Below are positions 1-64,000 of a DNA stretch of 64,000 bases, piece after piece. Below the pieces are notes generated by a model. It was given only the letters and a program-made list of their open reading frames with translations. It made no database searches and was not told the DNA's origin. The position numbers and the translations under genes are program-made. This DNA comes from Akkermansia muciniphila (GTDB taxonomy: Bacteria > Verrucomicrobiota > Verrucomicrobiia > Verrucomicrobiales > Akkermansiaceae): positions 1-64,000 of the forward strand of contig CAMDCV010000019.1 in NCBI GenBank assembly GCA_945890645.1, in the 5' to 3' direction. The number at the start of each line of letters is the position of its first letter. The first letter of the stretch is position 1.

Positions 1-2
1 CC

Positions 3-833
3 TCTCCCGGCGCGGCGTATCGCAACCTCTTCGCCGCTGGGATGGAAAAAGACAACGACCAAAAAGCCGACGAAAATCTCTACGATTTCCTCTCGCAACA
101 CATCGCTTCCTACGACACTCGGACGCTCGACAAGTTAGAGTCGCAAAAAATCGGCAACTACGCGGGCTCCGTGGACTCACTCATTGCCCGCAACGCCCTG
201 TTGCAAAAGATGGCCAGTCAGATTGCGGCGAACGTACCCAAGATCGATAAAGCTATCCTCAATGATCAGTATACCGTTGTCGAGCAGCAGTATGCCTTCG
301 TGGACATTCTTCTTTCCTCGCTGCGCGCCGGTCTCACCAACGTCGTCACCTACACCCTCGATGACCTCGGCACCCGCTACGACGGACTGCTCGAAGACAC
401 CATCGAACTGCACGAAATCGGCCACGGCAAAGACCTTAAAGGCATGCCCGCTCTCGAAGTCCGCAGGCACCTGCGCAACCATCACATGAACCTCATCAAC
501 AAATTGGTCGATGGTCTAAAAGCTTCCCCTGAAGGTTCTGGAACGATGTTTGACAACACCATCATCTTGTATCTCCCCGAAAACGGTGAGACGCACCACA
601 GCGTAGGCAGCGAAGTGCCCTTTCTCGTTCTTGCCGGCGACAACGTTAAACTCAGCATGGCCCGCCGCCGCTACATCCGCTTACCAAACTACAACGAAGA
701 AGGCCACAAGACCCTCGGGAACTGGTATACTACCATCCTCAACGCTTACGGCAACCCGATCAAACACTACGGCGACTTCGACGTCGCCCTCAAGGTCGAT
801 CAAGAAGGCGCCATCAAGCAGTTTATTTCCTAA
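3..833 (+). CDS. DUF1552 family protein, C-terminal part (5' end outside window)
   Basis: The frame is open from base 3, so the gene begins before the window; the visible ATG at 42 is internal, because the codons before it (SPGAAYRNLFAAG) read on in frame. About 276 residues are visible. The C-terminal stretch TLGNWYTTILNAYGNPIKHYGD is typical of DUF1552 proteins, which are Tat-exported proteins of unknown function found mainly in Planctomycetota and Verrucomicrobiota and often encoded beside DUF1592/DUF1587 cytochrome-like proteins. A phrase such as PFLVLAGDN also fits the alkaline-phosphatase-like fold shared with DUF1501. It is followed 24 nt later by a DUF1080 gene on the same strand, probably one transcription unit. 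Family assignment is from recognition of the C-terminal motif only. Confidence 0.75.
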   Translation, partial: SPGAAYRNLFAAGMEKDNDQKADENLYDFLSQHIASYDTRTLDKLESQKIGNYAGSVDSLIARNALLQKMASQIAANVPKIDKAILNDQYTVVEQQYAFVDILLSSLRAGLTNVVTYTLDDLGTRYDGLLEDTIELHEIGHGKDLKGMPALEVRRHLRNHHMNLINKLVDGLKASPEGSGTMFDNTIILYLPENGETHHSVGSEVPFLVLAGDNVKLSMARRRYIRLPNYNEEGHKTLGNWYTTILNAYGNPIKHYGDFDVALKVDQEGAIKQFIS

Positions 834-857
834 CAATCTCGACCTGATTCTTTTCGA

Positions 858-1646
858 ATGAAATCCATTTTTTCTGCCCTGCTGTTTCTCGTTGCGCTTC
901 CTGTCATCGCGGAGGAATCAAAGCCTGCTGTCCCTGCCAACGTCGGTATCGGCACCAAACCGATGGAAGGTGCGGAACTTCTCTTCGATGGCACACAAAA
1001 AATGTTGTCAGAAAAATGGACCTACTGGCAGGGGCCGCGTTTCGGCTCCTCATTGCCCATCAAGTGGCCGATCGTCGAGGATCCCATCGATGGCGGCACC
1101 TGCATGAAGACAAACGACCCTGCGGTCGATCATGGCAAGTTTGGCGTGGCTGACATCGTTACTCAGAAAGCCTTCCGCGATTTCCGCCTGCATGTGGAAT
1201 TTTTTATCGCCACTCCAGGCGGTAATAGTGGCGTCTATCTGCAAAACCGCTACGAAATCCAAATCAAAGACGGTGATAAGACCAAGCACGGCATGGGCGC
1301 GGTCATCAATGAGTCGGAATCGCCTTATACGCTCTACAAAGGTGTTGGCCATTGGAACAGTTACGACATCATCTTCCGAGCCGCGCGATTTAACGACGGC
1401 AAGCTGACCGAGAAAGCTCTCGTAACGATTTACTTCAACGGCCAACTCGCCCACCACAATGTCACCATCAATCAAGTCTGGGGCGGCGCGAATTCCGGAG
1501 TCGATGGGGGCAACGATGGTGGCAAAGGCATCACCGATACACCGCAAGGCATCAAACTCCAAGCCGAAGGACACGACGTGCGCTACCGCAACATCTGGAT
1601 CCAAGAACTCACTCTTGAGAAGCCTGACACTTCATTCCCGCAATGA
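858..1646 (+). CDS. Secreted DUF1080 (3-keto-disaccharide hydrolase-like) protein
   Basis: 262 residues. The N-terminus (MKSIFSALLFLVALPVIAEE) is a Sec signal peptide with a likely cut after residue 18. The rest fits DUF1080, a concanavalin/jelly-roll fold: GAELLFDGTQ near residue 36, GNSGVYLQNRYEIQIKDG around 125-142 and VRYRNIWIQEL near the C-terminus. Some family members hydrolyse 3-keto-glycosides, others are thought to bind glycans, so a periplasmic carbohydrate role is likely but the substrate is unknown. The ATG lies 24 nt after the DUF1552 stop. The stop overlaps the next gene's start (ATGA at 1643-1646), suggesting translational coupling. Confidence 0.85.
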   Translation: MKSIFSALLFLVALPVIAEESKPAVPANVGIGTKPMEGAELLFDGTQKMLSEKWTYWQGPRFGSSLPIKWPIVEDPIDGGTCMKTNDPAVDHGKFGVADIVTQKAFRDFRLHVEFFIATPGGNSGVYLQNRYEIQIKDGDKTKHGMGAVINESESPYTLYKGVGHWNSYDIIFRAARFNDGKLTEKALVTIYFNGQLAHHNVTINQVWGGANSGVDGGNDGGKGITDTPQGIKLQAEGHDVRYRNIWIQELTLEKPDTSFPQ

Positions 1647-2413
1647 AATTTTTGGCTCGCTGGTGTTGTCTCGTTCTTGCTCTGGGCCTCGCCTCGGCGC
1701 AGGACAAACCCGCTCCGCGCCAAGTGCGCTTTCTCGCCGTAGGTGACATGCCGCCCTTTCGCCAAGAAATCCGCGACGGTGTGCGCTACGAACTTGAGGC
1801 CGAGCCTGGCACCATTCCCCCGCGCCTCATCCACATTCCGCTCGGCAAAGATCCCGTCGGCGAAAAACAATCGTTAGAAGCCACGTTGTCGCTCGGGGCC
1901 ATCACTCCCGCTCTGAAAATTCCTGGAGGTGAAGGCATCCTTACGATACAAACCAAAAGCGCCAATTCCTTGATCGACTGGCACAAAGCGACTTTGCCCG
2001 TGCGCGGCGACTGCCTTCTCTTGATCTGGCGCGACCCGCAAAAAAACACGTGGGAAGCCGCTCGTTCACTCGCCGTCGTCGATGATCTCACCACGTTCCC
2101 CGCCGGCAGCGTGCGCTTGATCAACCTACTGCCCACCACTTCCCGATTCGCATTCGCTGACCGCTCCCTCGACGTCAAAGCCGGCAGCGCCTCGATCCTA
2201 CCTGTGCCGCAGAGCACAACACCTGTGCAAATTTCCGTGCTCGACGCCGAGCAACAGTGGCGCGTCATCTACCAAAGCGCCATCAGCCAAAACCCCACGG
2301 AGCGAGGCAACGTCATCCTCTACAAAGCCGACGGCGTGAGCCCTCGCACCCCCGTGAAAGTCCTCAACCTCCGCGAGAGAGCTCCAACGCCACCTATGAA
2401 AACGGCGCCATAA
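1643..2413 (+). CDS. Secreted protein of unknown function
   Basis: 256 residues, beginning with a clear signal peptide (MKFLARWCCLVLALGLASAQ). No family was recognised. The mature part looks like beta-sandwich material: alternating hydrophobic strands, many Pro and Gly, and no clustered catalytic His/Asp/Cys. It overlaps the DUF1080 gene by 4 nt, so both are probably made together and exported. The C-terminus (APTPPMKTAP) ends seven bases before the stop codon of a broken comM copy on the other strand, so the natural C-terminus may have been altered when that fragment arrived. Function unknown. Confidence 0.7.
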   Translation: MKFLARWCCLVLALGLASAQDKPAPRQVRFLAVGDMPPFRQEIRDGVRYELEAEPGTIPPRLIHIPLGKDPVGEKQSLEATLSLGAITPALKIPGGEGILTIQTKSANSLIDWHKATLPVRGDCLLLIWRDPQKNTWEAARSLAVVDDLTTFPAGSVRLINLLPTTSRFAFADRSLDVKAGSASILPVPQSTTPVQISVLDAEQQWRVIYQSAISQNPTERGNVILYKADGVSPRTPVKVLNLRERAPTPPMKTAP

Positions 2414-2419
2414 TTTTTG

Positions 2420-2815
2420 TTACGAAAACAACTTCCGATCCGGAGAACGATATTGAATCGCTTCGAGGATTTGCTGCGATTGCATATTTCCCATGCCTTC
2501 GTGGTCGATGATAATGCTCGCGACTCTGAGGATGCGGTCGTAGGCGCGGGTGGAGAAGTTCATCGATTCCATCGCGTGTTCGAGATAGCTGGTGCTGGTG
2601 GCATCCAGCGCTCCATGCTCGCTGATGGTGGACAACTTTTCGCCGAGTTCCGTGGAGGCAATTATTTGAAATCCACCAAGGGCACCTCGCAGTGGATGTC
2701 GATCCTGTCTAACAATGGTCCAGAGATGCGCTGGCGGAAGTTCTCGATCTGCCGTGAAGAGCAGCGGCACTGACGCTTCACGTCTCCGTAATAACCACCT
2801 GGACACGGATACCAT
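2420..2815 (-). pseudogene. Decayed comM 3' fragment (copy A)
   Basis: The minus strand encodes the last part of ComM and ends with EAIQYRSPDRKLFS, against [14 protein letters not shown] in the intact comM at 14413-15948. Homology begins near the PCPGGYYGD segment (about 2812), matching the CPCGYYGD of intact ComM, continues through [11 protein letters not shown] in a second frame, meets an in-frame TAA and a frameshift, and resumes as STELGEKLSTI. About 32 codons present in intact ComM between STI and HCALDATS are missing. A 131-residue frame survives but only its last half follows ComM. The Mg-chelatase-type AAA+ core with its Walker motifs is absent. It is non-functional; its value is as a marker of past insertion at comM. 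Confidence 0.9.
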
Positions 2816-3070
2816 ATGGGTGACAATTACATGAAGCTAGAAAAGCCATATTTTCCAAGGGATTTAGCGACTATCGACCGCGTGCTAGAAGGTAACAAAC
2901 GCTGCCGGATTTGCAAGGAAGTCAAAAACCTCGCAAAATTCCGCATGATCAACAGCAAAGGTAAGTCATGGCCTAATTATGCCAGCATGCCCTGTTCTCG
3001 GGAAGTCCAACGCCAAGCTTATTTCAAAAGGGCGACAGCAGCCCAAATCCTCCGCCAAAGCTCTCCTTAA
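2816..3070 (+). CDS. Small putative zinc-ribbon protein, possibly truncated
   Basis: 84 codons from an ATG at 2816; a second ATG at 2831 (MKLEKPYF) is an equally good start and no clear ribosome-binding site decides between them. The segment [14 protein letters not shown] at about residues 31-44 resembles the first half of the treble-clef found at the head of endonuclease-VII/HNH-like proteins, where CxxC is followed by K-x-L-x-x-F. The expected second CxxC is reduced to a single Cys ([12 protein letters not shown]), so the zinc site looks incomplete. It starts where the comM copy A homology ends, so it may be part of what was inserted there. Weak gene; function unknown. Confidence 0.35.
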
Positions 3071-3125
3071 TCGAGATGACGGATCGCGGTTGAAAGCTAA
3101 TACTTAATAGAATCGTAGTGGTTTC

Positions 3126-4274
3126 ATGAAATTTTCATCAATCTGTGCCAACGCCTTAGCCATGGCCATGGCATGCGGCGTCAGTAGCGCAGAACCGAAC
3201 GCTAAGACACCAGAGACGGATATTCTCGTAGGCGTCAACTACTTCGCTGGTTGGTGGAAGGAACAGCCGAACAAATGGCACGGGCAGGGATGGAAAATCG
3301 GTCAGCCTGACTGGCGGCTGCAGTTCCCAGAGCGCGTGCCGACTTTGGGCGAATACAACGAACAGGCCACCATGGATCGCGAGATCATCGCCGCGTCCAG
3401 TCATGGCGTCGATTTCTTCGCCATCCTGTGGTATTTTCCGAAACCGGACAGCGTCGAGGCTAAAAATGCGCCCAAACTCAACCGTGGCCTAGAGCAATTC
3501 ATCGCATCGCCGGAAGCGCACCGCATGAATTTTTTCGTCGAGTACTGCAATTCACCGCGCTTCTCCGCCGAGAACGATGAGCAGTGGGCGCAGTGCATCC
3601 GCGTCTGGGTCGAGGCCATGAAACACCCTAGTTACCTGCACGTGGACGGCAGGCTAGTTTTCAAGGTTCACGACGTCAGCGGATTTCTCAGCGTGAACAA
3701 TCATGTCATCGACCTCTGCCGTAAACGCCTCGACACCCTGCGCAATGCCGTGCGCGCAGCAGGCTTGGGCGAAATGATCATCGGCGTCGGGATATCCGGA
3801 AAAACCCCGAGACTCGATCACAAGTGGCCATCCGCTTCGGTTTTTGATTTCAGCGGGACTTACATGAGCGTTCCGGAGGTGGAGGAACGCAAGGCTGAGC
3901 ATCCCTACTCCATCCTCGCCAAGGAGGCCCGCGAGACCCTCCAAAGACGCGCCGACGACCCGCTGCCCTGGATGCCGCATCTCGCTGCAGGCTGGAACCC
4001 GCGCCCTTGGACTTACGCCGACGCACCTCCCCACTACCAACGCTTCTTCACTTCCCCCACCCGCGAGGAATTCACCGACGAGCTACGCAACCTCAAACAA
4101 TCTCTCGCTCAACACCCAACCCTCGGTCTTCCTAGAAAAGACGGCACCACCCAGAAAGCCTTCTCGATTTACGCCTGGAACGAATTCGGCGAAGGCGGCA
4201 TCGTCGCCCCTGCCAAAGGTTCCGGCACCATGATGCTGGAAGCCATCCGTGAGGTTTTTGAAGAAACCAAATGA
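3126..4274 (+). CDS. Secreted GH99-like / WbsX-type glycoside hydrolase domain protein
   Basis: 382 residues with an N-terminal signal peptide (about residues 1-22). VGVNYFAGWW near residue 36 and YAWNEFGEGG near residue 350 are the hallmark ends of the GH99-like/WbsX TIM barrel, a family related to endo-acting mannosidases and also found in O-antigen loci. The Glu in WNEFGEGG is a plausible catalytic residue. It overlaps the sulfatase gene by 4 nt (ATGA at 4271-4274), and the sulfatase overlaps the DUF5060 gene in the same way, so three secreted enzymes are coupled. I infer one sulfated polysaccharide as substrate. Activity on a named linkage cannot be claimed. Confidence 0.8.
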   Translation: MKFSSICANALAMAMACGVSSAEPNAKTPETDILVGVNYFAGWWKEQPNKWHGQGWKIGQPDWRLQFPERVPTLGEYNEQATMDREIIAASSHGVDFFAILWYFPKPDSVEAKNAPKLNRGLEQFIASPEAHRMNFFVEYCNSPRFSAENDEQWAQCIRVWVEAMKHPSYLHVDGRLVFKVHDVSGFLSVNNHVIDLCRKRLDTLRNAVRAAGLGEMIIGVGISGKTPRLDHKWPSASVFDFSGTYMSVPEVEERKAEHPYSILAKEARETLQRRADDPLPWMPHLAAGWNPRPWTYADAPPHYQRFFTSPTREEFTDELRNLKQSLAQHPTLGLPRKDGTTQKAFSIYAWNEFGEGGIVAPAKGSGTMMLEAIREVFEETK

Positions 4275-5629
4275 AATACCTGCTCTCATCTCTTTTCGTC
4301 GTTGTATTGAGTTCTTTTGTGAATGCCAAACCCACTAGACCAAATGTGATCCTCATCCTCGCCGACGACCTCGGCTACGGTGAACTCGGATGCTATGGAG
4401 GCCCGGTAAAAACGCCGCACATCGACCGCCTTGCCACCAAGGGTGTGCGTTGCACCGACGGCTACTCGGCATTTCCCGTCTGTTCTCCCAGCCGCGCCGC
4501 ACTAATGACGGGGCGCTATCCGCAGCGCTTCGGCCCCACCTACGAGGATTACTTCGGCCACGGCGCACCGGAACTCGATCCCGTCAAACACAGCACCATC
4601 GCTAAATTGATGAAGGACGCCGGATACCGCACCGGCTGCTTCGGCAAATGGAATGTCTCCAACAAAAACCGCACACCCGCCAACGCCTTCGGCTTCGACA
4701 CCTGGGTCGGCCTGCACCTCAACCACGACTTCTACACCCACAAGCTCGTCGCCAATGGCGAGCACGATCTCTTTCGGGACGGAAAACCCTTCGACCAAAA
4801 GGGCGTCTGGTCGGACACCATTTTCGCCGATGAGGTGATCCGTTTTATTGAAGACGATTCCGAAAAGCCCTTCTTCATCTTCCTTCCTTTCCAAGCTCCC
4901 CACGATCCGATCCAAGACCCCCAAAAACCCTTCGCCGAACGGCTTTCCCCGCAGGATCCCGCGAATCGCCCAACCTTGGTGAAAATGATTGAACGCCTCG
5001 ACACCGAGGTTGGCCGAGTGCTCAATGGATTCGATGAAAAGGGGTTAGCTGACAACACCCTCATCATCTTCACCAGCGACAACGGCGGGGCCAAATTTCT
5101 GAGCAGAAACCTCCCGCTGCGTGGCGAAAAACAATTGCTGCTGGAAGGCGGCATCCGCGTGCCGATGATCCTGCGCTGGCCGGGCGTTTTGCCCGAGGGA
5201 AAAACCAACTCCACGCCCTTCATCGCCATGGACCTTACCGCCACCATCGCCGCCGCCGGTGGAGCGAAACCCCACGAGGCCCAACACTTCGATGGCATTG
5301 ACATGATTCCGATTCTCACCGGCAAAGCTGAACCAGATGCGAATCGCCCGCTCTTTTTCCGCCGCCGCAGCATCAACGTCCCGCAAGGCCAGAACCAGAT
5401 CCAACAGACCGCTGTCCGACAGGGCGATTGGAAACTTCTGCGAACCTACAAGACCTCCGCCAACCCTCCTTACCAAAGCGCCCTTTATCACCTCAAGGAC
5501 GACATCGGCGAAGCGAACAACCTGATGCCCAAACGACCAGAGAAAGCCAAAGAACTCGGCGAGCTGCTTGACCAGTGGGAAATTCAAATGACCGCTACGG
5601 CTGAACCGTTCCCAACCCAGAACAAATGA
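4271..5629 (+). CDS. Secreted family S1 sulfatase (formylglycine type)
   Basis: 452 residues with signal peptide MKYLLSSLFVVVLSSFVNA. Metal-binding PNVILILADDLGYGELGCYG (about residues 24-43) is followed by CSPSR at 71-75, the C-x-P-x-R motif in which Cys71 is converted to formylglycine, then ALMTGRYP. FTSDNGG near 268 supplies further metal ligands. Length is normal for S1 sulfatases. It removes sulfate esters, most likely from a polysaccharide, in the periplasm or outside. Overlaps of 4 nt on both sides place it in the middle of a coupled GH99-like/sulfatase/DUF5060 operon. A formylglycine-generating enzyme must be supplied from elsewhere; none is in the window. Confidence 0.95.
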   Translation: MKYLLSSLFVVVLSSFVNAKPTRPNVILILADDLGYGELGCYGGPVKTPHIDRLATKGVRCTDGYSAFPVCSPSRAALMTGRYPQRFGPTYEDYFGHGAPELDPVKHSTIAKLMKDAGYRTGCFGKWNVSNKNRTPANAFGFDTWVGLHLNHDFYTHKLVANGEHDLFRDGKPFDQKGVWSDTIFADEVIRFIEDDSEKPFFIFLPFQAPHDPIQDPQKPFAERLSPQDPANRPTLVKMIERLDTEVGRVLNGFDEKGLADNTLIIFTSDNGGAKFLSRNLPLRGEKQLLLEGGIRVPMILRWPGVLPEGKTNSTPFIAMDLTATIAAAGGAKPHEAQHFDGIDMIPILTGKAEPDANRPLFFRRRSINVPQGQNQIQQTAVRQGDWKLLRTYKTSANPPYQSALYHLKDDIGEANNLMPKRPEKAKELGELLDQWEIQMTATAEPFPTQNK

Positions 5630-8106
5630 AACCCATCCCCATCTTACTCATACTGCTCACCCCCTTCACCAGTCTCACGGCGGAAACCATCACCATCGAA
5701 GCCGAGAGTTTCACCAAACAAACCCTCGCACAAACCCGCAAGTGGGAAATCAAATCAGAGCTTCCCAGCGCGAGTGCCGGAAAATACATCCAAGTTCTTC
5801 CCGATACCCGCAAGACCCATGCGGACAAGCTCATCAAAGGCGAAAACTTCTCCGAAGAACCTGGTAAAATGGCCGTGCTCGAATTTCCCTTCGACGCCAA
5901 AGAACCCGGACGCTACTTCGTCTGGGCGCGCGCCTACTCCAGCAACTCGGAAGACAATGGCATGCACTTCGGCCTCAACGGCGCTTGGCCCGAGAGCGGG
6001 CGGCGCTGGCAAACCATCAAAACAGGCGACTGGCACTGGGACTGCAAACAACGCACCCCTGAAATCCACACCGGCGTGCCCATGCAGCTCTGGCTCGATG
6101 TCGAAAAAGCAGGTCCACAAACCCTCCTCCTCTCCATGCGCGAAGACGGCACCGCCGTGGACCAGATCACTCTAACCAAAGACCCCGCCTGGCGCCCCCC
6201 CGGCGTCACCTACGAGGAAAAAAAGCCACACGCCCCCATCACCCGCCAACCCGATGGCAACAGTACCGTCACCCTCAGCGGCGAGCTCAAACAATGGCAC
6301 AGAGTCTCCCTCACCCTCGATGGCCCCTTCGCCCACGAGCGCGACACCCAGCCCAATCCCTTCACCGATTGCCGCTTCGACGTCACCTTCACTCACGAAA
6401 GCGGCCAGCCCAGCTACCGCGTCCCCGGCTACTTCGCCGCCGATGGCAACGCCGCCGAATCCTCAGCCGAATCCGGCACCCAATGGCGCGCCCATCTCTC
6501 CCCCGACAAACCCGGCAAATGGACCTACCGCATCCATTTCTCCCGCGGTCCCAATGCCGCCGTCACCCCACCGTCTAACAATAACGCACAACCACTCCCA
6601 CCCTTCGACGGAAAAACCGGCCACTTCACCATCGCCCCCTCCGACAAAACCGGCCGCGACTTCCGCGCCCACGGCCGGCTCCGCTACGTCGGCAAACACT
6701 ACCTGCAATTCGCCGGCAGCGGCCAATACTTCCTCAAAGCCGGTGCCGACTCCCCCGAGACCATGCTCGCCTACGCCGACTTCGATGGCACCCAGGCCCA
6801 CAAAAAAAACATCCCCCTCAAAACCTGGCAACCCCACCTCCGCGACTGGCGCGAGGGCGATCCGCAGTGGCGTGACGGCAAAGGCCGCGGCATCATCGGC
6901 GCCCTCAACTACCTCGCCTCCAAAGGCGTCAACTCCTTCTCCTTCCTCACCTACAACACCAGCGGCGATGGCGACAACGTCTGGCCTTTCATCGAACGCG
7001 ATAACAAACTCCACTACGACTGCTCCAAGCTCGACCAATGGGGCATCGTCTTCGACCACGCCACCACCCGCGGCCTCTACCTCCACTTCAAACTCCAGGA
7101 AAACGAAATGGACGACCACCGAGCCGGCCAAGAGCGTAAACCCCGCTCCATCCCCGCCGCCCTCGACGGTGGTGCCCTCGGCCCCGAACGCAAACTCTAC
7201 TGCCGCGAAATGATCGCCCGCTTCGGCCACGCCCTCGCCCTCAACTGGAACATCGGCGAAGAAAACACCCAAACCACCGACGAAGTCCGCGACATGGCCA
7301 CCCACCTCCGCGCCACCGATCCCTACGACCACCTCATCGTCCTCCACACCTTCCCCCAGGAGCAGGAAAAAATCTATCGCCCCCTCCTCGGCCAACGCGA
7401 CATCCTCACCGGCCTCTCCCTCCAAAACCTCTGGAGCAGCGCCCACCAACGCACCCTCCAATGGCGTAACGCCTCCGGAGAAAAAGGCCACCCCTGGGTC
7501 GTCGCCCAAGACGAACAAGGCCCAGCGGGTCTGGGCGTTCCTCCCGATGCGGGATACGACGGCTACGACGGTCTCGCGACCGAGCCCGACAAAAAGAAAG
7601 AAAACGCCGCCGTCGGTGACGTCAAAGTCCCCGGCTACACCGCCCACGACATCCGCAAACACACCCTCTGGGGCACGCTCATGGCCGGCGGCGCAGGCGT
7701 GGAGTATTACTTCGGCTACTCACTTCCGCAAAACGATCTCATTTGCCAAGACCTCCGCAGCCGCGACCAAAGTTGGGACTACTGCCGCATCGCGCTCGAT
7801 TTCTTCCGTAAGGAAAAAATCCCCTTCCACGAAATGACCAACGCCAACGCCCTCATCGGCAACATCAAAAACGACAATTCCCGCTACTGCTTCGCCAAGC
7901 CCGGCGCACTCTACCTCGTCTATCTTGCAGACGGTGGAACTTGCACCATCGATCTCACCATGGAAAAAGGCGAGTTCCGCCTGAACTGGTTCAACCCTCG
8001 TATGGGTGGTGCGCTTGTCACTGCCGGGAAGATCGAAGGAGGTAAGGTGACTAAGCTTGTCGCTCCAGAAGCCAAAGACTGGCTCGCCGTTATAACCAAG
8101 GGATAA
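5626..8106 (+). CDS. Secreted multidomain glycosidase: CBM-like, DUF5060, TIM barrel, collagen-binding-like C-terminus
   Basis: 826 residues. A signal peptide (MKPIPILLILLTPFTSLTA) is followed by a beta-rich segment of about residues 20-190 (TITIEAESF, typical of CBM-like domains), a DUF5060 immunoglobulin-like domain at about 210-315 (FDVTFTHESGQPSYRVPGYF), a TIM barrel at about 345-720 with NWNIGEEN as likely catalytic Glu region, and a C-terminal beta domain resembling the putative collagen-binding domain (PF12904). This architecture is known in secreted plant or algal glycan hydrolases. The central part is strikingly C-rich at third positions compared with neighbours. Third gene of the GH99-like/sulfatase operon, starting inside the sulfatase stop. 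Substrate unknown. Confidence 0.85.
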   Translation: MKPIPILLILLTPFTSLTAETITIEAESFTKQTLAQTRKWEIKSELPSASAGKYIQVLPDTRKTHADKLIKGENFSEEPGKMAVLEFPFDAKEPGRYFVWARAYSSNSEDNGMHFGLNGAWPESGRRWQTIKTGDWHWDCKQRTPEIHTGVPMQLWLDVEKAGPQTLLLSMREDGTAVDQITLTKDPAWRPPGVTYEEKKPHAPITRQPDGNSTVTLSGELKQWHRVSLTLDGPFAHERDTQPNPFTDCRFDVTFTHESGQPSYRVPGYFAADGNAAESSAESGTQWRAHLSPDKPGKWTYRIHFSRGPNAAVTPPSNNNAQPLPPFDGKTGHFTIAPSDKTGRDFRAHGRLRYVGKHYLQFAGSGQYFLKAGADSPETMLAYADFDGTQAHKKNIPLKTWQPHLRDWREGDPQWRDGKGRGIIGALNYLASKGVNSFSFLTYNTSGDGDNVWPFIERDNKLHYDCSKLDQWGIVFDHATTRGLYLHFKLQENEMDDHRAGQERKPRSIPAALDGGALGPERKLYCREMIARFGHALALNWNIGEENTQTTDEVRDMATHLRATDPYDHLIVLHTFPQEQEKIYRPLLGQRDILTGLSLQNLWSSAHQRTLQWRNASGEKGHPWVVAQDEQGPAGLGVPPDAGYDGYDGLATEPDKKKENAAVGDVKVPGYTAHDIRKHTLWGTLMAGGAGVEYYFGYSLPQNDLICQDLRSRDQSWDYCRIALDFFRKEKIPFHEMTNANALIGNIKNDNSRYCFAKPGALYLVYLADGGTCTIDLTMEKGEFRLNWFNPRMGGALVTAGKIEGGKVTKLVAPEAKDWLAVITKG

Positions 8107-8187
8107 CATAAGGAAAAAAATTCTAAGAAATCCCGAATCCAAGTGTCCTAAAAAGTAAGGCCCATAGGAACCCAGAATACCAAGAGC

Positions 8188-9303
8188 ATGAAAACTACAA
8201 TGACATTCATCGTGATCGCAACACTCGTCACGAATCTCTCAGCAACCAAGTTCGGGCCGCAAGATAGCCACACGGTGAAATCCACTAACCACAAATTCGA
8301 GCTCCGTGTGGACACCAAAAGCACAACGCAGCGAATCACTGGAGCCTTCGGCTCAGGCCTTGAAGGATGGACCTTCCAACATGAGGCGGAGCAAAACAGC
8401 TTCTTTGTTAGCGACGATGGCGAAGCGGCAGCGGTCGTCCAGTGGTCATGGATCCAGGATTATTCTCTGAACAAAGCGGCCGTCGTCATCTACGGGCGAT
8501 CCGGCGCGGAACGAACCTACACCTACAATGAACTCTCGAAACCGCGCGAGCGTAAGCCCGAGGAGATCGGCCCCATTGGCGATTTCTGGCGCGTCTGGCG
8601 GGGCGACGCCACCATCAATGGCAATTTGCTCACGATCAACATTGAAGGCGGCGAGTCCCGAGTCATCGATCTGAAAAATCCTCAAGCCCTTCCGCCGCAT
8701 GAGGCAGGCGATGAAACCGACAAGGCCCCACAGACGAGGGAGGAAATGGAGAAGATGCTCAGAGAGCGCGAAATAAAAGAAAGCGAAGCTCAGACGGCGG
8801 AGAATCCAAAAATTGATCAGGAATTCCTCGCCATAAAGGCAGAAGAGACCGCAGAGATCGAGTCATCCTTCCCCGCTTTGAAGCCCTTGCTCGGGAGCAT
8901 CACGGAACAATCGCAGCTCAAGGTCTTGGGTGGACTTCCCAACCAGATCATGGACGACAAGCTATTCGAAAAGACACTCAAGGCCAAGGGCACGGTCGAA
9001 CGTCACGGTGAGACCTTCTTCAAGAATCCTTTCAAGCTTGAGACAGAAGACGCCGAGAGTCTCAAGACCCTGATCAGGGATCCCCGCTCTTTCAGCAAGA
9101 TCACGGATCCGCTTCTACCGGCGGGTTTCGGTGCGGCCTATTCCCTAGTCTATGAAACCAATGGCAGCGTGACAGAGATCCAGATATGCTCCAGAAACCA
9201 CAAAATCCGGGCTATCCACAAGGAAGTAGATATTTACTCCTACCTCACACCAGAGGCCTTCAAGAAAATTAACGAACTTCTCGGGAAATACGAAGCGCCA
9301 TAG
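8188..9303 (+). CDS. Secreted protein of unknown function
   Basis: 371 residues. The start MKTTMTFIVIATLVTNLSA is a signal peptide. The N-terminal half (about 30-170) is beta-rich with several Trp; the middle (about 180-225) is a charged helical stretch rich in Glu/Lys (EEMEKMLREREIKESEAQ) that could form a coiled coil; the C-terminal third is mixed. No family recognised and no catalytic motif seen. It lies 81 nt after the DUF5060 gene and 30 nt before an anchored helical protein on the same strand, so 8188-10368 may be a small operon within the block bounded by comM copies A and B. Confidence 0.65.
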   Translation: MKTTMTFIVIATLVTNLSATKFGPQDSHTVKSTNHKFELRVDTKSTTQRITGAFGSGLEGWTFQHEAEQNSFFVSDDGEAAAVVQWSWIQDYSLNKAAVVIYGRSGAERTYTYNELSKPRERKPEEIGPIGDFWRVWRGDATINGNLLTINIEGGESRVIDLKNPQALPPHEAGDETDKAPQTREEMEKMLREREIKESEAQTAENPKIDQEFLAIKAEETAEIESSFPALKPLLGSITEQSQLKVLGGLPNQIMDDKLFEKTLKAKGTVERHGETFFKNPFKLETEDAESLKTLIRDPRSFSKITDPLLPAGFGAAYSLVYETNGSVTEIQICSRNHKIRAIHKEVDIYSYLTPEAFKKINELLGKYEAP

Positions 9304-9333
9304 CCTGAGCGAGTTACGTTAATTAGGCTCATC

Positions 9334-10368
9334 ATGAAAATCCTGACAAACTACCGCTGGCTCATCCTGATAATTCTCCTTATTGTGGGAACATGGTATG
9401 CGATGTCTCAACAGAAAGCCCGTTCTAGCTCACAGACAAGGGACAAGCATCAAGCGTATGATGCCATGACCAAAACAAGTCGCACAGTAGAAGATCCGAC
9501 CACAAGCGCCACACGCCGCCACCGCGAAGCTGCAAAAGATCGATTGGCCAATGTGAGATCCCCCCTCGCCAAGCGCTATCTGCGCTTCATGCTGCCCGGC
9601 GGACGCTTGGATGAAGAGTCCTACGACCAATCCATCGTCAACAACGCTTTCCAACAAGCGTGGTGCGTGACCGCCCGCATCGACCTGACCGAAGAGCAGC
9701 AGGATCGCCTCGCCGAGTTTCTCCTGCAGGAAGACTTCTCAATGTGGATCACCATGGATCGTGCACGAGTTGAGGAGTGGGCCAAGGAGCATCTGTCCGA
9801 CGAACAGCGGGCGGCTCTGCTGGCATTCATCGAAGAATCCGAGCAAGGCCAGCGGGACCTCTCAGAGTTGCGGATAAACTTGAAAAAGAAGGAATACGGG
9901 GTTGGTTCTCCGGAAGAAGCCTTCACCGCCGAGATGCGGGACAGCGCCAGAATCGCAGAACTGCTCGCCAAGGACACTGATAACCTCTCCGAGGAAGAAG
10001 TGGAAAAAATGAGAGTAGAACTGAAAGCCATGATGACAAGACCCACCGCACTCAATGACGATGCGAACGCCGTCAAAATCGAGGAAACCTACAAGGGCGA
10101 AAATGCCGAGCAGTTCTTCCATCTCCTCGCCGACCGCATCCCCATGACCAACGAACAACATCTTGCCATCTATGATGCCCTCCAGAAGGGCTCCACCCCG
10201 CCCACCAATGCTTATGACTACCAATTGCGCCCCGCTGACCAAGTCGAAGCGGAGGTCAGATCCTCCACGAATTGGATGCGCGAGAAACTCACCCACGAGC
10301 AATACGAAACCTACCTCAGGCACTATCTCGCCGAGATCGAGATAGTCCGGTTCCAAATTTCCCAGTAG
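9334..10368 (+). CDS. Membrane-anchored helical protein of unknown function
   Basis: 344 residues. An N-terminal hydrophobic helix (about residues 8-24, WLILIILLIVGTWYA) without a clear cleavage site suggests a single-pass anchor facing the periplasm. The rest is almost entirely charged helix with DLTEEQQDRLAEFL and HLSDEQRAALLAFIEE, a style seen in Verrucomicrobiota and Planctomycetota proteins where a residue pattern such as LT-x-EQ repeats. No family was recognised. It sits 30 nt downstream of the secreted unknown at 8188-9303. Its end is 142 nt from comM copy B, which runs the opposite way. Confidence 0.6.
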   Translation: MKILTNYRWLILIILLIVGTWYAMSQQKARSSSQTRDKHQAYDAMTKTSRTVEDPTTSATRRHREAAKDRLANVRSPLAKRYLRFMLPGGRLDEESYDQSIVNNAFQQAWCVTARIDLTEEQQDRLAEFLLQEDFSMWITMDRARVEEWAKEHLSDEQRAALLAFIEESEQGQRDLSELRINLKKKEYGVGSPEEAFTAEMRDSARIAELLAKDTDNLSEEEVEKMRVELKAMMTRPTALNDDANAVKIEETYKGENAEQFFHLLADRIPMTNEQHLAIYDALQKGSTPPTNAYDYQLRPADQVEAEVRSSTNWMREKLTHEQYETYLRHYLAEIEIVRFQISQ

Positions 10369-10510
10369 TGACAACACCCATCGATTTCTAACTTCACATG
10401 ATTTTCCAAGATGCAAGCAGGTCGGCCGCACAGGCGTAAACGAGAACACTTCACACAGAGAAAAATCGTATCATTCGTCATTTTAGAGAACAACTCTTCA
10501 TTTTGCAGCC

Positions 10511-11045
10511 TCACTCAAACAACTGCCGATCCAATGAGCGGAACTGAATCGCTTCTAAAACCTCGTTGCTTGTGATGTCAGGTTTGCCTGCTAAGTCAGC
10601 CAAGGTTCTAGCGACTTTCAAAATGCGATCATGAACGCGGGCTGAAAAGTTCATCTGCTCCATCGCATGTTCAAGGTCGCCTTTGCCCTCAGCATCGAGC
10701 TTGCAGCACTCGCGCACCTGCTTCACGCCCATCGCAGCGTTGGTCGAGAGCTTGGCCGTCTTCAAACGAGCCACTTGGACGTTGCGCGAAGCTGCGACCC
10801 TTTCCCTCAACACCGCCGATAACTCGCCGGTGTTCGTATCCGAAGTAAGCTCGCGGAAATTGACCAAAGGAACTTCGACGTGGATGTCGATGCGATCTAA
10901 CAATGAACCGCTAATGCGTTTGCGATAGTTTTCAATCTGGCGCACCGAGCAGCGGGACATGCGCGCACCAATTCCCCCAGAATTTCCCCATTACCACAAG
11001 GACATGGGTTCATCGCCGCCACTAGATGGCCAACAGCAAAGCATG
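10511..11045 (-). pseudogene. Decayed comM 3' fragment (copy B), diverged
   Basis: The minus strand carries the last third of a ComM/YifB protein in two frames. One frame gives [15 protein letters not shown] (near 11030), the other [32 protein letters not shown] and onward to EAIQFRSLDRQLFE at the stop (10511). A frameshift and a shortened linker separate the pieces near 10960. Compared with intact ComM ([40 protein letters not shown]) it is far more diverged than copies A and C, so it is either an older duplication or came from another comM lineage. The AAA+ Walker motifs are missing. It ends about 30 nt from the HxlR gene stop, marking the boundary of that module. Confidence 0.9.
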
Positions 11046-11074
11046 ACAACCGGACGATTGGCCTACCCCAAAAC

Positions 11075-11431
11075 CTACTCCACACGCCCAGCGCGCCGGT
11101 CCTTCAGACGGTGACCGACGGCCACAATCGCCTCGATCGCCGGCTTTAGTTCGCAGCCCAGATCAGTCAGGGAATATTCAACGGTCGGCGGCGAAGTCGG
11201 TTTCACGGTGCGAAGTACTACCCCATCAACCGCGAGCTTTTTTAATCGTGTCGACAACACCTTGGCGGATACCCCTTTGAGGTCGCCCTTCAACTCGCTG
11301 AAAGTCCTGGGAGAATGTCCCAGATACCAAATAATGCCCGGTGTCCAAGCGCCTCCGATGATGCCGAGGCACTCGCGAAGCGGACATGTATTCGGCGGCG
11401 GAGTCACTTTATTTTTTCTACGAGGAACCAT
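11075..11431 (-). CDS. HxlR-family winged-helix transcriptional regulator
   Basis: About 118 residues from the ATG at 11431 (MVPRRKNK); an upstream in-frame start at 11464 is possible but less likely. CPLRECLGIIGGAWTPGIIW, SELKGDLKGVSAKVLSTRL and VEYSLTDLG are the standard HxlR signature: a Cys near the N-terminus, helix-turn-helix, and wing. Family members sense electrophiles or oxidants, often through that Cys, and control nearby reductases. It is transcribed away from the nitroreductase and nitronate monooxygenase genes, with a 96-bp shared promoter region holding an imperfect palindrome at 11489-11505, so it likely regulates them. Confidence 0.9.
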   Translation of the reverse strand: MVPRRKNKVTPPPNTCPLRECLGIIGGAWTPGIIWYLGHSPRTFSELKGDLKGVSAKVLSTRLKKLAVDGVVLRTVKPTSPPTVEYSLTDLGCELKPAIEAIVAVGHRLKDRRAGRVE

Positions 11432-11488
11432 GCAATGATATCGGGTTTCCCGATGGTAACCCAATTTTAAGATTTCCGCAAGATAGCA

Positions 11489-11505
11489 AGTTTACAAAAG
11501 TAACT
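11489..11505. promoter_or_regulatory. Candidate HxlR operator
   Basis: The sequence AGTTTACAAAAGTAACT lies midway between the divergent HxlR regulator and nitroreductase genes. Its arms AGTT(T)AC and GTAACT match with one bulged base around AAAA. HxlR/YodB-type regulators commonly bind short dyads of this sort next to the genes they control. The site is seen directly; its use is inferred from position. Confidence 0.4.
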
Positions 11506-11527
11506 AACTGACTACTTTACGGCCACC

Positions 11528-12157
11528 ATGACATCTAAAACTAACACCATGACCGCCACAGAAGCCATCAAATCCCGCCGCTCCGTAAAGCACTTCGATT
11601 CCTCACACCACATGACCGAGGAGGAAATCGCCCAACTGATCGAGTTAGCCAAACTTGCTCCCTCTTCTTTCAACATGCAGAACTACCGCTTCGTGTTGGT
11701 GCTTGATTCGGAGCTTCGGCAAAAAATCCGCGCCGTGGCATGGGATCAGGCCCAGGTTACCGATGCCTCGTTGCTTGTGATCTTGTGCGCCGATCTAACC
11801 GCCCACTCGAACAATCCTCAACGCTACTGGGCGCAAGCACCGCAGGAAGTGCAAGACATACTCGTGCCAGCGCTCACCCCCTTCTACGAGGGAAAACCCA
11901 CCCTTATCCGCGACGAGGCAATGCGCTCAACGGGCTTCGCAGGGATGACGCTCATGCTTGCCGCGCGCGACATGGGCTATGACTCCTGCCCAATGATCGG
12001 GTTCGATGCTGAGGCCGTCTCGAAACTCATTAATTTACCTGGAGACCACGTTCTCAGCTTCATGCTCGCTATCGGCAAACAAGCGAAACCCGTCTGGCCG
12101 CGCGGCGAACGCCTGCCCGACAGCGAGGTTGTCATCCATGATCGTTTCAACGCATGA
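11528..12157 (+). CDS. Nitroreductase-family FMN oxidoreductase
   Basis: 209 residues; the first ATG (11528) or a second at 11549 (MTATEAIKSRRSVKHFD) may be the start. AIKSRRSVKHFD, LAKLAPSSFNMQNYRFVLV and GFAGMTLMLAARDMGYDSCPMIGFD are typical of small nitroreductases that use FMN and NAD(P)H to reduce nitro groups, quinones or similar electrophiles in the cytoplasm. The stop overlaps the next start (ATGA at 12154-12157), coupling it to nitronate monooxygenase. Divergence from an HxlR regulator suggests induction by reactive electrophiles. Physiological substrate unknown. Confidence 0.9.
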   Translation: MTSKTNTMTATEAIKSRRSVKHFDSSHHMTEEEIAQLIELAKLAPSSFNMQNYRFVLVLDSELRQKIRAVAWDQAQVTDASLLVILCADLTAHSNNPQRYWAQAPQEVQDILVPALTPFYEGKPTLIRDEAMRSTGFAGMTLMLAARDMGYDSCPMIGFDAEAVSKLINLPGDHVLSFMLAIGKQAKPVWPRGERLPDSEVVIHDRFNA

Positions 12158-13203
12158 ATACGAACCTTCTCGCTCGCCTTGGCATGGCAATTCCCGTCAT
12201 CCAAGGTCCATTTGGCGGCGGACTATCGACAGTGAAACTCACCGCCGCCGTGACTAATGCCGGAGGCATGGGTTCATACGGTGCGCATCTGTTAGAACCT
12301 CGGGAAATTATCGATGTGACTCATGCAATCCGCCAGAAAACTGACGGCCCGTTCGTGATGAACTTGTGGGTCGACAGAGAGGATGAATCATCCCGAAAAA
12401 CCGATTCCCCCACCTTCGGGCGCGCGGTTTCCGAAATGGAGGCTATCTATCAAAAACATCATGTTGCTCCGCCTATTTTCGCGGCGTCAGAACCTCTCGA
12501 TTTCGAGCGACAAGCGGAGGCCATTCTGGAGGCTTGCCCCCCGGTCTTCAGTTTCGTATTCGGCATCCCCTCTCGGGAAATCCTCAACGAATGCCGGAAG
12601 CGTGGCATCGTCACTATGGGTGCGGCAACCACCCTCGATGAAGCGCAAGCTATTGAAGCCGCTGGTGTGGACATCGTGCTTGCCACCGGATTTGAAGCTG
12701 GGGGACACCGTCCGTCCTTTCTCCGGCCCGCCGCCGATTCATTGCACGGCACATTCGCACTGGTTCGCCAAATCGTCGAGTCGGTGAGTATTCCGGTCAT
12801 CGCGGCTGGCGGCATCGCCGATGCAAAAGGCGTGGTCGCCGCGATTACTCTCGGAGCTTCCGCCGTGCAGGTCGGCACCGCTTATCTCGCCTGCGAAGAA
12901 TCCGGTGCCCACCCCATCCACAAAGAAACACTCTTCCAACCATCCGCACGCCATACCCGCTTGAGCGACCACGTCACCGGACGCCTCGCCCGTTTCATCG
13001 TCACCCCCACACTCGAGCAACTCGAGAGAACCAACCGGATCCAACTTGGATACCCGATTCAGGGCGAACTCACCCGCCCGTTCAATGCAATGAATGAAGG
13101 CCTTTTCTACGCAGGACAAGGCGCACCGCTTCTGCACCACCACAACGCCACCGATCTCACGCGTGCTCTAGCGGCTCTCATCTCAACAATCACAAAATCA
13201 TGA
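12154..13203 (+). CDS. Nitronate monooxygenase (NMO/NPD family)
   Basis: 349 residues, a normal length. IPVIQGPFGGGLS at the N-terminus, DIVLATGFEAGGHRPS around residue 170 (phosphate and FMN binding, with the family's GGH), PVIAAGGIADAKGVVAAITLGASAVQVGTAYLACEES (in two parts around 215-250) and the C-terminal NAMNEGLFYAGQG fit FMN-dependent nitronate monooxygenases, which oxidise alkyl nitronates such as propionate-3-nitronate. It shares an ATGA overlap with the nitroreductase gene, so the two probably act together in detoxifying nitro compounds. Its stop is 203 nt from comM copy C; the AT-rich gap between them holds no gene. Confidence 0.9.
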   Translation: MNTNLLARLGMAIPVIQGPFGGGLSTVKLTAAVTNAGGMGSYGAHLLEPREIIDVTHAIRQKTDGPFVMNLWVDREDESSRKTDSPTFGRAVSEMEAIYQKHHVAPPIFAASEPLDFERQAEAILEACPPVFSFVFGIPSREILNECRKRGIVTMGAATTLDEAQAIEAAGVDIVLATGFEAGGHRPSFLRPAADSLHGTFALVRQIVESVSIPVIAAGGIADAKGVVAAITLGASAVQVGTAYLACEESGAHPIHKETLFQPSARHTRLSDHVTGRLARFIVTPTLEQLERTNRIQLGYPIQGELTRPFNAMNEGLFYAGQGAPLLHHHNATDLTRALAALISTITKS

Positions 13204-13406
13204 ACAAGCCCACTGCCCTCCAGTTTATTCTTCACTAACTCTCTTCCCACGCAAGGGCATCAATCAATCAGTCGATTCAAAAATTCATTCCCAAATCATT
13301 TTGAAATTTTTGATGAATGCGAAAGCAGGCATCATCGCAAAGTAATGAATTACTATCATTAAATCCCTCTACAAAATATGTTAAATTTTTTCAGAACTAC
13401 CTCCTC

Positions 13407-13528
13407 TTAGGAAAACAACTTCCGATCTAACGAACGATACTGGATCGCTTCGAGAATGTGTTGCGACTGTATATTTTCGGTGCCTTCTAGGTCGGCGTTG
13501 GTTCACGCGACCTTGAGGATGCGTCGCG
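13407..13528 (-). pseudogene. Short comM 3' end duplicate (copy C)
   Basis: This stretch repeats the last ~117 bp of the intact comM (14413-14530) in the same orientation; by eye about 106 of 117 positions agree. Translated on the minus strand it gives RILKVA, an in-frame stop, then [19 protein letters not shown] and [12 protein letters not shown]. Nothing upstream of RILKVA is present, so the copy is cut there. With the intact comM end it forms a direct repeat around the BRO-N gene, the pattern expected when an element inserts into or beside comM and carries a replacement 3' end, or when unequal recombination duplicates it. Confidence 0.9.
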
Positions 13529-13545
13529 CTTGATCGATAGAGCCC

Positions 13546-14394
13546 TTAGGATGTGGATTTTTTGTGGGCGAGACGTTTTGCGGACTCGGGAAGTGCTTTG
13601 AAATTTTCTTTGGTGGCGATGCTTTTGCCGCTTTGTTGTTCAAGGTCGAGGCGGGCTTTGCCGGCGACGGAGCCGCCGTCTTTGGCGGCCTTTTTGTTAT
13701 CGAAAAACCCTTGGGCATCACGCTTCTTGGCAATCTCGGTGGTGGAGGCTTCGCCGAGCATGGTGAAAATGAGCTCGAGATCAGTCATGTGATCGCGTAG
13801 GTTGTCCTTGGGGTTGGAAAGTGCCTTGTAGTCTTTGTATTCCGATGGCGTCATGCCGAAGGTAGCTTTGCTGATCTCGGCAGTGAGGATGGCGAATTCT
13901 CGGCATTCCTTGACGCCGCGTTTTTTCCATTCATCGGTGAGTTCGTCGCGCACGGCGATGCCGCGTAAGCGTTTCTCGATCCATTCTTCGGAGTAGCCCT
14001 TCTGCTCGTAAATCGTGCGCATGCGTTTCGCTGCGAGTTCCGGATTTTCGATTTCTTCCAGACGTTCGTAGCCGACTTTGGCGAGCCATAGCTTGAACGG
14101 CTCGGCTTTGGGAGAAGGGATGGACTGAATCAGGCGAAGAAGCTGCTCGGTATCGGCGACATCGGTCATGCGCTGTTTGCCGTCGGCGGCGGTCATTTTC
14201 AAAGCGTTACAATTTGTAACGCTTTCATTTCCCTCATCCATGAGACGCTTTTTCATCACGCGCCAATAGGTTTGCGGATTCGAGCTGTTGGTGAGAATGG
14301 CGATTACATCGACGATGGCGAACAGCCATTTTTCCTGCTCCGCATTCCAAGCGCGGCGGACTTGTTTTTCTTCAAATAGCGATAGGTTGGACAT
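13546..14394 (-). CDS. BRO-N domain protein (phage antirepressor / DinD-like)
   Basis: 282 residues. The N-terminal part (about 1-110) contains QVRRAWNAEQEKWLFAIVDV, NPQTYWRVMKKRL and WLAKVGYERLEEIENPELA, the hallmarks of the BRO-N/Bro-like domain seen in phage antirepressors, baculovirus BRO proteins and bacterial DinD-like proteins. The C-terminal half (EFAILTAEISKATFGMTPSEYKDYK, MTDLELIFTMLGEASTTEIAKK) matches the helical domain of chromosomal DinD-like members. It likely binds DNA. It is flanked by comM copy C (17 nt downstream) and the intact comM stop (18 nt upstream), so it is the cargo of a roughly 1-kb duplication-bounded insert. Role unknown. Confidence 0.85.
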   Translation of the reverse strand: MSNLSLFEEKQVRRAWNAEQEKWLFAIVDVIAILTNSSNPQTYWRVMKKRLMDEGNESVTNCNALKMTAADGKQRMTDVADTEQLLRLIQSIPSPKAEPFKLWLAKVGYERLEEIENPELAAKRMRTIYEQKGYSEEWIEKRLRGIAVRDELTDEWKKRGVKECREFAILTAEISKATFGMTPSEYKDYKALSNPKDNLRDHMTDLELIFTMLGEASTTEIAKKRDAQGFFDNKKAAKDGGSVAGKARLDLEQQSGKSIATKENFKALPESAKRLAHKKSTS

Positions 14395-14412
14395 GGGGGT
14401 GCGTTGTGGAAT

Positions 14413-15948
14413 TTAGGAAAACAACTTCCGATCCAGTGAACGATACTGGATCGCTTCGAGGATGTGATGCGACTGAATATTTTCCGTGCCTTCTAGGTCG
14501 GCGATGGTTCTTGCGACCTTGAGAATGCGGTCGTGGGCGCGGGCGGAGAAGTTCATCGATTCCATGGCGTGTTCGAGATAGCTGGTGCTAGTGGCATCGA
14601 GCGCACAGTGTTCGCGCACGAGCTTGGCGGACATCGCGGCATTGGTGGAGACGCCTTTGTTTTTGCGAAATCGCTGGGTCTGCACTTCGCGTGCTGCCGC
14701 TACGCGCTCGCGGATGGTGGAGGACTTTTCGCCGAGTTCCGTGGAGGACAATTCTTTGAAATCCACCAACGGCACTTCCACATGGATATCGATCCGATCT
14801 AACAAGGGACCGGAAATTTTCTGCCGGTATTTTTCAATCGCCCGCGACCCGCAGCGACACTCTCGTTTTGCATCGCCGTAATAGCCACAAGGACAGGGGT
14901 TCATCGCCGCCACTAGCATGAAACGAGAAGGGAAAGTCAGCGAGCCAGCAGCGCGAGAGATTGTCACGTGACCATCTTCCAAAGGCTGTCGCATTACCTC
15001 GAGCGTTTGACGACGGAACTCGGGCAATTCATCGAGAAATAAGAGGCCATGATGCGATAGCGATACCTCGCCCGGTCCCGGATTAGTGCCACCGCCGAGC
15101 AATCCCGCATCGGAAATGGTGTGGTGCGGCGCGCGATACGGACGCGTGGTGATGAACGACCTTTTCGGATCGAGATAGCCGGCGATGGAGTGGATTTTTG
15201 TCGTCTCGATCGCTTCCTCTTCGCTCATGTCAGGCAAGATGCTCGGCAGTCGTTTGGCGAGCATCGACTTACCCGTGCCCGGTGGGCCGACCATCAGAAT
15301 ATTGTGTCCACCAGTCGCGGCGATTTCTAACGCGCGCTTCACCTGATACTGCCCTTTGACTTCTTCGAAATCGACATCGTAATGCCGGTGCGACTCGAAA
15401 AATGCCTGCCGATCAATCACGCACGGTGCCAACGCTTCGGTGCCGGTAAGAAATCCCCATGTCTGGTGCAGCGAGTCCACGCCATAGACTTCGATGCCTT
15501 CCACAATCGCCGCCTCGGGTGCGTTCGCCGTCGGCACGATGACTCGTTTTTTTCCTTGCGCCCGAGCTTCTAACGCAATCGGCAGCGCGCCTTTGATCGG
15601 TCGTACCGTGCCATCGAGTGCTAGCTCTCCCGCGACATAACAATCGTCCGCGGGCAAGGCCAATTCCCCGCAGGCGGATGCCATGGCAAGCGCGATCGGC
15701 AGGTCAAACGAGGGCCCTTCCTTTTTCACATCGGCAGGGGCTAAATTCACCGTCTTACTGCCATCGCTAAAGGGCAATGCCGAGGCAATGATCGCCGAGG
15801 TCACGCGCTGGATCGACTCCCGCACCGCGGCATCGGGGAGACCAACGACAAAGATCTGTGGCTTTTCCGAGCCCCAGGCATTGACCTCCACTTCCACTTC
15901 TTGGGCATCGACCCCGCGCAAGGCAGCTGAATATATTCGAGTAATCAT
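14413..15948 (-). CDS. comM: ComM/YifB family Mg-chelatase-like AAA+ ATPase
   Basis: 511 residues, the usual length. The N-terminal ChlI-like domain ([34 protein letters not shown]) is followed by Walker A GPPGTGKS, Walker [11 protein letters not shown], sensor [13 protein letters not shown] and a C-terminal ChlI_C domain ending [14 protein letters not shown]. ComM is a hexameric helicase that promotes branch migration during natural transformation. It is intact and on the minus strand, diverging from the sigma factor gene over 332 bp. Its gene is a known insertion site for genomic islands in Acinetobacter, which fits the three broken 3' copies in this window. Confidence 0.95.
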
Positions 15949-16280
15949 CTGAACAGTGGAAAATTGCCGTCATTTCCGGCATTTGGCAATCATCTTTTGC
16001 AGTGAGACTCGAATTTTTCTGCGATGTGGCGGTTTTATTGTCGTGTCACAATGTCACAGAGAGTCACTTTGATGCGGTCACTTTGGTAATCGGTTTGCAA
16101 GCGATGCGGAAAAACCATCCATCTATCAACATTCCCGTCGAAGAATCGATTCGGAATGGTTCGTGCTCCACTTCTGTTTCCACGACGTTTCCGTCTGTCT
16201 TAAAAGCGATTTTTCCGATTATTCGAATAATTCCACAGGCGGTGACGTTACAACTATAGGTAATTAACAAGGAGAATATT
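15949..16280. promoter_or_regulatory. Divergent comM / sigma factor intergenic region with palindrome and GTCAC repeats
   Basis: 332 bp without a convincing gene. It contains four GTCAC boxes close together at about 16042-16082 (TGTCACAATGTCACA, then AGTCACTT and GGTCACTT), and a perfect 14-bp palindrome ATTATTCGAATAAT at 16218-16231, fifty bases before the sigma factor ATG. AAGGAG at 16269-16274 is a good ribosome-binding site for that start. The boxes and the palindrome are plausible regulator sites. No specific regulator can be named. Confidence 0.5.
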
Positions 16281-17141
16281 ATGGCATCAGAATTCGACAG
16301 CAGCATGAAGGCTTACATGAAGGAGATCGCAAAGACTCCGCTTCTCACTCCCGAGGACGAAGTCAAGTTAGCGAAAAAAATCAAGAAGGGCGATCAAGCC
16401 GCGCGGAATCTGATGATTCAGGCAAACCTCCGTTTGGTCGTGAAAATCGCGCAGGACTACGCCGGCTACGGCATGCCCGTGTCCGACCTCATTTCCGAAG
16501 GCAACATCGGCTTGATGAAGGCCGTGGATCGTTTCGACCCCGTCAAAGGCGGTAAGCTTAGCACTTACGCCGCCTGGTGGATCAAGCAATCGATCAAACG
16601 TGCCCTCGCCAATCAAAGCAAAACGATTCGCCTGCCCGTGCACATGGTCGATAAAATCGCCAAACTGCGCCGCATCACCGCAATGCTCACCGAAGCCTAC
16701 GGCCGTGAACCATCCGATGAAGAACTCGCTGAAGAAACCGGCATCCCTCGTCGCAAGCTCGCCATGCTGAAACAAGCATCGCAACGTCCGACTTCGCTCG
16801 ATGCCCCCATCAATGAAGGTGAGACCACGAACTACGGCGAAATCATCGGCGACGAAAAAGCATCGAACCCGCTTGACCTGCTTTCCGACAAGAATCTCCA
16901 CGACAACCTCGATGGCTTGCTCACCGTGCTCGACAGCCGGGAGCGCGCGATCATCGACGAACGTTTCGGTCTCACTGGCAAGCGTCCCCTGACTTTGGAA
17001 GAAGTCGGCCGCGAATTCGGTGTCACCCGCGAGCGGATCCGTCAGTTGCAAAACAGCGCTCTCACCAAGATGCGCAACGCTCTTCGCAAAAAAGACAAAC
17101 CCGCCCCTCGTTCGCTGGAAGGCGAATGGGCAAACGGCTAA
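16281..17141 (+). CDS. RNA polymerase sigma factor, RpoD/SigA-like group 2 type
   Basis: 286 residues starting after a strong AAGGAG site. It has region 1.2 (SSMKAYMKEIAKTPLLTPED), region 2 (NLRLVVKIAQDYAGYGMPVS, DLISEGNIGLMKAVDRFD, KLSTYAAWWIKQSI), region 3 and region 4 with the helix-turn-helix FGVTRERIRQLQ. Region 1.1 and the long non-conserved insert of primary sigma factors are missing, so it is smaller than a housekeeping RpoD and closer to group 2 (RpoS-like) factors. It directs core polymerase to a promoter subset. Single-gene unit: a long upstream region and a strong terminator at 17167-17210. Confidence 0.93.
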   Translation: MASEFDSSMKAYMKEIAKTPLLTPEDEVKLAKKIKKGDQAARNLMIQANLRLVVKIAQDYAGYGMPVSDLISEGNIGLMKAVDRFDPVKGGKLSTYAAWWIKQSIKRALANQSKTIRLPVHMVDKIAKLRRITAMLTEAYGREPSDEELAEETGIPRRKLAMLKQASQRPTSLDAPINEGETTNYGEIIGDEKASNPLDLLSDKNLHDNLDGLLTVLDSRERAIIDERFGLTGKRPLTLEEVGREFGVTRERIRQLQNSALTKMRNALRKKDKPAPRSLEGEWANG

Positions 17142-17166
17142 TCCTTTAAAGCAACGCTTTTATTCA

Positions 17167-17210
17167 ACCACCTTTTCTTGTGAGACACTCACGGGAAAGG
17201 TGGTTTTTCT
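17167..17210 (+). terminator. Strong intrinsic terminator after the sigma factor gene
   Basis: The outer stem ACCACCTTT (17167-17175) pairs with AAAGGTGGT (17196-17204), and an inner stem GTGAG (17180-17184) pairs with CTCAC (17188-17192) around ACA. It is followed by TTTTTCTTT. It lies 26 nt after the sigma factor stop. Confidence 0.92.
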
Positions 17211-17267
17211 TTGGGGCAGTGGTAATTTATGATTTTCGCTATCGGACACCTAGACGGAGCTGTAAAT

Positions 17268-18038
17268 TTAAGGCTTCGCAATTACCTCTTCGATTTTGTA
17301 GTAGCCAGCATCTGCGATCACTTCTAAATCTCCACAAAGCCTTGGATCTGAATCCTTGCAGCGTTTCGCATGCACAATTCGACTCGAAGGATCATATACC
17401 GTTAAATTAGTGTACTCACCCTCAATGATCATGTCTGCGGGAATTTTCAGTTGATACAGTTTCTTCGTTTCCGCATGAAACATGGCATATCCAGAACATT
17501 TAGTAGAAACTCCATCAAAATAAATCGCAAGAAAGTAATCTTCGTCGATTTGCACCCAACTACTAAATTGCTGCACTTGATCAACTTCTTTCGTATAGCT
17601 TGGCAGTAAGAAAAATGAATGATCGCGTTACGAGTAATAAAACTCATCCATTTCATGGTAGCATAGTATGATATCGCCATTGAGTGTAGCGCTTGCCTCA
17701 CGGAATGCTTCGCCATCGTAGCGTTTCAGCTTGGGTGAAAGAGTTTCAATGCTCGGTATCTTGATCTGGTAGTATTCTTCGCCGGTCTTTTTCTTCACCT
17801 TGATGATCTTATTTTGTAGATCGTCTTCGCAAACATAGCCACTTGTCTTTTTTTCTGGCAACGGTGCTTCAAATTTTTTCAACTGAAACGTTTTATCAGT
17901 GGACAGCGGAGTTGTGCCGTATTTTTTTATGCTGTCAGGCAAAAGCTCAGCATTTATTATGCCTATAAGGCACAAAAATAGGGTTATAGTCAAGACTGGT
18001 AAAAATTTCCCGATTCGTTGTGATTTAACATTTTTCAT
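17268..18038 (-). pseudogene. Secreted protein of unknown function, interrupted by one in-frame TAA
   Basis: A signal peptide (FLPVLTITLFLCLIGIINA) opens a 136-residue frame that stops at 17628 with MDEFYYS. The same frame continues without shift as RDHSFFLLPSYTKEVDQVQQ to 17268, giving about 257 codons in all. The composition is continuous across the stop, and the two halves carry similar segments (YYQIKIPS and YQLKIPAD), consistent with one protein of two related beta-rich repeats. The simplest reading is a gene killed by one nonsense change. Alternatives are a genuine short protein, or a sequencing error. It is the last gene of the minus-strand accessory block. Function unknown. Confidence 0.7.
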
Positions 18039-18099
18039 AGTGATAGTTATGATTTGTTATTAGTAATTAGCATTTTTCCTGTCCCTATACCATGGTTTT

Positions 18100-18393
18100 T
18101 TAGCCGTGGGATGATCTTTTACGGTGTTGCATGGCTTTGGGAAGAATGCTGCAGTTGCTTTGCCGGGGTGAAACCATTAAGCAAATGTCTGGATCTTTCT
18201 GGATCATGCACTGGAGGTCTTCATCACTGAGTGTCGAGGTTTCATGCACGTGGCGCGCGCAGGAATCACAGTGGCGCACTCCGGGGACGGTTCTCGCTAA
18301 ACTGTCCCAAGTTTTGTGTAGCGGACACTTTAAAATTTTCAGAAAGTGTCCTGAATCCGTGTAGAGCGCGGCGTTTGTAGGGTCGATTTTCAT
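18100..18393 (-). CDS. Small Cys/His protein of unknown function
   Basis: 97 residues. CPLHKTWDSLARTVPGVRHC (about residues 23-42), followed by DSCARHVHETSTLSDEDL and DPDICLMVSP, resembles a small domain recurrent in Bacteroidota and Verrucomicrobiota proteins in which C-x-x-C-x-x-x-V-x-D/H and a final Cys probably bind a metal. The C-terminus is basic (HRKRSSHG). It starts at TAATG (18391-18395), overlapping the stop of the 156-residue gene by one base, so the two are translationally coupled. Role unknown. Confidence 0.65.
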   Translation of the reverse strand: MKIDPTNAALYTDSGHFLKILKCPLHKTWDSLARTVPGVRHCDSCARHVHETSTLSDEDLQCMIQKDPDICLMVSPRQSNCSILPKAMQHRKRSSHG

Positions 18394-18863
18394 TATCCTA
18401 TCCAGACTTCCGCATCCTTTTCGGGGTCAAATAAAATGCGGAAATTACCATTTTCCCAAACCGCTTCGCATGATTTTAGACGTGGCTGGTATCCCTGATT
18501 GCCAAAGACGGCGACGATGTCTTCGATCAAATCTTCGATCCACACTTGCTCCCCTTCCTTCAAATCAGCAGGGATCAGGTAGGCCGCGTACGGCTGCGGG
18601 AAATGATAGGGATAGTAGCAAGTGTAAGGAACGACACATTCGTATCCTTCATCAAAAGGATAGCGGCAATCTCCCGATAGCATGATTTCGCCGGTGATGG
18701 TGTTTTGAGAGACTGCCACCATTTCGTGAATGTCAGGGCTAGGAATCACGGGTTTGACCAAAGGCCGGAAGCCCTCTTGGGCGGCGGCATTGATTTTCTT
18801 GAACGTCCGCGCCGTTTTGATGACGCGGAGATGATTCGGGTTTTGGGAAGATTTGCCAAACAT
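18393..18863 (-). CDS. Conserved-looking protein of unknown function
   Basis: 156 residues, no signal peptide, no membrane helix. The middle is rich in aromatics and Pro (VVPYTCYYPYHFPQPYAAY), followed by an acidic segment EGEQVWIEDLIEDIVAVFGN and a C-terminal beta hairpin. No family was recognised. The one-base overlap with the downstream Cys/His gene indicates co-translation. It lies 37 nt after the partner gene of the DUF488 cassette on the same strand, so it may belong to the same transcript. Confidence 0.6.
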   Translation of the reverse strand: MFGKSSQNPNHLRVIKTARTFKKINAAAQEGFRPLVKPVIPSPDIHEMVAVSQNTITGEIMLSGDCRYPFDEGYECVVPYTCYYPYHFPQPYAAYLIPADLKEGEQVWIEDLIEDIVAVFGNQGYQPRLKSCEAVWENGNFRILFDPEKDAEVWIG

Positions 18864-18900
18864 GGTTTTGAGATCTTGATTTATGATTTGTTAGGAAATA

Positions 18901-19722
18901 TCAAAAAAGTTCACGTTGGTTCTGTATCGGTGGATAAAAAACGCCGATCACCACGAAAGGGTTGGAACCGCGACCATGCCATTCGCGTGTTGTGCCCAGG
19001 AATAGATACAGGTCTTGTTGACGGAAGTGGTCGAGAAACTTCTTTCTTACTTTCTGCACCGCTTCTTCTGGCGTTGCGCCGTCTTGAAGGCAACCCCAGT
19101 AGAGAGCGCCAATCTCCCAATCTTCAATCATCATGGTGCTGATCCGCCCCTTCGAATCTCGAAGTTTGTAGGAGAATTTCCATGGTAATTTTTTCACGTA
19201 GCTGGTGACTGCCCGGGGCTGGAGTTCCGCAAACAAGCTGCCTTGCTGGGAATCATTCTGTAGTTTTGCGATTTTTTCCTGATCCCAATCGGGGGATTGT
19301 GACTCGGCTTTGAAGTCAAGGATTTCTGCGGGTTTGAATGTGGCAAGGGAAAGTTCATTCCGCTTGTTTGCGGCAGCAATCAGTTCGGTCAGATCATCAT
19401 AGACCTTGCCGCGTGCCAAAACCCAATTTCGCCGCTCGCGCCAGTGGTCTGCTGTGGAGAGCTTCGTCTCAGTGAGCGTGAGAGTGTCGATATCAACTTT
19501 GTGGCTTTCGGGACGGTTGTCTTTGGGGCTGGGGCTAACATGGGCCTCGATAATGCGGTATTTCTCGAATTTTTTGTAATCCTCCATGCTCCTAAACGGC
19601 ACCGGATAAATCCGAATCCATGAGCCATCCTCGCGCAGCCCGGCCGTGCATACCAATTCCCCGTAGGTCGCCGACAGAGTCGGGTAGGTTTTGACGGTGA
19701 TGAGGATGAGCTCCTTAGGCAT
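18901..19722 (-). CDS. Partner protein of the DUF488 fusion, unknown function
   Basis: 273 residues. It starts with a beta segment ELILITVKTYPTLSATYGEL and the run GLREDGSWIRIYPVPFRSM, continues through a charged helical middle, and ends with a second conserved-looking block: PWKFSYKLRDSKGR, MIEDWEIGALYWGC, LFLGTTREWHGRGSNPFVVI. No membrane segment or signal peptide. I recall similar proteins encoded beside DUF488 genes, but cannot verify it. The start is 4 nt after the stop of the DUF488 gene, so the two are coupled, and both lie in a restriction-modification island. Probably a cytoplasmic partner, perhaps nucleic-acid related. Function not assigned. Confidence 0.75.
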   Translation of the reverse strand: MPKELILITVKTYPTLSATYGELVCTAGLREDGSWIRIYPVPFRSMEDYKKFEKYRIIEAHVSPSPKDNRPESHKVDIDTLTLTETKLSTADHWRERRNWVLARGKVYDDLTELIAAANKRNELSLATFKPAEILDFKAESQSPDWDQEKIAKLQNDSQQGSLFAELQPRAVTSYVKKLPWKFSYKLRDSKGRISTMMIEDWEIGALYWGCLQDGATPEEAVQKVRKKFLDHFRQQDLYLFLGTTREWHGRGSNPFVVIGVFYPPIQNQRELF

Positions 19723-19726
19723 GGTG

Positions 19727-20620
19727 TTAGATGTGGATTGGCTGCGGGCAGCCCTCGATGAGTTTGTTCATTTCTTCTGCCACGCAATGACGGTGGCAGC
19801 ATTGGTGCTCTTTCTCAAAACATGTCAGGGCGACTCGTTGGTATTTCTCCATGAGTTGCCCAAGTTGCAAGATGGCGGGGCGCATCGTCGGCAAATCCTC
19901 GCGACGATACACATCGAACAGAATGTCGTAATCTTTTTGCGTAGTGAGTTCCTGACGACGATGGCTGGGTATGCCAAGTTCAGGCAGATGCACATACTCG
20001 ATTTTCACTTTGGCACAATAAGTGGCAAGCTGCTCGCGGGAAAAGCCCGCCTTACGACTCAGCGGATTGCGCCGGACATCGCATAGCAAACTCACGTTGT
20101 TGCGTATCAATCGGTCAAGATACCCATCAATGCTATCGCCTTCATAGCCAATGGTAAAAAGGGCCTTGTCGCAAGCTACGGGAGTCTGGGAAACGATTTG
20201 CTGGCGGTCATTGGCATCGGGTAAAATCCGGTTCACGATCTCGCTGCGACAGGCGTAGTAGGGGAAAAGCCGATAGAGTCTGCTCACCAAGGTATCACCG
20301 CGCTCGGGCACGATGCGTGTCAGAAAATGTGCCAACTGCGGAATGCGCTTCTGATCCAAATACGGTATGGCCTTCGGGGTAATCTTCCACATCCCATCCT
20401 CCGCGCTGAAAAGCATACCACGCTCCACCAGCAAGCTACGGTCAGCGTAGGATTGAAACGAGAAACAACCGAATCGGTAGGGAACGAAGCGGTAGCTAGG
20501 CGCCGCTTCACATTGGTGCACGTAGAGGAACAGCAGCTTCTGTAAATCAGTGGCCGCAAGTTCCCCGCCCGCCGCTTGGACGAGATCGAGTAAGAGCTTT
20601 TGGCGTTTGTAGAGCATCAT
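19727..20620 (-). CDS. Fusion of an N-terminal helical (Panacea/SocA-like?) domain with DUF488
   Basis: 297 residues. The C-terminal half is DUF488: FTIGYEG at 155-161, CDVRRNPLSRK at 180-190, then YVHLPELGIPSHRR and the Cys-rich end TCFEKEHQCCHRHC. DUF488 is widespread, of unknown biochemical role, with conserved Arg and Cys suggesting an enzyme. The first 110 residues (LAATDLQKLLFLYVHQC, YRFVPYRFGCFSF, ADRSLLVERGML) look like the helix-turn-helix-like N-terminus of Panacea/SocA antitoxin-type domains; this second assignment is tentative. The stop is 4 nt before the next gene. Placement between type III R-M genes and unknown genes suggests a defence or toxin-antitoxin role (inference). Confidence 0.75.
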   Translation of the reverse strand: MMLYKRQKLLLDLVQAAGGELAATDLQKLLFLYVHQCEAAPSYRFVPYRFGCFSFQSYADRSLLVERGMLFSAEDGMWKITPKAIPYLDQKRIPQLAHFLTRIVPERGDTLVSRLYRLFPYYACRSEIVNRILPDANDRQQIVSQTPVACDKALFTIGYEGDSIDGYLDRLIRNNVSLLCDVRRNPLSRKAGFSREQLATYCAKVKIEYVHLPELGIPSHRRQELTTQKDYDILFDVYRREDLPTMRPAILQLGQLMEKYQRVALTCFEKEHQCCHRHCVAEEMNKLIEGCPQPIHI

Positions 20621-20721
20621 GCGAAGGTGTTCTTATGAGTAGTTAATTTAAGCGCCGCTGTCAAGAGAAGTTCTCAGAAATCCACAGCGACCTGAGCACA
20701 GAAAAATGCTGTTGTTTTTAG

Positions 20722-20931
20722 TTATATCCTTTTTTGCTGTTTTTTCGAATCAGGGTCATTCTCGATATCGCGGTAGAGCTGGCGATCAAGTTCCTCTTGG
20801 ATGTAGCTTTTTTGACGTTTGGGCGGGGTTTTTTCCTGTGTCGGTCGTGAGAAATAGATGATGGTGGCAATGACTGCTATCCATGCTGGGATGGCGAACC
20901 ATAAAGGCATGCGATATTTTTTTTGAGGCAT
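20722..20931 (-). CDS. Small single-pass membrane protein in the type III R-M operon
   Basis: 69 residues. LWFAIPAWIAVIATIIYFS at about residues 10-28 is a membrane helix, preceded by a short basic N-terminus and followed by a charged tail (KTPPKRQKSYIQEELDRQLY). The ATG begins one base after the stop of the methyltransferase gene, so it must be co-expressed with it. Membrane proteins are not standard parts of type III R-M systems. No family was recognised. Confidence 0.6.
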   Translation of the reverse strand: MPQKKYRMPLWFAIPAWIAVIATIIYFSRPTQEKTPPKRQKSYIQEELDRQLYRDIENDPDSKKQQKRI

Positions 20932-20932
20932 G

Positions 20933-22873
20933 TCAAAAAGCGTTGAAGTGTTTGCCGAGGAAGTGTCGGAGGTTCCATTTGCTGGTGGTGCTGAGGGAGC
21001 GTTCTAGGCAGATGAAGAAAGGGGACTCGCCTGCTTCGGTGAGGTCGCGGAGGCGTTTGATAGTGGCGTCTTTGATGCTCTCGTTCCAGGCGAGGCAGAC
21101 GAGGGCGCTGCGGCGGGGATCGGTGACTTCATAGACGGTGTTATCGGCGAAATCCTCGCGGCGGGTGCGGGTGTAGTGAAGCTGGAAGCCGTTTTTGAGC
21201 ATGACTTCATCGAAGACGGCTTGCTCGCCCTGTGGATCAAGCGTTAGAAAAAACGCGGCTTCTTTCTCGTCGATGTAACGCCTTAGGGCGGCGACGTTCT
21301 CGGTTTCGTCCACAGCAGGGTTAGGCTTGAACTCGCAACGCGGGAAGTTGGATTTCTGGAGTTTGTAAACTTTGAAGCCAGTATCAGAAAGCGGGTCAGG
21401 ATTTTCGCCGTAGCCTTGAATGACTCGTTTGACTCGCTCGATAGTGATGGATGAGATAGTTTTAAAGCCAAGTTTCGCAGCTTCACTAGTATCTTGCGTT
21501 TTCTCAGGTATCTGTATGGCAACAAATCTTCGATTGCCGCCATCAAATTTGTTTAATTCCAAAATTGCTTGGCACATACTTCCAGAACCGGCGAAAAAAT
21601 CTAGTGCTAAAAAGTCCTTTGAACGTATAATGTTCAAGAAATGTTTGATCAAATTGGGCGGCTTGGAGAATCCAAATGGTCGACCTCCAAATATCATATC
21701 GATCATTTTATTACCTGTTTCTGTCATTCCAACCTCCTTGGGGAGCTGAGTTGATACTGCCTTAATTGCAGTATCTTCACCAAATTTTTTCAACGCCTTA
21801 GCTTTATCTTCCGTTTCAAAAACTCTGAAAGCTGGGATCGATATTCCAAGGAAATCATAGTCGTCAGGAAAAACGATTTTACCTTTATCGTAATAATCTT
21901 GAAATATTTCTTTTGTTATAGCCCATACACGTCGAGGGTTGAAGGGATAAACTTTGCCCGTTTTTGGATCGATCAAATCAAATGCTGAATTATCTCTCTC
22001 ATCAGCTGTAGTTTGCTTAGTCAAATCCGCTAATCTCCAACGATCTTCATAATCATCCGTTTTATAGTAATTACGCGTGAACTCTAAACCAGCAATAAAC
22101 TCACTGCGAGCATAACAAACAATCCATTCAAAGTCTTGTGAAATCCCGTAAGGAACGTCACTTTTGGCAGTGCGTTTTTTCCAAGGAAAAATGGCCACAA
22201 AGCATTCTTCACCGAAAACTTCATCCATTAATTTCCGTAGATGCGTTACTTCGTTATCATCAATTGAGACAAAAATAATACCCTCATTTTTATGTAAAAG
22301 TTGACGCGCAGCTAATAAGCGTGCGTGCATCATGCTAAGCCAATTTGAATGGTAACGCCCGTCAGCTTTTGTATTGGTTTCAAGTTTTACTCCGGCGTTG
22401 CTGACTCCAATTTCTTCCCAATATTTAGCCTTCTCTTCGCGAAAATTATCTTTGTATACAAAATCACCACCTGTGTTGTATGGCGGATCGATGTAGATGC
22501 ACTTGACCTGTTCGCGGTAGGCATTGAGCAGTAGTTTCAGCGTTTCCAGATTCTCGCCTTCGATAATCATGTTGCCATCGGCTTTATCTGGATTCACAGA
22601 GCGGGTTTCATCATAGACGAGGGTGGCGGTGGTGGGTGTGAAGGCCTCGCGTTTGGAAGCGGCCTTGCCATACCATTTGAATTCGTAGCGTTCCGTTTCG
22701 TGCACTTCATTGGGCTCGACGAGTTGCTTTAGTTCATCTGGATTGAGGCGGCCTTCATTCGTAAAGAGATCGGGAAACAGTCGCTTGAGTTCGGTAAGGC
22801 GCTCGTCGCGGCCATCCGGAGTGAGGGGCAACAGTTCGTTAAAAGTTTCCGGAGTGTTAGATGGATCTGACAT
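20933..22873 (-). CDS. mod: Type III restriction-modification DNA methyltransferase (Mod)
   Basis: 646 residues, the usual length. Catalytic motif IV is DPPY at 129-132 (IYIDPPYNTGGDFVYKD); motif I FAGSG is around residue 420 (LALDFFAGSGSMCQAIL), so the order IV then I is that of beta-class N6-adenine/N4-cytosine methyltransferases, as in type III Mod. The variable middle (about 230-400) should hold the target-recognition domain. It protects host DNA and supplies specificity to Res. The start is 9 nt after the res stop, so res precedes mod here, the reverse of the common order. It appears intact even though res is interrupted. Confidence 0.92.
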   Translation of the reverse strand: MSDPSNTPETFNELLPLTPDGRDERLTELKRLFPDLFTNEGRLNPDELKQLVEPNEVHETERYEFKWYGKAASKREAFTPTTATLVYDETRSVNPDKADGNMIIEGENLETLKLLLNAYREQVKCIYIDPPYNTGGDFVYKDNFREEKAKYWEEIGVSNAGVKLETNTKADGRYHSNWLSMMHARLLAARQLLHKNEGIIFVSIDDNEVTHLRKLMDEVFGEECFVAIFPWKKRTAKSDVPYGISQDFEWIVCYARSEFIAGLEFTRNYYKTDDYEDRWRLADLTKQTTADERDNSAFDLIDPKTGKVYPFNPRRVWAITKEIFQDYYDKGKIVFPDDYDFLGISIPAFRVFETEDKAKALKKFGEDTAIKAVSTQLPKEVGMTETGNKMIDMIFGGRPFGFSKPPNLIKHFLNIIRSKDFLALDFFAGSGSMCQAILELNKFDGGNRRFVAIQIPEKTQDTSEAAKLGFKTISSITIERVKRVIQGYGENPDPLSDTGFKVYKLQKSNFPRCEFKPNPAVDETENVAALRRYIDEKEAAFFLTLDPQGEQAVFDEVMLKNGFQLHYTRTRREDFADNTVYEVTDPRRSALVCLAWNESIKDATIKRLRDLTEAGESPFFICLERSLSTTSKWNLRHFLGKHFNAF

Positions 22874-22882
22874 GAGAGAGAA

Positions 22883-25657
22883 TTAAGAGTTAGGAGTGGC
22901 AGTGGCGGCTGATAATGTTCCACTGAAATTATCGCGGGGGGCGTAGAAGCCCATGGCGGGTGGCTGTCCACCGTATGCGGCTTCGTCTTCGCGGGCGTTC
23001 GAATCGAAGCGGGACACGGGAGCCTGATAAATGAGCGTAGTGTTAGCGGAGATGCCGAGGGCATCGAAGTGGCGGATGGCGCAGAGGATTTTCATGCGTT
23101 CATCAGCATCGAGCTCATCGATGTTGTCGGTGGATTTGGTTTCTACAACGAGGTGGATTTCTACTTCCTGATCATCGCGCAGGCCCTTATGGGAGATGAC
23201 GACGCCGAAGTCTGGCGTATAGGAGGAACTTCCGCCTTTCAGCGAGGGCACGGGGATTTTATACCAATCCGGTAGCTTCAGTAGAGCGCGGACGCGCGGG
23301 TGGCGGTCGGCCTCATTGGCGAAGCGGCTTTCCGGCATGGATTCAGCATCGAGGATGGCATGATCATAGATACCTGTGTTCGGTGTGGGGACGGTGGCAC
23401 GGTAGGTCTCGATGATGTCTTTGAAAAGGTCCAGCCCGTAGCTTTCGCCGGTGGGCGTGTATTCGATGGTGCGGACCATTTCTTCCAGCGCAATGCGGTT
23501 GATGTGTTCCGTAGCTAGATGGAGATAGCGCGGCGGATTGCGGACGAGTTGATCGAGATTGGTGAGACCTTTGACAATTTCCACAATGGTGGGGTAAGCG
23601 AGCGCTGTGTTTTCCGAGAGTTCCTCGATGAGGTCCATGGCGGTGAAATCAGCAGCGAGGCGAACTTTTTCCTCACCGCCAAAGGTAGAGCGGGCCTCGG
23701 CGGTGGCGGAGAGCGCATCGATGCGATTGATCTCTATCGCTGCCTCGTAGTGTTCGAGGGTGATTTGATTGATCTTGGCGATGCAATCGCGGATGAGAGT
23801 ATCTTCCTCGAAGTGAACGCTGTAGTCGGTGCGGAGAGAGAGTCGCTGCCAGAATTTTTTGAAGGAATCTCCTTCCAAGCGTGCGCGGTTGAGAGTGACT
23901 TTTTTCTTGGCGGGCGGCTTGCCCTTGGGCGAATGCCGCATGGGGACGTAGGAACGGAGCTCGGATTGATATTGGGTGACGAAAGTCTGGTAGCTTTCGT
24001 TCGGGATGACCGTGAGGAGATTCACCTCTTGGCCTTCGGGGGTGGTGTCGTCATCGTAAATGCGGTGGCCTGACTGATTGCGACAGATGCGCAGGCCGCG
24101 CCCGATTTCTTGGCGTTTTTTCGTGTCCGAGTAGGTTTGATTCAGCGTGGCGATGTTGAAGACGTTCGGATTGTCCCAGCCGACGCCGAGTGCGGAGTGG
24201 GAGAAGATGAACTGGCGCGGATTATCAAAGGCGAGCAGCTTTTCTTTATCGCGGAGGATTTCGTCGTAGATTTCCCGCTGCTTGGCCATGGAGTTTTCAT
24301 TATCCGTGAACTCGCCGCTACTGGTCTTGGCGAAGTAGTAGGCCTGCACTTCATGGGCGAAGCCTGCCGGAGCGGCTATCTTGTAGAAATCCTGATAGGC
24401 GCGGGGAAATTCTTCGAGGAATAGCACCTTGATCATACCGTCTGGGTCCATGTAGTTCGCCACGCGGTCGATAAAAATAAGGGAGAGTGGCTTAATGCCG
24501 AGGGGCTTGAGTTTTTCCACCTTCTCGAAATGGCGGTAGCAAAGCCATTAGAGTTGTTGGCGGAAGATACCCTTGATGTCGCCGGTGGTGGTGCGCGGAG
24601 TAAGCTCCACGCCATTGTGAAATTTCACCATGGCATCGCCACCACGTAGGCCTTTTGCGCGGATGTGAGAGATTTTGAAATCCCGGTAGGAGATGTTGTT
24701 CGTGGCATCTTCCAGAGAGTCGCCGTCCTTGAGCCACTTTGTTTCCGCGTATTTGAAACCGGTGGCCATTTGTCGCCATGCCTTGAGCTTGGCCTTGGGT
24801 GCGCCAGTTCCGGTCTGGATCTCGACGAGTTCGATTTTGAGTGTGGCCTCATCGTTGATTTCTGCGACGGAAAGAACTTCGATTTTTTTGACGAGTCGCT
24901 GGTTGTAAGCCTCAAAGGGTGTAAGGCGATAGAGGAGATTCCGCACGGTTTTATGTGTGGCGGAGTAGCGAATGCGCGCGACAGAATCCAGAGCGTCTAA
25001 ACGTGGGCGGAGGTTTTCTGTATCCATCCCCTCCTGCGGTTCGTCCATGATGACGATGGGGCGCACCTTGCCGAGTGCTTCCCAGTAGGACATGCCGTCG
25101 GGAGAATCGTCGCGGTCGGCACGGTTGATGATATTGTCATCCGCGCTGAAGGAATGGGTGGTCATGACCATGACCTGAAGGTCGGTGCCCTCGATGAAGC
25201 GTTTTACCTTCGTGAGCTTCTTGCTATCGTATTCGAAAGCGTGAAGCGGAATATTGTAGAGCCGTTCGAGCTGGGTGCGAAAGGATTCGATCGTGTCGAG
25301 CACGCCCTCGCGGATGGGGACGGACGGCACGAGAATGATGAACTTGGTGAAGCCGTATTCGCGGCAGAGTTCGTAAATGGTGCGCAGGTAAACGAGGGTC
25401 TTTCCCGTGCCTGTCTCCATCTCGATGCAGTAGTCGGGATCGATGCAGAGGCTCGCTTCGCCGCGGGAGATGCCGTTTTCTGCGGCGATTTTCTCGATGT
25501 TGGCGATGATTTCTTGACGCGAGAGATCGAGCCGGTTCGGGTAGCAATCACCGGTAAGTTGAAGATCGAAGTAATTGCGCTGTTGGCCGTCGAAAAGGCG
25601 GACGACGGCACTGATCGCTTGTCGCTGGTAAGGAAGATCTTCGAGTTTGAAGGACAT
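22883..25657 (-). pseudogene. res: Type III restriction endonuclease (Res), interrupted by one in-frame TAA
   Basis: The first 369 codons (25657-24548) hold the helicase start: ETGTGKTLVY with Walker A at 82-87 and VIMDEPQEGMD as the DEAD-like box near 205. They end FRQQL-TAA. The same frame goes on as WLCYRHFEKVEKLKPLGIK, then LSLIFIDRVANYM, an RA-like helicase core with IGRGLRICRNQSG, and a C-terminal nuclease TPDFGVVIS...LVVETKS (PD-(D/E)xK), stopping at 22883. Together about 924 codons, a normal Res length. The break falls between helicase domains 1 and 2, so each half alone should be inactive. Restarting at the GTG at 24520 could give a separate 545-residue protein. Confidence 0.88.
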
Positions 25658-25695
25658 GGTGTGTCTATTGAACTAATATGAGCTAGGAAAGAGAG

Positions 25696-25764
25696 TTAAT
25701 CGAGGTTGTGAAGTTCTCCTTCACGGAATTGCGCTAGGATGTCGTGAATCGTGATTTCTGCCAT
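25696..25764 (-). CDS. Possible 22-codon ORF, remnant of a helicase N-terminus
   Basis: The minus strand reads MAEITIHDILAQFREG and then ELHNLD before TAA. I-H-D-I-L-x-x-F-R-E is how some large restriction-associated helicases begin, so this may be what is left of one. It could equally be a random short frame; there is no clear ribosome-binding site. It sits between the terminator of the 235-residue gene and res. Confidence 0.2.
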   Translation of the reverse strand: MAEITIHDILAQFREGELHNLD

Positions 25765-25803
25765 GAGATATGACGGAAGTTAGGGAAAGGAATCTGCGGG
25801 TAA

Positions 25804-25849
25804 AGAAAAAAACCCCGCGCCCGGAAGGGTGGTTTCCAAGCGCGGGGTG
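25804..25849 (-). terminator. Intrinsic terminator of the 235-residue gene
   Basis: On the minus strand CCCCGCGC (25847-25840) pairs with GCGCGGGG (25820-25813) and is followed by a run of seven T. It lies 12 nt after the stop of the gene at 25861-26568, which is therefore transcribed independently of res. Confidence 0.9.
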
Positions 25850-25860
25850 AATAAGATCGT

Positions 25861-26568
25861 TTACGTTGTCGGCGGGGTGGGCTGCGGGGCGGAACCGCCG
25901 AGGTCGCGGATGATGCGGGCGGCGGACCAGGCATTGGCGAAGGCGGTGCCAGCTTCGGTTTTGCGGAAGCGGGGGACGAGGCGATCCATCTTCTTCAGAA
26001 GCTGGCTCACTTCGCGGAACTTGGGCCGCAGGGTGACGGTCAAGGAACGTCGCTTGGAAATCGCCAAGGAGGGATCGGCGGTGATTTTCTCGAAGTCGCC
26101 GAGTTCTTTGTCGAGCTGGGTGGCATCGGCGGCGGTTAGGTCGTACTCGGCGAGGGCGGTCGCATCGGTGTCGAGGGCCTCGGTGAGTTTCTGGTGGAGG
26201 ACGCGGGCTTTGGCGATGAGTTCGGAGTCGCGCAGGTCCTGCCAGGAGCTGAGCGAGAGGTCGATGTGGGCGGCATCGCCGTCGCGGCCGTTTTCCTCAT
26301 ACCAATCGACGAGGGTTTGGCTGATATCGTAGGCGATGTTTTCTAGCTCAGCTTCCTCGCGGGCTTTGGTTTCGGCGTAGCCGGTGGTGGCGAGTTGCTG
26401 GGCGGCGATGAGGTCGGTGAGCGCGTTGACCATGGGGCCGAGTTGGGCGGCGCGGGCGGTGAACGGGAGTGGTTTTTGGTTTTTCCATGTGCCTAGATAC
26501 TCAGGGCTTTCCAGCAGCTTGAGCACCGTGAGGAACATGTTGTGGCGGTTGGCGTAGTCGTCTTGCAT
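25861..26568 (-). CDS. Helical protein of unknown function, downstream of a 21-bp tandem array
   Basis: 235 residues, no signal peptide or membrane helix. Nearly all of it should be alpha-helical: NRHNMFLTVLKLLESPEYLG at the start, then long Ala/Glu/Leu-rich helices with DLIAAQQLATTGYAETKARE and LSSWQDLRDSELIAKARVLH, a basic region near residue 185, and a Pro/Thr-rich tail. No family was recognised, though the style recalls proteins of other Verrucomicrobiota lying next to short tandem repeats (memory, unverified). It has its own terminator, and its 5' side is occupied by the 21-bp array beginning 61 nt upstream, so its promoter must lie in or beyond the repeats. Function unknown. Confidence 0.7.
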   Translation of the reverse strand: MQDDYANRHNMFLTVLKLLESPEYLGTWKNQKPLPFTARAAQLGPMVNALTDLIAAQQLATTGYAETKAREEAELENIAYDISQTLVDWYEENGRDGDAAHIDLSLSSWQDLRDSELIAKARVLHQKLTEALDTDATALAEYDLTAADATQLDKELGDFEKITADPSLAISKRRSLTVTLRPKFREVSQLLKKMDRLVPRFRKTEAGTAFANAWSAARIIRDLGGSAPQPTPPTT

Positions 26569-26588
26569 GGTAGTTTTGTTTATTTGTT

Positions 26589-26963
26589 ATGTTTTGTTTG
26601 TTTCTTCTTTTGGGGGAAGGTGGTCAAAGTGCCCGTACCAAGGACCTAAATGGTCGTACCAGACAACTAAATGGTCGTAACAGGCACTTAAATGGTCGTA
26701 CCAGACACCTAAATGGTCGTACCAGGCACCTAAATGGTCGTACCAGGCACCTAAATGGTCGTACCAGACACCTAAACGGTCGTACCAGACACCTAAATGG
26801 TCGTACCAGGCACCTAAATGGTCGTACCAGGCACTTAAATGGTCGTACCAGGCACTTAAATGGTCGTAACAGGCACTTAAACGGTCGTACCAGCCACCGA
26901 AGTGACCGTACCAGCCACGGAAGTGGCAGTACCGAGAAAATGAGGTGCCGCTCCCTAGTGTAA
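26589..26963 (+). CDS. Possible repeat peptide read through the 21-bp array
   Basis: A plus-strand frame of 124 codons opens with MFCLFLLLGEGGQ and then repeats the heptapeptide L-N-G-R-T-R-H about eleven times. Because the unit is 21 bp, this frame never meets a stop. Most differences between units are silent here (AAT/AAC, AGG/AGA, CTA/TTA), while ACC/AAC changes Thr to Asn. That mildly favours this frame as coding over the others. Two minus-strand frames are also open across the array. No ribosome-binding site was seen. It may be only a by-product of the repeat. Confidence 0.25.
   Translation: MFCLFLLLGEGGQSARTKDLNGRTRQLNGRNRHLNGRTRHLNGRTRHLNGRTRHLNGRTRHLNGRTRHLNGRTRHLNGRTRHLNGRTRHLNGRNRHLNGRTSHRSDRTSHGSGSTEKMRCRSLV
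26629..26943 (+). repeat. 21-bp tandem repeat array, about 15 units
   Basis: Units begin every 21 bases from 26629 to 26923. Eleven (26650-26880) are close copies that start ATGGTCGTACCAG or a one-base variant and end CACCTAA or CACTTAA; the first and the last three are degenerate. Variation is limited to a few sites: ATG/ACG, CCA/ACA, GGC/GAC, ACC/ACT. In one frame each unit is a complete six-codon reading frame from ATG to TAA (M-V-V-P-G-T), with the next ATG directly after the stop. It lies between the 235-residue gene and a gene-free region. The degenerate edges suggest growth from the centre by slippage. Confidence 0.97.
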
Positions 26964-27336
26964 GATTCGAGACAAGTGGCACGTTGCCTAAGCTGAATGC
27001 ATTCACCTAAAGTCACGGAACGAGGTTTTCCAGCTCCAAGCGTGCGATGGGGCCATGTGTGCGCGTAAAATGACGGTTGAGCGACCACAATTTTCCGTAA
27101 TGTAATTCCATTCATTAGCAATTTACGGAGTATCTGTCGAATGGAAAAAGAAAAAGAAAAAGATTTCCAACTTGAGTCATGCACTGGTTGCTAACTCTTT
27201 AAGATGGTAAGTCATGATATTCCAAAGTTGTTTCATTTTCATTCTTGTGAAATGTGCGAGATCCCGAACAAAAGGAGATTGTGATTTTTGCCAAAATCGT
27301 TAGTGTTTGCTGCTGAACCATGAATCCTCTGATCCT
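26964..27336. other. Gene-free region beyond the 21-bp array
   Basis: About 370 bp with no convincing gene. It holds an inverted repeat TCCGTAA (about 27092) / TTACGGA (about 27121) around an AT-rich loop, and a purine run AAAGAAAAAGAAAAAG near 27146. A minus-strand frame starting at 27184 runs through the region into the array but has no sign of being a real protein. The ribosome entry for the next gene (27337) must lie at its end. Confidence 0.5.
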
Positions 27337-27696
27337 ATGAGCCTTTTCGATTTTTTCTTTCCTGAGATCGCGCAAGCAAGCCATCTTCGTCGTATTGCCG
27401 ATGCGGCATCGATGGGGAACACGCAAGCGCGAATCTCTCAATCACGGAGTCAACAGCAGCGTTCCTCTTCCGAGAAAAGAATTCAAGAACTGGAAGCCGA
27501 GGTTGCTCAATTGACCATCGTCATGGAGGCATTGATTGAGAAACTATCGGACAATTCCGGAGTCACGCGTGAGCAACTAGCGGCTAAGATTTTTGAGATT
27601 GATCGCAGAGATGGCGTTGTCGATGGCAGAGTCACCCCACAACAGCCTGTGGAGGAACCAAAGAAAGGTCCCAATTTCCAATTCCCATCATCGTGA
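27337..27696 (+). CDS. Small coiled-coil protein of unknown function
   Basis: 119 residues from the ATG at 27337 (MSLFDFFFPEIAQASHLRR). A 30-residue coiled coil (SSEKRIQELEAEVAQLTIVM to EALIEKL) spans about 48-77, followed by SGVTREQLAAKIFEIDRRDG and a Pro-rich tail. No membrane helix. Similar short coiled-coil proteins with a terminal zinc- or DNA-binding tail exist in this phylum, but no family can be named. Directly followed by another small gene. Confidence 0.6.
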   Translation: MSLFDFFFPEIAQASHLRRIADAASMGNTQARISQSRSQQQRSSSEKRIQELEAEVAQLTIVMEALIEKLSDNSGVTREQLAAKIFEIDRRDGVVDGRVTPQQPVEEPKKGPNFQFPSS

Positions 27697-27721
27697 CATA
27701 GAATTGATCACGTCGAGCCCA

Positions 27722-27988
27722 ATGCCATCCACTTCGAACCAAATCATGAACACACCACCTCCCTTGCCCGCCGATGCGATTGGCAGCACGACAAATCCCA
27801 TCAAGCGTGCTGTTTTTAATGAAAGCCTGCGGGCAAGACTGGGTGAGGTGAGTTTTGATTTTTCGCTGATCGACAAGAGCCAGCAGAAAGCCGAAGACTG
27901 GATCAATCTCAATCCACAAATCGAGATCGTGCAGATTCAGACATTTCATTCCTCACTTCATGGGATCACCGTCGTGTGGTATCGCTGA
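27722..27988 (+). CDS. Small protein of unknown function
   Basis: 88 residues from ATG 27722, or 80 from ATG 27746 (MNTPPPLPADAIG). The second half, NESLRARLGEVSFDFSLIDK and then QQKAEDWINLNPQIEIVQIQ, ends ITVVWYR and has the look of a short alpha/beta fold. No family recognised. It starts 26 nt after the coiled-coil gene and is probably co-transcribed with it. Confidence 0.5.
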   Translation: MPSTSNQIMNTPPPLPADAIGSTTNPIKRAVFNESLRARLGEVSFDFSLIDKSQQKAEDWINLNPQIEIVQIQTFHSSLHGITVVWYR

Positions 27989-28072
27989 ATGCCTGATTCC
28001 AAAGATTCGATTTTTCTCGATTTGGGAAGGGGCTTCCGTACCATAGTGCTATGAGAAGTTTATTTCACAGGT

Positions 28073-29485
28073 ATGAGTCGCATGAGGCCGGCGTCTGAAG
28101 ACAACCGATTGGGTTGGAGAAAACTGCGTCGCTTCACGCGGATGCGTGTGCCTGTGGCGGTGCTGTGGGTTTTAGGATTCTGGTGGCTATGGGGCATTGT
28201 GGACGGCTACAACAGGCCACGCCATGGCGGGCTGGTATTTGATTCAGCTATGCAGGAAGCGAAATTGCAGGCATGGGATCGGCTGCATCGACTCAATGCC
28301 GTGCTAGAAAATCGCCCGGCGTGGGAAAAATGGCTGCTGAGTTATCAAGATCCGGCTGTTCTCGGCCGCCAGGCATACGACTCTCTCAACGAACTTGCGG
28401 AACAAAATCAACTGGATTCACGAGGACTTTCGGCCATGGCCACTTTGAATCAGCAATGGCAATTCACGAAAGACATGCCGGATGGAACGTTGGAACCACT
28501 CATCGCGGAAAGTTTTTCACCGTCGAAAATGAATGTGCAACATTGGCGGGAATGGGAACAGCGCCTTGGTAGCGAAAATGCGCTGTGGTGGGATGTCACC
28601 CAGGGAGAAAAAATTGCGCATGCGAATGAGATCTACGACCTCGATGATGAAATCGCTGCGCAACGACTGAAAAACGAGAGCCTGTATCAACGGACCATGC
28701 TGGCGAATTGTGGCGCTTATGGATTGTTTCTCGCTGGGCTTTGTCTTGTGCCGAAGGGCTTGAGGGGACTGCGGCGGTCATTGCAAAGTGTGCGCACGAG
28801 TAACGTGGTGCGCTATCCCGCACGCATCTCGCTGACCTTGCTTGGCACGTTGCTATTCGGCGCGGAAATGCTGAATAACTACTGGGTGACTGCTGCGACG
28901 ACACTAGGCGCAGAATGGACTGGGCAGTGGTGGTGGGAAATGAGCATTGATACGCTGTGGCGCTTGATCCCAGCGACGGCGATCTTATGGATTTTGTATC
29001 GCAAGCCGGCATGGGTGGCGCGATCATCTGAACTCTTACGGCGCCCGCAGTGGACCATCATCCTCGCACTGTATGCACTGCTCTTGATCGCCGACTTTGT
29101 GCTTTTCGGCTTCATGCAGCAGTTTGAGACACTGGATCCCACGGAACATTTGGACGCGATGGAAAAAGGCTGGATGGGATTGGTGTATGGGTTGATTTCC
29201 GCCTGCCTGATGGCACCGCTGGCAGAGGAATTCATTTATCGAGGCTTCTTGTTTCGCGGCTTGTTGCACAAGTGTGGGTTCGCGATCGCGGCGGGGCTTT
29301 CCTCGATCATCTTCGCAGTTTCGCATTTTTATGATGTGTATGGCACCATCAGCGTCGGGCTGTTTGGTGCGGCATCGGCCCTGCTGTATCTGGCCACGCG
29401 ATCGCTGACGAATGCGATTCTTTTGCATGCACTCTACAATTTGACCATCACCGTGCCAATGTGGATGTTGTATCATTCGCCCTGA
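28073..29485 (+). CDS. CPBP-family intramembrane metalloprotease (CAAX-protease-like)
   Basis: 470 residues, long for the family because of an N-terminal membrane helix and a soluble loop of about 150 residues. The C-terminal half has several membrane helices and the conserved motifs APLAEEFIYRGFLFRG (catalytic EE near 384), IIFAVSHFYDVYG (metal His) and ILLHALYNLTI (third motif with His and Asn). The family cleaves or binds prenylated or membrane peptides in the membrane. Single gene; 95 nt to ccoG. Confidence 0.9.
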   Translation: MSRMRPASEDNRLGWRKLRRFTRMRVPVAVLWVLGFWWLWGIVDGYNRPRHGGLVFDSAMQEAKLQAWDRLHRLNAVLENRPAWEKWLLSYQDPAVLGRQAYDSLNELAEQNQLDSRGLSAMATLNQQWQFTKDMPDGTLEPLIAESFSPSKMNVQHWREWEQRLGSENALWWDVTQGEKIAHANEIYDLDDEIAAQRLKNESLYQRTMLANCGAYGLFLAGLCLVPKGLRGLRRSLQSVRTSNVVRYPARISLTLLGTLLFGAEMLNNYWVTAATTLGAEWTGQWWWEMSIDTLWRLIPATAILWILYRKPAWVARSSELLRRPQWTIILALYALLLIADFVLFGFMQQFETLDPTEHLDAMEKGWMGLVYGLISACLMAPLAEEFIYRGFLFRGLLHKCGFAIAAGLSSIIFAVSHFYDVYGTISVGLFGAASALLYLATRSLTNAILLHALYNLTITVPMWMLYHSP

Positions 29486-29580
29486 TAACCACGCATATCT
29501 TGCGGTTTAAGCATAAATTCTGCTGAGAAAATGCAAAGCGACGCCGAGCCGCAGGCAAAAATCCGCACTACTGTATCGCC

Positions 29581-30996
29581 ATGGCAAGTGCAGGACCGAA
29601 GCAACCGAATCTCGACTCGGTGACGACCATCAATCGCGATGGATCGCACTACGTGTTGCATCCAGCTGATGTCAGTGGTCGCTTCACGAAATACCGCCGT
29701 CTGTTTGGCACATTGTTATTGGCAGTGTATGTGTTGCTGCCGTGGATTCCCATCAACGGCGCACCGGCGGTCTTTCTGGATGTGGAAAACCGCCGTTTCC
29801 ACATCATCGGGCTAACCTTGATCCCGCAGGACTTATGGGTGATGTTTTTCGCGATCACGGGACTGGGCTTTGCACTGTTCTGCGTAACCGCTTTGTTAGG
29901 TCGCTTGTGGTGCGGCTGGGCCTGCCCTTACACGGTGTTTCTGGAGCATGTGTTTCGTCGGATCGAACGTCTCATCGATGGCGATGGTCCCGCGCGCCGA
30001 TTGCTCGATGCCGCACCCTGGACACGGGTAAAAATCATCAAGCGTGTGATCAAACAAAGCCTGTATGTCATCAGCGCGGCACTGATCGCTCATGTCTTCA
30101 TGTCGTATTTCGTTTCGTTAGAGCGACTGTATTCTTACGTCAAAGAAGGCCCCATGGCGCATGCGACGGTGTTCACGTTCGTGACCGTGCTGACAGGCAT
30201 TTTGTGGTTCAGCTTTAGCATGTTTCGCGAGCAGTTCTGCATCTTGATGTGTCCATACGGTCGTCTGCAAAGCGCACTCACTGATGACGATACGATCATC
30301 ATCGGCTACGATGAACTGCGCGGTGAACCACGTGGGCCAAAAGGAAAAACCAGCGGCGCGTGCATCGACTGCCGCCGCTGCATTACTGTTTGCCCGACGG
30401 GCATCGATATCCGCAATGGTTTGCAGCTTGAATGCATCGGCTGCTCCGCATGCATCGATGCCTGCGATGCGATCATGGACAAGGTTGATCAGCCACGGGG
30501 TTTGATCCGCTATGATTCGCTCAATGGCCTCACAAAGAAAAAAAAGCGTATTTTACGTCCGCGCATTTTTGCCTATATGGCATTGGCGGTTCTAGGTCTC
30601 GGTGTATTAACCGTGATCGCCAGCACGCGCGCGCGGCCCTACACCGCTGAATTCAGTCGCATGCGGGGAGCTCCTTATTATGTCGATGGCAGCATGGTGC
30701 GAAATCATTTTCAGTTTCGGATTCTCAACAAACGCAATCAACCGGCCAAAATTACTGTCGAGCTGCTCAATGCGCCTAAAGGTTTTGCTCTTTCCGCCGG
30801 CAGCGAAGCGATTGAAATCCCCGCCCTTGGCGAAACCAAGCGCACGGCGGTAGTGATCGTACCTCATGCGGACTACACCGGACGCTGCGAGATTGAATTT
30901 CTCATTCGAGCCGAGCCCGGTGATGTGCAGTTTGTGGAAACCATTCCCTTTCTCGGTCCCGACCCTCGCACCTTACAATCTCCCGAATCACACTAA
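29581..30996 (+). CDS. ccoG: Cytochrome c oxidase accessory protein CcoG (FixG/RdxA)
   Basis: 471 residues. Several membrane helices with WCGWACPYTVFLE near residue 113, then two ferredoxin-type clusters: CIDCRRCITVCPTGIDIRNG and ECIGCSACIDACDA (about 261-297). A further membrane helix near 325-345 precedes a C-terminal immunoglobulin-like domain, the standard CcoG layout. CcoG reduces copper for assembly of cbb3-type oxidase in the cytoplasmic membrane. Followed by a small membrane protein and a TauE/SafE-like protein, the normal order of the cbb3 maturation cluster, although ccoNOP are not in the window. Confidence 0.95.
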   Translation: MASAGPKQPNLDSVTTINRDGSHYVLHPADVSGRFTKYRRLFGTLLLAVYVLLPWIPINGAPAVFLDVENRRFHIIGLTLIPQDLWVMFFAITGLGFALFCVTALLGRLWCGWACPYTVFLEHVFRRIERLIDGDGPARRLLDAAPWTRVKIIKRVIKQSLYVISAALIAHVFMSYFVSLERLYSYVKEGPMAHATVFTFVTVLTGILWFSFSMFREQFCILMCPYGRLQSALTDDDTIIIGYDELRGEPRGPKGKTSGACIDCRRCITVCPTGIDIRNGLQLECIGCSACIDACDAIMDKVDQPRGLIRYDSLNGLTKKKKRILRPRIFAYMALAVLGLGVLTVIASTRARPYTAEFSRMRGAPYYVDGSMVRNHFQFRILNKRNQPAKITVELLNAPKGFALSAGSEAIEIPALGETKRTAVVIVPHADYTGRCEIEFLIRAEPGDVQFVETIPFLGPDPRTLQSPESH

Positions 30997-31018
30997 CTTA
31001 TTACCCAATCTAACCATC

Positions 31019-31159
31019 ATGAACTCGTCCTTCCTCAATCGTCATCCTTGGATCTACATCGTCTTGGCCTTTGTTTTGTTGATCAGCGCTTGGTCCGCCT
31101 TGATTACTTTAGCGGTCAAAAATTCTCCCGAGACCATCGAAGTCATGCACCAGAAATAA
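31019..31159 (+). CDS. Small membrane protein of the cbb3 maturation cluster
   Basis: 46 residues from ATG 31019: MNSSFLNRHPW, then a membrane helix IYIVLAFVLLISAWSALITL and a short polar tail ending VMHQK. The position between ccoG and the TauE/SafE-like gene, 23 nt after one and 3 nt before the other, is where fixH or a small oxidase subunit is usual. It is too short for FixH, which has a periplasmic domain. Likely a small accessory subunit. Confidence 0.7.
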   Translation: MNSSFLNRHPWIYIVLAFVLLISAWSALITLAVKNSPETIEVMHQK

Positions 31160-31162
31160 CTC

Positions 31163-31873
31163 ATGGAAATCACCACCATCACTGGTGCCTTGCTTGCGGG
31201 CCTCGTCACCAGCCTGCACTGTGCGGGCATGTGCGGACCGATCGCCTGCGGTGTCGGCACCCTCGCGAAAACCGAGGGCGAGCGCATGACGGCTGCTACT
31301 CTGTATCATGGGGGTCGCTTGTTTTCCTATGGAGTGATCGGCGCGATCTGCGGTAGCCTCGGCAAGCAACCACTGCAATGGTTCTTTGATTCACCCGCGG
31401 TGCTCTTGCCCTGGGCCTTAGTTGTGGCGCTGGTTCTATCGGCCTTTGGTCTGGATAAAAAAATCCCGCGCCCAGCCATCCTCAATCGCTTCACCGCTCG
31501 CGCCCGTTTTCAAACGAAACGCTTTTCCACACTCGGTGCGGCATCGATGATGGGTTTGCTGACTCCGCTATTACCTTGCGGCCCACTCTATCTGGTATTC
31601 GGCGTAGCATTACTCTCAGGATCACCCGCGAAAGGGGCGGAGTTTACTCTCGCCTTCGGGCTCGGCACCGTGCCGCTTTTGTGGCTCGCGCAACATCAGT
31701 TCCATAAATTCCGCGCCAAGGTCAAACCGATCACGATGCAGCGTCTGCAACGCGGACTCGCGATCACGACGGCCGTAGTCATGGCGTGGCGATTGCATGA
31801 CACACTGCCGTTCACGACCGCTGCGCAAGAAAAGCCCGCCGATGCATTGCCGAGTTGCTGTCACGGCGAATAA
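31163..31873 (+). CDS. Sulfite exporter TauE/SafE-like (DsbD_2) membrane protein of the cbb3 cluster
   Basis: 236 residues with about six membrane helices. GLVTSLHCAGMCGPIACG near residue 15 and LTPLLPCGPLYLVFG near 135 are the paired Cys-containing motifs of the UreH/DsbD_2 group commonly found next to ccoG/ccoI and suspected to handle copper. It follows the small membrane protein by 3 nt. Converges with the NlpC/P60 gene, 12 nt away. Metal or thiol role is inferred from context. Confidence 0.85.
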   Translation: MEITTITGALLAGLVTSLHCAGMCGPIACGVGTLAKTEGERMTAATLYHGGRLFSYGVIGAICGSLGKQPLQWFFDSPAVLLPWALVVALVLSAFGLDKKIPRPAILNRFTARARFQTKRFSTLGAASMMGLLTPLLPCGPLYLVFGVALLSGSPAKGAEFTLAFGLGTVPLLWLAQHQFHKFRAKVKPITMQRLQRGLAITTAVVMAWRLHDTLPFTTAAQEKPADALPSCCHGE

Positions 31874-31885
31874 TGTGCCTGCGCA

Positions 31886-32503
31886 TCATTTTTTCGGCCG
31901 CGCCTCTGAGGCTTTGGCGTCTTTCATCGGCACCGGCCCAAAGCCCACAATGCGCTTGGGATTTCCCGCTGCGGGGACCTTGAAATCAACGATACCGAAT
32001 CCCGTCAGAACCTTTCCTCGATACGATCTACCTTCACTGGCTCCGATCATGATTTGTCGTCCATCCGCTTTCTCCTTGCCAAGATACAGGTGCACGTGAC
32101 TGATTTCCTCACCTTCGCGAGCCCAGAAAATCAGATCGCCGGGCCGCAGTTTTTGATAGATAGGATGAGACATTTCCCGTGCCGCATTGGGAACTACGAC
32201 AAATGTAGTAGTTTTAGACAGCCATCCATGCATCGCCGCCGAACTACGCGGTGGTGTGACCCCGACGAGCCCGAGTAAATACGTGACGGCGCCCGAACAA
32301 TCCATTCCCTCGTTGGGGCTCTCGGCACCAGTTTTGTATGGCACCTTCGGGTGCGCATCCGCCGCCGCAAGAGATCGTTCCAGCAAGGTCTTCGTCGCCG
32401 GAGCCAAATCCTTCGGCCAATCCATCTCTGGTGCCGCCCACGCCAACGTGGTAAGCATCCACCCCATCCATACCTTCAAAAAGAATTTCACAGCACTTAG
32501 CAT
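31886..32503 (-). CDS. Secreted NlpC/P60-family peptidoglycan hydrolase
   Basis: About 205 residues from the ATG at 32503 (MLSAVKFFLKVWMGWML), which begins a signal peptide; a TTG at 32518 is less likely. GMDCSGAVTYLLG carries the catalytic Cys, LRPGDLIFWAREGEEISHVH the His, and a polar residue follows in the next strand. These are cell-wall endopeptidases cutting between D-Glu and diaminopimelate, in line with the dapFAB genes nearby. Single gene. Confidence 0.88.
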   Translation of the reverse strand: MLSAVKFFLKVWMGWMLTTLAWAAPEMDWPKDLAPATKTLLERSLAAADAHPKVPYKTGAESPNEGMDCSGAVTYLLGLVGVTPPRSSAAMHGWLSKTTTFVVVPNAAREMSHPIYQKLRPGDLIFWAREGEEISHVHLYLGKEKADGRQIMIGASEGRSYRGKVLTGFGIVDFKVPAAGNPKRIVGFGPVPMKDAKASEARPKK

Positions 32504-32576
32504 ACAGCCTTGAGGCAATATCCCAACTAGAATTTTGCCATGTGGCCCCTCAACAGCTCGTAGACCATGAATAAAT

Positions 32577-32611
32577 TTGACAGAAATATTGCATTTGCTA
32601 TATTTCTGTCA
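32577..32611 (+). promoter_or_regulatory. VapBC promoter with overlapping 12-bp inverted repeat operator
   Basis: A sigma-70 promoter is visible: TTGACA (32577-32582), 16-nt spacer, TATATT (32599-32604). It is overlaid by a perfect inverted repeat: TGACAGAAATAT (32578-32589) and ATATTTCTGTCA (32600-32611), 10 nt apart. The start ATG of vapB is at 32611, about 7 nt after the -10 box, so transcription should begin at or beside the start codon and the message would be leaderless; no ribosome-binding site precedes it. A ribbon-helix-helix antitoxin binding this dyad would block the promoter. Confidence 0.85.
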
Positions 32612-32883
32612 TGCAAACCACGTTACGAATCGATGACAAAATTTACCGCGAGGCGAAGGCGGAAGCGGCTCGCCAGGGTATGACGATGACTCGTTTCTTG
32701 GAAGAGGCATTACAAGCCCGGCTGCAACGCGAAAAATCAGCTCCAAGAGAGACACATGTTTTCCGCGTGCATCAATCCCATGAATCCGACAATCGCCCAT
32801 GGAGTGAAATCCTTCGGTTAGCAGAAGAGGAACAGTTGGCCCATGATGCCGCCAAACTCGGAATTCGCAACCCTACCGAGTAA
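32611..32883 (+). CDS. vapB: Ribbon-helix-helix antitoxin (VapB-like)
   Basis: 90 residues. MQTTLRIDDKIYREAKAEAA is the beta strand and first helix of a ribbon-helix-helix DNA-binding domain, continued by GMTMTRFLEEALQARL; the C-terminal tail (RPWSEILRLAEEEQLAHDAA) would wrap the toxin. It neutralises the PIN toxin and represses the operon. The stop overlaps the toxin start by one base (TAATG at 32881-32885). A palindrome covers its own promoter and ATG. Confidence 0.88.
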   Translation: MQTTLRIDDKIYREAKAEAARQGMTMTRFLEEALQARLQREKSAPRETHVFRVHQSHESDNRPWSEILRLAEEEQLAHDAAKLGIRNPTE

Positions 32884-33326
32884 TGCCTCTTTACCTTCCC
32901 GACGCGAATGTTCTGATCCATGCCTTGCGCGAGGCTTCCGTCGAGCATGCCGCCTGCCGCCGCTGGCTCATGGACACGGCTGCTGCAGAAGACGATATTG
33001 GACTTTGCGAATTAGTAGAAGTCGCTTTTTTGCGCATTACCACTTTGCCCAAGCTGCGGATTGTGCCCATGGCGGAAGCGCTTGGTTTTTGGCAAGATGA
33101 TCTATGGACTTATCCTCACACGCGTCGGCTCGCCGCAGGCATTCGCCATGGATCGTTGTTAATGGAAATGATAACGTCGCTGCAACTTTGTGGAAATGAC
33201 ATCAACGATGCATGGCTGGCTGCGTTGGCCATTGAGCATCGTGCCACACTCGTGAGCACCGATCGGGGGTTTGCTCGATTTCCGGGGTTGCGATGGCTTA
33301 ATCCTCTGGACGAAATTCAGAAATAG
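32883..33326 (+). CDS. vapC: PIN-domain toxin (VapC-like ribonuclease)
   Basis: 147 residues. The PIN acidic residues are in place: D7 in LYLPDANVLIHAL, an acidic residue in LCELVEVAFLRI, D in NDINDAWLAALAIEH and STDRGFARFPGL at the C-terminus. VapC proteins cleave specific tRNAs or rRNA with Mg2+. It is translated from TAATG overlapping vapB, so toxin output is tied to antitoxin. Followed by bcp on the same strand 56 nt later. Confidence 0.9.
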   Translation: MPLYLPDANVLIHALREASVEHAACRRWLMDTAAAEDDIGLCELVEVAFLRITTLPKLRIVPMAEALGFWQDDLWTYPHTRRLAAGIRHGSLLMEMITSLQLCGNDINDAWLAALAIEHRATLVSTDRGFARFPGLRWLNPLDEIQK

Positions 33327-33382
33327 CTTTTTCTGCCCACACATCTTGCCAGCAAACGGAATCGGTCTATGATTCGCCCGTC

Positions 33383-33856
33383 ATGAGTCAACAACCTGCC
33401 ATTGGAGAAAAGGCCCCGAGCTTCACCGTTGCCGCCATCGGCGGTGCTTACAAAGAACCGACGATCGTGTCGCTAGCGGATTTTGCCGGTCAGACCGTGG
33501 TGCTGTACTTTTATCCGAAGGACGACACGCCCGGCTGCACCAAGCAGGCCTGTGCGCTGCGCGATGGTTGGCAGGAAATTTCCGATAAGGCTGTGGTGTT
33601 CGGCGTCAGCATCGATCCGATTAAGAGCCATGAGAAGTTTCTGAAAAAACATACCTTGCCCTTTGCGCTACTCAGTGATGAGGACCACGCACTCGTGGAA
33701 AGCTACGGCGTGTGGGTAGAAAAAAGCATGTATGGAAAAAGCTACATGGGCACCGAGCGCACGACTTTTGTCATCGGTCCGGATGGACGCATCAAAGCGG
33801 TTTTCCCCAAGGTCAAGCCCGAGGAACATCTGGCGAAGTTGTTAGAGTGTCTGTGA
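33383..33856 (+). CDS. bcp: Peroxiredoxin, Bcp/PrxQ type
   Basis: 157 residues. LYFYPKDDTPGCTKQACALR holds the peroxidatic Cys52 and the resolving Cys57 of the atypical 2-Cys PrxQ class; FGVSIDPIKSHEKF and ERTTFVIGPDGRI complete the thioredoxin fold. It reduces hydrogen peroxide and organic peroxides in the cytoplasm, recharged by thioredoxin. Single gene; it is followed by an intergenic repeat. Confidence 0.93.
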   Translation: MSQQPAIGEKAPSFTVAAIGGAYKEPTIVSLADFAGQTVVLYFYPKDDTPGCTKQACALRDGWQEISDKAVVFGVSIDPIKSHEKFLKKHTLPFALLSDEDHALVESYGVWVEKSMYGKSYMGTERTTFVIGPDGRIKAVFPKVKPEEHLAKLLECL

Positions 33857-33872
33857 GCTAGCGGCGCAGCCA

Positions 33873-33990
33873 CCTTGGACTGCCGGAGCATCGCAGCTTT
33901 CCGGTCGTTCAGGAAAATGGGTAACAACGGATGATTCTTTTATCTCATCGACGAGCGAATCAAAGCGGTGATTCCCACCGCAGTCCAAGG
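33873..33990. repeat. Intergenic element with 11-bp inverted ends
   Basis: CCTTGGACTGC (33873-33883) is mirrored by GCAGTCCAAGG (33980-33990). Between them GGAGCATCGCAGC and CAAAGCGGTGATTCC look like parts of a dispersed repeat I associate with Verrucomicrobiota intergenic regions (memory, unverified). It fills the space between two convergent genes, so it may also serve as a bidirectional terminator. Confidence 0.55.
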
Positions 33991-33999
33991 CCTTCGGCT

Positions 34000-34560
34000 T
34001 CACTCCGGTAGCTTGAGCGTAAAAACAAGCTTGTCCTGATCCACATGCAAGTCGCGCAAGACCATGCGGGCGATGCGCTGACTGCGGTTGCGTGGCTTGA
34101 GCTCATAAATGGGAATTTTTTCAAAACAGGCAGCTGCGGTGATGTTCAGTGCCTGCTTGGTGATGTCGTGGTATTGCTCGGGAATCACAGGTAGGTCGAG
34201 ATGCTCACACTGCGCGTTGTGGAGAACCACTTTTTTCCGATCTGCATCGTATTTCAGGTTGGTGAGCAATGTGGTGGAAGCGTGAAATTCTTGCTCGAAA
34301 GGCTTGATGCCTGCGACGATTTTTGCGTCGATCCCGATGCGCACTTGATTGGTAGCGGGAACAAACGTCGCGCGTGGATTGGTGTAGGTAATGTGCACCA
34401 CCTTCCAGTGCGTTTTATCGCGCGGAAATTGCTTCGCAAGGATGGCATCGATCTCTTTCTGGCTGATGCGGACGGTGATTTCGTTTTGCGTGAAATGACG
34501 ATAGGCAAACAGCCCACCAACAATCACAGCGATCATCACGAGCAGGAGGAATTTTTTCAT
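34000..34560 (-). CDS. DUF1439 (YceB-like) secreted or anchored protein
   Basis: About 186 residues from ATG 34560 (MKKFLLLVMIAVIVGGLFA), a signal peptide or anchor; an ATG six codons upstream is possible. EITVRISQKEIDAILAKQFP, then repeated beta strands and the C-terminal FEKIPIYELKP motif match DUF1439, a tubular lipid-binding-like fold typified by the lipoprotein YceB of unknown role. No lipobox Cys is seen, so it is likely soluble or N-anchored. It diverges from the Gfo/Idh gene. Confidence 0.75.
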   Translation of the reverse strand: MKKFLLLVMIAVIVGGLFAYRHFTQNEITVRISQKEIDAILAKQFPRDKTHWKVVHITYTNPRATFVPATNQVRIGIDAKIVAGIKPFEQEFHASTTLLTNLKYDADRKKVVLHNAQCEHLDLPVIPEQYHDITKQALNITAAACFEKIPIYELKPRNRSQRIARMVLRDLHVDQDKLVFTLKLPE

Positions 34561-34646
34561 GAAGCAAAGGTCTGGCATGGGACAGCATTTCTCAAGCGTG
34601 AAAATTCCTCACTCGACAGCTTTGCGGGCGCTGTTTAGCGTGCGGC

Positions 34647-35723
34647 ATGCAGCAACCAATTCGAGTTTTATGCGTGGGTGCCGGGCACATGGGACGTTCT
34701 CATGCTCTGGCGTATCATCAATTAGAGGGATTTTCAATTTGTGGTCTCGTGACGCGTTCGGCTTCATCACGCGAAGCTCTCAACGCGGAACTCGGCGGCG
34801 GTTATGAACTTTTCGGCGATTACTACGAAGCCCTCGCTACGACCAAGCCCGATGCCGTTTCGATCTCGACTTTTCCTGATACTCATGCCGACTACGCCAT
34901 CGCTGCGTTAGAAGCCGGTTGCCACGTGTTCATCGAAAAACCACTCGCCGAAACCGTCGAAGCCGCCGAGCGCATCGTCGCCAAGGCCGTGGCCACTGGC
35001 CGCAAATTGGTCATCGGCTACATCCTGCGCCATCATCCGAGCTGGATCAAGTTCATCGAGATGGCACAGACTCTCGGCAAGCCGCTCGTGATGCGCATGA
35101 ACCTCAATCAACAATCCTACGGAGCCAACTGGAACACGCACAAAAATCTGATGTCATCGATTTCTCCGATCGTCGATTGCGGCGTTCACTACGTCGATGT
35201 GATGTGCCAAATGACGCGCTCCAGGCCTGTCCGCGTGTCGGGCATCGGTGCACGACTCACCGACGAACTCCCCGCCGGAAAAATCAACTACGGGCATCTG
35301 CAAGTGACTTTTGAAGATGGCTCGGTCGGCTGGTATGAAGCGGGTTGGGGCCCGATGATGAGCGAGGTTGCCTTTTTCGTCAAAGACGTCGTCGGCCCGA
35401 AAGGCTGCGTGAGCATCGTCGCCGACAAAGCCGCCGCCGAGGGCAACAGTGCCGACGTCAACGCGCACACCCAAACCCAAGCGCTCAAGCTTCATCACTC
35501 GCCGCTCGATGCGAACGGTAATTTTGTCCATAGTGATGAAATGATACGCCTCGACGACGAACCGAATCACGATGAACTCTGCTCGCGTGAACAAGAATAT
35601 TTTCTCAAAGCGATTCGTGAAAACATCGACCTCAGCGACCACATGACCGATGCCATCCAATCGATGCGCATCGTAGCCGCTGCGGATGAGAGTTTCCGAA
35701 CGGGCAGGACGGTGGATTTGTAA
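34647..35723 (+). CDS. Gfo/Idh/MocA-family oxidoreductase
   Basis: 358 residues. VLCVGAGHMGRSHALAY is the NAD(P)-binding Rossmann start, HVFIEKPLAETVEAAERI carries the conserved EKP, and VDCGVHYVDVMCQM the His of the catalytic half. Family enzymes oxidise or reduce sugars, inositols or related compounds in the cytoplasm. Its substrate is not apparent; in this phylum many such enzymes act on sugars from polysaccharide breakdown. Single gene. Confidence 0.92.
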   Translation: MQQPIRVLCVGAGHMGRSHALAYHQLEGFSICGLVTRSASSREALNAELGGGYELFGDYYEALATTKPDAVSISTFPDTHADYAIAALEAGCHVFIEKPLAETVEAAERIVAKAVATGRKLVIGYILRHHPSWIKFIEMAQTLGKPLVMRMNLNQQSYGANWNTHKNLMSSISPIVDCGVHYVDVMCQMTRSRPVRVSGIGARLTDELPAGKINYGHLQVTFEDGSVGWYEAGWGPMMSEVAFFVKDVVGPKGCVSIVADKAAAEGNSADVNAHTQTQALKLHHSPLDANGNFVHSDEMIRLDDEPNHDELCSREQEYFLKAIRENIDLSDHMTDAIQSMRIVAAADESFRTGRTVDL

Positions 35724-35777
35724 TTCATGGCCTCTTTGAATCGCGAGCTACAAAAAATATTTATTCTTACTTTATAA

Positions 35778-36110
35778 ATGAAAACAGCAGCAAAAATTCT
35801 TTTAAGCATCGTATTTTTCACATTTCTCGTAAGTTGTTCAAAAAGCAATCACTTTGGTAAATGGCAAGACAATGACCGCCCATCCCAACTGGAGTTATCT
35901 CCAGACGGCAAACTTCAAATTGCAGATGGATCTTCAGTTGTTCTCGGCAAATACGCTGTCACAGATGGCGGAAAATTGAAGATGCAAGTGGAGGTAAATG
36001 GGCTTACAAGTTTGAAAGAATTCACTATGTCTGTGAGCGAGAAAAACATGACATTAACTGATAAGAAAGGTGAGATTTCTCAATTTACACGCATGGAATT
36101 AATCAAATAG
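35778..36110 (+). CDS. Small lipoprotein of unknown function
   Basis: 110 residues. ILLSIVFFTFLVSCSKSNHFG is a lipoprotein signal with lipobox LVSC, so the mature protein begins at Cys and is membrane-tethered. The rest (GKWQDNDRPSQLELSPDGKL and on) is a lipocalin-like series of short beta strands of the kind seen in DUF-type lipoproteins with G-x-W at the front. Function unknown. First of four small unknown genes before dapF. Confidence 0.75.
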   Translation: MKTAAKILLSIVFFTFLVSCSKSNHFGKWQDNDRPSQLELSPDGKLQIADGSSVVLGKYAVTDGGKLKMQVEVNGLTSLKEFTMSVSEKNMTLTDKKGEISQFTRMELIK

Positions 36111-36348
36111 ATTAATCTTAGAACTTATCTGAAGACCCGCAGTTCAGAATTCTGAAAATTCTGTAATTCTGTTAAAATGAGCCACCATGGCCGGATGATC
36201 TCCTATTCAAGTTGATCGCATGTAACGCAGCCCAAGCCGCCGGGACCGCGTAGAACGTGGATATGCTCTGGCTCTGCCTATAGGTTTCCGCAAGAGTTCA
36301 AAAGCAAGGAATTGCATTGTTAACAATGATTGGTAAGTTAGCCAACAA

Positions 36349-36528
36349 ATGAGCACCACTAAAGAACTTTGGTCTGATTGGGACGCCCAAATCGAGGCTG
36401 ATCTTAGCAGCGGCAAATTGGACTACTTCATCAACCAAGCGCGAGCTGAAATTATGCTAATAGATCCGATGTATGAAAGCTTCGCACCGCACGATGTTAA
36501 CTCATCTGGACCAAGTTACAAATCATGA
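36349..36528 (+). CDS. Short helical ORF, possibly antitoxin-like
   Basis: 59 codons: MSTTKELWSDWDAQIEAD, then LSSGKLDYFINQARAEIML. The run W-x-x-Q-I-E-A-D-x-x-x-G-K-L-D is common in short proteins paired with RelE/ParE toxins, but no toxin gene follows. The gap before it (36111-36348, 238 bp) holds no gene that I can support. Low confidence. Confidence 0.35.
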   Translation: MSTTKELWSDWDAQIEADLSSGKLDYFINQARAEIMLIDPMYESFAPHDVNSSGPSYKS

Positions 36529-36587
36529 AAGGTCATTTTAAGCTGCTAACAGATTTTTTGCTTACATCACCTCTCTAAAAACTACCT

Positions 36588-37142
36588 ATGGCCAGTTCAC
36601 TCGGACCAATGCCCTCGGTTCAGCAGATTGTGAGGAGTTGCCTCAGAATCCTTTATAAAGCTACAGCAATCGTTGTGGCTATTTTTGCCGTGATTTTCTT
36701 GCTATTTTGGGCATTTCTGTCCTCGGGAAACCGTTCAATTGAGGATCATACGATTGGTAAAGTCTCAATTACCCAGTTGGGAGAGATGCAGGTAGGTTAC
36801 CAACATGACGGTGATATTTCTTACAATTACTACGTTCGTATTGTAGGCAGCACGACTGCTTATTCTGAATGGACTTACTTTGGCTGGGATCTCAAAGCGT
36901 CGGGTAAGTGTAAGTCCGCATCATCGGTTGACGGGAGATTCACCTGCATTTACTCACAACACGAAATTCATCCATGGGAACAGCTAGGGCTGGAAACCAT
37001 TCCATTGATGGTAATTTTTGATCGGAAATCCGGACTAATCTGGCCGACAGAAAAATCGGATGAACATTTCACTGGATATTGGCTGGAAGCCTGGCGTACT
37101 TTTCGGCTATCGAATCCTGAGCTCCCCGAAGCGCCGGAGTAA
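36588..37142 (+). CDS. Membrane-anchored protein of unknown function
   Basis: 184 residues. A membrane helix at about 25-45 (AIVVAIFAVIFLLFWAFLSS) anchors a C-terminal beta-rich domain (HDGDISYNYYVRIVGSTTAY, FGWDLKASGKCKS). Two Cys in the exported domain could pair. No family recognised. AT-richer than the dap genes, like its small neighbours. Confidence 0.6.
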   Translation: MASSLGPMPSVQQIVRSCLRILYKATAIVVAIFAVIFLLFWAFLSSGNRSIEDHTIGKVSITQLGEMQVGYQHDGDISYNYYVRIVGSTTAYSEWTYFGWDLKASGKCKSASSVDGRFTCIYSQHEIHPWEQLGLETIPLMVIFDRKSGLIWPTEKSDEHFTGYWLEAWRTFRLSNPELPEAPE

Positions 37143-37263
37143 ATTATCCTCTACAATAATGATTCATGGCATTTAAGACCATCCAGCGTAACCTCGCACC
37201 TCTGCAGCAGTACTCGCGGTTCATTCAGAATACACGCTTCATTTGAGAGAAGAAAAGCAGCTG

Positions 37264-37560
37264 ATGAAATCCCGCGCCAATCAAATGTTCACAGGAATTT
37301 GTCTGATCATGATCGGTCTAGGGTGGGTTGGTTTGATTCAGTTTGGATACGGGATTACCATTAGTTCCGTAGTTTCGAGTGTAACCGATGAAATTGATTA
37401 CGAGAGAAAGGATCTGAGTGGCGATGAATGCAGGAAGCTCATCTATTCTTTTGCGGGAAAGATGAAAAAATCGGCCCCGAATGTGTTTCTTCCCGTGATT
37501 CCCCTCGGCATCGGCTTTTTTCTCGTAGGCTATGCTTGTAAAAAGAAGGCACCGCAGTGA
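37264..37560 (+). CDS. Small protein with two membrane helices, unknown function
   Basis: 98 residues from ATG 37264 (MKSRANQMFTGI); a TTG at 37243 is less likely. Helices lie at about 7-28 and 75-92 with a charged loop (EIDYERKDLSGDECRKLIYS) between. Codon use differs from dapF downstream. No family recognised. Confidence 0.5.
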   Translation: MKSRANQMFTGICLIMIGLGWVGLIQFGYGITISSVVSSVTDEIDYERKDLSGDECRKLIYSFAGKMKKSAPNVFLPVIPLGIGFFLVGYACKKKAPQ

Positions 37561-37583
37561 GTTGGGCAAATACACATTGAATC

Positions 37584-37667
37584 GCCCCTACAGGGCTCAA
37601 AATAGGTGGGGGATGCCATGACCTAGGGCGTTGCCGCTAGGCTGGTATGGTGTTGCGCCTTTGGCGC
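37584..37667. repeat. Intergenic repeat with three consecutive hairpins
   Basis: GCCCCTACAGGGC (37584-37596), CCTAGGGC...GCCGCTAGG (37622-37641) and GCGCCTTTGGCGC (37655-37667) are three small inverted repeats in a row. The whole recalls a dispersed intergenic element common in Planctomycetota and Verrucomicrobiota, where a phrase like CCTAGGGCGTTGCC recurs (memory, unverified). It lies in the 219-bp gap before dapF. Confidence 0.55.
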
Positions 37668-37779
37668 TCAAATACCCACTGCTCACTGATCACTGCTGAC
37701 TCACCACTTCAACTCCGATATTTCACAATGCAGGCTTGAAAGATGGGTCATTTCCGCCTACACACCCTGCCGAAACTCT

Positions 37780-38589
37780 ATGTTACTCCACTTTTACAAA
37801 ATGAACGGCGCGGGCAATGACTTCATTGTCGTTGATAACCGTGACCTCTCGCTCCAACTCGATGACGAGATCATCGCCGCTCTCTGCGATCGCCATCGGG
37901 GCGTCGGAGCCGATGGATTGCTGGCCGTTGAACCCGCCGAGCAGGGTGCCGATTTCAAATTCCGCTACTACAATGCCGATGGCGGCGAGGCGGAAATGTG
38001 CGGAAATGGAGCGCGCTGCTTCGGGCGTTTCACCGCGAATTTGACCGAAGAAACGAAAGATGTTGTCACCTTCGAAACCATGGCCGGCACACTCTCGGCG
38101 CACATGGTTGAGGAAAACGTGCGCATCGCGATGTCGAACCCGCACGACCTGCGCCTTAACCTCGATCTTGCCATCGAAGGCCTCACGGGAGCCATCCATT
38201 TCATCAACACCGGCGTGCCGCACGTGGTTGTATTTGTCGATGACCTTGAAAACGTCGATGTCCTCAAATACGGCACGGTCCTGCGCTATCACGCTGCCTT
38301 TGCACCCGCAGGCACCAACGTGAATTTCGCGAAAGTTCTCAGCCCGCAACACATCGCCATCCGCACCTACGAGCGCGGCGTGGAAGATGAAACGCTGGCT
38401 TGCGGCACGGGCATGACCGCTTGTGCCTTGCTGCATCATTTGCTCAACGGCGCGGCATCACCGGTGAAGGTGGACGTGGCAGGTGGCGACACTTTGGAAA
38501 TCGGCTTCGTCGCCAATGGCAACGACTTTACCGATGTCACGCTCAGCGGTCCGGCGGACTTTGTTTTTGAAGGCGCAATCGAAATTTAA
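37780..38589 (+). CDS. dapF: Diaminopimelate epimerase
   Basis: 269 residues, normal length. LHFYKMNGAGNDFIVVDNRD opens the protein; the two catalytic Cys are in EMCGNGARCFGRF and TLACGTGMTACAL. It converts LL- to meso-diaminopimelate for peptidoglycan and lysine. It heads dapF-dapA-dapB, with an 11-nt gap to dapA. Confidence 0.97.
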   Translation: MLLHFYKMNGAGNDFIVVDNRDLSLQLDDEIIAALCDRHRGVGADGLLAVEPAEQGADFKFRYYNADGGEAEMCGNGARCFGRFTANLTEETKDVVTFETMAGTLSAHMVEENVRIAMSNPHDLRLNLDLAIEGLTGAIHFINTGVPHVVVFVDDLENVDVLKYGTVLRYHAAFAPAGTNVNFAKVLSPQHIAIRTYERGVEDETLACGTGMTACALLHHLLNGAASPVKVDVAGGDTLEIGFVANGNDFTDVTLSGPADFVFEGAIEI

Positions 38590-38600
38590 CTCCTACCACC

Positions 38601-39482
38601 ATGTCATTCCGGGGAACCTATACCGCAATCATCACACCCTTTCGCGACGGCAACATTGATGTGCCAGCGTTTCAGAAATTGGTGGAATTCCAAGTCGCTG
38701 GTGGCGTGACGGGCATCGTGCCGATGGGCACGACGGGTGAATCGCCCACCGTTGACATGGATGAGCACAAAGAAGTCATTCGCCTCGCCATTGAGTTTGC
38801 CGCAGGTCGTGTGGAAGTCGTCGCCGGCACTGGTGCGAACTCGACCAAAGAAGCGATCGAACTCACCCAAGCCGCCGAAGAAATGGGCGCAACGGGCACA
38901 CTGCAAGTCTGCCCCTACTACAACAAACCATCGCAAGAAGGTGTGTTCCAGCATTTCAAAGCGATTGCCGACAACACGAAGTTGCCGGTGATGCTCTACA
39001 GCGTGCCAGGTCGTTCGGGCATTGAGATCGGCGTCGATACCACCGCACGCCTCGCAGTCGCTTGTCCAAACATCACTGCGATCAAAGAAGCCGGTGGATC
39101 TGTGGATCGCATCAGTCAATTGCGACAGGCTCTACCGGCTGACTTCGCTCTGCTCAGCGGCGATGATCCACTCACATTGCCGTTCATGATTTGTGGCGCG
39201 ACTGGTTTAGTCTCGGTGGCATCGAACATCATCCCCAACGTCATGAGTCGTCTTGTGCAGCTGTGCCTCAATGGCGATTACGCGGCATCGGCGGCACTGC
39301 ATCAGCAATACTACCCGCTCATGCGTGGCCTGATGACACTCGATGTAAATCCCGTACCGATCAAAGCCGCCGCGCATCTGATGGGGCTTTGTGGTGGCGA
39401 ATTCCGCCTGCCACTCGTCGGCCTAACAGATTCGCAAACCACGACGTTGCGCCAACTGCTGCAATCGTTTCAATTGATCTAA
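38601..39482 (+). CDS. dapA: 4-hydroxy-tetrahydrodipicolinate synthase
   Basis: 293 residues, normal length. IVPMGTTGESPTVDMDEH, the catalytic Tyr segment VMLYSVPGRSGIEIG and the Schiff-base Lys in PNITAIKEAGGSVDRI identify it. It condenses pyruvate with aspartate semialdehyde. Second gene of dapFAB; dapB follows after 8 nt. Confidence 0.97.
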   Translation: MSFRGTYTAIITPFRDGNIDVPAFQKLVEFQVAGGVTGIVPMGTTGESPTVDMDEHKEVIRLAIEFAAGRVEVVAGTGANSTKEAIELTQAAEEMGATGTLQVCPYYNKPSQEGVFQHFKAIADNTKLPVMLYSVPGRSGIEIGVDTTARLAVACPNITAIKEAGGSVDRISQLRQALPADFALLSGDDPLTLPFMICGATGLVSVASNIIPNVMSRLVQLCLNGDYAASAALHQQYYPLMRGLMTLDVNPVPIKAAAHLMGLCGGEFRLPLVGLTDSQTTTLRQLLQSFQLI

Positions 39483-39490
39483 CATTTTTT

Positions 39491-40234
39491 ATGTCCGAAT
39501 CTCCACAACTTCTCGTCACCGGAAAATCCGGACGCATGGGCCAAGCTGTCATCGAAGCCGCGCGGCAAGCAGGCGTCAACGTCGTCGCCACGCACGATGC
39601 CGGAGAAGACCTCGCGACCGCTCTCGCCAAGGCCGATACAGTGATCGATTTCACGATTCATTCGTTCACCAAAACATTGTTAGAGGCAGCCGTAAAAAAT
39701 GGCACGCGTCTCGTAATTGGCACCACGGGTCACAGCGAAGAAGAACGCGAGTTGATCTACGCTGCGGCGAAAACATTGCCCATCGTCTATGCACCGAATT
39801 TTTCCATCGGCGTGAATACTTTGTTTTGGTTGACTCGCCATGCCGCTCGTATTCTCGGCAACGATCAGTTCGACATCGAAGTGACAGAAATGCATCATCG
39901 TCATAAGATCGATGCCCCCTCCGGCACAGCCCGTCGTTTGTTAGAAATTCTCAACGAGGAAACCGATACCAATTACAACGATGACATCGTGCACGGACGT
40001 TTCGGCCTCACGGGTGCGCGGCCCGCGCGAGAAATCGGCATGCACACCTTGCGGGGTGGTGATGTGGTAGGCGATCACACCGTCATGTTTGCCGCCGATG
40101 GCGAACGCGTGGAGCTTACGCACAAAGCCAGCTCACGCATGACCTTTGCCAGCGGTGCAGTGAAAGCAGCGCAATGGCTCGTCAACCAACCCGCTGGTCT
40201 TTACGACATGCAGGATGTGTTAGGTCTCAAGTGA
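39491..40234 (+). CDS. dapB: 4-hydroxy-tetrahydrodipicolinate reductase
   Basis: 247 residues from ATG 39491 (MSESPQLLVTGKSGRMGQAV); the longer upstream frame is not used because it overlaps dapA. GKSGRMGQ binds NAD(P)H, GTTGHSEEE, FSIGVNTLFWL and MHHRHKIDAPSGTA form the catalytic domain. Third gene of dapFAB. Its last 15 bases overlap the end of the convergent nuclease gene. Confidence 0.97.
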   Translation: MSESPQLLVTGKSGRMGQAVIEAARQAGVNVVATHDAGEDLATALAKADTVIDFTIHSFTKTLLEAAVKNGTRLVIGTTGHSEEERELIYAAAKTLPIVYAPNFSIGVNTLFWLTRHAARILGNDQFDIEVTEMHHRHKIDAPSGTARRLLEILNEETDTNYNDDIVHGRFGLTGARPAREIGMHTLRGGDVVGDHTVMFAADGERVELTHKASSRMTFASGAVKAAQWLVNQPAGLYDMQDVLGLK

Positions 40235-43009
40235 CCACGGTTCGATCGTCATCGCCGCAAGATCGGAGCCAGCACTTAAAAGATCAAAATCATCGTAAAC
40301 GACTTTTTCGTTAGGTGGCCAGAAGACATCCGCTGCCATGCGCTCGATGAGCATTTCTGCGCAGTCGCGGGCGGCTTGCGTGATGTTGGCATCGAAGTCT
40401 TCCCATGGATCGAAAAAGACTTTGTCACGGGCGTCACCAAGGCAAATGTAGCCCACTCCTGGCGCATTCGGCGTTAGCCCAGCGGCAGAATAAAGTGGCA
40501 ATTGTAAGTTGATCCAACGCTGCTGTTTTCCGTTCTCATCGGTAACGAGCAATCTCTCATCATTGGCGAGATGACTCGGGATCGTCGTTTTCGCACTGAG
40601 TTTTTTGAGATGGGCGGCTTTGACTTTATCATCGAGTCTGCCCGATTTGTAATCCCACATCATATAAGCATCGGTGGCGGGATGATAGTCGATGCGATCA
40701 ATTTTTCCACGCAATGTGATCGGCGGCATGAGAAGAGTGAAGGGTGTTTCCACCTTCCATACCTGCCAGCCCTCAGCACGACGTTGTGCTTGGATGTCCG
40801 CAAACCATTCCAGACGTTGTCGTAACGCTGCCGTTTGAAGTTGCAAGGCAAGATTCGGACGAGAGCCGTAGCGTCGTTCAATCAATGCCGCCAGTTGCGC
40901 GTGCCAATATTGTGTGAGTGCGGTTGCGGAAGTGAGATCGCGCGCACTCGGATCGAGGCCCCACATTTCCAATACCTCGTGAAGTAGATTGCCGAAATCG
41001 CGATGATTCCACTCACCTCGATCCCCATCGCATTGGTTCATCTTGAGTCCATGCTTCAAATAAAAGCGATAGGGGCAGGCGATGTAGTCGCGCAAAGCGG
41101 TCACCGAGAGCTTACGGATGCCTTCTTTTTCCGGCGCTACTTCCGTCTTGCGTGGCTGCCATTTCCAATCGGGATGCCAGTGCAACTGCGCATCAGCGGG
41201 AGGTACTTCCGCAAACAATTGCGCTACTCGATGAGCCAGCTCCTCGCCTCCCGCGCGCAACAAGAGCCGGGATGGACGCAGAATTTTGCCTTGCGTATCG
41301 GTTTTGCTGCATAGGATATCGATCGTGCCATAGGCGCGGTGCGACTCTAACAACGCATGATAGAGATAAGCATCGCGCGCTTCGCGTTGCGCATCGGTAT
41401 TTAAGCCGAGCCATTCGCGATTGGTGATGGTCAGCCATGGTTCGCCGCCACAACGCGCGGGAACGACATGATCATCCATGCCGCAGATCAGCAAGTGAGT
41501 AGACTTGTGGAAAGGGATTTCCAGCCAGCCCTCGACATCGAGTGCTCGCTCGTCCGGCAAGTCAACGGAGACCGCGGGCAGGCGCTCGCAACACAGTTGC
41601 AGCCAAAAGGTGGCATCGCGTGATAATTGTTTTTCCCATGGCCCCCACAAGGCGAGGATGCGCGCAAACCATTCCGAGGCATTCGTATCGATCAACGTAT
41701 CTTGCTGCCAACGCTCTAACAATTTCTCCATGGTTGTGCAGAAACCATTTTTCAAAAACTCTGCACGCCAGTCATGCAGTTGCTGCACTGCTACTAGTAA
41801 CTGCTGCGCCTGATCTTCGGAAAGTCCGCGCGGTAATGACTGCGTGGCCACCAATCGCTTGATGTCATCGAACGAATCAACGAGGCATTGATCGCGCAAA
41901 ATACCCAAGCTCTTCAGCCATCCATACGTGCTACCGCCTGTGAGGCACTGCGTTTCCCGAAAGCCAGCCATTTCTGCGACCACCGAAAGACTCGACAGGC
42001 TCATCCAACGCTGCCAATGCCTCAGCCACACGCGCCAATCAAGCGAGCTGCTTTCCGACGCCGGATCGAAGACGTGCCAACCCGCTCGGGCAAATGCCGT
42101 CGCGAGCGGGTGACCAAGCGCTGGTTCACAAGTGGCTAGCATCACTTGATCTGAAGCCGCTTGAGTCCTTGCCACGCAGGCCACTGCTTGCTCGGCAAGT
42201 TGACGGATATCTCCCACAAGATGAACATTTCCGGCAATGCCATTTCGACCGGGAAAACCCAATCTTCGCTCGCACCAAGATAGTCGGGGAAAACCGAGAT
42301 CATCAAAATGTTCAGCTTCCTCCGGTGGGGCCGCGATCAGCACTTGAACGTTCAATGAACGACGCCACTGCTGCACGACAAAAGGAGAAGTCTCGGTAAC
42401 CCCGACAATCACGAGTTGGTGGCAGTCATTCGGCAAGGGCGTAAGAATACTTTCGGCATGACGTTGCTGCAGAAAGATACTGCGACTGCGCAATTTCCAC
42501 TCTCGCAATAGAGCCTCGACACGCAGTTCCAGCATTGCCAGCACTTTCCATCGCGCGGCATCATGATGCTGACCCATGCGAAGCGCCGCATCGCGCAAGA
42601 GCAGTCCATTTTCTTGCAGTTGATATCGCAAAGTCACCAATGATTGTGCGAGCGAACGCGACCAGCCCGGCGCTTCCTCTTCATCGAGCGCATGCGGAAA
42701 GGCCGCAGACAAAGTCGACCAGTCATCGATCGCTTCCAGCACTTCCATCCATGCGACCAGTTCGATTGATTCATCGGCGATGTCGCTATCAGTCGCCTTG
42801 ATGAAATACGCTGGCGTAACGGTTCGCAGACCAAGCACGGCTGCTTGATCGCGCGCCGCGATCTGTGCGACTGCCTCTTGTAAACGTCGTCCGGCTTGGG
42901 CTGTCGGCACCACGAGACACATCGAAGCCATGGAATCACGCCGCGCCCAGAGCCATTCCGCCGCCGATTCGACCAAACTTTTCTCCCAGCCCAAAAACGT
43001 GCGTAGCAT
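40220..43009 (-). CDS. AddB-like PD-(D/E)xK nuclease family protein
   Basis: 929 residues from ATG 43009 (a TTG just before is in frame). The C-terminal third is a RecB-type nuclease: VTALRDYIACPYRFYLKHGL, FGNLLHEVLEMWG with the active-site His, LRGKIDRIDYHP and YMMWDYKSGRLDD with the D-x-K motif. The N-terminal part is an inactivated helicase-like region, as in AddB. AddB with AddA processes double-strand breaks for recombination; no addA is in the window. The normal Fe-S Cys pattern of AddB is not clear. Convergent with dapB, overlapping by 15 bp. Confidence 0.8.
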   Translation of the reverse strand: MLRTFLGWEKSLVESAAEWLWARRDSMASMCLVVPTAQAGRRLQEAVAQIAARDQAAVLGLRTVTPAYFIKATDSDIADESIELVAWMEVLEAIDDWSTLSAAFPHALDEEEAPGWSRSLAQSLVTLRYQLQENGLLLRDAALRMGQHHDAARWKVLAMLELRVEALLREWKLRSRSIFLQQRHAESILTPLPNDCHQLVIVGVTETSPFVVQQWRRSLNVQVLIAAPPEEAEHFDDLGFPRLSWCERRLGFPGRNGIAGNVHLVGDIRQLAEQAVACVARTQAASDQVMLATCEPALGHPLATAFARAGWHVFDPASESSSLDWRVWLRHWQRWMSLSSLSVVAEMAGFRETQCLTGGSTYGWLKSLGILRDQCLVDSFDDIKRLVATQSLPRGLSEDQAQQLLVAVQQLHDWRAEFLKNGFCTTMEKLLERWQQDTLIDTNASEWFARILALWGPWEKQLSRDATFWLQLCCERLPAVSVDLPDERALDVEGWLEIPFHKSTHLLICGMDDHVVPARCGGEPWLTITNREWLGLNTDAQREARDAYLYHALLESHRAYGTIDILCSKTDTQGKILRPSRLLLRAGGEELAHRVAQLFAEVPPADAQLHWHPDWKWQPRKTEVAPEKEGIRKLSVTALRDYIACPYRFYLKHGLKMNQCDGDRGEWNHRDFGNLLHEVLEMWGLDPSARDLTSATALTQYWHAQLAALIERRYGSRPNLALQLQTAALRQRLEWFADIQAQRRAEGWQVWKVETPFTLLMPPITLRGKIDRIDYHPATDAYMMWDYKSGRLDDKVKAAHLKKLSAKTTIPSHLANDERLLVTDENGKQQRWINLQLPLYSAAGLTPNAPGVGYICLGDARDKVFFDPWEDFDANITQAARDCAEMLIERMAADVFWPPNEKVVYDDFDLLSAGSDLAAMTIEPWSLET

Positions 43010-43144
43010 CAAAAAAACGATGCATGACTATCGCCCTAAGACCAAGCAAAAACCACGGAGTCGAAAAATTTGGTGGATACAATCCAGCGAGGTAGCCATC
43101 GGGATAGGGCTTGCCAATGCTGGGGCAATTGCTACAACCATTTT

Positions 43145-45946
43145 ATGAATTTTGCATCTGCGTTTTCAAGTTCTATACGTTCGATCGTTTGTATGGTGGC
43201 CTTACATTTTCCATTAGCTCATGCGGCAGTAACTCCCCTGGATTTGCGGGCCGATGGTCGTAGTGAACTACTGACGGCATCGGCACAACCGAAACTCTCA
43301 TGGCGGGTGGAGTCATCTGACCGCATGCAGGCGCAATCGGCGTGGCAGATTCTCGTGGCGAGTTCGGCGGAAATTTTAGCGAAGGATCAGGGTGATCTGT
43401 GGGACTCGGGCAAGCAAGCCGTGTCGCGTTCACCATTTGTGTCCTATGCCGGAAAGCCGCTGCTCGCGGGTGGCATCTATCATTGGAAAGTGCGTTGCTG
43501 GGATGATGCGGACAATGGTTCATCGTGGAGCAAACCTGCAGTGATCGAGATCGCGCCGATGTCGCCTGCGGATTGGCAAGGTGCGCGTTGGATCGATGAT
43601 GGTCGCGACAACCCGACGGAAGATAAAGATTTTTATCTACCGGATCCCGCACCGCTTCTGCGCAAGGAATTCAAGATCGCCAAACCGATCGTGCGCGCCC
43701 GTTTGCATGTAGCGGGCCTTGGTTATGCCTTGCCGAGCCTTAATGGAAAGCGCCTCGCTGATGCGCCGCTTGATCCACCTTGGACGGCTTTTGACAAACG
43801 GATTCTGTTTCGTTCGCATGATGTGACTGCTGCTTTAAACGAGGGAGAAAACTGCATCGGTCTCGCACTGGGAAATGGCTGGTACAATCCTCTTCCATTG
43901 CGCATGTGGGGGCATCGCAACATTCGCGGCAGCATGGAAGTGGGTCGTCCGCGAGCAATCGCTTGTTTGGTGATCGATCACGCCGATGGCAGTCATACGA
44001 AAATCACGACAGGTCCCGATTGGCAAGTCGCCACTGGTCCGACTCTGCGCAATAGCATCTACCTCGGCGAGGAGCGCGATGCACGCTTGAAAATTTCCGG
44101 ATGGGATAAGCCTGGCTTCGATGTCGCGAAGCGGAAAGCCGTGCGAGTCAACGATGCGCCACTGGAAACCCTCAAACCTTTGCTCGACATGCCGCCCGTT
44201 CTGGAGACAGAAACGTTTCCTGTGGCCAGCGTAAAGACGATCAGCAAGGGACTGCACATCGTGGATTTCGGGAAAAATTTCACCGGCTTGCCTGTGATCG
44301 ATCTTGATGTGCCAGCGGGAACAAAAATCGCTTTGCGCTACGGCGAGATTCTCAACGACGATGGCACACTCAATCCCCTGACCAGCGTCTGCGGGCAGAT
44401 CAAGGGCATGCGCAAGAACAAAGAAGGCGTAGAAAGTCCGATAGGTGGACCGGGTGCACCCGCCATTGCTTGGCAACAAGATGTCTACACCGCACGCGGC
44501 GGCAAGGAAACCTATCGCCCGGATTTCACTTTCCGCGCCTTCCGCTACATGGAAATCAGCGGCGTGGAGGCAGCGCCGAAACCTGAGAGCATTCGCGGCG
44601 TTCGCTTGCACTCCGCTTTGCCCGATGGTGGTACGTTTTCCTGCTCGAATGAACTTTTCAATCGCATTCAGAAAATCACCCGCAATACCTTCGTCAACAA
44701 CGTCGTCAGTGTGCAGTCGGACTGCCCGCACCGCGAACGCTTCGGCTACGGTGGCGACATCGCGGTCACGAGTGAAGCCTACATGATGAACTATGACATG
44801 TCCGGCTTCTATGCGAAAACGATACGCGACTGGGCCGATGGCGCACAGCCCGATGGCAATTTCACCGATACCGCGCCCTTCGTCGGAGTGCAATATTGTG
44901 GCGTCGGCTGGGCGATGGCACACCCGCTTTTGTTAGAGCAGCATTACCAACACTACGGTGATACCGCATTGCTCCAAGAACAACTCCCCGCTGCGATCCG
45001 TTGGTTTGATCTGGAGGCTGGCAAGCGCAAGGACGGACTGGTCACCTACGGTCTCGGCGATCACGAAGCATTCGTGCGACTCGGCGGTGCGCCTGTCACC
45101 ACGCCGATGTTCATCGATACCGCACGACGCATGGCACGGCTCTGCCGCTTCATTGGCGATGAAAAAGACGCGGCACGTTTCGAGCAAATGGCAGAGGATT
45201 CCGCCGCCGCATGGACGAAGGAATTTCTCGATGCCGCATCCGGCAAAGTCGGTGGCGGCACGCAATCAGAACTCGCGCTCGCTCTCGGATTCGGGGCAGT
45301 GCCCGATGTTTCAGAAAAAGCCGTGTTTGAATCGCTCGTGAAAGAAGTGACAGCCACAGCCGATGGTCCTTCGCTCACCACAGGGATTTTCGGCACGCGG
45401 TTTTTGTTAGAGCAACTCTCCCAGCGCGGACGCCATGAAATTGCCTACTCGCTGGCAAACCGCAAGGCCTTTCCGTCGTGGGGACACATGTTAGACAATG
45501 GCGCCACAACTTTGTGGGAAACATGGAAAGAAAGTGACAACACCTTCTCGCACAACCATCCGATGTTCGGCTCGATCTCCGCATGGTTCTTCCGTCATCT
45601 CGGCGGCATCCAAGCGATGGACGATGCCGTCGGCTTTGATAGGATTCTCATCCGCCCGCAACCCGTGGCTGATCTCACTTGGGTAAAGTGCTCGCACCGC
45701 TCCATCCGTGGCATGATTGTTTCCAACTGGAAAGTCAGCGATGCATCGAGTGAATATGAAATCGTGATTCCTCCGGACACCACCGCGATCATCGAACTTC
45801 CGAAAAAAGCCGGCGATCTCGTGACAGAATCCGGCAAAGCCATCACCGATGCACAAAGCGTCGGCATTCTCCCCGATCAAGAGACCGCCCATCGATTCAA
45901 AGTCAGCAGCGGCCGCTATCAGTTTGTGATTACGCATAAGAAATAA
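43145..45946 (+). CDS. Secreted alpha-L-rhamnosidase, GH78 family
   Basis: 933 residues from ATG 43145 (MNFASAFSSSIRSIVCMVAL), which is a signal peptide ending AHA. Standard order: N-terminal Ig-like and carbohydrate-binding domains (LSWRVESSDRMQAQSAWQIL; WQGARWIDD; GLALGNGWYNPLP), catalytic (alpha/alpha)6 barrel with SVQSDCPHRERFGYGGDI bearing the acid, and C-terminal beta domain (GRYQFVITHK). It releases terminal rhamnose from plant or algal glycans. Followed 6 nt later by the FAD enzyme gene. Confidence 0.92.
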   Translation: MNFASAFSSSIRSIVCMVALHFPLAHAAVTPLDLRADGRSELLTASAQPKLSWRVESSDRMQAQSAWQILVASSAEILAKDQGDLWDSGKQAVSRSPFVSYAGKPLLAGGIYHWKVRCWDDADNGSSWSKPAVIEIAPMSPADWQGARWIDDGRDNPTEDKDFYLPDPAPLLRKEFKIAKPIVRARLHVAGLGYALPSLNGKRLADAPLDPPWTAFDKRILFRSHDVTAALNEGENCIGLALGNGWYNPLPLRMWGHRNIRGSMEVGRPRAIACLVIDHADGSHTKITTGPDWQVATGPTLRNSIYLGEERDARLKISGWDKPGFDVAKRKAVRVNDAPLETLKPLLDMPPVLETETFPVASVKTISKGLHIVDFGKNFTGLPVIDLDVPAGTKIALRYGEILNDDGTLNPLTSVCGQIKGMRKNKEGVESPIGGPGAPAIAWQQDVYTARGGKETYRPDFTFRAFRYMEISGVEAAPKPESIRGVRLHSALPDGGTFSCSNELFNRIQKITRNTFVNNVVSVQSDCPHRERFGYGGDIAVTSEAYMMNYDMSGFYAKTIRDWADGAQPDGNFTDTAPFVGVQYCGVGWAMAHPLLLEQHYQHYGDTALLQEQLPAAIRWFDLEAGKRKDGLVTYGLGDHEAFVRLGGAPVTTPMFIDTARRMARLCRFIGDEKDAARFEQMAEDSAAAWTKEFLDAASGKVGGGTQSELALALGFGAVPDVSEKAVFESLVKEVTATADGPSLTTGIFGTRFLLEQLSQRGRHEIAYSLANRKAFPSWGHMLDNGATTLWETWKESDNTFSHNHPMFGSISAWFFRHLGGIQAMDDAVGFDRILIRPQPVADLTWVKCSHRSIRGMIVSNWKVSDASSEYEIVIPPDTTAIIELPKKAGDLVTESGKAITDAQSVGILPDQETAHRFKVSSGRYQFVITHKK

Positions 45947-45952
45947 TCATCC

Positions 45953-47530
45953 ATGAAAGAGCATTCGAAAAACTATGACGCGATCGTTGTCGGGGGCGGG
46001 CACAATGGGTTGGTGGCGGCTTGTTACCTGGCGAAGGCGGGGAAGTCGGTTTTGTTGTTAGAGGCTCATGAGGAACTCGGCGGTGCGACGACTAGCGTGA
46101 AGCCGTTTCCCGAATATGACGCGCGGCTTTCTCGTTATTCGTACTTAGTGTCGCTGCTGCCCGATCAAATTGTCGCGGATCTGGGAATTAACTTTCGTAC
46201 GCTGGATCGACCGGTGGCCTCTTACACGCCGTATCGAAAAGACGGTCGCGATGAAGGTTTATTGGTGGCTTCGGATTGGAATGAGGATACGGCGGAAAGT
46301 TTTGTTCGGCTCACGGGATCGGATCGCGAAGCTGCGGCGTGGCGGGAATTTTATGGGGAGATCGCTACGCTAGCGGAACGGCTTGCCCCCTCGATGCTGC
46401 AACCGCTGAAAAGCGCGGCGCAATTGAAAACGGAAACGGGTTTGCCGGACTTGTGGCGCGCCTTGATGGAAGTGCCCATTGGGGAAATCATTCGCGAGAG
46501 ATTTCAGGATGATATCGTGCGCGGTGTGGTGCTTACTGATGCCTTGATTGGAACTTTTGTGACGGCGAATGATTTACAAGCGAATCGGTGTTTTCTCTAT
46601 CATCTGATCGGCAATGGCAACGGCCAATGGCGCGTGCCGCAGGGGGGCATGGGGGCTTTGGTGAAAGAGTTGTTGCGTGTGGCAGAGGCGTCCGGTGTGG
46701 AGATTATCCGCAAGGCGCGTGTTGTTTCGTTAGAGAGTGGTGGCAATGGGGTGAGGGTGGAAACGGAAGCGGGTGATGCTTATCGTGGTAAGGATTTGTT
46801 GTTTGCCGCGGCGCCCCAGATATTGGAGCGCTTGAGGAATCAGGGAAGGCAAGCCGACGAGGACGTCGGCGCTCCCAGAAAATCTCTTGAAGGTTCGCAG
46901 TTGAAAATCAACATGCTGGTGAAGCAATTGCCGCGTTTGAAATCGGGCGTCGATCCGCGCATTGCTTTTGCGGGTACGTTTCATGTAAATGAATCGTTTT
47001 CTCAATTGGAAGAAGCTTACGCGCAGGCGAGTCGTGGTGAGATGCCGTTGCCTTTACCGCTTGAATTGTATTGTCACACGCTGACTGACCCGAGCATTCT
47101 TTCGGATGCACTCAATGCCAAGGGCTTTCACACGCTGACTTTGTTCGGTCTGCATACGCCCGCGGCCTTGTTTGATGCGAATCCCGCACAGGCGACAGCT
47201 CTCGCGCAAGAGCGTGCGTTAGCGGGACTGAACCAGTATCTGCTGGATCCGATCGAATCCGTGCTGGCGCCTTGCAGCGATGGCACGCTCGCGATCGAAG
47301 CGAAGTCGCCGCTCGATTTGGAAAAAGACATCTTCCTCCCGCGTGGCAATATTTTCCATCGCGATCTCGATTTCCCGTTTTTGGATGAAAGTCCATCTAC
47401 CCAGCAATGGGGCGCGGAAACGGATGATCCGCACATTTATCTTGCGGGTGCCGGAGCACAACGTGGCGGCGGGGTCAGTGGCATCGCTGGGCATAATGCG
47501 GCGATGGCATTGCTCGCGAAGTCCCAATGA
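45953..47530 (+). CDS. FAD-dependent oxidoreductase, CrtI/PYROXD2-like
   Basis: 525 residues. DAIVVGGGHNGLVAACYLA (about 9-27) is a dinucleotide-binding GxGxxG; LLLEAHEELGGATTS the FAD contact; VPQGGMGALVKELLRVAE in the middle; and IYLAGAGAQRGGGVSGIAGH at the C-terminus, all typical of phytoene desaturase-like/PYROXD2 proteins. Substrate unknown. Residues about 301-309 (A-D-E-D-V-G-A-P-R) are encoded by a REP hairpin (46853-46878) that keeps the frame open. The stop overlaps the next start (ATGA at 47527-47530). Confidence 0.85.
   Translation: MKEHSKNYDAIVVGGGHNGLVAACYLAKAGKSVLLLEAHEELGGATTSVKPFPEYDARLSRYSYLVSLLPDQIVADLGINFRTLDRPVASYTPYRKDGRDEGLLVASDWNEDTAESFVRLTGSDREAAAWREFYGEIATLAERLAPSMLQPLKSAAQLKTETGLPDLWRALMEVPIGEIIRERFQDDIVRGVVLTDALIGTFVTANDLQANRCFLYHLIGNGNGQWRVPQGGMGALVKELLRVAEASGVEIIRKARVVSLESGGNGVRVETEAGDAYRGKDLLFAAAPQILERLRNQGRQADEDVGAPRKSLEGSQLKINMLVKQLPRLKSGVDPRIAFAGTFHVNESFSQLEEAYAQASRGEMPLPLPLELYCHTLTDPSILSDALNAKGFHTLTLFGLHTPAALFDANPAQATALAQERALAGLNQYLLDPIESVLAPCSDGTLAIEAKSPLDLEKDIFLPRGNIFHRDLDFPFLDESPSTQQWGAETDDPHIYLAGAGAQRGGGVSGIAGHNAAMALLAKSQ
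46853..46878 (-). repeat. REP hairpin inserted in a coding sequence
   Basis: GCCGACGAGGACGTCGGC (46853-46870) is a 7-bp stem hairpin, followed by GCTCCCAG (46871-46878), which on the minus strand is the foot CTGGGAGC. This is the same element as at 56582-56607, base for base over 26 nt. It lies within the CrtI-like gene and adds about nine codons without a stop. Confidence 0.9.
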
Positions 47531-49899
47531 AAGTTGCCTATGGGCATAGCCGTAACTATTCTTTCATGATGCATTCGGCGCGATTCGTGTGGTGTTTTTT
47601 TTCTGCTTCATCGCTCGCGATGGCGGCAGAGACGCTGAGCTACAATCGCGATGTGCGGCAGATTCTCTCTGACAATTGTTTCGCCTGTCATGGCTTCGAT
47701 CCGAAAAAACGCGAAGCAGGGCTACGGCTTGATACCCGCGAAGGCGCGACTGCCAACAACGATGGCGTGATCGCGATTGTGCCCGGCGATGTCAGCAAAT
47801 CCGCTCTGTGGAAACGAATCAACAGCACCGATGAAGATGAGGTGATGCCGCCGCCGGAAACGCACAAAACTATCTCCACAGCGCAAAAAGAAATTTTACG
47901 CAAATGGATTGAGCAAGGAGCGCCTTACGAAAAACATTGGTCCTTCGTGCCACCCGCCGATGAGCCGATGCCCGTTGTGAAACAAAACAATTGGCCACGT
48001 CAGCCGCTTGATTATTTTGTGTTGGCGAAGCTGGAAGCGAAGAGTTTGAAGCCCTCACCAGAGGCAGAAAAGGAAACGCTGATCCGTCGCGTCACGCTCG
48101 ACCTCACAGGCCTGCCGCCTACTTTAGCGGAAGTGGATGCCTTTCTCGCCGATGCTTCGCCCGATGCTTATGAAAAAGTCGTCGATCGTTTGTTAGAGTC
48201 GCCGCACTATGGCGAGCGCATGGCGGTGGACTGGCTGGATGGCGCGCGCTATGCCGATACGAATGGTTTTCAAGTCGATCGCGACCGCGAAATCTGGGCG
48301 TGGCGCGATTGGGTGATCGGAGCGTTTAATCGCAACTTGCCTTTTGATCAATTTACTATCGAGCAGCTGGCGGGAGATTTATTGCCCAATCCCACACTGG
48401 ATCAACGTATTGCGACCGGCTTCAATCGCAACAGCATGCTCAATGAAGAGGGGGCCATCGATCCCGAAGAGTTTCTTGCGGAGTATGCCGCAGACCGCGC
48501 CGAAACGACGGCCGGTGTTTGGCTCGCTCTGACCTTTAACTGCTGCCGTTGTCACGATCACAAATACGATCCCTTGACGGCGCGCGATTTTTATTCGTTG
48601 AAAGCTTTTTTCAATAACGTTCCGGAAAGCGGCAATGGCAACTACAACGCTGCCATCCGCGTCAATAGCCCGCCGCAAATCAAACTACCCGCTCCAGAGA
48701 CCGAAGAAAAAATTCGCCTACTGCGCGAGCAATTGGCACAAGCAGAAACCGCCCAAGCGAAGGATCAAATCGCGGCATTGCAAAAGCAAATCAAAGCAGC
48801 GGAACTCAGCATCCCGACCACCTTGGTGATGGATGAGTTGAAAGTCCCACGACCTACTTTTGTGCTGACACGTGGTGCTTTCAATGCGCCGGGCGAACGC
48901 GTTGAACCCGCCTCGCCTGCGGTGCTACCCGCGATGGCGAGCGATCTGCCGCGCAACCGACTTGGCCTCGCGAAGTGGTTGGTCGATCCGCAAAATCCAC
49001 TCACGGCACGCGTGACCGTGAATCGCTATTGGCAACAAGTGTTCGGCTACGGCTTAGTGAAAACCAGTGAAGACTTCGGTGCGCAAGGAGACTCGCCCTC
49101 GCACCCTGAGATGCTCGATTGGCTCGCGAAGGATTTTGTGAGCAACGGCTGGAATGTGAAGCGCTTGATGAAAATGCTCGTCACGAGTTCTACCTATAGG
49201 CAGCACTCGCGCTTCACGCCGGAGTTGTTAGAATTGGATCCAGAAAATCGATTGCTCGCACGCAGTGCCCGCAATCGATTGATGGGCGAGTTCATCCGCG
49301 ATCAGGCACTCGCCACCAGCGGCTTGTTGGTGAACAAAATCGGCGGACCTTCGGTGAAACCCTATCACCCACCCGGTATTTACGAACAACTCACCGAAGG
49401 AAAAGGAACGAATTCCTACGTTCGCGGTAAAGGCGAGGACCTCTATCGACGCAGCCTCTATACCTACTGGAAACGCTCGGTGCCTCATCCTGCGATGCTA
49501 AGCTTTGGCACGCCATTTCGTGAGGTTTGTTCGCTGCATCGACCACACAGCAATACTCCTTTGCAAGCGCTCAATTTGATGAACGATGAAACCTACGTCG
49601 AGGCCAGCCGTTTCCTCGCCGCACGCATGATGCAATCATCCGCCGATGCCACCGCGCGCCTCACCTTCGGCTTCCGCACGGTGCTCGCCCGAGCGCCGAA
49701 GCCAGCCGAGTTGGCGATTCTCGAACGCGCCTATCGTCGGGCCCTCGATGATTTTACCAAAGACCCCGCCGCCGCCAAGGCATTGCTCGCCGTTGGTGCC
49801 ACACCACCCGACCCGCAGCTCAATGCCGTCGAATGGGCCGCGCTCAGCACCGTCGCCAGCACTATCTTGTGCCTGGATGAAACCGTCACCAAACCCTAA
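47527..49899 (+). CDS. Secreted DUF1549/DUF1553 protein with planctomycete cytochrome C-like domain
   Basis: 790 residues from ATG 47527; an ATG at 47566 or 47569 would place the signal peptide ([19 protein letters not shown]) at the very front and may be the true start. The heme-binding CFACH is at 51-55 in a PSCyt1 domain, then DUF1549 (about 150-345) and DUF1553 (about 485-740, [20 protein letters not shown]). This architecture is largely restricted to Planctomycetota and Verrucomicrobiota; function unproven, probably periplasmic electron transfer tied to glycan breakdown. It is followed by DUF1501 after 5 nt, the usual partner. Confidence 0.92.
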
Positions 49900-49904
49900 C
49901 AGAA

Positions 49905-51335
49905 ATGCATCCGCTCGATCCACTTCATCTCACGCGCCGACAGTTTCTCGGTCGCACGAGTCTCGGCATCGGCTCGGCGGCACTGGCGACCTTGCTGAAT
50001 CCGCAACTGTTCGCCGCAGGGGGATTTTCCGCGCCGCACTTTGCGCCGAAGGCGAAACGCGTAATCTGGTTAACCCAAGCCGGCGCGCCGTCGCAGTTGG
50101 AGACCTTTGATTACAAGCCAGGACTCAAGGCGATGTTCGACAAAGACATGCCCGCCTCCGTGCGCGGTGAGCAACGCCTCACGGGGTTCACTTCCGGACA
50201 GGCACGACTGCCAATCGCACCATCGGTGTATAACTTTTCCCAACATGGCCAAAGCGGCATGTGGATCAGTGAATTGCTGCCACACACCGCCAAGCTCGCG
50301 GATGAAATTTGCGTGATCCGTTCGATGCATACCGAGGCGATCAATCACGATCCTGCGATGACCTTGTTGCAAACCGGTCATCAGATCGGCGGTCGTCCGT
50401 CGCTTGGTTCGTGGGTGTCGTATGGTCTTGGCACGATGAATGAAAACTTGCCGACCTTCGTAGCCCTCGTTTCGCGACCTAGCGGAAAAGGGAACGCCCA
50501 ACCCTTGCACGAACGCATGTGGGGATCGGGATTTCTCCCCGCGAAGTACCAAGGCGTACGCTTCACTCCTGGTAAGGATCCCGTGCTCTATCTTGCCAAT
50601 CCCGCTGGCATCACGGGCGCGCGCCGTCGTGCAATGCTTGACGAACTTTCCGAGCTGAATCATCTAGCGCTCGATCAATACCAAGATCCCGAAACGCGCA
50701 ATCGTATCGATCAATTTGAAATGGCATTCCGCATGCAAGCCAGTGTGCCCGAGCTCGCCGATCTTTCTCAAGAACCCGAAGCTGTCTTCGCACGCTACGG
50801 TCCCGAGGCGCGCAAGCCCGGTAGCTATGCGGCAAACTGTATTCTCGCACGACGACTCGCCGAGCGTGGCGTGCGCTTTATCCAACTCTATCATCGTGGC
50901 TGGGATCAGCACGGCGACTTGCCCCGAGATATCAAGACTCAGTGCTACGATGTCGATCAGCCCAGCGCCGCCTTATTGATGGAATTAAAAGAACGCGGCT
51001 TGCTTGAAGACACTCTGGTGATCTGGGGTGGCGAGTTCGGCCGCACGGTATTTTCGCAAGGAAAACTCACCGCCGACAATTACGGTCGCGATCACCACCC
51101 GCGCTGCTTCAGCATCTGGATGGCAGGTGCCGGCATCAAGCGCGGCCACGTGCTCGGCGAAACCGATGAGTTCAGTTATAACGTCGTTAAAGATCCCGTC
51201 CATATTCACGACCTTAACGCCACGGCACTGCATCTACTTGGCATCGATCACACCCGCCTCACCCATCGCTACCAAGGAAGAGACTTCCGCCTCACCGACG
51301 TGCATGGGCATATCATGTCACAGCTTTTTGCGTGA
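49905..51335 (+). CDS. DUF1501 protein, Tat-exported
   Basis: 476 residues. [20 protein letters not shown] is a Tat signal with RRx[38 protein letters not shown], and the C-terminal [14 protein letters not shown] / [19 protein letters not shown] belong to DUF1501, an alkaline-phosphatase-like fold. It is the constant neighbour of DUF1549/1553 genes in this phylum, and the two are thought to work together. Exact reaction unknown. Confidence 0.93.
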
Positions 51336-51479
51336 TACAGAGAAGGATAGCGGCAGCATTTTGAACCGAATGTTGCTTGGCCACATATTGCTCGACCCTG
51401 TTTTTTAATTCGCTCCTTGTCTTTTTCGATAACTGGAAGAGAATGCCGGTCACGGCGCTGTGCCGTCGTGTTACCCTTT

Positions 51480-52055
51480 ATGATATTTTACGTAATTTGG
51501 GGCCTTGCTGGCCTATTAGTTGGCATCGTCTTCGCCTCTTTTTTTGAATGGACCTTACACAAGTATGTCATGCATCGTCCGGTGGGAAGATTCCGTTACG
51601 CCTTTCAAGCGCATGCGGTGGTGCACCATCAGGTGTTCAAGGCGGATCACAGCTACCATTTGCAAAAGGAGAGCGATAAGGAAACAATTCCGATGGCTTG
51701 GTGGAATGGCCCGGTACTGATTATGATTGGCACACTTCCCTTTGCTTTAATCTCGTGGCTCATCGGCGAATGGGCATTTACGATAGGCGGGTTGCTGGCT
51801 TTCGCGAGTTACTACGTGACCTACGAATACATCCACTGGTGCATGCATTTGCCGAAGGCGCGCCGTGTCGAAAAGCCTCGTCTGTTCCAACGTATCAACG
51901 GTCATCACCTGTTGCATCATCGCTATATGCATAAGAATTTCAATGTCGTGCTACCCCTCGCCGATCTCTGCCTCGGCACGCTGATGCTGCGTTCGAAAAC
52001 ACACTTCGCCCAAGCTACAGGGCCGGCTGTGCCTAACGTACAACCGCTGGAATAA
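51480..52055 (+). CDS. Fatty acid hydroxylase-superfamily membrane protein
   Basis: 191 residues from ATG 51480 (MIFYVIWGLAGLLVGIVFAS); an upstream start would add a non-hydrophobic N-terminus. His clusters typical of the di-iron superfamily are all there: LHKYVMH, AHAVVHHQ, HWCMH, NGHHLLHHRYMH. Four membrane helices. Members hydroxylate or desaturate lipids, sterols or carotenoids. Six nt before a MATE transporter gene, so co-expressed. Substrate unknown. Confidence 0.85.
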   Translation: MIFYVIWGLAGLLVGIVFASFFEWTLHKYVMHRPVGRFRYAFQAHAVVHHQVFKADHSYHLQKESDKETIPMAWWNGPVLIMIGTLPFALISWLIGEWAFTIGGLLAFASYYVTYEYIHWCMHLPKARRVEKPRLFQRINGHHLLHHRYMHKNFNVVLPLADLCLGTLMLRSKTHFAQATGPAVPNVQPLE

Positions 52056-52061
52056 GTTCCT

Positions 52062-53474
52062 ATGGCTGAAAGCGATGGCACACCACACCGGACTATCCTC
52101 GCCGGACGATTGGGTGGCTTGAGCTTATCGCGTCAAGTCGCGCTGCTGGCGTTTTGGCCGTTGTTGGAAAACGCGATGACTTTCCTCGTCGGCGTGACCG
52201 ATGTAGTTGTATCGAGTCGCATGGCCGTCGGCGAAACACGTGTCGCCTTGCTTGATGCGATGGGCTTAGGTGGCTATGTTGGATGGTTTCTCAATATCCT
52301 GCAAGGCGCGGTCGCCGTGGGGGTGATGGCATTGGTCTCACGGGCAACTGGTGCACGCGACCCGATGTTGGCAAGGCGCGGTATGTGTCAGGGGCTGTGG
52401 TTAGGAGTGGCTGCGGGCTGTGGTTCCTTACTGCTGTTAAAACTCGGATATCATTCGCTGATTCGGCTGATGGATATGTCGCCACAGGCCTCGAGCTATG
52501 CTGGGGAATATCTGTCGATTTTGGCGCTCTCCGCTCCGTTCAGTGGTGCGATGATGGCACTCAATGCCGCGTTGCGCGGTTCGGGTGATACGCGCACGCC
52601 ATTCTTGTCAATGATCGTGGTCAACATGGTCAATGTTGCCTTGAGCGTGTTATTTGTGTTTGGTCCCGAACCTTTTGGCGGACATGGCATCGCGGGCATT
52701 GCTTGGGGCACGGTTTGTGGATGGATCTCAGGGTTGACCTCGGTCACGTTGGTGCTGTGGTTGCGCAAAGGTGGTGGTGAAACGGCATTGCGTTGGTCGC
52801 GCGAAGCATTGCGTTTCCATCGCGAGACGATGACTCGCATCGTACGCGTGGGCATCCCGCAGTCGATGGAAGTCGCGGGCATGTGGATGATCCACTATTT
52901 CGGCATTCAGACGATTTCGCAGTTACCGATGCATGGCGCACTTGGTGCTCACATGATCGCGATCCGTGTCGAGTCGATGAGTTTCATGCCTGGTTTCGCC
53001 ATCGCCACCGCCGCTGCCGCACTGACGGGACAGTATCTCGGTGCGGGTTCGAAGGAAATGGCCATCCGCGTGGTGCGGTTTTGTTGGAAGCTGAACATCG
53101 CGGTGATGAGTTTTCTCGGTTTATGCTTTGTATTGTTCCGCGAGTCCTTGGTCGGGATACTCGCTGCAGGGAGTGAGGAGCATTTGCGCATGGCCACGCC
53201 GCTGCTGGTTGTCTGTGCATTTTCGCAACCGGCCTTTGCGACCTGTATTTTGTTAAAAACAACGATGCGCGGTGCCGGTGCCACACCGATGGTGATGAAG
53301 TGGGCCTTTTCGATCATGGCCTTTTTCCGCATTGGCGTGCTGTTCTATTTCAAGTCCACCGGGCACCTTACGCTGATAGGCGTATGGACGATTTTCGCCA
53401 TCGATCTCACTGTGCAAGCCATCGTTTTCTCATGGCTGCATTTCCGCGGCAAGTGGCTGGAGGCGCGGGTGTAA
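52062..53474 (+). CDS. MATE-family efflux transporter
   Basis: 470 residues, 12 membrane helices. LSRQVALLAFWPLLENAMTF, LNAALRGSGDTRTPFLSMIV and VGIPQSMEVAGMWM are MATE signatures, in two related halves. It exports drugs or metabolites, driven by Na+ or H+. It starts 6 nt after the fatty-acid-hydroxylase gene. Confidence 0.9.
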   Translation: MAESDGTPHRTILAGRLGGLSLSRQVALLAFWPLLENAMTFLVGVTDVVVSSRMAVGETRVALLDAMGLGGYVGWFLNILQGAVAVGVMALVSRATGARDPMLARRGMCQGLWLGVAAGCGSLLLLKLGYHSLIRLMDMSPQASSYAGEYLSILALSAPFSGAMMALNAALRGSGDTRTPFLSMIVVNMVNVALSVLFVFGPEPFGGHGIAGIAWGTVCGWISGLTSVTLVLWLRKGGGETALRWSREALRFHRETMTRIVRVGIPQSMEVAGMWMIHYFGIQTISQLPMHGALGAHMIAIRVESMSFMPGFAIATAAAALTGQYLGAGSKEMAIRVVRFCWKLNIAVMSFLGLCFVLFRESLVGILAAGSEEHLRMATPLLVVCAFSQPAFATCILLKTTMRGAGATPMVMKWAFSIMAFFRIGVLFYFKSTGHLTLIGVWTIFAIDLTVQAIVFSWLHFRGKWLEARV

Positions 53475-53559
53475 TTGCGAGTGTTGCCCTTTTTCGCAAA
53501 CAAATCGTGCCACATAAGACACTAGGCAAAACGATGAATTTCTGTACTATCTCCCCTCT

Positions 53560-54522
53560 ATGCTTCACGAGCCCATATTAGAAACCCGAGTCTTCGCTCC
53601 TGCCACCGTGGCCAATGTTGCGTGTGGTTACGACGTCTTGGGCTTTGCCATCGACGCCCCTGGCGACGAGGTCGTCGTCCGTCATTCAAACAAACCGGGA
53701 CTGCGTATCACCACAATTACCGGTGATCACGGCAAGCTTCCGAAAGATCCGGAAAAAAACACGGCAGGTGTCGCGGCTCTCGATTTCTTGCGCCACCTTG
53801 GCATGCTCGACCGTGGCATTGAGATGGAAATTCACAAAAAAATGCCCTTCGGTTCGGGCTTAGGCTCTTCTGCTGCCTCGGCTGTCGCAGGAGTTTATGC
53901 GGTTAATCGCTTAATCGGTGAGCCACTGACGAAAAAACAACTACTGCCCTTCGCAATGGCAGGCGAGGCCAGCGCCGATGGTGCCTGGCATGCGGACAAC
54001 GTCGCGCCGTGTTTGCTCGGTGGCATCGTCTTTATCCGTTCCAACGAAGAGCTCGACATCGCACAAATCCCGGTGCCGAAAAATCTTTGGGCCGCCGTGG
54101 TGCATCCGGACATCGAGATCCTCACCAAAGTCGCGCGCGAAATTTTGCCGCAAGAAATCCCACTCGCGAATGCTACGCAGCAGATTGGCAACCTCGGTGG
54201 TTTGCTCTGCGGATTGATCCAAGAAGATTACGGTCTCATCTCGCGCTCGATCCACGACGTCATCGCCGAGCCACGACGCCAGAAGTTGATCCCTGATTTT
54301 TACAAAGCGAAACGCGCCGCGCTGTCCGCTGGGGCACTGGGCTTCTCCATCTCCGGCGCGGGTCCTTCCGTCTTTGCCTTGTGCGAGGGCGAAGAAAGCG
54401 CGCGCAAAGTCGGCGAGGCGGTATCAAAAGTGTTTTCCGACGTTCCTCTCTCAAATCAAATCCATGTTTCGCAGATCAACCCGCGCGGCGTCCATGTGAT
54501 CGACGAAAAAATCAACGCCTGA
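53560..54522 (+). CDS. thrB: Homoserine kinase
   Basis: 320 residues, normal length. ETRVFAPATVANVACGYDVL at the start, the GHMP ATP-binding loop MPFGSGLGSSAASAVAG (about 91-107) and the C-terminal ISGAGPSVFALCEG fit ThrB. It phosphorylates homoserine for threonine synthesis. The thrC gene follows after 6 nt, so both are co-expressed. Confidence 0.95.
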   Translation: MLHEPILETRVFAPATVANVACGYDVLGFAIDAPGDEVVVRHSNKPGLRITTITGDHGKLPKDPEKNTAGVAALDFLRHLGMLDRGIEMEIHKKMPFGSGLGSSAASAVAGVYAVNRLIGEPLTKKQLLPFAMAGEASADGAWHADNVAPCLLGGIVFIRSNEELDIAQIPVPKNLWAAVVHPDIEILTKVAREILPQEIPLANATQQIGNLGGLLCGLIQEDYGLISRSIHDVIAEPRRQKLIPDFYKAKRAALSAGALGFSISGAGPSVFALCEGEESARKVGEAVSKVFSDVPLSNQIHVSQINPRGVHVIDEKINA

Positions 54523-54528
54523 TCTGCT

Positions 54529-55842
54529 GTGTGGTACCATTCGACCCAACAACCTGATCAACAAGTCCCGCTGAAGGAAGCGATCCTGCGTTCCTTGCCG
54601 GCCGACAATGGTCTCTACATGCCGCAAGAAATCCGTCCGCTCGGTGACGACTTCTGGCATCGTTGGCGCGACATGAGTTTCGCGGAGATCGGCTATCACA
54701 TCGCTCATTCGTTTTTCGGCGATGATGTTCCCGAGGAGGAATTACGACGTATCGTCGATGGCACTCTCAATTTCGACGCGCCGCTCATCCAGCTCGCGCC
54801 CGGCGATTTGGTGTTGGAACTTTTTCACGGTCCCACGCTGGCGTTCAAGGACTTCGGCGCACGCTTCATGGCTCGTCTCATGGCATGGCTCACGCGCGAG
54901 GATGACGAGGAACTTACGGTGCTAGTGGCCACCTCGGGCGACACCGGTGGCGCGGTGGCTTCTGCCTTTTATCAAGTTCCGGGCACCCGCGTGATCATTC
55001 TTTTCCCCAAAGGAAAAGTCTCACCGCTCCAAGAAAAGCAACTCACTACTCTCGGCCACAACATCACTGCTATCGAGATCGATGGCACCTTCGATGACTG
55101 CCAGCGTCTGGTGAAATCTGCTTTCCACGATGCGGAACTTTCGCAAAAATTCAATCTCACCTCTGCCAACTCAATCAACCTCTCACGCCTCGTGCCACAG
55201 AGCTTCTACTATTTCCATAGTAGCCGCATGCTGCCCGATGGCATAGAGCCCGCCTTTGTGGTGCCCTCCGGAAATTTCGGCAACCTCACCGCTGGCCTGC
55301 TCGCCCAGAAGCTCGGGCTGCGCGTGAAAAAATGGATCGCCGCCACCAATCGCAACGACGTTGTTCCTGCCTATCTCCGCAGCGGCCAGTATCAACCGCG
55401 CCCGAGCATCGCCACGCTCTCGAATGCGATGGATGTCGGTGCGCCATCGAACTTTGTGCGTATGCAGTATTTGTTCGGCGATGACTGCCAGCGCATGGCC
55501 GCGCAGATTGAGGGCTATGCCTTTGATGACGATCAAACCCGCGCCGCGATCCGCGAAGTGAAATCACTGTATCAATACGACATCGATCCTCATGGTGCCG
55601 TCGGTTGGTTAGCCGCAAGAAAATGGCGTGCCAACAATCCCGGCACACCGACGATTGTGTTAGAAACCGCCCACCCCGCAAAGTTCCTTGAAGTCATGGA
55701 AGCAGAGCTTGGCACTGGCAGCATCGAAATTCCCGAACGCCTCGCTTGCTTAGCAGATCTCCCGAGCCAAGCGCACAAGCTCGGCAAAGATGAGGCATCG
55801 TTTCATGCTTGGCTGGGAGCGCTGACGTCCTCGTCGGCATAG
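54529..55842 (+). CDS. thrC: Threonine synthase
   Basis: 437 residues from a GTG start at 54529, just after the thrB stop. LELFHGPTLAFKDFGARFMA holds the PLP-binding Lys; TSGDTGGAVASAFYQV and PSGNFGNLTAGLLA are phosphate-binding loops. It turns O-phosphohomoserine into threonine. Its last ten residues (LGALTSSSA and the stop context) are encoded within a REP hairpin at 55813-55838, so the C-terminus has been altered by that element. Confidence 0.95.
   Translation: MWYHSTQQPDQQVPLKEAILRSLPADNGLYMPQEIRPLGDDFWHRWRDMSFAEIGYHIAHSFFGDDVPEEELRRIVDGTLNFDAPLIQLAPGDLVLELFHGPTLAFKDFGARFMARLMAWLTREDDEELTVLVATSGDTGGAVASAFYQVPGTRVIILFPKGKVSPLQEKQLTTLGHNITAIEIDGTFDDCQRLVKSAFHDAELSQKFNLTSANSINLSRLVPQSFYYFHSSRMLPDGIEPAFVVPSGNFGNLTAGLLAQKLGLRVKKWIAATNRNDVVPAYLRSGQYQPRPSIATLSNAMDVGAPSNFVRMQYLFGDDCQRMAAQIEGYAFDDDQTRAAIREVKSLYQYDIDPHGAVGWLAARKWRANNPGTPTIVLETAHPAKFLEVMEAELGTGSIEIPERLACLADLPSQAHKLGKDEASFHAWLGALTSSSA
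55813..55838 (+). repeat. REP hairpin forming the end of thrC
   Basis: The foot CTGGGAGC (55813-55820) is followed by GCTGACGTCCTCGTCGGC (55821-55838), a 7-bp stem with a four-base loop and one mismatch. It equals the element at 56582-56607 read on the other strand at 25 of 26 positions. It supplies the last codons of thrC and lies 24 nt before the RAYT start. Confidence 0.9.
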
Positions 55843-55861
55843 CAAAGAATCTCGCCATGTC

Positions 55862-56632
55862 ATGAGTGACAAAAGTAACATCCCCCCAAGTCCCGCTGAC
55901 ATGCCACAAAATACCGCCAGTGATAACATGGGCGACCCAGGGGCTATCTCTTTCAGAAAGCGTGAATGGTATTCGCGCGGCTACCTGCCTCATCGAGATC
56001 GTATCCATCTCTTACAATCAATTACGTTTCGCTTGGCTGATAGCATGCCTCAAGAACTGCTGGAACAATTAGAAAAGGAACTACAAGAAATTCCCAAAAA
56101 TCGCAAAGACTTGGAAAAACGCAAACGCATGGAACAGTGGCTAGACGCTGGCATGGGCTGCTGCGCTTTGAAGCACGCGGAAGTTGCTGAGTATCTCGAA
56201 AGCACTTTGTTACACTTTGATGGGGTTCGTTACCGTATTCTTGCTTGGGTAATTATGCCGAATCATGTACATACCTTAATCAATCCGTTAGTGCCTATGG
56301 CGAAGATCATTCAAGGATGGAAATCCTTTAGTGCTCGATGGATGTTAGAAAACAACCAACGGCTCCATCTAAAAATACCCAATCCGAATCAAGTATGGAT
56401 GCGCGAATATTGGGATCGATTCATACGAGATGACAACCATCACAAAGCTGTAGTTGATTATATACACAATAATCCCGTGAAAGCAGGGCTCTGTAACGAT
56501 GCCATAGACTGGCCGTGGTCGAGTGCTGCTGGGCCTAAAGCTGGGAACGCTGACGCCCGCGTCGGCATGTCTTCAAATACAGCCGACGAGGACGTCGGCG
56601 CTCCCAGAGTCACGGCTCCCCGACGCCCGTGA
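55862..56632 (+). CDS. REP-associated tyrosine transposase (RAYT, Y1_Tnp/IS200-like)
   Basis: 256 residues. MPNHVHTLI gives the HUH metal site (His135 and His137), and KAVVDYIHNNPVKAGL the catalytic Tyr200, both typical of RAYTs, single-copy relatives of IS200/IS605 transposases. The N-terminal half has ITFRLADSMP and the basic helix ELQEIPKNRKDLEKRKRME. It cuts and joins single-stranded REP hairpins. Its ends are framed by copies of one REP (55813, 56541, 56582), and its last 30 codons run through them. The C-terminus overlaps the convergent DUF2891 gene by 23 bp. Confidence 0.93.
   Translation: MSDKSNIPPSPADMPQNTASDNMGDPGAISFRKREWYSRGYLPHRDRIHLLQSITFRLADSMPQELLEQLEKELQEIPKNRKDLEKRKRMEQWLDAGMGCCALKHAEVAEYLESTLLHFDGVRYRILAWVIMPNHVHTLINPLVPMAKIIQGWKSFSARWMLENNQRLHLKIPNPNQVWMREYWDRFIRDDNHHKAVVDYIHNNPVKAGLCNDAIDWPWSSAAGPKAGNADARVGMSSNTADEDVGAPRVTAPRRP
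56541..56607. repeat. Pair of inverted REP hairpins at the 3' end of the RAYT gene
   Basis: A plus-oriented REP (foot CTGGGAAC, hairpin GCTGACGCCCGCGTCGGC; 56541-56566) and a minus-oriented one (56582-56607, identical to the copy in the CrtI-like gene) lie 15 nt apart, a BIME-type arrangement. Both are within the RAYT reading frame. Together with the upstream copy they bracket the transposase, as is usual for RAYT/REP families. Confidence 0.9.
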
Positions 56633-57701
56633 GCAAATACACCGCGAATGATGCTAGCCAATGCTCGCCTTCGTAGTGACCGCTGGTGACGTGCATAAAA
56701 CCGGCTTCGGTGTGGGCTGTGGCACTTTTTAACAAAATCGCTTTACGCGGGTCGTCATCCGGCAAACACGATGAGACGCCATTCATCGTCCACGCACGGG
56801 TGAGATTCAATCCGGCGAGGTGGATGAGATGTCCATCGCTCGGATCGCTCACGAGCGCGGGCGTGAGAAGGTTTCCAAGTTGCCCTTTCGTTAGGTCAGG
56901 AAAGTAGGCTTGCAGCCACGTCGAGAATTCCTCGCGCGACAACACCCGACGCATCAGATCAGCGGCATTCAGGGCAGGAGAGAAAAAGTCATTGCCAGAT
57001 GGCTCATAGCGCACGGGATAATTCACATCCTTGCCATAAAACGCGCGCGCTTTTTCGCGGATCAATGTCATGAGCGCTTCATCTTTCGTGAGAACCGCCC
57101 AATCAAAAAATTGTGACATAGGAAAGGCAGTCTCCGGATGAAAGCCACAACGCACCGGCCAATCGAGCTTTGGTAAATAGCTTTTGAACGACGTCACCAA
57201 CTGCGTTTCCAGCGGCAGCAAATACTCCGCCCAACGCCGTGCATCGACATCGTCCCAAGTGCGCAGCTCGATGCCCAATCGCATAACCCACGCCCAGCCA
57301 TACAGACGTTCGAAGCTGCGGTTTTCCTTCGTCGAAAAAAATGCGGCCTCTGCTGCGAGCGCGGACTGCGTGAAACGTTTAGCGAGAATCCCGCGCACTT
57401 CCTTGGCCCATGCCGCCTCAGGATACAATCGCAGCAAACGCACCAGCATCCAATGACCATGCACCGACGAATGCCAATCGAAGTGACCATAAAACACCGG
57501 ATGATTTTCACGCGGCGCTTTGATGTCATTCGCATCCGCAAGCACCACACCCGGTTTGTACGGATACTCACGATCAATCCCTGCCAAAGCCATCTTCACG
57601 AAAGTTGCTGCTTGCTCCGGTTTCATAGTAGCATTTTCCGCCATCGTCATCGACGTGGCAAGTGCTATCCAAGACAGGAATGTTAACAAGAAGGATTTCA
57701 T
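56610..57701 (-). CDS. Secreted DUF2891 protein
   Basis: 363 residues; signal peptide MKSFLLTFLSWIALATSMTMA. HPVFYGHFDWHSSVHGHWML near residue 68, FERLYGWAWVMRLGIEL, GFHPETAFPMSQFFDW and SGNDFFSPALNAADLMRR are the DUF2891 motifs. Probably an (alpha/alpha) toroid with conserved His and Glu, so a glycan or peptide enzyme is possible, but no function is proven. Its end overlaps the RAYT gene by 23 bp. Diverges from the aldo/keto reductase gene over 105 bp. Confidence 0.9.
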   Translation of the reverse strand: MKSFLLTFLSWIALATSMTMAENATMKPEQAATFVKMALAGIDREYPYKPGVVLADANDIKAPRENHPVFYGHFDWHSSVHGHWMLVRLLRLYPEAAWAKEVRGILAKRFTQSALAAEAAFFSTKENRSFERLYGWAWVMRLGIELRTWDDVDARRWAEYLLPLETQLVTSFKSYLPKLDWPVRCGFHPETAFPMSQFFDWAVLTKDEALMTLIREKARAFYGKDVNYPVRYEPSGNDFFSPALNAADLMRRVLSREEFSTWLQAYFPDLTKGQLGNLLTPALVSDPSDGHLIHLAGLNLTRAWTMNGVSSCLPDDDPRKAILLKSATAHTEAGFMHVTSGHYEGEHWLASFAVYLLTGVGEP

Positions 57702-57806
57702 AATGAAGCAGCCTCTCTGGTGGTCAGTGAGGGTGCAATCTTATTCTCTGCGCATGATGCACACTTCCTCCTTGTCGAATGACGTTTCCTGACAAACCAT
57801 CCGTGC

Positions 57807-58790
57807 ATGATCGCACATCGTCGTTGTGGCTGTTCGGGGGTTTTGTTACCGGAAATTTCGCTGGGCCTTTGGCATAATTTTGGGGATGTCGATGATCCGT
57901 CGGAAGCGCGGAACATGATTATGCATGCGTTTGATCAAGGCATCACGCACTTCGATCTTGCGAACAACTACGGACCACCGCCTGGGTCGGCGGAGAAAAA
58001 TTTTGGCACGATTCTGCGATCGGACCTTCTGGCGCATAGGGATGAGTTATTTATCTCGACGAAAGCGGGGCACGCGATGTGGCCTGGTCCGCATGGTGAA
58101 TGGGGCTCGCGCAAGCATGTGCTGGCGTCGTTGGACCAATCGCTGCAGCGTCTGCGTCTGCCTTATGTGGATGTGTTTTATTCGCATCGGCCCGATCCAC
58201 ACACGCCCTTGGAGGAAACAATGTCGGCATTAATCACGGCGGTGCAATCGGGTCGTGCTTTGTATGTGGGACTCTCGAAATATCCGCTGACTATGTTACA
58301 GGAAGCGGTCAGCATTTTGCGAGCAAGTGGTGTACGGCCACTTCTTTATCAACCGCCGTATTCGATTCTCAACCGCTGGCCCGAGGCCGAGGGCATTCAT
58401 GCATGGCTCGAACAAGAAGGCATTGGCTCGATTGTATTTAGTCCGCTGGCGCAAGGGATGTTGACACCGAAGTACCTCAATGGAATTCCTGCGGGATCGC
58501 GCGCGGCACGGGAAGATGGATTTTTGCAAGAGTCACAAGTGATCGCTCAACAGGAAAAACTCCGCGCTTTAAGTGCAGTAGCTGAGACACTCGGACTGCC
58601 GCTGCATCACATGGCATTGCGCTGGGCACTGCAACAGCAGGGAGTTACGTCATTGATCGTGGGAGCGCGGAATGTTGCGCAGTTGGATGACAATCTCGCT
58701 GCCTTGCAAGTGCCGGAGTTACCGATCGAGGCATTGCAGGCGATTGATCGTGTCGCGCCTGCCGTGCGTAAGGAGCATGCGGAGGGTTGA
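57807..58790 (+). CDS. Aldo/keto reductase, YghZ-like
   Basis: 327 residues. CGCSGVLLPEISLGLWHNFG, FDLANNYGPPPGSAEKNFG with the catalytic Tyr, and ISTKAGHAMWPGP with the Lys match L-glyceraldehyde-3-phosphate reductase/YghZ-type enzymes, NADPH-dependent. It reduces aldehydes in the cytoplasm. Followed by deoC in the opposite direction (6 nt between stops). Confidence 0.92.
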   Translation: MIAHRRCGCSGVLLPEISLGLWHNFGDVDDPSEARNMIMHAFDQGITHFDLANNYGPPPGSAEKNFGTILRSDLLAHRDELFISTKAGHAMWPGPHGEWGSRKHVLASLDQSLQRLRLPYVDVFYSHRPDPHTPLEETMSALITAVQSGRALYVGLSKYPLTMLQEAVSILRASGVRPLLYQPPYSILNRWPEAEGIHAWLEQEGIGSIVFSPLAQGMLTPKYLNGIPAGSRAAREDGFLQESQVIAQQEKLRALSAVAETLGLPLHHMALRWALQQQGVTSLIVGARNVAQLDDNLAALQVPELPIEALQAIDRVAPAVRKEHAEG

Positions 58791-58796
58791 TTTTTG

Positions 58797-59732
58797 TTAA
58801 TAAGAACCACTCGCTTCGCTGAAACGATACCCAGCTTGGTAGCGACCGGTTTGTTCTTTGGCGAGTTGTCGCACGAGGTCATTCAACAACGCTGAGGCAC
58901 CGAATCGATAACGTGAAGAATGCAGCCAGGCATCACCGAGTGTTTCTTTTACAGCGATGAGAAATTGGATTGCCTGCTTTGCAGTGCGGATGCCGCCGGC
59001 GGGTTTCATCGCGATTTCTACGCCCGTAGCAAGGTAGTGATCGCGGATCGATTCAAGCATGACTTGGTTGTTTCCAAGAGTGGCATTGGCAGATGTTTTG
59101 CCCGTGCTGGTTTTGATAAAGTCGCCAGGACGCAACACACGCATCGCAAGAAACGAAGCAGCTCGTATGTTATCGTAGGTCTCTAACTCACTGGTTTCAA
59201 AAATCACCTTAAGCGTGGCATCCCCGCAGGCCTCGCGCACGGCGACGATCTCATCCTGCACACGTGTGAGTTCACCGCACAGAAAAGCTCCCCGCGCAAT
59301 GACCATGTCGATCTCATCGGCACCATCGGCGACGGCGGAACGCACTTCAGCGAGGCGGGTTTTCAGTGGAGCCTGGCCCGAGGGAAAGGCGGTAGCAACT
59401 GAGGCAATTTTCACTGCTGTGCCTTGTAATTCCTGATAGGCCGCGCGCACCATCGCTGGATAGACGCAGACGGCTGCAGTCGATGGCACGGAAAATTCAT
59501 CGGCGGGATGCAGTGCTTTTTGGCAGAGTGAACGGACTTTACCTGGTGTGTCCTTACCCTCAAGAGTGGTGAGATCCACCATAGTCACGGCTAACTTCAG
59601 TGCGAAAACTTTCGCATCCTTCTTAATACTGCGAGTCGCGTATTTCGCCACTCGCTCTTCTACACCCACAGCATCAACGGGACCTACTTCATGTATGAGT
59701 TGGCGCAGTGGCAAAGAACGGTCGCTAGGCAT
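58797..59732 (-). CDS. deoC: Deoxyribose-phosphate aldolase
   Basis: 311 residues from ATG 59732 (MPSDRSLPLRQL); longer starts lack support. DFIKTSTGKTSANATL carries the Schiff-base Lys and EIAMKPAGGIRTAKQAIQF the second active-site Lys. It cleaves 2-deoxyribose-5-phosphate to glyceraldehyde-3-phosphate and acetaldehyde. The N-terminal ~70 residues exceed the short bacterial form and suit the longer eukaryote-like type. Diverges from the membrane protein gene. Confidence 0.93.
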   Translation of the reverse strand: MPSDRSLPLRQLIHEVGPVDAVGVEERVAKYATRSIKKDAKVFALKLAVTMVDLTTLEGKDTPGKVRSLCQKALHPADEFSVPSTAAVCVYPAMVRAAYQELQGTAVKIASVATAFPSGQAPLKTRLAEVRSAVADGADEIDMVIARGAFLCGELTRVQDEIVAVREACGDATLKVIFETSELETYDNIRAASFLAMRVLRPGDFIKTSTGKTSANATLGNNQVMLESIRDHYLATGVEIAMKPAGGIRTAKQAIQFLIAVKETLGDAWLHSSRYRFGASALLNDLVRQLAKEQTGRYQAGYRFSEASGSY

Positions 59733-59826
59733 GATGAAACCATGATTGATTCTCTGTTTGCTGCCAAGCGTGAAAACGACAAAGGGAATTTTTACAAGAT
59801 CGCACTTGCGCAGCGACCTATTGTCG

Positions 59827-60705
59827 ATGAATATTTTTTTGTTGAGCGCTGATTCCCCGCTATCCCCGTCGATACCACGCATTCCTTGGTGGATGTATCC
59901 GAATGTACTCAGTCTCGATGCACCGATTGTAGCGATTGTATGGCTTTATGTTTTTGCGAAAACATGGGATGTGAATTATGTCGAGCCATTGCTTCCTTGG
60001 GTGCTTGGTTTATTTGTGTGGATCGTCTATGCGACGGATCGATTGCTCGATTGCAAACTAAAACCAGATACGAGTTTCCCTCTTCGGCACCAGTTTCATC
60101 AAAATCATGCGAAGAAATTTATTATAGCCATCATAGTTGCATCGATTGTCACGATCGTCCTTTCCCTTAATTTTTTGCAATGGAGTATCGTACAAGCAGC
60201 GATGCTACCTCTGGCGGCAACAATAGGATTTTTTGTTCTCTCCTTTTTTACCTCGTCACAGCAGCGTGTTTCGTATTCAAAAAACCTTCTTGCCGGCTAC
60301 GCCTTCGCTTGGGGGATAGGCGCGGGGCTGGTCGGGCTACTCGGTTTGTCGATGATCAGTAACTGGATGCGCCTGTTGTCTGCGGAGATGATGGTGTTTG
60401 GATTGCTGTGCATGATCAATATTACCGCCGTCGATTTGTGGATCAAAGGCAGTGATGAACTCGATGAAGAAGCGGATGAGTGGGTGCTCACGATGCCCTT
60501 GATGGCGCTGGCATTCTTTAGCATCCTTCTCATGCGTGCCTCCGACAAAGAACAAACCGCCCCGTTTTACATCAGCATCTTGATTGCTGCAGCCTTAATG
60601 TATGTCATCAATCGTATGCGCCGACAATTATCAGCTAATTTGCTTCGTATGAGCGCGGATTTGATTCTGCTCGTGGCGGCACTCTTTTATTTTCTGATTC
60701 TCTGA
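59827..60705 (+). CDS. Multipass membrane protein, UbiA-like
   Basis: 292 residues from ATG 59827 (MNIFLLSADSPLSP). About eight membrane helices. VYATDRLLDCKLKPD resembles the first Asp-rich motif of UbiA prenyltransferases, and YSKNLLAGYAFAWGIGAGLV a second conserved helix; the usual N-x-x-x-D is not intact, so activity as a prenyltransferase is uncertain. 11 nt before the next gene in frame of transcription. Confidence 0.6.
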   Translation: MNIFLLSADSPLSPSIPRIPWWMYPNVLSLDAPIVAIVWLYVFAKTWDVNYVEPLLPWVLGLFVWIVYATDRLLDCKLKPDTSFPLRHQFHQNHAKKFIIAIIVASIVTIVLSLNFLQWSIVQAAMLPLAATIGFFVLSFFTSSQQRVSYSKNLLAGYAFAWGIGAGLVGLLGLSMISNWMRLLSAEMMVFGLLCMINITAVDLWIKGSDELDEEADEWVLTMPLMALAFFSILLMRASDKEQTAPFYISILIAAALMYVINRMRRQLSANLLRMSADLILLVAALFYFLIL

Positions 60706-60746
60706 CCATCTTTCTTGTGATCCTATTTTCTCCACGCAGTCACTGC

Positions 60747-62498
60747 ATGATTCGGGGCTTGTTGATTGGCCTATTCTGCTTTGCTCCCCTTGCTGCGGAG
60801 GTGCGCGTCATATGGCAGACATTGCATGACTATCATACCATCGTCGAACCAGAACACGAAGGTCGCCAAGATCGCCACAAGGTCAACCCGTTCCTTTCCT
60901 ATACAAACATCGGTACTGACTTCGGGTTTGTGGGTCCTGCCGAAAGCCAGATCGGGTGGAAGAGCGGACAGATCGGCGTCACACTGGGGAATGACTCCGA
61001 TGACTGGGCTGGCATGTGGCACTCTCTTTCACGACTCGCTCGCATGCCTGAGGCACGCATGAATTTTGCTGCTTGTTATCCCAGTGCTATCGTGGCGCGC
61101 TTTCAGCCGAAAATTACCGGACTGCGCGCCATCATTCGTGGCAAAGGACAATGGAAAATTGACATCGCAGATGAAAAAAACCGCATACTTTGGTCGCAAA
61201 GCCGCAAGATCCAGCAGGAAAATTATTCGGAAGAAATCTATGATTTGCCAACACAGGAAATCAGTTCGGCAAAAATCCTTACATGGATCGCTGAGCCTGG
61301 CGCCGATCTTGATATCGATCGAATAGAACTGCGCATCGAAACACCCGATGTCTCATACGATCAGTGGTTATTCCTCGCATCCTACGCCAAGACCTTGACT
61401 TGTTGGTCGCCTACCACAGGGTTGGTGCGCGACCGCGCGCACATTGACGATGGTTCATTTGATTCTGTCCCCTCCACGGGATTATTTTGTTTGGCTACGG
61501 CCGCGGCTGCATCCGAGGGAATCGTGAGTCGAGAATTCGCGATTCATGTGATGCGAAGTGCACACTCGGCTGTGGCACCACTGCGGGGGCCTTATGGTCT
61601 GCTACCCCATTTTGTTCGGCTCAACAAAGAGGGCGCGATGGAGAGACATGCCGGAACCGAGTATTCTACCATCGATACAAGTTTGTTTGATCTTAGTCTG
61701 ATCATTAGCGCGCAGATGCTGAAGCAAGATGATTTTTTGCGTGAACTAATTACTGCAACGAAACAAGTGAAGTTTAAAGAGCTGATCAATGCAGATGGCT
61801 ATGTTTCCCATGGTGTGATGGCCGATGGTAAAACGGTGATTCCTTATCAATGGAAAGATTGGGGGGGAGAAACTGCGCTCGTATTGGTGATGATGCGCCT
61901 CGCCGATGCAACCACGCATGCTGCGATGTCGCAACACACAAGACCACATCAAGGCACCGGCTTCATCGCGGAAATCCAGTCGTTACTTTTCCCTGACTTC
62001 GATTCCGCTCAAGCCGATGCTTTATCGGGAGCGAATTGGCAAAACGTGCGTAAGACATTATTGCGCGATCAAAAAAACTATCTCACTCAACGGTACCCGG
62101 ATGCAACTCTGACCAAATTCGGCGTCTATGGATTATCTGCTGGCGAGCAACGGCGCGGCCAGGGCTATGCCGTAGGCGGCGTCGATATCGAACAACAAAC
62201 ATTGTTGCATCCGCATTACGTTCTCATGGCGGCAGCTATAGAAGACGATCCCGCACAAGTACGCACAACATTACAAGCGATGGAGCAATTACACATCTTC
62301 ACCCCATGGGGTATGGTAGAAAATGTTAATGTGAAAGATGGTGAGACACTGCCGATGCTTGGTTCACTCAACGCATGCTTCGAGGCGCTCGGCGCTTATC
62401 ACTTTCTAAAAAAAGCAACATCCTCATCTAACGAAATTTATGAGGCGTCACGCAGCGTGCCGGAGATCAATCGCGCGATGAAAGTTTTCTATCCATAA
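60747..62498 (+). CDS. Large secreted protein, possible (alpha/alpha)6 glycan enzyme
   Basis: 583 residues from ATG 60747 (MIRGLLIGLFCFAPLAAEV), a signal peptide; a GTG at 60717 is less likely. The N-terminal ~200 residues look like a beta domain; the rest is helical with TEYSTIDTSLFDLSLIISAQ, YVSHGVMADGKTVIPYQWKD and WGGETALVLVMMRLA, the style of glucoamylase-like helical toroids. No exact family assigned. Possibly co-transcribed with the membrane protein before it. Confidence 0.6.
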   Translation: MIRGLLIGLFCFAPLAAEVRVIWQTLHDYHTIVEPEHEGRQDRHKVNPFLSYTNIGTDFGFVGPAESQIGWKSGQIGVTLGNDSDDWAGMWHSLSRLARMPEARMNFAACYPSAIVARFQPKITGLRAIIRGKGQWKIDIADEKNRILWSQSRKIQQENYSEEIYDLPTQEISSAKILTWIAEPGADLDIDRIELRIETPDVSYDQWLFLASYAKTLTCWSPTTGLVRDRAHIDDGSFDSVPSTGLFCLATAAAASEGIVSREFAIHVMRSAHSAVAPLRGPYGLLPHFVRLNKEGAMERHAGTEYSTIDTSLFDLSLIISAQMLKQDDFLRELITATKQVKFKELINADGYVSHGVMADGKTVIPYQWKDWGGETALVLVMMRLADATTHAAMSQHTRPHQGTGFIAEIQSLLFPDFDSAQADALSGANWQNVRKTLLRDQKNYLTQRYPDATLTKFGVYGLSAGEQRRGQGYAVGGVDIEQQTLLHPHYVLMAAAIEDDPAQVRTTLQAMEQLHIFTPWGMVENVNVKDGETLPMLGSLNACFEALGAYHFLKKATSSSNEIYEASRSVPEINRAMKVFYP

Positions 62499-62860
62499 AT
62501 TTTGCATCGCACATCGTCGCAAAAAATTATCGTTAAAAATATTTTAACGAATTCCTAGAATTCTAGTACTTTGATGTTGACTTGAATCAAAAGTTTGCGT
62601 AAGTGTGATTCATCGCTGGCACGCAATTTGATTATGCACTCGGTTCACAACCAAAAAAATCAAACACCCAACAAATTTTTCGTTAGAAAAAACGAAGTAT
62701 ATTCGTCGGCGATTGTTGCCAATTTTTTCCGCATGACATTTGATCAACGCGGTTGTTCCGGAGCGGCATACGCACTGTCCGCCGGATCAAAAAGATTTCC
62801 TCTGGTATCAAGTTGCCAGTCGGAAAAACCAACAACATAAACCAACAACACAATACACAT
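62499..62860. promoter_or_regulatory. Region before the histone-like gene, with two palindromes
   Basis: 362 bp without a convincing gene. Perfect inverted repeats lie at 62531-62549 (CGTTAAAA-ATA-TTTTAACG) and 62555-62566 (CTAGAATTCTAG). The first could terminate the upstream gene, although no T run follows. TTGACT at 62577 with TAAGTG 17 nt later is a weak promoter candidate. The region is AT-rich and presumably holds the histone-like gene's promoter. Confidence 0.5.
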
Positions 62861-63052
62861 ATGGCCGCAAAGAAAGCCGCAAAGAAAGCACCAGCTAAGA
62901 AGGCTCCCGCCAAAAAAGCTGCAGTGAAAAAAGCACCAGCCAAAAAGGCTCCAGCCAAAAAAGCTGCTGTTAAAGCACCAGCTAAAAAAGCCGTTGCTAA
63001 AAAAGCACCAGCTAAAAAGGCTCCAGCCAAAAAAGCTGCGAAGAAGAAGTAA
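62861..63052 (+). CDS. Histone H1-like Lys/Ala-rich DNA-binding protein
   Basis: 63 residues, starting at ATG 62861 inside CACATATGGCC. The protein is almost only Lys, Ala and Pro in repeats such as AAKKAPAKKAPAKK, as in eukaryotic-like H1 C-terminal tails and bacterial Hc1/AlgP-like proteins. It should bind DNA without specificity and may help compact the nucleoid. Such low-complexity repeats vary in length between strains. A terminator follows at 63128. Confidence 0.9.
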   Translation: MAAKKAAKKAPAKKAPAKKAAVKKAPAKKAPAKKAAVKAPAKKAVAKKAPAKKAPAKKAAKKK

Positions 63053-63070
63053 TTCCGTTGTTTCATTCTC

Positions 63071-63111
63071 CCTGCTGCTTGCTGATGCGTTCACCGCATC
63101 GAAGCAGCAGG
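63071..63111. other. Long hairpin after the histone-like gene
   Basis: CCTGCTGCTT (63071-63080) pairs with AAGCAGCAGG (63102-63111) and an inner stem GATGCG pairs with CGCATC. No T run follows. It may stabilise the 3' end of the histone-like mRNA, upstream of the true terminator. Confidence 0.6.
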
Positions 63112-63127
63112 ACAATGATTCGCCACA

Positions 63128-63177
63128 AGCGGGAGTCGCGGGCAGCTTAGATCTGCCAGAACGCGCTCCCGCTTTTT
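63128..63177 (+). terminator. Intrinsic terminator of the histone-like gene
   Basis: AGCGGGAG (63128-63135) pairs with CTCCCGCT (63166-63173), with an internal GGCAG/CTGCC stem, followed by TTTTT. It lies between convergent genes. Confidence 0.85.
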
Positions 63178-63192
63178 ACGTACATTTCCTAG

Positions 63193-64000
63193 CTAAAGAA
63201 ATGTAGTAATGCGCTCGATCACTTCGATGGGACTCACCCCCCCTTCACGCATGGCGCGCAAAGACAAAGCGTCATGACGCTTCGCGAGTCGTTTGCCTTG
63301 CTCATCGCATACCAACGAGTGATGCCAGTAACGGGGTTGTGGTACACCTAACAATTTCTGCAACATCACATGCACATGGGTGGAAGAGAGTAAGTCCTCA
63401 CCTCGTGTCACCCAGGTAACATTTTGTGCCGCGTCATCAACAACTACGGCCAAGTGATAGGACACACCGATGTCTTTTCGCGCGATCACAACATCGCCCA
63501 GCATTTGGGGATCCAACATGGATTCGCCGAAGCGATGATCGTGCCAACTCAAGGGACCACAGAGTTGCGTCGCTTTTGCAGCATCGAGTCGCCATGACCA
63601 GCGATCCCCACGTTTGATGCGTTGTTGTTTTTCACTTTCCGTTAGGTTACGACATATACCCGGATAGAGCACACCTTCGAGTCCGTCGTCGCGTTGTGGT
63701 GCACTGGTCATCATCGCGATTTCCTTACGGGTGCAGAAACACGGATAGAGCACGCCGAGGGTTTGCAGTTTTTCTAGTGCCGCTTGATACGCATCTGTTC
63801 GGTCGAGTTGCCGCCATGGCACCCCGCTCCAGGTGATGCCTAACCATGATAAGTCTTCTTCGATCGCATCATAGAATTCCGATCGAACGCGTGTGACATC
63901 GATGTCTTCAAAGCGCAGTAACATTTCGCCGCCGTTGCGTTTTGCCAGATCAAAAGCGATCCACGCCGCCAAGGCATGACCGAGGTGCAGATCGCCTGTG
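63193..64000 (-). CDS. gluQ: Glutamyl-Q tRNA(Asp) synthetase (N-terminus outside window)
   Basis: About 269 residues are visible; the gene runs past the window end because the HIGH-like motif (TGDLHLGHALAAW) is at the very edge and the frame is open there. LLRFEDIDVTRVRSEF, zinc site with YPCFCTRKEI and LYPGICR, and the KMSKS-like KRLAKRHDALSL fit GluQ, which lacks the anticodon-binding domain and puts glutamate on queuosine of tRNA(Asp). A short GltX is less likely because of the length and missing C-terminal domain. Confidence 0.9.
   Translation of the reverse strand, partial: TGDLHLGHALAAWIAFDLAKRNGGEMLLRFEDIDVTRVRSEFYDAIEEDLSWLGITWSGVPWRQLDRTDAYQAALEKLQTLGVLYPCFCTRKEIAMMTSAPQRDDGLEGVLYPGICRNLTESEKQQRIKRGDRWSWRLDAAKATQLCGPLSWHDHRFGESMLDPQMLGDVVIARKDIGVSYHLAVVVDDAAQNVTWVTRGEDLLSSTHVHVMLQKLLGVPQPRYWHHSLVCDEQGKRLAKRHDALSLRAMREGGVSPIEVIERITTFL

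Follow-up and report, generated by a model that had tools for sequence, protein, structure and literature searches.

Displaced 3′ copies of comM with intervening cargo suggest serial insertion at one conserved gene in Akkermansia muciniphila

The window, the whole stretch of 64,000 nucleotides analysed here, carries one intact comM whose product has ChlI, Mg_chelatase and Mg_chelatase_C domains (Pfam). Downstream of it lie three 3′ pieces of the same gene, in the order C, B, A and all on the comM strand (Table 1), as an earlier note made from the letters alone had described; blastn and tblastn of comM against the window agree. E values of 3e-13 to 6e-61 in this comparison rule out chance similarity, and a genome-wide search for comM found no further pieces. 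The positions given earlier hold, except that homology stops at 2808 rather than 2815 in A and at 11025 rather than 11045 in B. Fragments A and C extend to the comM stop, and the alignment of B ends at most two codons short of it. The gene at 1643–2413 lies 6 bp past fragment A. Among the open reading frames of the block of at least 80 aa, Pfam and NCBIfam identify no integrase or transposase, as already remarked from the letters, and no transposition genes of the tniA/tniB/tniC type.

Table 1. Features of the comM array in the window, in order of position
Feature	Coordinates	Strand	Description and basis
Ancestral comM downstream neighbour	1643..2413	+	adjoins comM directly in G002 and G006
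Fragment A	2420..2808	-	comM codons 351/353-511, internal deletion
Attachment-site arm (P-arm) and core	2801..2825	-	joined to comM codon 353; end comparison
84-aa ORF at element end	2816..3070	+	resembles zinc-finger part of endonuclease VII/HNH proteins
Cargo, WbsX-like	3126..4274	+	family search
Cargo, sulfatase-like	4271..5629	+	NCBIfam matches below their cut-offs
Cargo, DUF5060/collagen-binding-like	5626..8106	+	family search
Cargo	8188..9303	+	searched, no family match
Cargo	9334..10368	+	searched, no family match
Fragment B	10511..11025	-	comM codons ~345-511
HxlR regulator	11075..11464	-	distal gene of middle module; family search
Cargo, nitroreductase	11528..12157	+	family search
Cargo, nitronate monooxygenase-like	12154..13203	+	family search
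Fragment C	13407..13526	-	comM codons ~473-511, native type
BRO-N protein	13546..14394	-	PADLOC candidate defence family PDC-S13; 18 bp past comM stop
comM (YifB/Mg-chelatase-like AAA+ protein)	14413..15948	-	intact, 511 aa; blastn/tblastn
comM upstream neighbour	16281..17141	+	sigma-factor-like by eye

The three fragments differ in their relation to the intact gene. Fragment C (13407–13523, comM nt 1420–1536) is 90.6% identical to it (E 2e-41), close to the 91% estimated by eye, and has one in-frame TGA. Two parts of B (10517–10749 and 10856–11025, comM nt 1298–1530 and 1033–1191) match at 70%, and as protein B matches codons 358–510 at 64% (E 1e-54). Among 17 comM genes its nearest is that of the Luteolibacter-group genome G303 (79%, versus 64% to its own comM), with identity reaching 94% in the last window of the comparison. 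Judged by these matches, B is foreign from about codon 357 onward. Its first ~32 nt resemble native comM weakly (31/33, versus 29/33 for the next best), and its diagnostic sites display no significant break (p 0.89). The divergence of B, first noted as the most diverged copy, reflects foreign origin and not age alone, which rules it out as simply the oldest copy.

Fragment A, probably the displaced original comM 3′ end, consists of two parts separated by an internal deletion: 2420–2622 (comM nt 1334–1536, 84.7%, E 5.5e-61) and 2609–2808 (comM nt 1051–1251, 76.6%, E 4e-37). It is a mosaic, foreign-like at ~2690–2800 and native at ~2420–2690. Native versus foreign diagnostic sites number 3/11 through codon 392 and 29/2 beyond, with a cut picked after viewing the alignment; the best break falls at codon 385, with a permutation p of 0.0002 across all breaks. 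This switch from foreign-like to native suggests homologous recombination. With B foreign and A mosaic, decay cannot be used to date the copies; the repeated events that had been read from graded decay find their support elsewhere, in empty sites. The present 3′ end of the intact comM is of native type, so the last two elements must have had close relatives as donors, unless recombination has since restored comM.

Comparison of comM loci in relatives, proposed with the original observation, does reveal empty sites. Two same-genus genomes, G002 and G006, have a single comM whose immediate downstream neighbour is homologous to the gene at 1643–2413, which supports serial accretion. Modules also vary among relatives: in G009, whose comM is the most similar (97% aa), the gene that separates comM from that genome's 3′ piece is a different one, a DinD (NF008573). 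The locus thus combines an intact target, displaced same-orientation target fragments, intervening cargo and an empty site in relatives, the features of a tandem island. Of eight same-genus loci in which comM is complete, five have the upstream neighbour beside it (G003, G004, G006, G008 and G009). Genes past this neighbour vary among same-genus relatives as well, so downstream variability alone proves little, and the argument is carried by the fragments and junctions.

Comparable arrays, or comM genes split by islands, are found across the family. More than one match to the comM C-terminus occurs in 41 of 260 genomes, and 84 partial pieces whose start is no earlier than codon 200 lie in 40 genomes (one row of 28% identity excluded). 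Their starts cluster at conserved motifs. Codons 341–354, which include NPCPCG, account for 26 of the 84 (binomial P 6e-15, a descriptive value, since neither pieces of the same fragment nor related genomes count as independent), and smaller clusters lie at codons 316–327 (10), 378–383 (7) and 460–474 (10). At least eight starts are at contig ends; of those that could be checked, one (G406:C70) belongs to the 341–354 group. Arrays in the single-contig genomes G232 and G263 show that they are no assembly artefact. As a control, rpoB gave 41 matches in 44 genomes with one extra piece, probably a gene cut by contigs. Another control gene, radA (TIGR00416), was discarded, with 0/44 genomes at the family cut-off and many weak matches on comM itself.

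An element junction lies at the start of fragment A. Here a fixed attachment core adjoins an element arm, the P-arm, that A shares with islands carrying a large serine recombinase (LSR): the arm of A equals that of the G211 island, is by eye a variant of that of the G015 island, and is common to comM fragments in other genera. Since A starts at this arm, its most likely identity is an attR scar left by an LSR. A pattern built from these ends matches eight places in 6 of 386 genomes, seven of them joined to comM at codon ~353 and one (G005) not so joined; G328:C69 is the sole new place, and the reversed pattern has no match. In G211 the junction arms form inverted repeats (15/17 bases by eye), like an LSR attP, with the halves on two contigs. 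The arm was not seen at B or C and is absent from the other BRO-N modules, whose comM pieces start at codons 427–483. Compared with their own comM, six of eight arm-linked pieces are less identical in codons 353–372 than in the following 20 codons; G276 and G288_c lack this dip, that of A is small (68 vs 70%, with a rise only at codon 393), and the minimum of G303_1 comes later (58% at codons 393–412). G303_1 and G303_2 are 93–100% identical over codons 350–379 and then 51–86% over 380–439.

Among relatives, an LSR lies within 1 kb of a junction in six of ten split-comM genomes (G045, G034, G211, G179, G309 and G293), those of G179 and G293 being about 580–590 aa long; the other four have none near the junction, and two of these have one inside the interval. 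No LSR was found near comM in the intact-comM arrays searched, a set to which G264, G356, G259, G276, G413 and G191 do not belong. The genome of the window has no match to the serine-recombinase families PF00239 and PF07508. It has five matches to the tyrosine family PF00589; the three listed are on contigs C7, C2 and C6, and none on the window contig, C19. PF00589 occurs in 30 of 30 genomes searched, but a tyrosine integrase was rejected as the agent, no listed match being on the window contig. For an integron gene-cassette array, marked by attC sites and an adjacent IntI tyrosine integrase, the matches listed likewise place no such integrase on C19.

The BRO-N gene next to comM, a candidate defence gene by its assignment to PDC-S13, also stands behind comM in nine other genomes. 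Among 34 BRO-N places inspected of 35 listed, ten start 15–30 bp past the last matched comM codon, one more follows a comM at ~1 kb, and 23 lie elsewhere, which rules out a strictly comM-specific element. A further comM piece directly follows BRO-N in five of the ten (G000, G232, G303, G264 and G356), and the other five have none within 0.7–1.5 kb on the far side. Among the best 80 of 284 public BRO-N loci, only two adjoin comM, and G303 is one of these two.

Direct observations are the comM fragments, the relatives' empty sites, the common element end, the LSRs at relatives' junctions, the foreign B and the mosaic A. A probable account of them is that LSR islands founded the site and that cassettes bearing a comM 3′ end then accreted, partly by homologous recombination. 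The array would consist of remnants of elements that entered the 3′ region of comM in series. Every element would supply its own 3′ end, so that comM is left whole and the prior 3′ end is displaced downstream as a scar. In the founding step LSR islands may have cut comM at conserved motifs, with A as the attR scar at codon 353 (NPCPCG). Later, cargo between comM 3′ copies could have been exchanged or inserted by homologous recombination in comM, for example during natural transformation. Against this account weigh the missing serine recombinase in this genome, the four split-comM genomes with no LSR near a junction, the uneven dip among arm-linked pieces, the weakly native start and missing break of B, the armless C and other BRO-N modules, and the native 3′ end of the present comM. 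We infer the element-borne 3′ ends, the order of events, the recombination and transformation route, and the mode of entry of the BRO-N module.

Purely site-specific accretion in the style of SCC or ssrA islands offers another course: all modules would be LSR-mobilised from an attP that includes the comM 3′ end, homologous recombination would play no part, and many modules would since have lost the LSR gene. The precise P-arm, common at codon 353, and the LSRs at relatives' junctions fit this course, and ssrA islands lacking integration modules are described in part of PMC3146451. We hold it unlikely, with a modest chance of being right, given the mosaicism of A and of the pair G303_1 and G303_2, the many start codons that lack the arm (474 in C, ~427–483 in other BRO-N modules), and LSR islands here that break comM instead of restoring it.

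Break and repair would dispense with element-borne 3′ copies. An LSR island splits comM, DNA from a relative repairs the gene and brings in a neighbouring gene, and deletions shrink the islands. Relatives' comM genes are indeed split by LSR islands and the present 3′ end is native; recovery of comM by recombination is also raised for Acinetobacter, where it was not above chance in the relevant section of PMC11472951. Several independent cycles, each with shrinkage to modules of one or a few genes, would be needed, and B shows that the array once held a foreign 3′ end, which makes this course quite unlikely.

Homing-type spread, with comM cleaved by a gene product and the encoding gene then copied in together with the donor's downstream stretch of comM, is very unlikely. 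The architecture, a gene plus a displaced 3′ copy, is that of fungal mitochondrial mobile ORFs as a passage of PMC3630166 describes them, and the small ORF at the element end resembles endonuclease VII zinc fingers (E 0.0014 for the window copy, 1.5e-5 for the G313 copy) and recurs at the A-type element end in other genomes. In the window, G005 and G313 it stops after 72–99 aa and shows no catalytic part, the remaining copies carry frameshifts or have undefined limits, and viral contigs scanned with it yielded no relative; HNH homing through this short ORF was dropped as the main explanation. BRO-N has no nuclease domain in Pfam, the cargo of the modules is mutually unrelated, and cutting of comM is hypothetical. 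Local tandem duplication of comM with decay and chance gene gain between copies, to which the native C and A tail lend some support, is extremely unlikely. B and the P-arm have largely disproved it already, and the empty sites, motif-centred starts and rpoB control also speak against it.

A more tentative reading, less likely than not, is that comM-3′ cassettes form a mobile gene-cassette system lacking its own recombinase and enter the comM of related competent cells by the homology arms they carry. ComM is a helicase that helps heterologous transforming DNA to integrate. If this reading holds, the two flanking comM 3′ copies are the homology arms, comM is always left working, ComM would help the cassettes to enter its own gene, and this slot would often hold candidate defence genes (PDC-S13, DinD-like, SoFic-like and a CBASS-type effector). 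The arrays are in any case a place to search for new single-gene defence systems. Family-wide, comM has been struck at several conserved motifs yet is whole in many genomes, apparently through imported 3′ ends. Its scars preserve donor, insertion point and crossover, making a history of gene gain readable at one locus and allowing homologous recombination to be tested against site-specific integration.

Genes of the Mg-chelatase/comM type are strongly enriched as LSR targets, and in Acinetobacter comM is well known for harbouring islands. SCC elements use Ccr serine recombinases to enter the 3′ part of rlmH, leave the gene functional and build composite tandem islands with short rlmH repeats. 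The comM arrays likewise sit at the 3′ part of a conserved, still functional gene, in composite tandem islands; unlike SCC, they have no ccr here and their target pieces are long.

Durrant et al. (2022) found Mg-chelatase/comM-like genes to be targeted by 12.4% of predicted site-specific integrases (PMC10083194); the target family is the same, and the passage concerned contains no description of tandem arrays, of displaced 3′ ends or of a regenerated comM. The AbaR parallel drawn earlier applies to comM as an integration hotspot, shared with the AbaR/AbGRI islands of Acinetobacter. AbaR is Tn7-like and leaves comM broken, and other Acinetobacter insertions in comM bear defence systems such as CBASS and Zorya, according to the section of PMC11472951 on this site; transfer of AbaR by natural transformation has been shown (part of PMC8787482). 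An AbaR-like insertion is ruled out here, as comM is intact over 511 codons, and scars and junction machinery in relatives are of LSR type. The fungal mobile ORFs (atp6 and others) insert a foreign gene with a new 3′ end and displace the native one, but are driven by homing endonucleases in a different genetic system (a passage of PMC3630166).

The open-licence PMC literature yielded no description of displaced comM 3′ arrays. The ssrA islands of Dehalococcoides use the serine recombinase DsiB and stand in tandem, bounded by repeats of the target 3′ end; 15 have no integration module, and accretion is discussed (PMC3146451, in its passages on these islands). The comM arrays are similarly tandem and bounded by copies of the target 3′ end, with LSRs at relatives' junctions. 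They differ in their target, a protein gene whose pieces reach ~190 codons, rather than a tmRNA gene with a 20-bp repeat, and in having more than one att motif as well as traces suggestive of homologous recombination. The comM arrays are best read as a variant of SCC/ssrA-type tandem islands, and a new one among these.

The comM block holds one intact comM followed by truncated comM 3' copies, with cargo genes between them. The earlier note had claimed one intact comM and three truncated copies in the same orientation, and this is borne out by significant matches of fragments A, B and C to comM in both blastn and tblastn. No other comM fragments occur in the whole genome (G000).

Features of the comM block, in order downstream from comM
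Feature	Position	Strand	Remarks
intact comM	14413-15948	minus	
BRO-N gene	13546-14394		18 bp after comM
near-perfect palindrome	14201-14225		25 bp, within the BRO-N gene
fragment C		minus	codons ~473-511
nitronate monooxygenase, nitroreductase, HxlR			
fragment B		minus	codons ~345-511
five cargo genes			
small ORF	2816-3070		84 aa
fragment A		minus	codons 351/353-511, internal deletion
bordering gene	1643-2413		6 bp beyond fragment A

Full-length comM is present in eight of nine same-genus genomes, G005 having only a 3' piece. An empty site with a single comM, predicted by the earlier note, is found in G002 and G006: a homologue of the bordering gene (49-50% identity over 234-247 aa) adjoins comM convergently at 7-18 bp, with no comM fragment in the stretch examined beyond comM. 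Because fragment A adjoins this same gene in the window, A marks the original comM end, and about 12 kb has been added behind comM. Modules also vary among relatives, as the earlier note predicted. In G009, with 97% comM identity, comM is followed by a DinD gene (NF008573, E 5e-119) and then a 3' piece, but neighbours past the upstream sigma-factor-like gene likewise vary within the genus, and differences downstream of comM therefore say little by themselves. In same-genus G001, a Schlafen-type helicase gene (PF09848; L042:13709-16102) with weaker PADLOC matches directly adjoins comM.

Extra comM pieces recur across the family. Codons 350-511 matched 234 of 260 family genomes, with more than one match in 41 of the 260 by our own count (28 of 64 matched genomes in genus g13 versus 1 of 75 in g3). 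When a contig boundary interrupts comM, its two halves can also register as two matches. A whole-comM search of 40 genomes, a non-random set comprising 37 with more than one such match and three (G211, G381 and G223) with one, gave 85 partial pieces whose start falls at or beyond codon 200. Leaving out one row of 28% identity (G259:C195) and counting pieces of one broken fragment separately, 84 starts include 26 at codons 341-354, 10 at 316-327, 7 at 378-383 and 10 at 460-474; 47 of the 84 pieces extend to codon 508 or later. Some starts are mere contig ends (G223:C22, G401:C314, G328:C69 first piece, G169:C92, G357:C120, G406:C70, G254:C147 and C222 first piece), in a check of plus-strand pieces and of minus-strand pieces on contigs of known length. 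The control gene rpoB gave one extra partial piece in 44 genomes, four of which had no rpoB match. Arrays also occur in genomes that are single contigs: a 15-kb stretch of G232 holds comM plus three more pieces, and in G263 one piece lies 0.85 kb downstream of comM. In G052, from another family of the order, a 4-kb module separates comM from a 3' piece that is 98-100% identical to it from codon 413 (L036:5757-11794); this array is a very recent insertion.

A split comM, with its two parts at separate places or on separate contigs, is seen in ten genomes (G015, G034, G045, G130, G179, G211, G223, G293, G309 and G381), a count that leaves out partial comM in G005, G396, G400 and G402, where a split is indistinguishable from a missing or cut contig. 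A large serine recombinase (LSR) domain (PF07508) lies 600-725 bp from a junction in six of the ten (G045, G034, G211, G179, G309 and G293). LSRs lie farther inside the split interval in G130 and G015, and none was found for the split comM of G381 and G223. Among the junctions read, splits fall at Walker A (~codon 215), LEDG (~324) and NPCPCG (~352).

DNA just outside fragment A (2801-2825, into the small ORF) is homologous to the sequence immediately bordering comM pieces in G042 (another family of the order), G303 (three copies), G211, G313, G309 and, weakly, G328. Nine of ten such ends aligned enter comM at about codon 353, the exception being G005. A pattern of this putative attachment-site arm gave eight matches in six of 386 genomes, seven of them joined to comM, and none when reversed; it was derived from these same ends, so that only G328:C69 is new, and at three mismatches it misses the decayed window copy, G211 and G042. 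G211 has both junctions, each on a separate contig; by eye, their arms match as inverted repeats at 15 of 17 bases, which would be expected of an LSR attP. Fragment A is most likely, judging from these sequences, a scar of LSR islands like those splitting comM in relatives. A search of 386 genomes found the small ORF in 8. It is similar to the zinc-finger region of endonuclease VII/HNH families: the G313 copy matches phrog_1035 (E 1.5e-5) and the window copy phrog_2633 (E 0.0014). At a guess, it may encode a DNA-binding protein with an accessory role in the element. At the G005:C33 end (L050 right end), the comM 3' piece is preceded, ~250 bp upstream, by a sequence that by eye resembles tRNA-Leu. 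About 20 kb away on the same contig the arm abuts DNA other than comM, and this element may therefore be located elsewhere than in comM.

The fragments differ in their nearest relatives. Fragment C is closest to the window's own comM (90.6%), then G009, as is the tail of A (75-93% by window after codon 392). Fragment B is closest among 17 comM genes to that of G303, a g13 genome (79.4%, versus 63.9% for its own) and has an 11-12-nt insertion near codon 360 in common with the arm-linked piece G303_3. At diagnostic sites separating native (G000 = G009) from the g13 majority, A reads 3 native against 11 foreign as far as codon 392, then 29 against 2 beyond it (Fisher 2.4e-6, the cut chosen after seeing the alignment); by permutation, the best break falls at codon 385 (p 0.0002). 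B shows no break in this test (p 0.89). Nor does the two-part split reach significance in B, the G005 piece G005f, G303_1 or G303_2, the sites being unsuited to the last two. Identity between G303_1 and G303_2 is 93-100% over codons 350-379, dropping to 51-86% over 380-439.

Eight arm-linked pieces and four without an arm were compared with comM of their own genomes. Identity over codons 353-372 is lower than over 373-392 in six of the eight (A 68/70%, G303_1 70/80%, G303_2 70/85%, G042_C103 71/88%, G263 80/95% and G042_C60 83/95%) and not lower in G276 (88/88%) and G288_c (96/91%). Identity in A climbs to 93% at codon 393, and that in G303_1 is lowest (58%) at codons 393-412, which is at odds with a simple stub. 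We read these patterns together as the probable result of crossing over, within the 3' part of comM, between resident copies and those borne by elements; A is the clearest case.

Candidate defence genes occur among the cargo. The window BRO-N protein matches the PADLOC candidate family PDC-S13 (E 6e-127), and in ten genomes (G000, G232, G303, G328, G336, G385, G403, G406, G264 and G356) the BRO-N start lies 15-30 bp beyond the final codon matched in comM or in a comM piece. A further comM piece directly follows in five, starting at codon ~474 (G000), 480 (G232), 427 (G303) or 452 (G264, G356); the other five have none in the 0.7-1.5 kb examined beyond BRO-N. Between G232 and the window, BRO-N is 88% identical and comM 75%, which points to transfer of the BRO-N gene. 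G259 has a single-gene slot behind comM with a SoFic-like protein, and in G042 a TIR-STING (CBASS-type) effector gene lies ~200 bp from a comM 3' piece (L061:11480-12640).

PDC-S13-like BRO-N genes also lie behind other DNA-metabolism or defence genes (L119, L120, L122, L123, L131, L134): 11-13 bp behind Cas3 in G377 (partial TIGR02621 match, below cut-off), with the same tail in G403; 12-19 bp behind a gene that we take to be Cas6e in G370 and G211, the latter with Cse2 upstream (by family); and ~180-210 bp behind mutS in G304 (NF003810), with the same tail in G400. None of these Cas3, Cas6e-like and mutS loci showed a duplicated 3' end. At L125 (G356:C113) a truncated BRO-N (1261-1770) is flanked by a 340-bp direct repeat at 91% identity. 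The repeat does not come from comM and seems to be the 3' portion of some other gene, which would make this the same gene/3'-copy layout at a different target.

A four-step history would account for the array. comM would at first have adjoined the bordering gene. An ~8-kb module (2.8-10.5 kb) would then have arrived, carrying a foreign 3' end (B) at one flank and the arm with a comM stub at the opposite flank, displacing A and leaving it part stub, part native. The HxlR/nitroreductase/monooxygenase module would have followed with a native-type 3' end, displacing B, and the BRO-N module would have displaced C. As C and the present comM 3' end are native, the last two steps would need donors close to this species.

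The array is real and informative, and is largely explained by known principles of islands at a regenerated target. Published work gives magnesium-chelatase homologues as targets of 12.4% of predicted site-specific integrases (Durrant et al., PMC10083194), and describes tandem serine-recombinase islands at Dehalococcoides ssrA; the 3' repeat of the target flanks these islands, 15 of which lack an integration module (PMC3146451). Islander applies the principle of regenerated target and displaced fragment to tRNA genes, and fungal mobile ORFs duplicate C-termini (PMC3630166). In Acinetobacter, AbaR interrupts comM, as do other elements with CBASS or Zorya (PMC11472951), comM islands are transferred by natural transformation (PMC8787482), and ComM is a helicase in transformation (PMC11472951; title cited in PMC8787482). 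A search of open-licence PMC papers found no description of displaced comM 3' arrays. In its form the array combines long 3' ends of a protein gene with several att motifs, inter-genus 3' ends and at least one clearly mosaic scar, a combination for which that search gave no earlier account.
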